Of a DNA stretch of 32,713 bases, positions 1-32,713 are shown piece by piece. The translations under genes and the position numbers were made by a program. Under the pieces are notes generated by a model, which saw nothing but the letters and a program-made list of their open reading frames with translations, did not search any database and was not told the DNA's origin. The stretch lies in the NCBI GenBank assembly GCA_027310725.1, contig DAIDAG010000060.1, positions 1 to 32,713 of the forward strand, read 5' to 3'. Position 1 is the first letter of the stretch. Every line of letters starts with the position of its first letter. The DNA is from Sideroxydans sp. (GTDB lineage: Bacteria > Pseudomonadota > Gammaproteobacteria > Burkholderiales > Gallionellaceae).

Positions 1-29
1 CCGTCACCATCCCGTACGACGCCGAGTAA
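1..29 (+). CDS. hfq: Hfq RNA chaperone, C-terminal end only (partial)
   Basis: The first bases, read in frame 3, encode VTIPYDAE followed by TAA at 27-29. This is the kind of short tail that ends betaproteobacterial Hfq just after its Sm fold. The TAA shares its last base with the hflX start (TAATG), so the two genes are translationally coupled. The identity rests mainly on the usual hfq-hflX order; eight residues alone cannot prove it. The rest of the gene lies outside the window. Confidence 0.6.
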
Positions 30-1171
30 TGCACGAGTCAACGACTGCCGCCAATACGGCGGTATTGGTCAGTCTGGACTTCGGCGCACCGGATTACGCA
101 GAAAGCCTTGAAGAGTTGCGTTTGCTGGCAGAAAGTGCCGGTGTGCGCACCCTTGCGCTGGTGGAAGGCAAACGGCAACGCCCGGATGCGTCCACGTTCG
201 CCGGCAGTGGCAAGGTGGACGAGATCGCCGCACTGGTCGAGGAACTGCAGGCGCCGCTGGTCATTTTCAACCACGACCTGTCTCCCGCGCAGATGCGCAA
301 CCTTACCGTCAAAATACAAACGCGCGTGATCGACCGTACCATGCTGATCCTGGATATCTTTGCGCTGCGCGCGCAGAGCCATGAAGGCAAGGTGCAGGTC
401 GAGCTGGCCCAGCTCAAATACCTTTCCACGCGCCTGGTCGGCATGAACATGGATATGGGGCAGCAGAAGTTTGCCGTGGGCGCGCGCGGGCCCGGCGAAA
501 CGCAATTGGAACTGGACAGGCGCAAGCTGGACCGGCGGGTGCATCTGCTCAATGAGCGGCTGAAACAACTCAAGCGCCATCGCGAGCTGCAACGCAAGGC
601 GCGCAACCGTTCCGATGTGATGTCGGTCTCCATTGTCGGCTATACCAACGCAGGCAAATCCACGCTGTTCAACCGTTTGACGAATGCCAATGTCTACGTC
701 GCCAACCAGTTGTTCGCCACGCTCGACACTACGGCGCGCAAGATATTCCTTGAGGGTGACAGCCACCGGCAAGTGGTGCTGTCCGATACCGTGGGTTTCA
801 TCCGCCATCTTCCGCACGGTCTCGTGGCCGCATTTCGCAGCACCCTGGAAGAGACCGCCCAGGCCGACCTGTTGCTGCATGTGGTGGATGTGAACAGCCC
901 GGAGCGGCATGACCAGGTGGCCGAAGTGAACAAGGTATTGGCCGAGATCGGGGCGCAGGATATTCCGCAGATCGTGGTCTACAACAAGATCGACCTGCAG
1001 GGCCTTGAAGCGGGCGTGAAGCGCGATGAATATGGTAAAATCGCCAGCATTCACCTGAGCGCCAGAACAGGTGCAGGCCTGCCTGAATTGCGGGCCGCGC
1101 TGGCCGAAGTGCGCGATGCGCCTGAACCGGATGTGCAAGTGCAGGAATGGCACCCCCTGAACAACAATTGA
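29..1171 (+). CDS. hflX: Ribosome-associated GTPase HflX
   Basis: HflX is a GTP-binding ribosome-splitting factor of the Obg-HflX superfamily that rescues stalled ribosomes in the cytoplasm. The 380-residue protein has the family layout: an N-terminal HflX domain (about 1-195, with the glycine-rich GARGPGETQLELDRR segment near 151-165), then a GTPase domain. The motifs are visible: G1 GYTNAGKST at 204-212, the G2 threonine in FATLDTT near 231, G3 DTVGF at 253-257, G4 NKID at 319-322 and a G5-like SAR near 345. The ATG overlaps the preceding stop by one base. The length is normal for the family. It heads the hflX-hflK-hflC run, as in enterics and betaproteobacteria. Confidence 0.97.
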   Translation: MHESTTAANTAVLVSLDFGAPDYAESLEELRLLAESAGVRTLALVEGKRQRPDASTFAGSGKVDEIAALVEELQAPLVIFNHDLSPAQMRNLTVKIQTRVIDRTMLILDIFALRAQSHEGKVQVELAQLKYLSTRLVGMNMDMGQQKFAVGARGPGETQLELDRRKLDRRVHLLNERLKQLKRHRELQRKARNRSDVMSVSIVGYTNAGKSTLFNRLTNANVYVANQLFATLDTTARKIFLEGDSHRQVVLSDTVGFIRHLPHGLVAAFRSTLEETAQADLLLHVVDVNSPERHDQVAEVNKVLAEIGAQDIPQIVVYNKIDLQGLEAGVKRDEYGKIASIHLSARTGAGLPELRAALAEVRDAPEPDVQVQEWHPLNNN

Positions 1172-1193
1172 TTTGACCTAAAGGTAATTGACT

Positions 1194-2384
1194 ATGGGAT
1201 TGAACGACCCGCAATGGGGCAATAAAAACAGAGGCGGCCCACCCGATCTCGAAGAGGTGATGCGCAAGATCAACCGCAAGATAGAATCGTTGTTCGGCAG
1301 ATCCGGCGGCGGTTCGCCCAAGGGCGGCAATGACAAACCAACCGGCGGGTTTGCCAATAGCATCGGATTGATCGTGCTGATCGTTGTGCTGATCTGGATC
1401 GCCAGCGGCTTCTACATCGTCGATGCCAGCCAGCGCGGCGTGGTCTTGAGATTCGGCAAGCAGGTGGAAATCACGGATGCCGGCCCGCGCTGGCATTTCC
1501 CGTATCCGATTGAGACGGTGGAAGTGGTCAGCCTGAGCCAGGTACGCACGGTCGAAGTCGGCTATCGCGACAACGTGAAGAACAAGATGCTCAAAGAGTC
1601 GCTGATGCTGACCGACGACGAGAACATCATCGACATCCAGTTCGCGGTGCAGTATTTCCTCAAAGATCCAGCCGAATTCCTGTTCAACAACCGCATGCCG
1701 GATGACAGGGAAATCGTGCGTCAGGTCGCCGAAACAGCCATTCGCGAAGTCGTGGGCCGGAGCAAGATGGACTTCGTTCTGTATGAAGGACGCGAGCAGG
1801 TCGCGGCTTCGACCACCAAGCTCATCCAGGACATCCTCGATCGCTACAAGTCGGGCATCATCGTGAGCAAAGTCACCATGCAGAACGCACAGCCGCCCGA
1901 GCAGGTTCAGGCCGCGTTCGACGATGCGGTGAAAGCCGGCCAGGACCGGGAGCGCCAGAAGAATGAAGGCCAGGCCTACGCCAATGACGTTGTTCCAAGG
2001 GCCAAAGGTGCCGCAGCGCGCCTGATGCAGGAGGCGGACGGTTACAAGCAGCGTGTGATCGCCAACGCGGAGGGCGATGCCAGCCGCTTCAAGCAGATCC
2101 TCGTCGAATATGAAAAAGCGCCGCAAGTGACGCGCGAGCGGATGTACCAGGACATGAAGCAGCAGATACTGACCAGCACCAGCAAGGTGATCGTCGACCA
2201 GAAAAGCGGAGGCGGCAATTTGCTGTATCTGCCGCTGGACAAGTTGATCCAGAGTACCAATCCCGGCGCCGATCTGCCTTCGGCCAAACCGACGGAACAA
2301 CTTAATGCTCCGGCAACGGGCGAAGCGCCGACGGCTCCACGTGGCCGCGAATCGCTGTTCGGTCGTGACAGGGAGGCCCGCTAA
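1194..2384 (+). CDS. hflK: FtsH protease modulator HflK (SPFH/band-7 family)
   Basis: HflK and HflC form a large periplasmic-facing membrane assembly that encloses the FtsH protease and modulates its degradation of membrane proteins. The 396-residue protein starts with a Gly/Asn-rich cytoplasmic stretch containing the typical GGPPDLEEVMRKI segment. One transmembrane helix (about 53-75) follows, then the SPFH domain and a long alanine/glutamate-rich helical region, and the tail is proline-rich. I chose ATG 1194 over the in-frame TTG at 1188 because AAGG at 1181-1184 is well spaced for the ATG. The stop overlaps the hflC start (TAATG), giving coupled expression of the two partners. Confidence 0.96.
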   Translation: MGLNDPQWGNKNRGGPPDLEEVMRKINRKIESLFGRSGGGSPKGGNDKPTGGFANSIGLIVLIVVLIWIASGFYIVDASQRGVVLRFGKQVEITDAGPRWHFPYPIETVEVVSLSQVRTVEVGYRDNVKNKMLKESLMLTDDENIIDIQFAVQYFLKDPAEFLFNNRMPDDREIVRQVAETAIREVVGRSKMDFVLYEGREQVAASTTKLIQDILDRYKSGIIVSKVTMQNAQPPEQVQAAFDDAVKAGQDRERQKNEGQAYANDVVPRAKGAAARLMQEADGYKQRVIANAEGDASRFKQILVEYEKAPQVTRERMYQDMKQQILTSTSKVIVDQKSGGGNLLYLPLDKLIQSTNPGADLPSAKPTEQLNAPATGEAPTAPRGRESLFGRDREAR

Positions 2385-3262
2385 TGAAACTGAATGTGAC
2401 TAATTTCCTGGTGGCATGCGTGGTCGTGCTGATCCTGGCCAGCATGAGCATCTTCATCGTCGACCAGCGCCAGACTGCCATCGTGTTCCAGCTTGGCGAG
2501 GTGATGCGCGTAGAGACGACGCCGGGCATCAAGTTCAAGCTGCCGCTGATCCAGAACGTGCGCTTTTTCGACTCGCGCATCCTGACGCTGGACAATGCCG
2601 ATCCCGAGCGGTTCATTACGGCCGAGAAGAAGAACGTGCTGGTGGATTCCTTCATCAAATGGCGCATCATCGATGTGAAGCAGTATTACATCAGCGTGGG
2701 CGGAGATGAAGCGCGTGCACAGACACGCTTGACCCAAACGGTGAATTCGACGCTGCGCGAAGAGTTCGGCAAGCGCACCATCCATGAGGTGGTGTCCGGG
2801 CAGCGCGATGAACTCATGCACATCGTGCAGGAAAAGACCGATATCGACGCGCGCAAGATCGGCGTTGAAGTGCTGGACGTTCGGCTGAAACGCGTGGATT
2901 TCCCGGTCGAGATCAGCGATTCCGTGTACCGCCGCATGGATGCGGAACGCAAGCGCGTGGCCAACGAACTGCGTGCGACCGGTAATGCGGAGAGCGAGAA
3001 GATCCGTGCCGACGCCGACAGGCAACGCGAGGTGATCCTGGCGCAGGCGTACCGCGATGCGCAAAAGATCAAAGGCGAGGGCGATGCCAAGGCGACTGCA
3101 TTGTATGCGGGCGCATTCGGCCGCAATCCCGAGTTCTATGCCTTCTATCGCAGTCTGGATGTCTACAAACAGGGCTTCAAGAACAAGAGCGATATCATGG
3201 TGCTGGACGCCGGCTCTCCGTTCTTCAAGTATCTGAAAGGCCCCGGCAAGGACGGCAAATAA
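2384..3262 (+). CDS. hflC: FtsH protease modulator HflC (SPFH/band-7 family)
   Basis: HflC is the obligate partner of HflK in the ring-like HflKC complex around FtsH. The 292-residue protein has one N-terminal transmembrane helix (about 4-24), followed directly by the band-7 domain with the typical IVDQRQTAIVFQLGE opening. A long charged helical segment comes next (about 165-235, rich in RMDAERKR and REVILAQAYRDAQKIKGEGDA repeats). The tail contains the conserved EFYAFYRSLDVYK segment. The length is ordinary for the family. It begins on the last base of hflK, so equimolar synthesis is likely. Confidence 0.96.
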   Translation: MKLNVTNFLVACVVVLILASMSIFIVDQRQTAIVFQLGEVMRVETTPGIKFKLPLIQNVRFFDSRILTLDNADPERFITAEKKNVLVDSFIKWRIIDVKQYYISVGGDEARAQTRLTQTVNSTLREEFGKRTIHEVVSGQRDELMHIVQEKTDIDARKIGVEVLDVRLKRVDFPVEISDSVYRRMDAERKRVANELRATGNAESEKIRADADRQREVILAQAYRDAQKIKGEGDAKATALYAGAFGRNPEFYAFYRSLDVYKQGFKNKSDIMVLDAGSPFFKYLKGPGKDGK

Positions 3263-3268
3263 TTTCAC

Positions 3269-3454
3269 ATGAGCAATTACTGGCTGGCGGCATTGGGCTT
3301 GATGTTGGTACTGGAGGGGATCATGCCGTTTGTGTTTCCCTCTTCCTGGCGCGAAACGCTGCGCAAGGTGTCACAATTTCAGGATGGTCAGGCTCGTTTT
3401 ATCGGCCTGACGCTGATGTTAAGCGGCGTATTGCTGATTTACTGGGTCAAGTGA
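3269..3454 (+). CDS. DUF2065 (YjeT-like) small inner-membrane protein
   Basis: This 61-residue protein consists mostly of two hydrophobic helices (about 3-24 and 43-60) joined by a short basic loop with SSWRETLRKVSQFQDGQARFIG. That pattern is characteristic of the DUF2065/YjeT family, which in many proteobacteria sits directly after hflC. It starts 6 bp after hflC and is followed closely by hisZ, so it belongs to the same transcript. No biochemical role is established for the family as far as I know. The position suggests a link to membrane protein quality control, but that is only inference. Confidence 0.9.
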   Translation: MSNYWLAALGLMLVLEGIMPFVFPSSWRETLRKVSQFQDGQARFIGLTLMLSGVLLIYWVK

Positions 3455-3467
3455 TGGAACTCTTCAG

Positions 3468-4625
3468 ATGAATTGGCTGCTGCCGGAATACATTCAGGAC
3501 ATGTTGCCGGACGAAGCATGGCGCATCGAAAGCATGCGCCGCGACGTGCTGGAACTGCTTCGCCGCTCCGGGTATCAACTCGTTTCGCCCCCTTTGCTCG
3601 AATATGCAGAATCGCTGCTCATCAACGACAGCGAAGACATGGACCTGCGCAGCTTCAAGCTGGTCGACCAATTGAGCGGGCGGACGCTGGCTCTGCGTGC
3701 CGATATCACGCCGCAAGTGGCGCGTATCGATGCGCATCTGCTCAACCGCCAGGGCGTTACGCGTTTGTGCTATGCAGGCAGTGTATTGCATACCCAGCCT
3801 GCCGGATTGATGCGCACCAGGGAGCCGCTGCAGATCGGTGCCGAGTTGTACGGCCACGGCGGCATCGAGAGCGATCTGGAAGTGCGGCGCTTGATGTTGC
3901 AGACATTGGCACTGGTGGGCATCGAAGGCGTGCATCTCGATCTGGGCCATGTCGCCGTGTTCCGCAGCCTGGTGAAGCATGCGTCCATTTCTCCCGCACT
4001 GGAATCCGAATTGTTCAACGCCCTGCAGCGCAAGGATGTACCGGCCTTGCGCGGGTTGGTGGCCGGTCTGCCACAGGATGTACAAACCGCATTCCTGGCT
4101 TTGCCCCAGCTTTACGGCGGTGTGGATGTGATCGCCCGCGCCCGTTCGATCCTGCCTGCTTATCCTGAAGTGACCGCTGCATTAAATGAGTTGGAACAGG
4201 CCGCTGCCCATCTGAAGACCCTTGCGCGCGGAATCGGCATCGACATGGCCGAGTTGCGCGGTTACCACTATCACAGCGGCATGGTGTTCGCGGTATACCA
4301 TCCCGGCAGTCACGATGCCATCGCATTGGGCGGCCGTTACGACGATGTCGGCAAAGCCTTCGGGCGGGCGCGCCCGGCCACCGGATTCAGCATGGACCTG
4401 CGTCAATTGCATGGTTTGCTGGCCAAGCGCGAGCAGCCCAAAGCGATTCATGCGCCCTATCTTCAGGATGCCGAACTGGAAGCAGCTATCGAAAAATTGC
4501 GGGCGCAGGGCAATATCGTCGTCATCGACCTGCTGGGCAATACCGAATACCAGTCCGAATTGAATTGTGATCGCCAGTTGGTGTTGCGTGATGGCAAATG
4601 GGTCGTCGTCGAAATCAAAAATTGA
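3468..4625 (+). CDS. hisZ: ATP phosphoribosyltransferase regulatory subunit HisZ
   Basis: HisZ is a catalytically inactive histidyl-tRNA-synthetase paralogue. It forms an octamer with the short form of HisG and makes the first step of histidine synthesis sensitive to histidine. The 385-residue protein opens with WLLPEYIQDMLPDEAWRIE. It carries class II synthetase-like segments such as RSFKLVDQLSGRTLALRADITPQVARIDAH and a later GRYDDVGKAFGRARPATGFSMDL, and lacks the C-terminal anticodon-binding domain of true HisRS. The length is normal for HisZ. Its presence implies that the genome uses short HisG, encoded elsewhere. It lies 13 bp after the DUF2065 gene and 23 bp before purA. Confidence 0.95.
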   Translation: MNWLLPEYIQDMLPDEAWRIESMRRDVLELLRRSGYQLVSPPLLEYAESLLINDSEDMDLRSFKLVDQLSGRTLALRADITPQVARIDAHLLNRQGVTRLCYAGSVLHTQPAGLMRTREPLQIGAELYGHGGIESDLEVRRLMLQTLALVGIEGVHLDLGHVAVFRSLVKHASISPALESELFNALQRKDVPALRGLVAGLPQDVQTAFLALPQLYGGVDVIARARSILPAYPEVTAALNELEQAAAHLKTLARGIGIDMAELRGYHYHSGMVFAVYHPGSHDAIALGGRYDDVGKAFGRARPATGFSMDLRQLHGLLAKREQPKAIHAPYLQDAELEAAIEKLRAQGNIVVIDLLGNTEYQSELNCDRQLVLRDGKWVVVEIKN

Positions 4626-4639
4626 TGCTTGGAATATAG

Positions 4640-5962
<1,323 letters not shown>

Positions 5963-5991
5963 GCAAATTAAACCCAAATAGTTCATTAGAC

Positions 5992-6019
5992 CGTCATTCC
6001 GGCGAAGGCCGGAATCCAG
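5992..6019 (+). repeat. REP/dRS3-like palindromic unit, left copy
   Basis: This 28-bp unit reads CGTCATTCCGGCGAAGGCCG and then GAATCCAG. Its core ATTCCGGC-cttc-GCCGGAAT type is palindromic. The same unit is found inverted at 6147-6174. Similar CGTCATTCC...GGAATCCAG units are scattered between genes in many betaproteobacteria. Confidence 0.75.
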
Positions 6020-6146
6020 TCACAAAGACATGCCGCGAGTGCGTGTGTTGTTGGGGCTTCAGCCCCTTACAACCACGGCCTACCCCTTGTGGGTGCGCGG
6101 ACAACACCATGATGTTGCTCCACTTTCGTGGGGATATTTTAATCAT

Positions 6147-6174
6147 CTGGATTCCGGCCTTCGCCGGAATGACG
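6147..6174 (-). repeat. REP/dRS3-like palindromic unit, right (inverted) copy
   Basis: This is the exact reverse complement of the unit at 5992-6019 over 28 bases by eye. The two copies can therefore pair with each other and bring the element ends together. Confidence 0.75.
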
Positions 6175-6275
6175 CAGTTTTTGCTAATGGACTATTTAGG
6201 TTAAATTGAACACCATGTAAAAAAGCACGCATCAAAAAATCCTAGCCGTTCAGTTAAAGTGTTGAGAAGGTAGTT

Positions 6276-6308
6276 AAATAAGGGAGCTCATAGCCCCCTT
6301 ATTTTTTT
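6276..6308 (+). terminator. Rho-independent terminator after the hflX-purA transcript
   Basis: AAATAAGGG at 6276-6284 can pair with CCCTTATTT at 6296-6304 across an 11-base loop, and the descending arm runs into a T tract ending at 6308. It would end the transcript coming from purA and insulate the next operon. Confidence 0.75.
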
Positions 6309-6429
6309 GTACCTAAATATAAGGTTATCGTCGACGGCATATTCAAAGTCAGCTCAAACGCTGCTCTCTGGAATGGATGTAGCTCAGAATTGTTCGGGCA
6401 TTCCTGAAGCGAAGGCAATCACGGCAAAT

Positions 6430-6467
6430 TGGTTGTCAATTGACAACCATGCTCGGTCTGTTACTAT
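6430..6467 (+). promoter_or_regulatory. Sigma70-like promoter overlapping a 20-bp perfect palindrome
   Basis: A perfect palindrome TGGTTGTCAATTGACAACCA occupies 6430-6449. Inside its right half lies TTGACA (6440-6445), which is followed after a 16-bp spacer by TACTAT (6462-6467), a good sigma70-type pair 25 bp upstream of the ATG at 6492. An operator covering the -35 box is the classic layout of an autoregulated toxin-antitoxin operon. The likely ligand is the HTH protein encoded at 6750-7316; that is inference. Confidence 0.65.
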
Positions 6468-6491
6468 GTGCCAACGATTCTGGGGTAACCA

Positions 6492-6746
6492 ATGTCTCAT
6501 TCAAAGAAAGAAGTGAATGCTGCAATTGAATACGCCAAAAGTAAGGGCCGGCGGATTGTCGAAGGAGGCTCGCACGCATGGGGACAGATGTACTGCCCAT
6601 ACAATGACAGTGAATGTCGGTGTGGTGAGTTTTGCAGATCCAGCATATGGAGCACGCCGAAGAACCCTGGTAATCATGCGAAACAGATTCGCAGAATCGT
6701 AGACAACTGCATCAGGCTTAAAGCCGATGAAAAGGACAAGGAGTAA
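6492..6746 (+). CDS. Small HicA-like protein (putative toxin)
   Basis: This 84-residue protein has a predicted helix (4-18), then strands around GGSHAWGQMYC, and a final helix NHAKQIRRIVDNC (61-73). The helix-strand-GSH-strand-helix order recalls HicA mRNA interferases, whose catalytic His follows a Gly-Ser; here that would be His28. Unusual features are a cysteine group C35, C42, C44, C48 (metal site possible) and a SIWSTPKNPGNH stretch before the last helix. GGGG at 6482-6485 is a modest ribosome site. It is followed after 3 bp by an HTH protein gene, the toxin-first order seen in hicAB. I do not recognise a named family, and the toxin role is inferred from fold hints and context. Confidence 0.65.
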   Translation: MSHSKKEVNAAIEYAKSKGRRIVEGGSHAWGQMYCPYNDSECRCGEFCRSSIWSTPKNPGNHAKQIRRIVDNCIRLKADEKDKE

Positions 6747-6749
6747 GCC

Positions 6750-7316
6750 ATGAAAGAATATGACTTCGAGCTCAAATTCTCCCTACCAAACCCGGAGACT
6801 GACCCGGAACAGTTTTTGAATGCACTTTACGAGGCAGGTTGCGATGACGCAACGGTAGGCTTGGGACAAAAAGGTAGGGTAGCACTAAGTTTCACAAGAG
6901 AAGCGCCTTCAGCTCAGGACGCTGTCACATCAGCGATTGCCAACGTAACTAAGGCTATCCCAGGGGCTAAGCTGATTGAAGCTACGCCAGATTATGTTGG
7001 TGTTACCGATATTGCTGATTTCGTGGGCTGCAGCAGGCAAAATATCCGGAAAATTTTAATCTCCAACAGTTTAGCTCCGACGCCGGTGCATAGTGGCTCG
7101 ACAGTAATTTGGCACCTTGCTAATGTCCTTGATTGGTTAAAACATAAAGGAAGCTACAAGATCGAAGATCGATTGATCGAGATGTCCATTGTCACAATGA
7201 ATTTCAATATTGAAAAAGAGGCGGCTCGTGTTGGGCGAAATCCCCGAACTGGCGCCACTATCAAGATCAAGGCGGCGAAACGTCAGGAACAACCTTCAAA
7301 ACGGGCTCTGGCGTAG
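6750..7316 (+). CDS. HTH DNA-binding protein with HU-like C-terminal tail (putative antitoxin/autoregulator)
   Basis: The 188-residue protein reads as three parts. Residues 1-82 alternate strands and helices (KEYDFELKFSLPNP, then a DPEQFLNALYEAGCDD helix), an alpha/beta module of unknown name. Residues 83-132 contain a helix-turn-helix, VTDIADFVGCSRQNIRKI, followed by a wing-like segment and WHLANVLDWL, similar to MerR/AlpA-like DNA readers. Residues 157-177 contain VGRNPRTGATIKIKAAK, which is nearly the DNA-clamping beta-arm end of HU/IHF proteins. The preceding AAGGAG (6736-6741) is a strong ribosome site, so it should be made well, as antitoxins are. The most likely role is to bind the palindrome at 6430-6449 and neutralise the upstream protein; this is inference. 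Confidence 0.7.
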   Translation: MKEYDFELKFSLPNPETDPEQFLNALYEAGCDDATVGLGQKGRVALSFTREAPSAQDAVTSAIANVTKAIPGAKLIEATPDYVGVTDIADFVGCSRQNIRKILISNSLAPTPVHSGSTVIWHLANVLDWLKHKGSYKIEDRLIEMSIVTMNFNIEKEAARVGRNPRTGATIKIKAAKRQEQPSKRALA

Positions 7317-7518
7317 TAATTTCGATTCGCGGGTTCAAATATGAAGTGCAACGCCTGACTTGAAGAATCTGACTAGTGTCTTGTATCCAAGTCTCTTTCG
7401 GGGGCGGTTGTTCAATCTCTCCATAACCATATCTGTCTCCTGCGTGACTATGCAGAGCAATTTTTTCCATTCATTTTACTTGTCTTGATTAACAGCAGAC
7501 TGGTCTATATGCTGGTCT

Positions 7519-7543
7519 GACTTAAGTCTTACTTGCAGGTGAG
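7519..7543 (+). promoter_or_regulatory. Small palindrome and ribosome site before the Phd-like antitoxin
   Basis: GACTTAAGTC at 7519-7528 is a 10-bp palindrome 18 bp ahead of the ATG, next to a direct TGGTCT repeat (7501 and 7514 area). AGGTGAG at about 7537-7543 is the ribosome site. Phd/YefM antitoxins usually bind such short palindromes to repress their own operon. The rest of 7317-7518 shows no gene. Confidence 0.4.
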
Positions 7544-7546
7544 CCC

Positions 7547-7789
7547 ATGAAGATTGAAATTGGTTCGTATGAAGCGAAAAAAAAGCTCCCTGAATTGCTT
7601 CGGCAGGTTAAAGCCGGCAAAAGCTTTACCATTACCAATCGTGGGGAAGTGGTTGCTGATTTGGTTCCCAGCTTGGGCGTGATGGCTAAGGACAAAGTTG
7701 CGGCAGCTGAAAAACTTAAGGCATTCATGCTTGCCGATCCGGTGCGCGGTGTAAACATCAAGGAACTCATCGAGGAAGGGCGGGCATGA
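7547..7789 (+). CDS. Phd/YefM-family antitoxin
   Basis: This 80-residue protein opens with MKIEIGSYEAKKKLPELLRQ, followed by KAGKSFTITNRGEVVADLVP, the typical N-terminal DNA-binding and dimer fold of Phd/YefM antitoxins. The C-terminal half (about 50-80) is the helical segment that would wrap the toxin. Its stop overlaps the start of a PIN-domain toxin gene (ATGA, 7786-7789), the standard coupled arrangement. The antitoxin reads intact although its toxin is broken. It may be a leftover, or it may act against related toxins elsewhere. Confidence 0.88.
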   Translation: MKIEIGSYEAKKKLPELLRQVKAGKSFTITNRGEVVADLVPSLGVMAKDKVAAAEKLKAFMLADPVRGVNIKELIEEGRA

Positions 7790-8145
7790 GTTTTGTCCTC
7801 GATAACTCGGTGACCATGCGTTGGTTTTTTTTGGCGACGGCAAACCACAAGAACTTGCTTGCAGGTAGAGTACTTGATGCGATGAAACGAGACAAAGCAC
7901 TCGTTCCCGCGACATAGGGGATTGAGGTGGCAAACGTCATTGCCAGGGCGGAAGCGAAAGGCTGGGTGACGGAAGCTCGAAGCGGCGAGTTTCTTGAAAT
8001 GCTGGAAGGTGGCGTGAAAAAATTTGCTTGGACACCCGTCCGCGCATTTTCCCTCTTGGCATTCAATATGTTATCTGCCCGCCCCTTCGAAAGGCTCAGG
8101 GGACTTCAAACTTCAATTGGCCGAATCAATAATGCTCCCTCTTGA
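7786..8145 (+). pseudogene. Broken VapC-type PIN-domain toxin
   Basis: The frame starts MSFVLDNSVTMRWF with the first PIN aspartate in place (Asp6), then is interrupted by TAG at 7915-7917, where relatives usually have Trp in VPAIWGxEVANV. After the stop the same frame continues IEVANVIARAEAKGWVTEARS, clearly the same family. The stretch 7825-7860 also appears frame-shifted: reading one frame over gives FGDGKPQELA, the usual sequence there, as if an 8-T tract and a second nearby indel compensate each other. Past EMLEGG the family sequence stops and unrelated sequence follows, so the C-terminal catalytic acids are missing. Nonfunctional as a toxin. Confidence 0.85.
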
Positions 8146-8164
8146 TTGGTGAGCCAGGAGAAAA

Positions 8165-8460
8165 CTACGCAGCCTTAACCTCGCTGAGCAGTTCTGGGTG
8201 ACGATCCTATCCAACACCTTGAGCAGCTTCACCAAGGCTTGCGGCGGCTTAGTCTTGCCGTTCTCGTAGCGCGAGAAGGCGTTGATACCGTCACCGAATA
8301 TTTCCGAGGCTTCGCGCTGGTCGAGCGCAAGTTTCTTGCGCACACTGGCGATATAGCCGGGATCGATATAAGCGGCATTCACTTGCTTGTTGAATTGCAG
8401 CATCAATTCACTGGTGCGAGTCGATTCTCCGAGGTCTAGAATGGAGTCGAATTGTTTAGG
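8165..8460 (-). pseudogene. Fragment of MqsA/HigA-like HTH antitoxin
   Basis: On the - strand the frame reads SILDLGESTRTSELMLQFNK, then DPGYIASVRKKL and EIFGDGINAFSRYENGKTKPP. This is the linker and XRE-type HTH half of MqsA-like antitoxins. The N-terminal zinc ribbon (about 50 residues) is absent because an in-frame stop lies at 8461-8463. Near the end a 5-base duplication (GGATAGGAT read on the - strand, 8204-8212) shifts the frame. Removing it restores the canonical RHPELLSEVKAA ending with TAG at 8165-8167. No MqsR toxin is adjacent. It is a decayed remnant, although the HTH piece might still be translated from TTG 8406 or ATG 8403. Confidence 0.78.
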
Positions 8461-8485
8461 CTAAGTAACGTGTTGCAAAATTCTG

Positions 8486-8863
8486 TCACGTTTTCTTTTG
8501 CCAGTAGAGCACTTCCGGCAAGTTTTTGAAATGCGCATCGGATGTCAGCAGTTTACCCCCAACAGCGAGCGCGGTAGCATAAACGATGGCATCCGCCATG
8601 GCGAGTTTGTGCCGCGCGGAAAGATCCGCTGCCGACAGTGCTATACGCGTGTCCAGTGCATGCACCAGACAGGCTTCGGTGAGGCCGATTACATCCAGCG
8701 CGGCGGCTTCATCTTTTTCGCGCAGGCACCATTTGTAGAGTTCGAACTGCACCAGCGTTGGAACGACCAGGATATTGCTGTCTGCCAGATAAGGCGCATA
8801 ACTTTCCGCCAGTGCGCCGTCGGTCAGCCACTCTATCCAGCCGCAGGTGTCTACTACATGCAT
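8486..8863 (-). CDS. vapC: VapC-type PIN-domain ribonuclease toxin
   Basis: This 125-residue PIN-domain protein has the full set of acidic residues expected for Mg-dependent RNA cleavage: Asp5 (HVVDTCGW), Glu41 (VQFELYKW), Asp91 (MADAIVYA) and Asp109 (TSDAHF). The length is typical of VapC. It follows its AbrB-type antitoxin with a one-base overlap (TGATG), antitoxin first, as usual for vapBC. VapC toxins cleave specific tRNAs or rRNA to arrest translation; the target here cannot be read from sequence. It appears intact, in contrast to the decayed modules beside it. Confidence 0.9.
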   Translation of the reverse strand: MHVVDTCGWIEWLTDGALAESYAPYLADSNILVVPTLVQFELYKWCLREKDEAAALDVIGLTEACLVHALDTRIALSAADLSARHKLAMADAIVYATALAVGGKLLTSDAHFKNLPEVLYWQKKT

Positions 8864-9072
8864 CAGGTACGATCCGAGCGGTCGCGCACATTTTTTGTGT
8901 TGGCACCTTTGAACATCCCGCGCACCTCATTCATCTCACGGCGTGGAATCATGATGATGGCATCGCCCTTGGCGACAAAGACGAATTGTTGTCCAGCCTT
9001 GAGCCCGAGGTCATCGCGAAACGCCTTGGGGATGCCAATTTGAAATTTCTCGGTGAGAGTTGCGGCGTGCAT
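8863..9072 (-). CDS. vapB: VapB-type antitoxin with AbrB/SpoVT DNA-binding fold
   Basis: The 69-residue protein opens with ATLTEKFQIGIPKAFRDDLG and continues LKAGQQFVFVAKGDAIIMIP, the swapped-hairpin AbrB/MazE-type fold that binds the operon's promoter. The C-terminal tail (about 45-69, basic and polar) would occupy the VapC active site. AAGGAGT on the - strand (9083-9077) is a strong ribosome site four bases ahead of the ATG. It is coupled to vapC by a one-base overlap and reads away from the polysaccharide cluster. Confidence 0.9.
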   Translation of the reverse strand: MHAATLTEKFQIGIPKAFRDDLGLKAGQQFVFVAKGDAIIMIPRREMNEVRGMFKGANTKNVRDRSDRT

Positions 9073-9427
9073 GCTTACTCCTTATGTATCCATCAGTGTT
9101 TGGTAAGAATACAGGGCGATATGCTTAAATTCAAGGGTTATATACACCACAACAGCAAACCAAAACCATTTATCTGGACCGCCAGTGCGCGCGACATCTT
9201 GCAAAAGTCTGCTTGAAACGGGCTGCGGCAATAATCGTTACATCTGCCGGAACTGATTGAAAGCCGACAAGAAATTACCGAACAACCCTTATATATAAGC
9301 GTTTGCTTAAGTACTTTTGATATATCTAGATACTTTTTGTAATAGATTCCGCAATACAAGTTTGATACTATCCACCCCGAAATACCCATTAGTAAACAAA
9401 TATGTATCACTGGTGTTAATGTAATAA
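9073..9427. other. Divergent intergenic region between vapB and the polysaccharide cluster
   Basis: This 355-bp stretch is AT-rich, especially at 9280-9430, and contains no gene I would accept. It must hold the vapBC promoter (leftward) and probably the promoter for the long rightward cluster. A possible rightward pair is TTGATA (9317-9322), a 17-bp spacer, and TAATAG (9340-9345); the match is weak. No JUMPstart/ops motif was recognised. Confidence 0.4.
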
Positions 9428-10468
9428 ATGCTTGCCTTAAATAAAAATTCACTTGCGATACCCGATGGACTGAGTGAGCGGCCATCGAATCAGCAGGAAG
9501 TTGTTGTCACAAAATTTCAAAAGCCTCTTAAACAGCATGTCCCTGCATTACCCAAGGTTGCCATTCTTCTTTGCACTTATCATGGCCAGCTTTATCTGTC
9601 CGAACAAATGGATTCGTTTGCGGCACAGAGTTTTCCCAACTGGATCGTGTGGGCCTCTGATGACGGATCGCAGGACGATACTCATGCGATTCTCGAGGCG
9701 TGCCGGGATCAATGGGGAAATGATCGACTCTCAATCCACTTTGGCCCTGCAGAAGGGTTTGTTGCAAATTTTCTGTCGCTAACCTGCAACGCAACCATTC
9801 AGGCAGATTACTACGCTTACTCGGACCAGGACGACATCTGGGAGGCAGACAAGCTGCAGCGCGCGGTTGATTGGTTTCAAAGTCTTCCTCGTGATGTTCC
9901 TGCACTGTATTGCTCTCGCACAAGAGTTGTCGATGCGGACAACCGGGAAATCTGCCTCTCACCTCTTTTTGACAAGCCGCCCAGCTTTGCCAACGCGTTG
10001 ATGCAGAACGTGGGTGGCGGCAACACCATGGTGTTCAACGAGGCAGCACGCCAACTATTGTGCGAGGCGGGGCAGGACGTAAACGTGATCACGCATGACT
10101 GGTGGTCTTACCTGGTCGTCAGCGGTTGCGGGGGCAAGGTTTTTTATGATGCACACCCAACCCTGCGTTATCGCCAACATGGGTGCAATCTGGTTGGAAT
10201 GAACTCCAGTTGGCCTGCACGCTTCATTCGAATTCGCATGCTCTGGCAGGGACGCTTCAGGGATCTGAACGACCGGCACATCAATGCATTGAAGCGCATA
10301 CATCACAAGCTGACGCCTGAAAATCAGCTCATCCTTGACCAATTCGCAGTTGCCAGAAACCGCAATATTTTGCCCAGGCTGATAGGCTTGAAGAGGTCGG
10401 GCATCTACCGCCAAACCTTGTTGGGCAACCTAGGCCTCGTCGCCGCAGCAATTTTCAAGAAGATCTGA
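9428..10468 (+). CDS. Family 2 glycosyltransferase (rhamnosyltransferase-like)
   Basis: A GT-A fold, inverting sugar transferase of 346 residues, cytoplasmic and probably membrane-associated. The nucleotide-binding opening VAILLCTYHGQLYLSEQMDS begins near residue 44. It is followed by SDDGSQDDT and the metal-binding YSDQDDIWEADKL, the pattern of the branch that includes many rhamnosyltransferases. The last 70 residues are basic and may touch the membrane. Residues 1-40 lie outside the domain and the ATG at 9428 has no clear ribosome site, so a later start is possible. It is the first gene of the cluster, and the sugar it transfers cannot be told from sequence. Confidence 0.85.
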   Translation: MLALNKNSLAIPDGLSERPSNQQEVVVTKFQKPLKQHVPALPKVAILLCTYHGQLYLSEQMDSFAAQSFPNWIVWASDDGSQDDTHAILEACRDQWGNDRLSIHFGPAEGFVANFLSLTCNATIQADYYAYSDQDDIWEADKLQRAVDWFQSLPRDVPALYCSRTRVVDADNREICLSPLFDKPPSFANALMQNVGGGNTMVFNEAARQLLCEAGQDVNVITHDWWSYLVVSGCGGKVFYDAHPTLRYRQHGCNLVGMNSSWPARFIRIRMLWQGRFRDLNDRHINALKRIHHKLTPENQLILDQFAVARNRNILPRLIGLKRSGIYRQTLLGNLGLVAAAIFKKI

Positions 10469-10472
10469 TCGT

Positions 10473-10604
10473 ATGAACATGATGGTTACCGGTGATGCAG
10501 GTGTCATGGGCAGCAATTTGGCTGTTCACTGGCGGTATGCCATATTTCGACAGGGCATATCGCCCGATTCGCACAGACCACGCGCCACTTCCCGCTCCCT
10601 ATGA
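10473..10604 (+). pseudogene. 43-codon remnant of a nucleotide-sugar dehydratase start (rmlB-like), overlapping wzm
   Basis: The short frame begins MNMMVTGDAGVMGSNLAVHW, which matches the N-terminal Rossmann motif of dTDP-glucose 4,6-dehydratase and related enzymes (usual form VTGGAGFIGSNxVxHW). After about 22 residues the similarity ends. The frame stops at TGA 10602-10604, overlapping the wzm ATG at 10601 (ATGA). It is too short to be an enzyme. It may be debris of a lost rml gene that still acts as a translated leader for wzm. Confidence 0.6.
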
Positions 10605-11434
10605 TCGATCCGCACGCCAACCCACCCACTTCGCTTCCATCACTGGCTCGCAGCCTGTGGCGACATCGCGAATTGATAGTGCAGATGACCCGCCGCGAAG
10701 TGGTGGGGCGCTATCGTGGCTCTGTCATGGGCTTGGCCTGGTCGTTCTTCAATCCTATCCTGATGCTGGTGGTGTACACCTTTGTCTTCAGCGTCGTATT
10801 CAAAGCAAGATGGGGAACGGGCGGTGAAGAAAACCAAAGTAGCTTCGCCATCGTGCTGTTTGTAGGCATGATTGTATTTGGCTTGTTTGCGGAAATGGCA
10901 AACCGTGCGCCCGGATTGATTTTATCAAACGTCAACTACGTTAAAAAAGTCATTTTCCCGCTTGAGATACTGCCCGTTGTCGGTCTTGGTGCTGCATTGT
11001 TTCATTCACTGATTAGTTTGGGTGTGTTGTTGACCGCCATTTTGTTGATTAAAGGTAGTCTGGTTTGGACGGTCATTTTCTTTCCATTGATTCTCATGCC
11101 ATTGTTGATTGGCACGCTGGGGGTGGCTTGGTTTCTCGCTTCACTTGGTGTATTTGTACGTGATGTTGGGCAAACGATTGGCATTTTTACCACGGTGCTG
11201 ATGTTCATCTCGCCGGTTTTTTTCCCCATCAGCGCGCTTCCCGCAAAATTTCAAAAATGGCTAATGCTCAACCCTCTCACATTTGTAATTGAACAAAGTC
11301 GTGCCGTCATGATCTTTGGCAAACAGCCTGACTGGGTGGGGCTGGGAATTTGCACGGGTGCCAGTTTGATTTTGGCGTGGGCAGGGTACTGGTGGTTCCA
11401 AAAAACCAGAAAGGGGTTTGCCGATGTCCTCTAA
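10601..11434 (+). CDS. wzm: ABC-2 type polysaccharide exporter, permease subunit
   Basis: Wzm forms the inner-membrane channel that exports undecaprenyl-linked O-antigen chains to the periplasm. The 277-residue protein has a cytoplasmic amphipathic N-terminus with LIVQMTRREVVGRYRGS, then six hydrophobic helices (about 35-60, 75-95, 118-145, 148-172, 180-200, 243-262). It ends in the typical WFQKTRKGFADVL. Conserved SVMGLAWSFFNPILMLVVYTF supports the family. It overlaps the Wzt gene by 11 bases. Its presence means that chain polymerisation is cytoplasmic and no Wzy is required, which agrees with none being found here. Confidence 0.94.
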   Translation: MIDPHANPPTSLPSLARSLWRHRELIVQMTRREVVGRYRGSVMGLAWSFFNPILMLVVYTFVFSVVFKARWGTGGEENQSSFAIVLFVGMIVFGLFAEMANRAPGLILSNVNYVKKVIFPLEILPVVGLGAALFHSLISLGVLLTAILLIKGSLVWTVIFFPLILMPLLIGTLGVAWFLASLGVFVRDVGQTIGIFTTVLMFISPVFFPISALPAKFQKWLMLNPLTFVIEQSRAVMIFGKQPDWVGLGICTGASLILAWAGYWWFQKTRKGFADVL

Positions 11435-12878
11435 TCTAAGCACTTCTCCTTGCTATCAGGGAGACGGCCTGAAGGAGAGAGCGGACTCCAACGACATCGT
11501 CATCCGCGTAAGCAATCTCAGCAAGTGCTATCAGATTTATGAAGCACCGCGAGATCGTCTGAAGCAGTTCATCTTGCCTCGCCTAAGCAGATTGGCAGGG
11601 CGAGCGCCAAAGCAATATTTTCGAGAGTTTTGGGCCCTCACTGACGTTTCTTTCGAAATAAGAAAAGGTGAAACCGTCGGTATCATTGGACGCAATGGCA
11701 GCGGTAAATCCACGCTGCTACAGATGATCTGCGGCACGCTCAACCCCACCAGTGGAGTCATTCAAACCAATGGTCGCATCGCCGCCCTGCTGGAGTTAGG
11801 CTCAGGCTTCAATCCCGAATTCACCGGGCGAGAAAATGTGTATATGAATGCCTCAGTGTTGGGTTTGAGCAATGAAGAAGTTGATACGCGCTTTAATGAC
11901 ATCGTTGCTTTTGCTGACATTGGCGACTTTATTGAGCAACCTGTAAAAACCTATTCCAGCGGAATGATGGTGCGTCTCGCATTTGCTGTTATTGCGCATG
12001 TGGATGCTGACATATTGGTGGTGGATGAAGCACTGGCGGTGGGTGATGCCTTCTTTACACAAAAATGTATGAGGTTTTTACGAGGTTTTATGGAAAATGG
12101 GACCGTCCTGTTTGTCAGCCACGATAGCGGTTCAGTGAAAAATTTGTGTACCTCGGCTATTTGGTTAGAAAAAGGCCATCAAAGGTTAAATGGGTCTCCG
12201 GAAGAGGTGTGTAACGCATATCTGGAAAAGTCGTTACAAGATGTGTACGGCGAAAAATTTACGCTAGGTAAAATAGGGGATCAGCCAAGGGAAATATTGG
12301 CTGCGCACAAAACAATTAAAAACAAGACTATTATCGACTATAAAACAAAGGCATTGAGTAATGGCAATTTATTGTTGGCTACCGGATGGAAAACAGGTAT
12401 GGCGGAAGTTGTTTCTGTTTCAATGGTAAAAGTTGAGAACAGTACCTCCCCCGAGTTTGAAGGTGGCGAAAGAGTTAGGGTGGTTATTCGAGCGAAGGCA
12501 ATAGGAGCGCTTTCTAGCCCTATACTTGGATTCATATTGAAAGATCGACTGGGTCAAGAGTTATTTGGGGAGAACACTGTACCTGCCACTCATGGTGGGC
12601 ACAGTTTAGTGGGCGCTGGGCAAGAATTTGAGGCTGAATTTGTATTTAGGCTTCCCATGTTACAAAACGGTGAATATATGATGATGGTTTCATTAGCTGA
12701 TGGAGATACACTTAATCACGTCCAGCACCATTATCTTCATGATGCGATGCTAATAACGGTGTATTCCAGCAAGATAAAATTTGGGATTGTCGGAATCCCA
12801 TTTGAATTTGTTTCGTTAGCGATCGATTCAGGCCCGGCGTTTAGTATTGGCTCCCGCGAGCCGACTGTTAATAAATAG
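11424..12878 (+). CDS. wzt: ABC exporter ATPase with C-terminal carbohydrate-binding domain
   Basis: Wzt powers export through Wzm. The N-terminal ATPase has Walker A GRNGSGKST (89-97), the signature YSSGMMVRLAFA (from about 177) and Walker B DILVVDEALAVGD (from 196). The segment from about 325 to 484 is a beta-sandwich with GFILKDRLGQELFGENT, as in E. coli O8/O9a Wzt. There this domain recognises the modified non-reducing end of the glycan before export. The protein is therefore the long, chain-end-reading type, and the following carbamoyltransferase gene is a candidate for making such a cap. ATG 11424 is chosen over TTG 11418 because AAGGGG (11411-11416) is well placed. Confidence 0.95.
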   Translation: MSSNLSTSPCYQGDGLKERADSNDIVIRVSNLSKCYQIYEAPRDRLKQFILPRLSRLAGRAPKQYFREFWALTDVSFEIRKGETVGIIGRNGSGKSTLLQMICGTLNPTSGVIQTNGRIAALLELGSGFNPEFTGRENVYMNASVLGLSNEEVDTRFNDIVAFADIGDFIEQPVKTYSSGMMVRLAFAVIAHVDADILVVDEALAVGDAFFTQKCMRFLRGFMENGTVLFVSHDSGSVKNLCTSAIWLEKGHQRLNGSPEEVCNAYLEKSLQDVYGEKFTLGKIGDQPREILAAHKTIKNKTIIDYKTKALSNGNLLLATGWKTGMAEVVSVSMVKVENSTSPEFEGGERVRVVIRAKAIGALSSPILGFILKDRLGQELFGENTVPATHGGHSLVGAGQEFEAEFVFRLPMLQNGEYMMMVSLADGDTLNHVQHHYLHDAMLITVYSSKIKFGIVGIPFEFVSLAIDSGPAFSIGSREPTVNK

Positions 12879-12899
12879 TATTATTTCCTGATCAACTTT

Positions 12900-14900
12900 A
12901 TGAATATATTCCCTAAATTTCCGGTAGGAAGCACACTTGGTATTAACTACAGTGGCATGCATGACAGCGCAATTGCGATAGTTACACCTGAAGGCCAGCC
13001 GATTTTTGCAATTTCTTTGGAGAGACTTTCTCGCGTTAAACAAGATGGGCGAACCTTAAAAGAATTACTTGCATCAATGCCTTGGGATCGAATTGATAAG
13101 GTTGCTATTTCTGCTCCAGAATTCCTTCGAGGTACTGACTCATGTAAAAGTAAACTTCTCTCGACTATCCTAGCTAAAACAAGACGAGCAGATACCCTAG
13201 CGCATGGGCCTGGCTTTTATGAGGCAATGAAAATGATCCCTTGTGAGAAAGTTTTCGTTGGACACCAAGATGCACATGCAGCCTCGGCTTTTTGGGGTAG
13301 CGGCTTTGAAGAGGCACTTTGCCTTACATATGACGGCGGAATGTCTAACGACATTTGGTTTGGCGGGTTGTATCAATGTGGTCGAGCCAGTGGCATACAA
13401 CCATTGGATCAATTTGATGCATTGCAATATGCAAAAGTGACAACGCTTTACACATTTGTTACTGCGTTGCTTGGTTTCATGCCTCTGAGGCATGAAGGAA
13501 AAATAACCGGTCTTGCCGCTTATGGGGAGCCCACAGAACGCTGCGCAAGTTTATTAAAGAAATGGTTTGAAGACGAGTATGCGGAAATAGAGGAAACACT
13601 TTATTGGGTGAATTGCTATGACGACAATGCTTTACCGCAGCTGATACCAAGTAGTTCAAAGTTATATCGTTACCGTTCGCAAATTGAGGGAATAAGTAAG
13701 GAAGAACTGGCAGCTTCACTACAGTATTTTGCAGAGAAACATGTTATTCATATTCTCGAAAAAGCTAGAGTTCTGGGATGGAAGTCCCCCAATATTTGTT
13801 TGGCAGGGGGGCTGTTCGCAAACGTAAAAATTAATCAGAAAATAGCAGAGTCCGGATTCAGTCAACTTTTTGTTGCTCCACCCATGACTGACGATGGGAC
13901 TGCGCTTGGTGCTGCTTGGCATGTGGCCGCAAGAGGAGCGGAGTTCAAGCCGCAAACTTTACATTCGATGTTCTTGGGCCCTGCGTATCCTAAAGAAATA
14001 TCATTGGAATTGATAAAGAAAGAGGGAATAAACTTTAAAGTTCTTGATACACCAACGACAACAATTGCTGAATTACTGGCTCGAGGCAGTATAGTCGCTG
14101 TCTTTCAGGGGGCAACCGAATTTGGGCCGCGTGCTTTGGGAAATCGTTCGATACTGGCACAAGCAACTCAATCAGATATTAATCGCAGTTTAAATGAACG
14201 ACTTAATCGTACAGAGTTTATGCCTTTTGCGCCCATGACGCGGGAAGAGGATGCGGAACTATGTTATTGCGACATTGGAAGTGTGAAGCATGCGGCAGAA
14301 TTTATGACTGTTACGGTGAACTGTAAAGATATGATGAAACAATTGTGTCCGGCTACAGTACACGTTGATGGAACTGCTCGCCCCCAAATAGTCAGTGCGC
14401 AGCACAACCCATTTATTCACGAAGTGCTCACGGAATACAAAAGCCTAACTGGGAATCCTTCAATCGTAAACACATCGTTTAATGTGCACGAGGAGCCAAT
14501 TGTTTGTACTCCAAAAGACGCATTGCGCGGATTTTTTGAGTCTGCACTTGAGTATTTGTATATTGAGGGTGTAGGTCTCATTTCATTTGAGGAAAATAAA
14601 TCGGTTGCGATTCGATACTTACATGAAAAAACAAAACGCAAAAGTCAGAAAGATATATCTAATGAATCATTAATTAACTTTCTTGATCATGCGCTTTCAG
14701 AAAGAACAGATTGGTTAGAGAAAACTAGCCAAGACTTACAGGCGCGCACACAAGAATTAGTTGATACGCGTCAAACGCTAGTCGAGCGAACTGTAGCACT
14801 TGAGAAAACTAGCCAAGATTTACAGTCGCGCGCACAAGAAATCGAAAAATTTAATCATGCATCAATATTTAAGCGCATTTTCATGAATAGAAATCAGTGA
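12900..14900 (+). CDS. NodU/CmcH-family carbamoyltransferase with C-terminal coiled coil
   Basis: Members transfer a carbamoyl group from carbamoyl phosphate, via ATP, to a hydroxyl of a sugar or antibiotic. The Kae1-like N-terminal domain shows the metal-binding GHQDAHAASAFW (His122, His126) and LTYDGG (Asp145). The C-terminal domain shows EFGPRALGNRSILA and FMPFAPMTREEDA. At 666 residues it is longer than the usual 560-620. The extra is a heptad-rich coiled coil (about 600-650) with a 28-residue internal repeat, ending in a basic, aromatic KRIFMNRNQ tail. It starts 22 bp after wzt. The base composition is noticeably AT-richer than the core genes. It probably carbamoylates the exported glycan or its precursor; the acceptor is unknown. 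Confidence 0.9.
   Translation: MNIFPKFPVGSTLGINYSGMHDSAIAIVTPEGQPIFAISLERLSRVKQDGRTLKELLASMPWDRIDKVAISAPEFLRGTDSCKSKLLSTILAKTRRADTLAHGPGFYEAMKMIPCEKVFVGHQDAHAASAFWGSGFEEALCLTYDGGMSNDIWFGGLYQCGRASGIQPLDQFDALQYAKVTTLYTFVTALLGFMPLRHEGKITGLAAYGEPTERCASLLKKWFEDEYAEIEETLYWVNCYDDNALPQLIPSSSKLYRYRSQIEGISKEELAASLQYFAEKHVIHILEKARVLGWKSPNICLAGGLFANVKINQKIAESGFSQLFVAPPMTDDGTALGAAWHVAARGAEFKPQTLHSMFLGPAYPKEISLELIKKEGINFKVLDTPTTTIAELLARGSIVAVFQGATEFGPRALGNRSILAQATQSDINRSLNERLNRTEFMPFAPMTREEDAELCYCDIGSVKHAAEFMTVTVNCKDMMKQLCPATVHVDGTARPQIVSAQHNPFIHEVLTEYKSLTGNPSIVNTSFNVHEEPIVCTPKDALRGFFESALEYLYIEGVGLISFEENKSVAIRYLHEKTKRKSQKDISNESLINFLDHALSERTDWLEKTSQDLQARTQELVDTRQTLVERTVALEKTSQDLQSRAQEIEKFNHASIFKRIFMNRNQ
14718..14840 (+). 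repeat. Intragenic direct repeat encoding four-heptad coiled-coil units
   Basis: Two 39-bp copies (14718-14756 and 14802-14840) differ at three positions by eye and are offset by 84 bp, i.e. 28 residues or four heptads. Both encode EKTSQDLQ(A/S)R(T/A)QE. The exact heptad multiple keeps the coiled-coil register, so copy number could change without breaking the helix. Confidence 0.8.
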
Positions 14901-15016
14901 TTCGAAGTCAATTTTCGATTGTTACTGACAAACTTTATGGAAAGATTCAAAGATGAACACTTTATTCGGAAATTAATAGGCGACAACAGTTGATCTATCG
15001 TACAAGGAAAATCGAA

Positions 15017-15496
15017 ATGATTCAAAGAGTGATTTTATCAATGGGATTGATTGCTGTTACTTTCCAGATGGCTGGTTGTGAAGATAAGACAATCGCGACT
15101 GGCAAGTTGGCTAAGGATGTTGCTAACGTGAGAATTCAAGTAAAAGGTGAACTGCGTAAGCTGAAAATAAACGAGCAGGTTGTGTTACCAATTTCTATCT
15201 TCAACAATGGGGTTGAATCGATACCATCCCAATCAAAATCCGGTCGCTGGCTAAAGGTATATGCAACTTACCACTGGCTGAAGGCGAGTGGTGAGACTGC
15301 CGTTTGGGATGGAATTCGCACGGAATTGCCTGCAGATATAAAAAGAGGGAAGTCAATCGACGTTGCATTAATTGTAAAAGCACCTTCGGAACCCGGTAAG
15401 TATTCGTTGGTTATTGATTTAGTCCAGGAAGGTGTGCAGTGGTTTGCCGATACAGGCTCACAAACCACAACGCTGACATATTTTATTGAGCAGTAA
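15017..15496 (+). CDS. Small lipoprotein with a beta-sandwich domain found in glycan-related proteins
   Basis: The 159-residue product has a lipoprotein signal: a hydrophobic MIQRVILSMGLIAVTFQ then MAGC, with Cys21 or nearby as the acylated residue. The mature part is beta-rich, with VRIQVKGE, LPISIFNNGVE, YATYHWLKASGE, WDGIRTELPADI, APSEPGKYSLVIDLVQEGVQWF. I recall this YHW...DG.RT.LP...G.Y.L.iDLV.EGV.WF pattern as an Ig-like module appended to polysaccharide-associated enzymes; no function is known to me. AAGGAAA (15004-15010) supports ATG 15017 over the TTG at 14990. It sits between the carbamoyltransferase and the sugar dehydratase. A periplasmic role in glycan handling is inferred. Confidence 0.75.
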   Translation: MIQRVILSMGLIAVTFQMAGCEDKTIATGKLAKDVANVRIQVKGELRKLKINEQVVLPISIFNNGVESIPSQSKSGRWLKVYATYHWLKASGETAVWDGIRTELPADIKRGKSIDVALIVKAPSEPGKYSLVIDLVQEGVQWFADTGSQTTTLTYFIEQ

Positions 15497-15524
15497 TTGA
15501 ATAGTATTTGAAAAGGGGAAGTTT

Positions 15525-16535
15525 ATGAAAAAGCGTGTCTTGATCACTGGTATTACAGGAATGGTTGGTTCTCATCTATTGGACTATCTACTTCTGCACA
15601 CTGACTGGGAAATATGGGGAATGCTGCGTTGGCGCAGTCCTCTGGATAATTTGACTAACCACATTGATCGTATCAATCGTTCTGATCGGATTAAGCTTGT
15701 CTATGCAGACTTGCGCGACACCATGTCTATCAATCATGCGGTTCAACTTTGCAAACCAGACTATGTGTTTCATCTGGCAGCACAAAGTTATCCGAAAACC
15801 TCATTTGATTCACCGCTTGATACGCTTGACACAAATATACAAGGGACAGAGCGCCTATTGGGTGCCCTAAGACAATATGCGAAAGATGCCGTGATTCACG
15901 TCTGTGCATCTTCTGAAGTATTTGGGAGAGTGCCAAAAGAAAAACTGCCTATCAACGAGGAATGCACATTTCACCCCGCGTCTCCTTATGCGATTTCAAA
16001 GGTGGGTACCGATTTGGTTGGCCGATATTACGCAGAAGCCTATGACATGTGTGTAATGACGACTCGCATGTTCACCCATACCGGCCCGCGCCGTGGAGAT
16101 GTGTTTGCAGAATCTACCTTTGCAAAACAAATTGCCATGATTGAGGCAAATCAAATTCCACCTATCGTGAAAACAGGGAATCTTGATTCATTGCGCACGT
16201 GGGCAGACGTCAGAGATGCAGTTCATGCTTATTACCTACTGGTAACAGTCAATCCAACTCCTGGGGAATACTACAACATTGGTGGAACCTACACCTGCTC
16301 AGTACGAGAAATGCTCGACACACTTATAAGTTACTCGACACGTAAAGATATTAAAGTTGAAACTGATCCTGAGCGACTACGCCCAATTGATGCTGATTTG
16401 CAAGTCCCGGATACAAGAAAATTTCAGCAGCACACTGGCTGGAAACCGGAAATTAGTTTTGAAACGACTATGCACGACTTACTTGATTATTGGCGCGAAA
16501 GAGTTTCAGGATCGCAAGCCTTCCTGACACGTTAA
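15525..16535 (+). CDS. GDP-sugar 4,6-dehydratase, closest in pattern to GDP-heptose dehydratases (DmhA/WcbK-like)
   Basis: An extended short-chain dehydrogenase of 336 residues that would convert a GDP-hexose or GDP-heptose to its 4-keto-6-deoxy form. It has the NAD(P) motif GITGMVGSHLLDYLL (9-23), SSE (129-131) and Tyr155-x3-Lys159. Segments such as IWGMLRWRSPLDN, AAQSYPKTSF, THTGPRRGDVFAEST and RLRPIDADLQ resemble the GDP-D-glycero-D-manno-heptose dehydratases of Campylobacter/Burkholderia/Yersinia, as I recall them, more than plain Gmd, which has GQDGSYL at the first loop. GDP-heptose genes lie downstream in the same cluster, and no manA/manB/manC is visible. The next gene is the matching reductase. 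Family certain, heptose preference probable. Confidence 0.85.
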   Translation: MKKRVLITGITGMVGSHLLDYLLLHTDWEIWGMLRWRSPLDNLTNHIDRINRSDRIKLVYADLRDTMSINHAVQLCKPDYVFHLAAQSYPKTSFDSPLDTLDTNIQGTERLLGALRQYAKDAVIHVCASSEVFGRVPKEKLPINEECTFHPASPYAISKVGTDLVGRYYAEAYDMCVMTTRMFTHTGPRRGDVFAESTFAKQIAMIEANQIPPIVKTGNLDSLRTWADVRDAVHAYYLLVTVNPTPGEYYNIGGTYTCSVREMLDTLISYSTRKDIKVETDPERLRPIDADLQVPDTRKFQQHTGWKPEISFETTMHDLLDYWRERVSGSQAFLTR

Positions 16536-16545
16536 GAGAAACCTT

Positions 16546-17478
16546 ATGAACAAACAAGACAAGATACTAATTACTGGCGCAAAGGGGCTGGTTGGCTCTG
16601 CTCTAGTTGAACACCTTAAGAATGAAGGATATGCAAATGTAATCGAGGTTGGTCGTCAAGAATGCGACTTGGTTGATCCGGTATCGACGCGCCAGTTTTT
16701 TGAGGCAACTCGACCAGACTATGTTTTTCATGCGGCCGCACGTGTCTACGGGATCATGGGAAACATGAAAAATAAGGCACTGTCGTTTTATGACAACGTG
16801 ATGATCAATACCAATGTGGTTGATGCCTCCCAGAAAGTTGGTGTGCGCAAGATCACAGTGATGGGTACTGGCGCAGTCTACCCATTCCCATCGCCAGGGT
16901 TGCCGTTAAGAGAAGAAATGATTTTTCTCGGTGTGCCTCATCCGGCAGAAGATTCTTATGGACATGCCAAGCGAGCGATGCTTGCCATGCTTGCAGCCTA
17001 CCAAGAGAGTTATGGAATGGAATGGGCTTATGTTGTTTCCTGCAATTTGTTCGGTCCTAGAGATAAGTTCGACACGGAATTCGGGCATGTTGTGCCTTCT
17101 CTGGTTAAGAAATTTTTTGATGCCAAGCAACGTGGCGAGAAAGTAGTGGTTTGGGGGGACGGTTCCGCACAAAGAGATTTCATGTATGTGAAAGACGCTG
17201 CGCGAGTTGCCCTTGCGATCATGGAGAACATAAAAGGTGCCGCCAATATTGGGAGCGGTACGGTCTACAGAATCAGGGACATCGTTGAGATGTTGGCAGA
17301 AATTTCAGGCATGACTGGACAGGTTCTATGGGATAGTGAAAAACCAAATGGACAGGACTACCGTTCCTATGATTTAACAAAAATCAATTCAATAGGGTTC
17401 AAGTGTCAGTACACAATTCGAGAGGGTTTGGAAGAAACTTGGAACTGGTATTCCGAGCAGATGGGAAAAGCCAAGTGA
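16546..17478 (+). CDS. GDP-4-keto-6-deoxy-sugar reductase, fucose-synthase fold (DmhB/WcaG-like)
   Basis: A 310-residue SDR that probably reduces the 4-keto product of the preceding dehydratase. The cofactor motif is GAKGLVGSAL (11-20). The catalytic pair is Tyr138-x3-Lys142 (SYGHAKRAM). The characteristic GIMGNMKNKALSFYDNV stretch marks the GDP-fucose synthase group. That group normally has SSC before IYP, where the Cys drives 3,5-epimerisation; here the segment is GTGAVYP, so the Cys is missing, while the partner His in GHVVPSL is kept. A reductase without epimerase action would give GDP-6-deoxy-D-manno-heptose, as DmhB does. It begins 10 bp after the dehydratase gene and overlaps the next gene (TGATG). 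Confidence 0.85.
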   Translation: MNKQDKILITGAKGLVGSALVEHLKNEGYANVIEVGRQECDLVDPVSTRQFFEATRPDYVFHAAARVYGIMGNMKNKALSFYDNVMINTNVVDASQKVGVRKITVMGTGAVYPFPSPGLPLREEMIFLGVPHPAEDSYGHAKRAMLAMLAAYQESYGMEWAYVVSCNLFGPRDKFDTEFGHVVPSLVKKFFDAKQRGEKVVVWGDGSAQRDFMYVKDAARVALAIMENIKGAANIGSGTVYRIRDIVEMLAEISGMTGQVLWDSEKPNGQDYRSYDLTKINSIGFKCQYTIREGLEETWNWYSEQMGKAK

Positions 17479-19499
17479 TGTCTGAGATTAACTCAAGCCT
17501 TCGTATCCTTCTTATTTCTCAATGGCCGAATGTTAAAAATGGCGAGTACGAACTTATTGAAAAGATCAAACAGACCGGTTACAAAATCGCGGTAGTAGAT
17601 TATTTTGGTTTTGATGTGACAACTGGAGAATGTCTTAATAGAGCATCTCTTATTGATAATTACGATTTTGCCATTTCGTTCCACTACGACACGCCAAAGT
17701 TCATCGATATACCAACCTATCTTTGGGTCGCCAATCCTTTGGAGTTTATGCATCTGCGGGGTGATTACCGCAATGTTCTTATGCATCACCTACGCTCTTA
17801 CGATGATTATCTTTATAACGGATCAGATACCTTAAAGGCTCATATCAAGAGAGTGGTTGGAAGCAAATGGATGGATTCAGGGCTGGAAATGTTCCCCTCT
17901 TGCGCTACCTCGGCTTTAACATTACCGACGGGTCTTGCCGACAAGAATGGAGTTGCTTCCCGAAAAATATTCTATTGCGGTGTTAACTGGGAACGAGGGA
18001 TAGACCGAGCTGGGCGAGCGCAAGGGCTGCTGGACATTCTCCAACAAAAGCAAGTTGCAGAATTCTATGGGCCCGACAAGTTAGAAGGTATCAGCCCATG
18101 GGCGGGATTCACTTCCTACAAAGGTGAAATTCCCTTTGATGGGGTGACTATGACACGCGTCATGAGGGAATATGGTGCCGTTCTTGCCGTTTCTTCTCCC
18201 GCACACATGAAATCTCGCACATCATCCAGCCGAGTATTCGAGGGAATTGCTGCAGGTGTGCCAGTCATCTCAGATGAGAACCCTCATGTTCGAAGACTCT
18301 TTGGCGATCTGGTGTATTACTTTAAAGGTGAGACTGAAGAGGAGAGGGCTGCCACAATAATTCAAGCTTTAAGTCAGATTATTGAGAACCCGAAAGATGC
18401 TGAGGAGCGCGTGGTTAAGGCTCAGCAGATTATGGCCTCGCGTATGTGTTTCGATCCATGCTTCGAGCGCATTCTAAAAGTTTCCAAGCAATACCAGAAA
18501 CAAGAAGGGCATGACTTTAAACAAGTAGACATTTTCCTTTTTCATCACGATCCAGATCCTCTGGCGCTAGGCGGCAGCAAAGAATTTAACAACTTTCACC
18601 ACATCCTTCGTTCAGCTGCTTTTGCTGCTCAAGCGCGACAAGCCCATGTAAGAGTTATTTACCTGACAGACGGTTCCTCACCCGAACCATCACTTGACGA
18701 GTTACCTGCAAACGTTGAGGTTGTTTCGTTCAACTTGCGAGATATAACAGATGAAAATTGGGATCGACTTCGTTTGGGGGAAAAGATCACCTTGCTTTCG
18801 AATAAAGCAAATGCCGATTTCGTTACATTTTTCACGCAATTTGATTTTCCGCACTACGACTATTTCACTAAATCTCTGGATTGGTTTGCTGAAAATGAAC
18901 TTGCAACGGTGAGCGGTATTCATGTGGGTGGATTTTTCATCAATGATTTGATGTTAAAGGCCCCGCTTGGCACAGCAGATATATTGAGAAACAATACTCC
19001 AAGTGCAATGTACCAGTGGACCCAAAACAGCTTTACGGAACACCAATTGGCAATGATCACTTTTTCCCGTGGATCTCTTGCGCTAATTGAAAGTGACAAG
19101 GTTGCGCGATTTGATTCTATTCTCCCGGTTGTTGTGATTGCATCAGCGATTTCTAGCGACCTTCCTGTACATCGCTCTCGGCACATCGTAGTTCGTGTTC
19201 AGTACAGCCATTTTAAGCGACACTACGAGGCATACACCTGTGCGGCAAGCAGAGGCTTCTGGGCGCAGCATTACGATTTGGTGACAAACTATAATCACGA
19301 GCTGAATGCGCTTTATGATCTCGTACATGAATCACCAATAGGTACACTGATAGCCGATAAAGTTTCCGGTCATGCGTTGCTCTCGATGCCACCGATAGAT
19401 CCCGCTGTTCATGTAGTCAACCAATTTATTAGTCGGTTGCGTCCGCTGTATCGTTTGTTCAAGAAGGTGCGAAATGTTTTGCAGCTGAAGAAAAAATGA
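17478..19499 (+). CDS. Two-domain glycosyltransferase
   Basis: The 673-residue protein appears to hold two transferase-like modules. Residues 1-345 have a GT-B look, with ILLISQWPNVKNGEYEL at the start and a nucleotide-sugar-binding SSSRVFEGIAAGVPVISDE near 250-268, as in CgeB/family 1-type enzymes. Residues about 350-600 begin VDIFLFHHDPDPLALGGSKE and contain NKANADFVTFFTQFDFPHYDYF, resembling a GT-A-like domain with acidic motifs. The last 50 residues are basic. The ATG at 17478 overlaps the previous TGA (TGATG) and is preferred to upstream in-frame starts lying inside the reductase gene. It could add two successive sugars; acceptors and donors are unknown. Confidence 0.75.
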   Translation: MSEINSSLRILLISQWPNVKNGEYELIEKIKQTGYKIAVVDYFGFDVTTGECLNRASLIDNYDFAISFHYDTPKFIDIPTYLWVANPLEFMHLRGDYRNVLMHHLRSYDDYLYNGSDTLKAHIKRVVGSKWMDSGLEMFPSCATSALTLPTGLADKNGVASRKIFYCGVNWERGIDRAGRAQGLLDILQQKQVAEFYGPDKLEGISPWAGFTSYKGEIPFDGVTMTRVMREYGAVLAVSSPAHMKSRTSSSRVFEGIAAGVPVISDENPHVRRLFGDLVYYFKGETEEERAATIIQALSQIIENPKDAEERVVKAQQIMASRMCFDPCFERILKVSKQYQKQEGHDFKQVDIFLFHHDPDPLALGGSKEFNNFHHILRSAAFAAQARQAHVRVIYLTDGSSPEPSLDELPANVEVVSFNLRDITDENWDRLRLGEKITLLSNKANADFVTFFTQFDFPHYDYFTKSLDWFAENELATVSGIHVGGFFINDLMLKAPLGTADILRNNTPSAMYQWTQNSFTEHQLAMITFSRGSLALIESDKVARFDSILPVVVIASAISSDLPVHRSRHIVVRVQYSHFKRHYEAYTCAASRGFWAQHYDLVTNYNHELNALYDLVHESPIGTLIADKVSGHALLSMPPIDPAVHVVNQFISRLRPLYRLFKKVRNVLQLKKK

Positions 19500-19909
19500 C
19501 TTGCTCGAAAGACAGACTGATTGAAGGAAAAAAAATTCGCTTCGTCGTAGTTGGACTTATTGGTGCAACAATTGAAATAATTTTATTTTCAGTACTCGTT
19601 AGAGCCGGGCTGGGCGTTGCATCCAGTAATTTTTTGGCATTTCATTGCGCATTTTTGATTTGTTTCTTTTTGCATTATTATTTTACGCATCAGAAGCGCT
19701 ATAACGGAATGCACGTCATCGTTGGAGGCTTGCTCAAATACGCAGGCTTGATGTATGTCCAGTTACTTGTTGGGACAATTTTGCTATGGATATTGATTGA
19801 TAAATATGGTTGGGTTGCAGAGTTTGCGAAAATTGCTCAAATCGGCGTTGTGACTCCAGCAAGCTATTTGGTGCAAAAATATTTTATTTTTAGTGAAAAC
19901 AAAAAATGA
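19496..19909 (+). CDS. GtrA-like small membrane protein (polyprenyl-linked sugar flippase)
   Basis: This 137-residue protein has four hydrophobic helices (about 13-33, 38-58, 72-100, 112-132) with short basic loops, and the family phrases IRFVVVGLIGATIE, FLHYYFTHQKRY and SYLVQKYFIF. GtrA proteins are thought to flip an undecaprenyl-phosphate-linked monosaccharide across the inner membrane so that it can be added to O-antigen in the periplasm. It overlaps the gene before (ATGA) and the gene after (ATGA). Its usual partners, a GtrB-type transferase and a GT-C-type enzyme, are two and three genes downstream. Confidence 0.88.
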   Translation: MTCSKDRLIEGKKIRFVVVGLIGATIEIILFSVLVRAGLGVASSNFLAFHCAFLICFFLHYYFTHQKRYNGMHVIVGGLLKYAGLMYVQLLVGTILLWILIDKYGWVAEFAKIAQIGVVTPASYLVQKYFIFSENKK

Positions 19910-20826
19910 AAATTCTCTTAACTGGAGCTACTGGATTTCTGGGTGCTCGATTACTGGAATATCTCCTTAAGAAAAACTACCAAGTTATTATCATCAAGCG
20001 CCAAAGTACCAACCTGAAGCCGCTTGTTGAGCGGTTTGGAAAGTTGGAAGCTTGGGATTGTGAAGATGACGAACTGGATAATCTGTTTCGCGTGCATCAC
20101 GATGTTGATGTAATAGCTCATGCTGCGACTGACTATGGCCGTAATGGCTCAAGCCCAACAGCAACGTTTTGGACCAATGAAGTCTTTCCCGTTAAGTTGC
20201 TCGAACTCGCGATTCAGCACAAGGTGAAACTGTTCGTTAACATGGACACTTTTTTCAACACCCAAAAAGCAGAATACGACTACCTTGGGGCTTACACCCT
20301 ATCGAAGCGTCACTTTCAAGAATGGGGTAAGTACTGTGGAGATGCCGGTCGGATACGCTTTGTGAATTTGCGACTATTCCATTTATATGGATCGGGGGAC
20401 GGTTCCGGGAAGTTCGTACCGGCAATTGTAAGGCGTTGTTTGGCGGACGAAGAAATTGATCTTACGGATGGCGAACAAAGACGCGACTTCATTCATGTTG
20501 ATGATGCTGTTGCGGCTGTAGGTGTGGTGTTTGAGGCTGAGTTACCGCAGGGCGCAGGCTATAGACATTATGATGTGGGTACGGGCACCTCAATACGCGT
20601 TCGAGACTTTGTGGAGTCGGTGAAAAAACTTTGTGGTGGTAATGCAAAATTAAATTTTGGCGCGTTGCCCAATAGAAAAGGTGAGTTTCAAGATTCCTCT
20701 GCAGATACGGAAGCATTACGAGCAATCGGATGGAAACCTAAGATTAATATCGATGCAGGAATAATTGAAGTAATAGAACATATTGGTCGACATGCGCTGC
20801 AAAATTCGGACACTAATAAAAAATGA
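19906..20826 (+). CDS. NAD(P)-dependent reductase resembling CDP-abequose synthase (RfbJ)
   Basis: An SDR of 306 residues (RfbJ is about 299). The cofactor loop is GATGFLGARLLEYLL (7-21). The active-site pair is Tyr130-x3-Lys134 in GAYTLSKRHFQEWG. Several segments match the abequose/paratose-synthase group as I remember it: NMDTFFNT, FVNLRLFHLYGSGDG.KFVP, TDGEQRRDFIHVDDAV and the ending RAIGWKP. In that group the enzyme reduces the 4-keto group of CDP-3,6-dideoxyhexulose. The genes for that intermediate, rfbF, rfbG and rfbH, lie 3.3 kb downstream on the same strand. Whether the product is abequose, paratose or another epimer cannot be decided here. It sits between gtrA- and gtrB-like genes with 4-base overlaps on both sides. 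Confidence 0.82.
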   Translation: MKILLTGATGFLGARLLEYLLKKNYQVIIIKRQSTNLKPLVERFGKLEAWDCEDDELDNLFRVHHDVDVIAHAATDYGRNGSSPTATFWTNEVFPVKLLELAIQHKVKLFVNMDTFFNTQKAEYDYLGAYTLSKRHFQEWGKYCGDAGRIRFVNLRLFHLYGSGDGSGKFVPAIVRRCLADEEIDLTDGEQRRDFIHVDDAVAAVGVVFEAELPQGAGYRHYDVGTGTSIRVRDFVESVKKLCGGNAKLNFGALPNRKGEFQDSSADTEALRAIGWKPKINIDAGIIEVIEHIGRHALQNSDTNKK

Positions 20827-21791
20827 CTACCAGCCAAAAAAAATTAATCTCTTTGATCGTTCCCGTATTCAATGAAGAAGAGAACATCGGCCCACTCTAT
20901 GATGCAGTGGTGCCCCTCATCAAACAACATGAAGGCAAGTATGATTTTGAGCTGGTTTTTACTGATAATCACAGCTCTGACAGTACGTACAACATACTCA
21001 ACGAATTACGTGAACGTGACCATCGAGTGCGCGTCTTCCGCTTTTCGCGTAATTTTGGTTATCAAAAATCCATTCTTACCGGATACCTCAAGGCACGCGG
21101 GGATGCACTAATCCAGCTTGATTGTGACTTGCAGGATCCGCCAGCACTTATTACTGAATTTCTGAAACATTGGGAAGACGGCTGTGCAGTGGTTTACGGA
21201 GTGAGACGTAGCCGCAAAGAAAGCGCGGTGTTGCATTATGCGCGGAAACTGTTTTATCGACTTGCCGACTATTTGAGCGATGATGATCTACCAGTAGATG
21301 TCGGTGACTTTAGATTGATTGATAAAAAAGTGGCGGATGTACTACGGCAAGTAGATGATGCCCAGCCCTATCTGAGAGGAATGATCGCTGCAATGGGTTT
21401 TAGGCAGCATGGAATTCCATATGATCGGCATAACCGGGAACGCGGTACGAGTAATTTTCGGTTCAAGGACTTGGTTGGTCTCGCAATTGACGGGATACTG
21501 AATCATTCTATTGTTCCGTTGCGCATGGCTACATTTTTTGGAATCGGCATATCCATAATGACAATTCTCGCCATCATTGGCTACAGCGTGAGCAAGTTAT
21601 TTTTCGGCGTAAACTGGCCGGCTGGATTTACCACGCTAGCAGTTCTCGTGTTGGCGGGCATAAGTGTTAATGCACTATTTCTCGGCATTATTGGGGAATA
21701 TCTGGGCCGAATTTATCAGCAGGTGAAGAAAAGGCCGCTGGTGATTATCGAGTCTGCGTTGGATGACGAAAACATGAGGGGCAATCGTTGA
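20823..21791 (+). CDS. GtrB/DPM-like polyprenyl-phosphate glycosyltransferase
   Basis: This 322-residue family 2 enzyme would load a sugar from a nucleotide donor onto undecaprenyl phosphate at the cytoplasmic face. It has SLIVPVFNEEENIGPLYDA at the start, VFTDNHSSDST (Asn in place of the commoner second Asp), the metal-binding QLDCDLQDPP, and RNFGYQKSILTGYLKARGD. Near the end are two transmembrane helices (about 237-262 and 270-292), as in GtrB, and a short basic tail. It is coupled to the abequose-synthase-like gene by ATGA, and the membrane transferase gene follows with TTGA. The donor is most simply CDP-3,6-dideoxyhexose; this is inference from gene order. Confidence 0.9.
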   Translation: MTTSQKKLISLIVPVFNEEENIGPLYDAVVPLIKQHEGKYDFELVFTDNHSSDSTYNILNELRERDHRVRVFRFSRNFGYQKSILTGYLKARGDALIQLDCDLQDPPALITEFLKHWEDGCAVVYGVRRSRKESAVLHYARKLFYRLADYLSDDDLPVDVGDFRLIDKKVADVLRQVDDAQPYLRGMIAAMGFRQHGIPYDRHNRERGTSNFRFKDLVGLAIDGILNHSIVPLRMATFFGIGISIMTILAIIGYSVSKLFFGVNWPAGFTTLAVLVLAGISVNALFLGIIGEYLGRIYQQVKKRPLVIIESALDDENMRGNR

Positions 21792-24124
21792 AAGCGTTAC
21801 TAGAAAAGAAGATGAATGTGCGTGCATATTTGACACAATTTAATGAATCATTTTTCGTGGAAGACCGATTTCTGAGCCTGATGTGGGCTCTGATTCTTCC
21901 TGCGATATTCTTTAGTTCGCAACTCTTTGCACCTGACCCGCAATTCAATTTTTTCGGGGATTTATACAATCTTTATTTTCCTCAATTCGTTGAGGGATAC
22001 CACTTGGCCAAGAACGGCGCCTTCACCGGCATTGATTTTCTGACAAATAACGGTGCATCAGCTTACTTCCTGAGACCAAACATACCGGTCTTCTATCCCA
22101 TTTATCAACTGGTCTACTTGTTATTTAGTTTTGAAACTATTGAGGCGTTAGCGCGTGCCTATGTAGGCGTTCTGTATGCTCATTCTGTTATTGCACTCTA
22201 TTTCAGTATGAGAATAGGACGTAAGTATTTTCAGTTGGATAATGCAACGTCGTTGTTGCTGGGCGTGCTCTATTTTGGTGCTATTGCAAACTCTTACCCT
22301 ATACCGCCATTTTATTTTGTTGCTTCTCTTTTTCCACTGTTGCTATATTTCGCGCTTAGGTCGGTCGAGGAGTCGGCATGGTGGCGGTTAGCGTTATATT
22401 CTTTCTCTTACGTTTTGGTTTTTCTGTCAGGATACCTGCCTTTAGATGTAAATGCAGTATCGTTGGCATTGTTGTTTGCAATAGTTTATTTCTGGCAGGT
22501 CAGGGGCGAAAAACAACAAATTCTCACTCGATTAATCAGATTATTAGTACCTGTTGTGTTGGCCTCTGTAGTTGTATTGCCAATATATTTAGCGGTGTTG
22601 CAATATCACAAGCTTGTTCCAGGGCTACCAGAAGGGGTGTGGTATGCCGCACACGAATTCTCATATACTTCTAAGGATATCTTTGCGCTTCTTTCTAGGG
22701 CTTTTGTTGGAAGTCGACCAGGTGGTGGAGAGTTTCCAAGTATTTTATTAGGTGTTGCACCAGTTTTGCTGTTGATACTTGCGTTTACACAACGAAGAAA
22801 AATCGCACTTTCACCGTTGGAGGCTGGTGTTGTTGCCATATCAACGCTCATTTTTTCCTTTTACCTTCTTCTTACTTTTGGACGTGCTTCAGGCTTACCC
22901 GATCTTTTCTATTATTTAGCACCTGGTTTGGGAAAGATGCACATTTACGGACGATTTTTGCCAATCGCTTCGTTTTTCTTTTACCTTGTGTTCGCAATCA
23001 TCTTCAAACATCTCATCGTGATGAGATCGGAATTACCTATAGCGCGATGGATTTCTGGTCTTTTCGTGGCACTGATTATTGTCCACGGATATGGTCAACT
23101 CGGTCAGCCTGAGTCTATGTGGACTGAGTTGTTATCCATCGAGTTGTTGATGTTTGTATTTATACTAATCGGAATGTCAGCGCATCAGAGTTTTTATGCA
23201 TATGCAGGCGTTATTTCGGTGTCGTTTTTCATTCATGCTGCAAATTTTAATTCGCATGTTAACTGGTCCAATCTTGACGCTGTTCCCCCACATCAAAATG
23301 AAGTTGTTTTTTCTCAGGAGCGTCGTGATGCGTTAAGGAATTATTTCAAAGAATATGCTGATAAAAAAATGATTAAATTTGTAGACATCACTTCAAGCAT
23401 CGACAAAACTAACGGTGTTCTGTTGAACTATCCGTGGTTGGTGCAAGATACGGTAAAACTATCAAACTATATGGGCTATGAACTTCACACTTCGGTTGAT
23501 CGTGAATATCTGGCGCGTTTTCCATGGTTCGGTAAAATCAGTGTACCTTGGTTACTGCGTACTGAAGCAGATTTTGTCATCTATGATCCAACTGCGTGGA
23601 GTCAATTGGCTGGTGAACTGGAGCCATTTATCAATCATGAGGTGCCAGAATTCGATATCGGTTATGGCTATAAGGCAGCCAAGCTAAAGGATGCATCAGG
23701 GCTAGTAGACTATGTACCCAACCGCAATCCAGGTGATTTCGACAACGGTATCGTGCGCGTTTTTAATGCCGCGGGAACGGCAGCCGTATCGGACTTTGAT
23801 ACAGATTTTGCGTCGCACGTGCGTTTTGAAGTTGATAGTTCTTTACCAGTCACGGTGCGATACCTGCTTTTCCCAAATAAGATGATGGAGCTGCGTATAG
23901 ACGGTGGGCACGCCGACGTGACGCCGAAGGATGGTTTGCTTGAATTTTCGCTCCCTGCAGGTCACCATAAGATTGAGTATCGCTACAAGAACGTGTTGCA
24001 CCAGATATTTGTGAAGGAATACTTCCTCTATCTAGTCGCTCTTCTAGGCATCTTGGGATGGCGGACCTGGGTGGTATTTACCCAACTAAGAACTAAAAAA
24101 TTATCAAAAGGATGGTGGTCATGA
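21788..24124 (+). CDS. Large multi-pass membrane protein, GT-C/YfhO-like (GtrC role)
   Basis: The 778-residue protein starts with a short cytoplasmic tail and a first helix (about 30-47). A periplasmic loop with acidic residues Asp50 and Asp58 ([12 protein letters not shown]) follows, the position of the catalytic acid in GT-C enzymes. About ten more helices lie between 85 and 480, and a soluble, presumably periplasmic beta-rich domain (about 490-745) precedes one last helix and a basic end. In serotype-conversion gene sets the third gene is such a protein and attaches the flipped sugar to O-antigen. The TTG start overlaps the gtrB-like stop and has AGGGG at 21777-21781; ATG 21812 is the alternative. 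The sequence is AT-rich. Confidence 0.8.
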
Positions 24125-24894
24125 AAGTGGTTATTCTTGCCGGTGGTCTGGGCACTCGCATTAGCGAAGAAACATCCACCCGACCCAAGCCTATGGTGGA
24201 AATCGGCGGCAAGCCGATCTTGTGGCACATCATGAAATCCTACTCGGCCCACGGCATCCATGACTTTGTGATCTGCTGCGGCTACAAAGGCTATGTCATC
24301 AAGGAATACTTCGCCAACTATTTCCTGCACATGTCGGATGTGACTTTCGACATGGAGCGCAACAAAATGGAAGTGCACCAACGATATGCTGAACCTTGGA
24401 GAGTAACCCTGGTGGACACGGGCGAGGAGACGATGACAGGGGGGCGCCTGAAACGAGTAAAGGACTACGTCAAGGATGAAGAGGCGTTCTGTTTAACTTA
24501 TGGCGATGGCGTGAGTGATGTGAATATCACGGAGTTGATTGCCTTCCACAGGTCACAAAAAGTCAAAGCTACCCTGACCGCAGCCATTCCTCCCGGGCGC
24601 TTCGGTGCATTGGATATGGGCGGCAACAAGGTCAATAGCTTCCGCGAAAAACCCAAGGGCGATGGTGCCATGATCAACGGCGGTTTTTTTGTGCTATCCC
24701 CGCAAGTCATAGACTACATCGTTGACGACAAAACAGTATGGGAGCGCGACCCGTTGGAGAGGTTGGCAGAAGAAGGAGATCTCGCTGCTTTTCATCACAA
24801 CGGTTTCTGGCAACCGATGGATACGCTACGCGACAAGATGCATCTTGAGGAGTTGTGGCAATCCGGCAAGGCGCCGTGGAAAGTCTGGAAATGA
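24121..24894 (+). CDS. rfbF: Glucose-1-phosphate cytidylyltransferase
   Basis: RfbF (DdhA) makes CDP-glucose from glucose-1-phosphate and CTP, the entry to CDP-3,6-dideoxyhexoses. The 257-residue protein has exactly the usual length. It opens [19 protein letters not shown] with [19 protein letters not shown]. It also contains [26 protein letters not shown] and the ending [14 protein letters not shown], all typical of this enzyme rather than of RmlA. ATG 24121 is chosen because it forms the same ATGA overlap with the preceding gene as its neighbours do; an in-frame ATG at 24112 would add three residues. GC content rises again from here. Confidence 0.96.
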
Positions 24895-25970
24895 ATGCTG
24901 CTTTCTGGAAAGGCAAGCGCGTCCTGCTGACCGGACACACTGGCTTTAAAGGCAGTTGGCTATCGCTCTGGTTGCAAACCATGGGTGCGCAAGTAGTGGG
25001 ATATGCACTAGCGCCTCCGTCGAATCCCAGCTTGTTCAATGTCGCTGGAGTTGGCAAGGGAATGACCAGCATTATCGGTGACATCCGCGATTTGGAGCAT
25101 GTGCGCAAAATATTTGCCGAACATCAACCTGAGATCGTGATCCACATGGCGGCACAGGCACTGGTGCGTTATTCCTATGCTGAGCCAGTCGAGACCTACT
25201 CAACCAATGTGATGGGCACGGTGAATCTACTCGAAGCGGTGCGTGGCACAAAGAGTGTAAAGGTTGTGGTGAATGTGACTAGCGATAAATGTTACGAGAA
25301 CCGGGAATGGGTGTGGGGCTACCGCGAGAACGAAGCGATGGGCGGATACGACCCATACAGCAACAGCAAGGGCTGTGCAGAGTTGGTGACGGCTGCCTAC
25401 CGCAACTCATATTTCCATCCAGAGAAATATAAAGAGCATGGCGTTGCCATAGCTTCCGGTAGAGCAGGCAACGTCATCGGCGGTGGCGATTGGGCGGAAG
25501 ACAGACTCATCCCGGATATCATGCGTGCAATTACGCAAGGCAAGCCGGTCAACATCCGCAGCCCGCATGCGATCCGTCCATGGCAGCATGTGTTGGAGCC
25601 GTTGTCCGGCTATCTGGCTCTGGCGCAAAAGCTCTACGAAGAAGGTGCGACCTATGCGGACGGGTGGAACTTCGGGCCGAACGATGAAGATTCCAAACCT
25701 GTGGAATGGATCGTAGAAAAACTGACCGAAGCTTGGGGTGAGGGGGCAAGTTGGGTGCTGGATGGCGGCGATCATCCACATGAGGCGCATTACCTGAAGC
25801 TGGATTGTTCCAAGGCAAAAGCGCGACTGGCCTGGCATCCGAGATGGCACCTGGAAGATGCTCTGGCGGCGATCGTCGATTGGCAACGTGCCTATCGGGA
25901 TGAGAAAGACATGCATGAGCTGACATTGCGTCAGATCAATGCGTACAACGATAGTATTCAAAAACACTAA
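24891..25970 (+). CDS. rfbG: CDP-glucose 4,6-dehydratase
   Basis: RfbG (DdhB) converts CDP-glucose to CDP-4-keto-6-deoxyglucose with bound NAD. The 359-residue length equals the Salmonella enzyme. The NAD loop is [34 protein letters not shown] and [19 protein letters not shown] carry the Thr/Ser and Tyr-x3-Lys active residues. [20 protein letters not shown] and [14 protein letters not shown] are typical of this family. The ATG overlaps the rfbF stop (ATGA). Longer in-frame starts upstream lie inside rfbF and are rejected. Confidence 0.96.
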
Positions 25971-25984
25971 GCGGGAGTATTGAA

Positions 25985-27298
25985 GTGGATAAGGCAGAAA
26001 TCAAACAGCAGATATTGAATTTGGTAGAGCAGTACAGTACGTTGCAATATGCAGCAAAGCCATTTAACGCGGGTAGCAGTGTCATCCCGCCTTCCGGCAA
26101 AGTGTTGGGTGCCGCCGAACTGAAAAATATGGTTGAAGCATCCCTGGATGGATGGCTCACCGCTGGCCGCTTCAATGAGGCATTTGAAAAGCGCTTTGCC
26201 GAATTCGTCGGGGTCCCTTACGCGCTAACTACTACCTCCGGTTCATCGGCGAATCTGTTGGCATTCACCGCACTGACTTCACACAAGTTGGGTGCGCGCG
26301 CGCTGAAGCCGGGCGATGAAGTCATCACCGTTGCGGCCGGCTTCCCCACCACTGTGAACCCCATGCTGCAGAACGGCATGGTGCCGGTATTTGTGGATGT
26401 GGACATTCCCACCTACAACATCGACCCGAAGAAGATCGAAGCGGCAATCAGCCCAAAGACAAAAGCCATCATGGTTGCGCACACACTGGGCAATCCGTTC
26501 GATCTGGATGCGGTCATGGCGTTGGCCAAAAAGCATGATCTATGGGTTATCGAAGATTGCTGCGATGCGCTCGGTTCGCGCTACAAAGGCCAGCATGTCG
26601 GCACCTTCGGCCACATCGCTACCTGCAGTTTCTATCCGGCGCACCACATCACCATGGGTGAAGGCGGCATGATATTCACCAAAGACCGCGACCTGCGCAC
26701 CATCATCGAATCCTTCCGCGACTGGGGCCGCGATTGTTATTGCGCGCCGGGTTGCGATAACACTTGCGGCAAACGTTTCGGCTGGAAGCTGGGATCGTTG
26801 CCCGAAGGTTACGACCACAAGTACACCTATTCGCATCTGGGCTACAACCTCAAGGTCACCGACATGCAGGCGGCCTGTGCACTAGCTCAGATGGATAGGC
26901 TGCCGGAATTCGTCGAGGCGCGAAAACGTAACTTCGCTTTCCTCAAAGAGCGTCTGAAATCCTGTGAAGAATTCCTGATCCTGCCGGAAGCCACCGCAGG
27001 CAGCGAACCCTCCTGGTTCGGCTTTCCCATCACATTGCGCGAAGCGGCAAATGTGAATCGCGTCGAGCTGTTGAAATATCTGGATCAATATAAGATTGGT
27101 ACTCGTTTGCTGTTCGCGGGCAACCTCACGCGCCAGCCTTATTTCGAAGGCCGCGCTTACCGTATCAGTGGCGAGCTCACCAATACCGACAAGATCATGA
27201 ACGACACCTTGTGGATCGGAGTGTATCCAGGGCTGAGCGAGGAAATGCTGAGTTTTGTGGTTGAGAAGATTGAAGCGTTCTTTGGCGTGAATTTCTAG
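25985..27298 (+). CDS. rfbH: CDP-4-keto-6-deoxy-D-glucose 3-dehydrase (E1, PMP and 2Fe-2S)
   Basis: RfbH (DdhC) removes the C3 hydroxyl of CDP-4-keto-6-deoxyglucose, the key step to 3,6-dideoxy sugars. It has an aspartate-aminotransferase fold but keeps PMP free because the usual Lys is His: [12 protein letters not shown] places His220 there. The iron-sulfur ligands fit the known spacing exactly: Cys193, Cys251, Cys253 and Cys261 (C-x57-C-x-C-x7-C). The length of 437 equals the Salmonella protein. The start is GTG 25985 with GGGAG just upstream. The enzyme needs a flavin/iron-sulfur reductase (RfbI/DdhD), and none is encoded in this window. Confidence 0.96.
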
Positions 27299-27348
27299 CC
27301 GGGTAATGACTCTATAAAGTTGCGGACACCACTCAGCTGAAATCACAA

Positions 27349-28539
27349 ATGGCTTTATCACATCAACTGCACGTTGAAACTAAACCGGAAAGAGAAGTCT
27401 TGACTCAAAGCATTCTGCTGGTGAGCTACTATGCACCCAGCAGAGGTCATGCTGGTGGGTTGCGTTTGCTTGACCTGTATTCTCAAATTAGACGAATTAA
27501 CCCTAAATTACGCCTGGTACTGGTGTGCTGTACGCATCCGGAGATTGATTGGGGTTACGATGGGCTCACGGAGATATTTGACGAAATTTATTGGATTTCT
27601 CCGAATGAATTCAATATTGAACACATTAAGAACCACAAAATTCTCCAGCAACGTTTTGATGTAATTGACTTACAGTATTTTCAATCTGGTGCTCTGCTCC
27701 CTGTTTTTAGAGAGCTGATGCCGAATGCAATGTTAATTTACAACCCGATGGAGTCCCAGATTAGGGCTGCCAAGCTTGCATTCGTTCAAGGAAAATTAAT
27801 GCTTTTTGCACGCTTTGCTGTCTACGCACTAAAAGAGATTGTTTATTGTATTAAGGCAGATCGGGTAGGGTGTGTTTCGTATGCTGATTTAAGTGCGATG
27901 AAATTATTTGTTCCCAGTAACAAGTTGTATTGCGTAGAAACGGGGTTGTCGAATAATGAAATTTCGGATATTTCCGAGCCGGATGAAATTGTAGATTCCA
28001 ACAGCAAAAATGAGCGGAGAAATTGTCTTGTTTTTCTAGCTTACTTTGGATCGGCAACTAACCGTGATGCGTTACGCTGGTTTTTTAAGTTAGTGCATCC
28101 TCTAATTAGAGAAAAAGTTCCTAGTTATGAACTATTGGTTATCGGTCGAGGGATTGATAATGATCTTAAGAATTCATGCGCTGATCCATCCGTAAATTTT
28201 ATTGGTGAAGTAGATAATATTTCGAGTGCCATTGGCTCCGGATGTGTTGGGATTGCCCCGGCATTATATGGTGCAGGGATTCGGGGCAAGATTCACCAGT
28301 ATGCTGCTCTAGGTGTCCCATGCGTTGCGTCAAAAATTGCAGCGCAGAGTCTGGAATATGTAGACGGAGAGAGTATTCTTTTGGCTGAATCAGCGACTAA
28401 GTTTTCGGATTGTTGTGTGGCGCTACTCACCAACAATAAAATGGCTAGTGAAATTGGGCATAAAGCTAGATTGCTTTGCTTGGCTCGTTATACTTGGGAC
28501 TCTATTGAGCCAGTAATTAAAAATATTTATATGTTGTAG
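27349..28539 (+). CDS. Family 4-type (GT-B) glycosyltransferase
   Basis: A 396-residue retaining-type sugar transferase. It opens ILLVSYYAPSRGHAGGLRL, the glycine-rich acceptor loop. Later it has CLVFLAYFGSATNRDALRWF, VIGRGIDNDLK and FIGEVDNISSAIGSGCVGIAPALYGAGIRGKIHQYAALGVPCVAS, the C-terminal nucleotide-sugar site in which the usual E(x7)E is partly changed. The ATG at 27349 adds 17 residues before the domain; TTG 27400 is an alternative start. It stands between the dideoxyhexose and heptose synthesis blocks, so it may transfer one of those sugars; its specificity is unknown. AT-rich compared with both flanks. Confidence 0.85.
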   Translation: MALSHQLHVETKPEREVLTQSILLVSYYAPSRGHAGGLRLLDLYSQIRRINPKLRLVLVCCTHPEIDWGYDGLTEIFDEIYWISPNEFNIEHIKNHKILQQRFDVIDLQYFQSGALLPVFRELMPNAMLIYNPMESQIRAAKLAFVQGKLMLFARFAVYALKEIVYCIKADRVGCVSYADLSAMKLFVPSNKLYCVETGLSNNEISDISEPDEIVDSNSKNERRNCLVFLAYFGSATNRDALRWFFKLVHPLIREKVPSYELLVIGRGIDNDLKNSCADPSVNFIGEVDNISSAIGSGCVGIAPALYGAGIRGKIHQYAALGVPCVASKIAAQSLEYVDGESILLAESATKFSDCCVALLTNNKMASEIGHKARLLCLARYTWDSIEPVIKNIYML

Positions 28540-28569
28540 TACGTGCCGATAGGCTTAAGGAGAAATTTG

Positions 28570-29601
28570 ATGGTAATTGTTCGTGCGCGTGCCCCGTTAC
28601 GCTTGGGGCTCGCTGGTGGAGGGACGGATGTTTCTCCATATTGCGATGTCCATGGGGGCTATGTTCTCAATGCAACCTTGGATCGCTATGCCTATGCGGT
28701 GATCAAAACGCTGGAAGATCCGGTGATTCGTTTTGTTGCAACAGATCAACAGACCGAAAAGGTTAAAGCCGTTACGGAACCGCTAGAACTGAACGGCCAT
28801 CTGGATTTGCATAAAGCGGTTTACAACCACATGATCCAGCACTACAACGGAGGACAGCCAATCCCTCTGGAACTGAGTACATTTTGTGATGCTCCTGCAG
28901 GATCAGGTTTGGGCTCATCCTCGACGTTGGTGGTGGTGATGATCCGTGCTTTTTCTGAGTTGCTTAACCTTCCGCTAGATGATTACACCATTGCGCATTT
29001 GGCATACAAGATTGAGCGTGTGGATTGCGGTTTGCAAGGCGGGCGACAGGATCAGTATTCCGCTACTTTTGGCGGATTCAATTTCATGGAGTTTTATGCG
29101 GATGATCGGGCGGTGATCAATCCTTTGCGTGTCAAGAATTGGATCATCTGCGAATTGGAAGCATCGCTAGTGTTGTTCTACACCGGTGTGTCGCGCGAGT
29201 CCGCAAAAATTATTGCTGACCAAAGTAATAATGTTAAAAACGGTTCGATAGATGCTATGGAAGCAATGCATGGCATCAAAAATGAAGCATTAGTGATGAA
29301 AGAGTGTCTGCTGAGAGGCGACTTTGGCGGCATCGTGGAATCAATGCGCCAAGGTTGGGAGAGTAAGAAGCGCTCAGCCAAGACGGTGTCAAATCCGCAC
29401 ATTGAAGAAATATACAACGCGGCAATGGCCTCGGGTGCCACAGCCGGAAAGGTTTCGGGAGCAGGTGGTGGCGGTTTTATGATGTTTTTTGTGCCTACCG
29501 AGCGACGAATGGACGTAATTAGAACATTAAATATTTTCAAGGGCCAAGTTAGCAACTGTCATTTTACGAAACATGGCACGCAAGCTTGGAGAGTCCAATG
29601 A
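28570..29601 (+). CDS. hddA: D-glycero-D-manno-heptose 7-phosphate kinase (GHMP family)
   Basis: HddA phosphorylates heptose-7-phosphate at C1, giving the alpha-1,7-bisphosphate of the GDP-heptose branch. The 343-residue GHMP kinase shows motif 1 [17 protein letters not shown], the ATP loop [36 protein letters not shown] and motif 3 [17 protein letters not shown] 28570 is preferred to an in-frame start at 28543 because AAGGAG (28557-28562) stands eight bases ahead. The stop overlaps gmhA (ATGA). The neighbouring three enzymes complete the pathway, so this assignment is better supported than the closely related fucokinase-type one. Confidence 0.92.
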
Positions 29602-30182
29602 AGAGCTATATCAGCACACAGATAGTGGAAGCGCAGCGCGTGATGATCGGGATGGAGGCAGATCTATCCCTAAAAGCAAGTATCGAGGCTGCAGCAGTGG
29701 CCTGTATTGCTTCCCTGGCGACAGGAGGGAAAATATTGCTTGCCGGTAACGGAGGCAGCGCTGCGGACGCACAACATATTGCCGGAGAATTTGTAAGTCG
29801 CTTTGCTTTTGATCGTCCCGGCTTGCCTGCAATCGCATTGACGACGGATAGCTCTATCCTCACCGCAATTGGCAATGATTATGGTTATGAGAAGTTATTT
29901 GCCCGCCAGGTGCAAGCGCATGGAAATAAGGGGGATGTATTCATTGGATACTCAACCTCGGGTAAATCTCCAAATGTTCTCAGGGCATTCCAAGAAGCGC
30001 GGGAACGGGGGCTCGTTTGCATCGGTATGACGGGTAACCGCGGTGGCCCGATGCGCGATCTTTGCGACCATTTGCTGGAAGTGCCGTCAGGCGATACCCC
30101 TAAAATTCAGGAGGGGCATTTGGTGTTGGGGCACATTTTGTGTGGGTTGGTTGAAAATGCGATATTTCAGGCTGCAGAATAA
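29598..30182 (+). CDS. gmhA: Sedoheptulose-7-phosphate isomerase
   Basis: GmhA isomerises sedoheptulose-7-phosphate to D-glycero-D-manno-heptose-7-phosphate, the first heptose-specific step. The 194-residue SIS-domain protein has [55 protein letters not shown] and the C-terminal [16 protein letters not shown], all characteristic. The start is set by the ATGA overlap with hddA, and the end overlaps hddC (TAATG). Upstream in-frame starts would run into hddA. Confidence 0.96.
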
Positions 30183-30868
30183 TGGAAGCGATTGTACTGG
30201 CTGGCGGCTTTGGTACGCGATTGCGGCAAGTGGTGCCGGATCTACCCAAGCCCATGGCGCCTATTGCAGGGAAACCATTTCTGGAAATCTTGCTTTCAGC
30301 GCTTGCACGGAAAGGCTTTACGCGGGTTATCCTTTCTTTGGGCTTCATGTCCGAGAAAATCGTCGCGCATTTTGGCAACAGCTATGGGGGCATGGACTTA
30401 GTGCATGAAGTTGAGGCTAAGCCTCTGGGCACGGGAGGGGCGATCAGGGCGGCAATGGCACGTTGCATGTCGGATCATGTGTTCATCTTCAATGGCGATA
30501 CTTATCTGGATCTTGAAGTTGATGTTCTGGAGAGCTTATGGCAGACCGCTCATCGTCCCGTGATTGTGGTGCGCGAGGTGCCTGATACAGCGCGCTTTGG
30601 CAGAGTGGAGATGCGCGATGGCCGTGTCATCGCCTTCCTCGAAAAGGGTCTTGCTGGCCCGGGCCTGATCAATGCGGGTTGCTACGTGTTGCCAAAAAAT
30701 GCCCTGGATGCTTTTCCTTTGGGTCAGCCGTTTTCCATAGAGACAGAATTCTTCGTCGAATCTTTGCAACGCATCCGGTTCGACGGCTTTGTTACGCACG
30801 GTCGCTTCATCGACATTGGCGTACCGGAGGACTACGCGCTTGCCCAGACAGAACTGGCGGGATTGTGA
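30182..30868 (+). CDS. hddC: D-glycero-alpha-D-manno-heptose-1-phosphate guanylyltransferase
   Basis: HddC couples heptose-1-phosphate with GTP to give GDP-D-glycero-alpha-D-manno-heptose. This 228-residue nucleotidyltransferase opens [20 protein letters not shown] with LPKPMAPIAGKPFLEILL. It also contains FIFNGDTYLDLEVD (metal-binding Asp) and GLINAGCYVLPKNALDAFPLG. The fold is shared with other sugar-1-phosphate nucleotidyltransferases; the guanylyl/heptose assignment comes from length and from the hddA-gmhA-hddC-gmhB order. It overlaps gmhA by one base and gmhB by four. Confidence 0.9.
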   Translation: MEAIVLAGGFGTRLRQVVPDLPKPMAPIAGKPFLEILLSALARKGFTRVILSLGFMSEKIVAHFGNSYGGMDLVHEVEAKPLGTGGAIRAAMARCMSDHVFIFNGDTYLDLEVDVLESLWQTAHRPVIVVREVPDTARFGRVEMRDGRVIAFLEKGLAGPGLINAGCYVLPKNALDAFPLGQPFSIETEFFVESLQRIRFDGFVTHGRFIDIGVPEDYALAQTELAGL

Positions 30869-31434
30869 ACGTGGCTGGAAATCGCGCGCTGTTTCTGGAT
30901 CGGGACGGTGTCATCAATCATGATTCAGGCTACACCTCTAATTCAAAGGATTTCAGATTCATCGACGGTATCTTTGAGCTTTGCCGTGCGGCAAGGCAGT
31001 CCGGGTATCTCTTGATCGTCGTGACCAATCAGGCAGGGATCGGTCGCGGGTACTATTCGGAACAGGATTTTTTCGCTCTATCTGAGTGGATGCGCCAGCG
31101 ATTCGTGGAAGAGGGCGCATCAATAGCTGATATTTTCCATTGCCCATATCATCCGGAGCATGGCATTGGGCCTTACAAGAAAGATTCGTTCAATCGTAAA
31201 CCTCATCCGGGCATGCTATTGCAGGCCGCAGAAAAGCACGGGATCGATATGGCGCATTCGATCATGATCGGTGACAAGGATTCGGATATGCAGGCAGCAA
31301 AGAATGCGGGTGTTGGAATCAGATGTCACTACCTGACCCTGGAAAATCAGGATGAACTCTCCGGCGCTGCCACGTGCAGGATATACTCGCTGCGAGAAGG
31401 AATTTCGCTGCTGAGTGGTACCGCGAGAGAATGA
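30865..31434 (+). CDS. gmhB: D-glycero-D-manno-heptose 1,7-bisphosphate phosphatase (HAD family)
   Basis: GmhB removes the C7 phosphate from heptose-1,7-bisphosphate between the kinase and guanylyltransferase steps. The 189-residue protein shows ALFLDRDGVINHDSG (nucleophile Asp12, acid Asp14), VVTNQAGIGRGYYSE and SIMIGDKDSDMQAAKNAG. The zinc loop is altered: CPYHPE is present, but the second CxC found in E. coli GmhB is replaced by DSFNRKP. GTG 30865 overlaps the hddC TGA (GTGA), matching the coupling of its neighbours; GTG 30871 is possible. In-frame codons further upstream lie inside hddC. It closes the heptose block. Confidence 0.92.
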   Translation: MNVAGNRALFLDRDGVINHDSGYTSNSKDFRFIDGIFELCRAARQSGYLLIVVTNQAGIGRGYYSEQDFFALSEWMRQRFVEEGASIADIFHCPYHPEHGIGPYKKDSFNRKPHPGMLLQAAEKHGIDMAHSIMIGDKDSDMQAAKNAGVGIRCHYLTLENQDELSGAATCRIYSLREGISLLSGTARE

Positions 31435-31465
31435 AGCGCCGGAACTGCTGAGGGCAGGGGGGGAT

Positions 31466-31999
31466 ATGAAAATCAGGTTTAGTTTGACCAAAAAGCTGGT
31501 TGTGATGTCTGCCGCGATTCTTGTCGCAATCACGTTGGTCGCATGCTACAAATCCAGTGAAACCTCACCCCCCAAGGTCAAGGCGGGTGAGATAGACCCG
31601 ACACGCCCTGCAAAGATCGCGAAAGCCTATGTATATGAGGGTGGCGTGTGCCCCATAGATTCAAGCAATCCTAAATTGGTCTCAAACCTGATTTCCGCAA
31701 CCAGGAAACTTCTGCTTTCAGTTAACGGCTGGGCAACGACAGACTCCACAGGCAAACCGGTGGGTTCCATGATCTTTGCGGTCTTGAGCAATGATACCGA
31801 CACCGTTTACCTTGAAGGAAAGCGTGTCCCGCGCCCAGATGTGGCGAAGGGAAACCGCTTGCTTGATCTGGTCGGATTTGAGGTGGCTGGTTCGCTGTCC
31901 AATGCCCCTGTTGGCGAATACACGCTCAGTATCGCTTCCGGAACTGAGTTCGTGATCGACATGTGCAAGACGCCGGTGGTTGTTCGCATCAGTGAATGA
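31466..31999 (+). CDS. Small lipoprotein of unknown function
   Basis: The 177-residue product has a basic start, a hydrophobic LVVMSAAILVAITL segment and LVAC, a clear lipobox with the acylated Cys at about 28. The mature part contains LLSVNGWATTDSTGKPVGSM, LEGKRVPRPDVAKGNRLLDLVGFEV and PVGEYTLSIAS. This GWA...G...R.DV....GF....G.Y.L order recalls a beta-sandwich module on the periplasmic end of some membrane glycosyltransferases, but I cannot name it. Two cysteines in the mature chain (VCPID, DMCKTP) could form a disulfide. The ribosome site is a run of seven G (31457-31463). Last gene of the cluster. Confidence 0.75.
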   Translation: MKIRFSLTKKLVVMSAAILVAITLVACYKSSETSPPKVKAGEIDPTRPAKIAKAYVYEGGVCPIDSSNPKLVSNLISATRKLLLSVNGWATTDSTGKPVGSMIFAVLSNDTDTVYLEGKRVPRPDVAKGNRLLDLVGFEVAGSLSNAPVGEYTLSIASGTEFVIDMCKTPVVVRISE

Positions 32000-32420
32000 C
32001 TCACAATTCCGTTCATGCAGAGTCTGAAAGAACTGCTGGTACAGCGGCCGGCTGTTTGACCGATCAAACAGCTCGCCGCCTCACTGCGCAACCGCAAGTC
32101 GGTCGTCAGTTCACTGGTTATAGCCATCAGACCAGGTTGGCATCACGGTAGGCTCGCTTGTGGTGCCGAATCATGAGTGGAGTGCTTATCAATCAATGTT
32201 TTAGAGCGCATGCTTTTCTAGAGTGCCTTAAAAAAGCGCAGAGTCATTACCTTTGGCGTTATATCAGCCAAATCGTTCGTACATTGTGAAGGCTGCGTAT
32301 TGCCGATGGTGTAGAATGCCGCGCGTTGTAGAGGCTGGATCGCACAAGCGGGCCCGGCATCTCAACGGGTGTCCAGAACCCCGGTGCAAAGCAGGCTACG
32401 GCCTTGCCTGGTCCGGGTAC
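32000..32420. other. Intergenic region with one hairpin, no convincing gene
   Basis: No protein frame here is convincing. A 9-bp perfect hairpin, GCTGTTTGA/TCAAACAGC with a 4-base loop, lies at 32051-32072 but has no T tract. The short frame from ATG 32014 (MQSLKELLVQRPAV) ends at a stop inside the hairpin and continues in frame with PIKQLAASLRNRKS after it, so it could be coding debris. No RNA gene is evident. Confidence 0.5.
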
Positions 32421-32483
32421 AAATAAAAATGGCCCGCTTGCGCGAGCCATTAATATATTTGGTGGTGCCCAGAAGAGGACTCG
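32421..32483 (-). repeat. Displaced duplicate of tRNA-Leu 3' end plus terminator
   Basis: Bases 32463-32483 are identical over 21 positions to 32617-32637, the 3' end of the tRNA (CCA, acceptor strand and part of the T arm). The adjoining 32421-32450 resembles the tRNA terminator (ATGGCCCGC/GCGAGCCAT stem with A-rich flank). The homology to tRNA stops after CTCG. The copies are 154 bp apart. This could be the remnant of a second tandem tRNA gene or of an integration event at the tRNA 3' end. Confidence 0.8.
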
Positions 32484-32538
32484 GTCACATAAACGCGACC
32501 CCGACATCCGCAGCACCGGATGCCTTTCGAGTCCTGGC

Positions 32539-32560
32539 GCGAAGCACGCAGGTGCTTCGC
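32539..32560. repeat. Perfect 9-bp hairpin between the two tRNA-3' copies
   Basis: GCGAAGCAC (32539-32547) pairs with GTGCTTCGC (32552-32560) over a GCAG loop. There is no strong T tract on either side. It may be part of the tRNA trailer or a folding element of the duplicated segment. Confidence 0.55.
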
Positions 32561-32573
32561 TTGTTCTGGGCAC

Positions 32574-32604
32574 AAAACAAAAATGGCTCGCTTGCGCGAA
32601 CCAT
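32574..32604 (-). terminator. Rho-independent terminator of tRNA-Leu
   Basis: Read on the - strand, ATGGTTCGC (32604-32596) and GCGAGCCAT (32591-32583) form a near-perfect 9-bp stem with a GCAA loop. The stem is followed by TTTTTGTTTT, 13 bases after the tRNA CCA end. Confidence 0.8.
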
Positions 32605-32616
32605 CTTGTTAATAAT

Positions 32617-32703
32617 TGGTGCCCAGAAGAGGACTCGAACCTCCACAGTGTTGCCACCGCTAGGACCTGAACCTAGTGCGTCTACCAATTCCGCCATCTG
32701 GGC
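32617..32703 (-). tRNA. tRNA-Leu (anticodon CAG)
   Basis: The - strand folds as a class II tRNA. The acceptor arms are GCCCAGA (32703-32697) and TCTGGGC, with discriminator A and an encoded CCA (32619-32617). The D arm contains GGAATTGGTAGACGC. The anticodon stem is CTAGG/CCTAG with loop TTCAGGT, giving CAG (32669-32667). A long variable arm with GGTGGCAACACTG follows, then the T arm GAGGTTCGAGTCCTC. The length of 87 with CCA is normal for Leu. It reads CUG codons. Its 3' end faces the accessory region, and its terminator follows directly. Confidence 0.97.
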
Positions 32704-32713
32704 ATTGCTTGAG

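Follow-up and report, generated by a model that had tools for sequence, protein, structure and literature searches.

The gene run at positions 19496 to 27298 of the analyzed DNA, a 32,713-nucleotide stretch of a Sideroxydans sp. metagenome-assembled genome (MAG) referred to here as the window, probably encodes a three-component Gtr-type system with a CDP-3,6-dideoxyhexose donor that decorates an ABC-exported polysaccharide with a side branch. On the strength of sequence comparison, we place the probability of this reading at roughly 0.7. The run consists of genes for GtrA, a CDP-dideoxyhexose reductase, GtrB, an orphan protein with multiple transmembrane (TM) segments and RfbF-RfbG-RfbH. In the mechanism that we infer, from donor and lipid intermediate to flipping, GT-C activity and acceptor, RfbF, RfbG and RfbH would generate CDP-4-keto-3,6-dideoxyglucose, which the reductase would convert to CDP-abequose or CDP-paratose. 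GtrB, with Asn at the base-contact position, would transfer the sugar from CDP onto undecaprenyl phosphate, GtrA would flip the undecaprenyl-phosphate-linked sugar, and the GT-C-like protein encoded at 21788 would add it in the periplasm to the polysaccharide exported by Wzm/Wzt. The gene families, the overlapping junctions, the link of the GtrB clade to CDP-sugar genes and the Asn itself are present in the sequences compared.

Gene layout and the dideoxy-sugar pathway

Each gene was detected where an earlier note on this DNA had placed it, and the 4-base overlaps that it described were present at most junctions. Overlaps were read from the junction bases at 19496-19499, 19906-19909, 20823-20826 and 21788-21791, and the starts chosen in this analysis for RfbF (24121) and RfbG (24891) produced two further 4-base overlaps, while a gap of about 14 bases separated RfbG and RfbH. 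The presence of a Wzm permease and a Wzt ATPase with a Wzt_C domain indicated ABC-dependent polysaccharide export, and the Gtr module lies in one gene run with these genes and with transferases.

Features of the window discussed in the text
Feature	Position	Strand	Basis
Wzm-like ABC-2 permease	10601..11434	+	PF01061, 84 bits
Wzt-like ATPase with C-terminal Wzt_C domain	11418..12878	+	PF00005 and PF14524
Glycosyltransferase, 4-base overlap with gtrA	17403..19499	+	PF13524
GtrA-like flippase	19496..19909	+	PF04138, 73.5 bits (cut-off 26.1)
CDP-4-keto-3,6-dideoxyhexose C4-reductase, putative abequose or paratose synthase type	19906..20826	+	SDR; identity and clade
GtrB-like polyprenyl-phosphate glycosyltransferase, Asn (rfb-linked) clade	20823..21791	+	sll0501, E 7e-60; 32-row all-Asn clade
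Asn49 codon of GtrB	20967..20969	+	Pairs with Asp43 of Synechocystis GtrB in alignment
Orphan multi-TM protein, putative GT-C transferase	21788..24124	+	TTG start at 21788; ATG at 21812
RfbF glucose-1-phosphate cytidylyltransferase	24112..24894 (likelier start 24121)	+	TIGR02623, 478 bits (cut-off 300)
RfbG CDP-glucose 4,6-dehydratase	24855..25970 (likelier start 24891)	+	TIGR02622, 523 bits (cut-off 278)
RfbH, E1-type 3-dehydrase	25985..27298	+	NF011936, 766 bits (cut-off 423)

RfbF, RfbG and RfbH all exceeded their NCBIfam cut-offs, indicating the presence of a CDP-3,6-dideoxyhexose pathway. In alignment, the window RfbH shares with Salmonella RfbH four Cys and a His at the position otherwise occupied by the PLP lysine, residues whose functional roles are presumed. 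No gene for the RfbH partner (E3) reductase was seen in the window or its contig; a Salmonella CDP-6-deoxy-delta-3,4-glucoseen reductase query gave two matches of 29-30% elsewhere in the MAG, which is 65% complete. The reductase encoded at 19906 exhibited 35.4% identity to the annotated CDP-abequose synthase of Salmonella and 29.2% to a CDP-paratose synthase. It fell within a 14-row clade containing both synthases (support 100/99) and outside a 9-row subclade (81/90) that held all six tyvelose-linked rows. The description of this enzyme as abequose-synthase-like was thus borne out at the level of the clade, within which the tree did not separate abequose from paratose synthases; CDP-abequose is slightly favored as the predicted product. 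A profile scan with this reductase detected at least 80 loci in named genomes, mostly weaker SDR matches, and 80 loci in viral contigs, all weak; a phage search gave no match.

No MAG protein other than GtrA matched PF04138. GtrB is a GT2 protein (PF00535) whose best solved relatives were Synechocystis GtrB (sll0501), with a match spanning residues 9-310, and ArnC; two C-terminal TM segments were predicted. The window contains two of the components of a three-component Gtr system, a GtrA-type flippase gene and a GtrB-type GT2 protein with two C-terminal TM segments. The third component is a candidate. The basis of the GT-C assignment made earlier is its length and hydrophobic segments (some 10 TM segments, the last of which follows a loop of 270 residues), and a family or structural match was absent: nothing was detected in Pfam, even at E 10, or in NCBIfam, and nothing meaningful in PDB. 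Outside the MAG itself, searches yielded no homologue, whether at E 1e-10 across 399 genomes from the order or at E 1e-5 across 120 family and 398 phylum genomes (three overlapping sets), and none in plasmids or viral contigs. A single-sequence structure model (pLDDT 43) was useless and was discarded.

A GtrB clade linked to CDP-sugar genes

A tree of 112 GtrB homologues resolved a 32-row clade (SH-aLRT 99) that held the window GtrB, with 80 rows outside. One or more of rfbF, rfbG and rfbH lay within about 11.4 kb of GtrB in 23 of the 32 clade rows but in 0/80 outside rows, a count that omits a D-type second GtrB copy of locus L229 located ~9.6 kb from rfbG. When the window, L025 and L272, which were known or picked via their rfb genes, were dropped, linkage was retained in 20/29 clade rows; in nine of the 32, these genes were absent from the nearby sequence examined. 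In a second set of 63 GtrBs, 3/12 Asn rows were rfb linked compared to none of the remaining 51. The rfbG gene was present anywhere in the genome in 22/23 clade genomes versus 16/62 others, and in a control of 39 genomes a sampled GtrB was near 11 of 20 rfbG copies and 0 of 38 rmlA copies. In these control genomes, rmlA was commoner than rfbG, yet had no GtrB link. Plasmid records with a GtrB of at least 48% identity had rfbG within 9 kb in all 24 cases among the matches listed, many of them near copies.

The association of GtrB with rfbF/G recurred across deep divergence and in varied gene order. The exact gtrA-rfbJ-gtrB-gtrC order, whose conservation the earlier note had named as a check, was absent from the loci examined, in which CDP-sugar genes, an SDR and GtrB recurred in rearranged form. 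A majority of the dideoxyhexose loci examined had no clade-type GtrB: it was present in 1/8 RfbH loci examined in the class (L025) and in none of the nine best reductase loci from named genomes (L032-L040), within the sequence examined. Overall, these comparisons suggest that the clade is an unrecognized family fitted for CDP-linked rather than UDP-linked sugars.

In Synechocystis GtrB, Asp43 hydrogen-bonds N3 of UDP (PMC5526996, excerpted text). Alignment placed Asn49 of the window GtrB where this Asp would be expected in a UDP-glucose-using GtrB. The equivalent residue was Asn in 32/32 clade rows and Asp in 78/80 others; the two exceptions carry Asn, and one of them adjoins rmlA. Because N3 of cytosine is a hydrogen-bond acceptor and not a donor, it is plausible that the Asp-to-Asn change represents a switch from a UDP to a CDP donor. 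The Asn may have had a single origin, and the residue and the CDP-gene linkage therefore constitute non-independent evidence. Asn was also detected in second GtrB copies of L233 and L275, which are outside the tree and have no rfb genes nearby. The DNxSxD motif of GtrB is common to the annotated Salmonella abequosyltransferase (RfbV); it was rejected as a stand-alone mark of CDP usage, being nonspecific among other GT2 proteins, and in loci without rfbG the Asn was present in 5 of 11 further GT2 proteins that carry the motif. Counting against a CDP-dideoxyhexose donor is the Asp of the DLQD motif, predicted to contact O3 of the sugar (PMC5526996, excerpted text), which is retained in the window GtrB although the proposed product would be without O3.

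Alternative donors and acceptors

An ordinary gtr trio could use UDP-glucose or another common donor, with the reductase merely sharing the operon and a soluble cytoplasmic transferase adding the dideoxyhexose. GtrB-type prototypes use UDP-sugars (PMC11127046, excerpted text), the cluster encodes three further transferases (9428, 17403 and 27349), and a second cluster in the MAG, of the conventional Wzx type, includes an RfbV-like GT2 protein. Set against this are the linkage of the GtrB clade to CDP-sugar genes, Asn49 and the retention of Asp in 27/27 non-clade GtrBs of the first tree, which together disfavor a UDP donor, the outcome named earlier as refuting the gtr route. Furthermore, none of the 20 window proteins was RfbV/WbaV-like apart from a weak match of GtrB itself (E 1.5e-5) in a search blind to dideoxyhexosyltransferases of other families, which would escape it. 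The contrast drawn earlier with Salmonella fits this distribution, the RfbV-like transferase residing in the Wzx-type cluster and not in the window. We consider the ordinary trio unlikely.

The lipid-linked sugar made by a CDP-sugar GtrB might instead go to core, lipid A or protein, or serve as an assembly intermediate, rather than form a post-export branch. The GT-C candidate at 21788 is an orphan and thus gives no guide to the acceptor, and a Wzm/Wzt match was present in 0/9 linked loci inspected, within the sequence examined. Here, however, the module shares its gene run with Wzm and Wzt, and gtr-type branching of an ABC-exported polysaccharide has a precedent in Klebsiella (PMC11127046, excerpted text); such an alternative fate of the sugar seems rather improbable. 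Chance clustering of modular cassettes that move horizontally, with no functional coupling, is very improbable. The G+C content is 43.2% from gtrA to the GT-C gene versus 53.6% in the rfbFGH stretch, which matches a second copy in the MAG at 86% identity, suggesting a recent joining of pieces; but the pairing of GtrB with rfbF/G recurs over deep divergence in varied order, and the reductase gene sits inside the gtrA/gtrB pair. For the preferred CDP-dideoxyhexose Gtr system, loading of the lipid carrier by GtrB, as proposed earlier, is well supported by the rfb-linked clade and the Asp-to-Asn change, whereas the exact gene order did not recur in the other loci examined.

Relation to known systems and significance

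The window resembles the GtrA-GtrB-GtrC O-antigen glucosylation systems of Shigella and Salmonella in having an adjacent flippase, polyprenyl-phosphate glycosyltransferase and variable multi-TM enzyme, but those systems use UDP-glucose, whereas the window has built-in CDP-dideoxyhexose genes and Asn at the base contact. With the abequose branch of Salmonella group B (RfbFGH, CDP-abequose synthase and RfbV/WbaV), it shares the nucleotide-sugar pathway. In that group a soluble-type cytoplasmic transferase, RfbV/WbaV, adds the branch before flipping; a Gtr set takes its place in the window. The galactose-adding three-component system of Klebsiella is, we presume, GmlABC. It likewise adds a branch to an ABC-exported O-polysaccharide (PMC11127046, excerpted text), of galactose rather than the proposed CDP-derived dideoxyhexose. 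Pentofuranose systems (Kelly 2024, PMC11127046, excerpted text) share extracytoplasmic GT-C addition from a lipid-phosphate donor, which, however, is derived from PRPP through an enzyme dissimilar to GtrB. The same excerpted source records three-component systems for glucose, galactose and pentofuranoses, and no CDP-dideoxyhexose Gtr system was described in the literature searched, namely, listings and abstract openings, with most subscription papers outside its scope.

Further parallels were plasmid clusters of Sinorhizobium, Ensifer, Roseibium, Palleronia and Leisingera, for which no characterization was found, with the order rfbF-rfbG-RfbH-like-(methyltransferase)-SDR-GtrB. A same-clade GtrB adjoins an SDR gene and rfbF-rfbG, but the gene order differs from that of the window, and the RfbH homologue retains the His and lacks the Cys set. 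The methyltransferase is an addition in Palleronia (a Pfam C-methyltransferase) and, by annotation only, in Roseibium and Leisingera.

More broadly, we lean toward the view that a deep Pseudomonadota GtrB clade comprises CDP-sugar:undecaprenyl-phosphate transferases in which the base-reading Asp has become Asn, with dideoxyhexoses and their relatives added periplasmically from lipid-phosphate donors and one residue predicting UDP or CDP usage. These relatives would include C-methyl branched sugars and, because TPP enzymes adjoin several clade members, probably yersiniose-type sugars. If true, a CDP-deoxy-sugar route would extend periplasmic glycan decoration to the antigenically important 3,6-dideoxyhexoses, providing a second way of placing them beside the cytoplasmic one of Salmonella, and a one-residue rule would allow the donor nucleotide of Gtr systems to be read from genomes.

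Gene content of the cluster

The gene set and order described in the earlier note were borne out by gene calls, family matches and junction overlaps, and the gene calls of 9428 to 31434 fit a putative polysaccharide cluster. The source MAG comprised 3.03 Mb in 80 contigs, with a completeness of 65% and a contamination of 2.7%.

Features of the window in positional order (the two RfbF and RfbG starts are those judged likelier)
Position	Strand	Feature	Remark
8113-8863	minus	PIN-domain protein and MqsA-antitoxin-like protein	adjacent region, near each other
9428 on		GT2, Wzm, Wzt	Wzt with Wzt_C domain
12900-14900		NodU-like carbamoyltransferase	C-terminal tail repetitive
15525-17478		Gmd-like and Fcl-like SDR proteins	most of these and of the heptose set under NCBIfam cut-offs
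		698-residue transferase	
19496		GtrA	flippase
19906		Reductase	
20823		GtrB	
21788		Orphan multi-TM protein	putative GT-C
24121		RfbF	
24891		RfbG	
		RfbH	
		GT4-like protein	
28543-31434		HddA-, GmhA-, HddC-, GmhB-like	heptose set

The genes from the 698-residue transferase to the multi-TM protein were joined by ATGA or TTGA overlaps, and the RfbF and RfbG starts in the table would add two further overlaps. The gtr cassette and the rfbFGH genes were probably brought together recently, because their stretches differ in G+C content (43.2% versus 53.6%). Alignment of the window RfbH with Salmonella RfbH matched both the His replacing the PLP lysine and four Cys residues, a pattern expected for an E1-type 3-dehydrase. 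The Gmd-/Fcl-like and heptose genes suggest a backbone with GDP-heptose, perhaps 6-deoxy-heptose.

The reductase exhibited 35.4% identity to the annotated Salmonella CDP-abequose synthase and 29.2% to Salmonella CDP-paratose synthase. A 24-row tree placed it in a 14-row clade (100/99) alongside both enzymes. As it fell outside a 9-row subclade (81/90) holding all six tyvelose-epimerase-linked rows, including Salmonella paratose synthase, its predicted product leans weakly to abequose rather than paratose.

A second rfbFGH set, with 86% DNA identity to that of the window, was detected on MAG contig C31 (L031). The end of C31 and the start of contig C20 (L030) had 141 exact bases in common, after which C20 encoded a reductase, a CDP-paratose 2-epimerase-like protein (68% identity to the Salmonella enzyme), a Wzx-like flippase and an RfbV-like GT2. 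By its predicted gene content, this is a conventional dideoxyhexose cluster.

Linkage and phylogeny of GtrB

Of 398 genomes of the phylum (taken as Pseudomonadota), 86 contained a GtrB match with an E value of 1e-55 or lower, the source genome included. Regions around these matches were sampled in a first set (n = 40) and a second set (n = 63), apart from the window's own, and scored as linked if rfbF, rfbG or rfbH lay within about 11.4 kb; locus L258, which had rfbH inside the sampled region and rfbG 11.4 kb away, was scored as linked. In the first set, rfb genes were near GtrB in 11 of 40 regions, and rmlA, rmlC and gmd-like genes were absent from the vicinity of GtrB in all 39 regions scored (L252 left out). 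The 39 genomes contained rfbG in 20 cases and rmlA in 34 (38 copies); 11 of 20 rfbG copies and 0 of 38 rmlA copies lay no more than 11.4 kb from the sampled GtrB (Fisher P = 7e-7). An rml gene was near GtrB in 2 of 63 second-set regions.

A 49-row tree (40 first-set rows, seven plasmid rows, L025 and the window) contained a 22-row clade (100/99), holding the window's GtrB, with 20 linked rows; none of the other 27 rows was linked. Linkage required 3 changes on this tree versus 15.6 in shuffles, and 0 of 500 shuffles were as low. Addition of the second set by a quick method (112 rows) produced a 32-row clade (SH-aLRT 99), with linkage in 23 of 32 rows inside and 0 of 80 outside (P = 6e-17), or in 20 of 29 clade rows once the window, L025 and L272, which were known or chosen via rfb genes, were removed (P = 3e-15); both P values are inflated by near-copies and shared descent. 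Nine clade rows were unlinked (L253, L264, L275, L276, L280, L281, L290, L298 and L330): L264 lay 459 bases from a contig end, L253, L275 and L298 had a TPP enzyme nearby, and L298 and L330 had an L025-like SDR. The rfbG gene was present anywhere in the genome for 15/15 clade members and 5/24 others in the first 39 genomes, and for 7/8 and 11/38, respectively, in the second genome set.

GtrB matches occurred in 166 plasmid records; of the best 60, 24 had at least 48% identity. These came from Sinorhizobium, Ensifer, Roseibium, Labrenzia, Palleronia, Leisingera and Legionella adelaidensis, with many near copies. Match coordinates placed rfbG within 9 kb of GtrB in 21, and reading of the sequences found rfbG in the remaining 3 as well. 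Of the other 36, all below 40% identity, at least 1 (Methylovirgula, with both rml and rfb genes in the region) had rfbG within 10 kb, a lower bound because only 60 of 105 rfbG records were compared.

Position 49 of GtrB

Position 49, which lies 51 residues ahead of the DxDLQD motif, aligned without gaps with Asp43 of Synechocystis GtrB, whose hydrogen bond to N3 of UDP is described in PMC5526996. The N3 hydrogen is present in uracil and absent from cytosine, and therefore Asn can donate where Asp accepts. Asn was found in 22/22 clade rows of the 49-row set and Asp in 27/27 others; Ser83, Arg141, Asp179 and Pro182 also separated these groups, fully or nearly. In the second set, Asn was present in 12 GtrBs (3 with rfb genes near) and Asp in 51 (0 with rfb genes near; P = 0.006). 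The Asp-to-Asn change may have been one event; Asn also occurred in two GtrBs outside the clade, one adjoining rmlA. Three copies were omitted from the tree and counts: one inside L229 (Asp, about 9.6 kb from rfbG) and second copies in L233 and L275 (Asn, no rfb genes near).

In poplar CesA8, the uracil ring nitrogen lies within hydrogen-bond distance of the DDG Asp (PMC10592267); uracil goes unmentioned in the consulted portion of the original description of GtrB (PMC4728340). The corresponding motif read DNASTDGT in the annotated Salmonella abequosyltransferase RfbV and in a GT2 of a paratose-gene cluster in a second Salmonella record. The motif could be read in 17 further GT2 proteins of the sampled loci, and Asn was observed in 6/6 with rfbG in the locus and 5/11 without.

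Arrangements elsewhere and the proposed gtr route

The earlier note suggested a search of other genomes for a conserved gtrA-rfbJ-gtrB-gtrC order. Linkage of GtrB, SDR and rfb genes did recur, in rearranged form, but the window's exact order was not seen among the loci read. The arrangements were rfbG-rfbH-SDR-GtrB-10TM protein (L268); rfbFGH-TPP enzyme-SDR-GtrB (L239); rfbFGH followed at some distance by a TPP enzyme and by SDR-GtrA-GtrB (L025); rfbF-rfbG-RfbH-like-SDR-GtrB-GtrA (L197); GtrA-multi-TM-rfbF-rfbG-DegT-methyltransferase-SDR-GtrB (Leisingera, Roseibium); and C-methyltransferase-oxidoreductase-GtrB-methyltransferase-GtrA-rfbF-rfbG (L. adelaidensis). Five multi-TM partner proteins compared by phmmer belonged to separate families, and that of the window matched no other ORF in the loci included in this comparison.

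TPP enzymes resembling that of the L025 rfbFGH cluster were observed near Asn-type GtrBs in L025, L239, L246, L253, L256, L258, L275 and L298. The TPP-linked members possibly form a yersiniose-like branch of the same clade. RfbH homologues in L195, L197, L198, L269, L270 and L271 retained His for the PLP lysine and lacked the Cys set; these are perhaps ColD-like 3-dehydratases acting on a CDP-sugar.

Most dideoxyhexose loci read lacked a GtrB of the clade kind. Ten further genomes of the class contained RfbH matches, and one of the eight loci examined (two below the family cut-off were left out) had such a GtrB, namely L025. None was detected in nine reductase loci from named genomes or within the stretch examined of reductase locus L022. 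A number of the stretches in these comparisons were short.

No described CDP-dideoxyhexose Gtr system appeared in the result lists and abstract openings of the literature searches. Linkage, phylogeny and a structural residue supported the core of the earlier note's interpretation, namely that the dideoxy sugar is loaded onto a lipid carrier; its addition in the periplasm after ABC export and the biochemistry implied by the interpretation are predicted.
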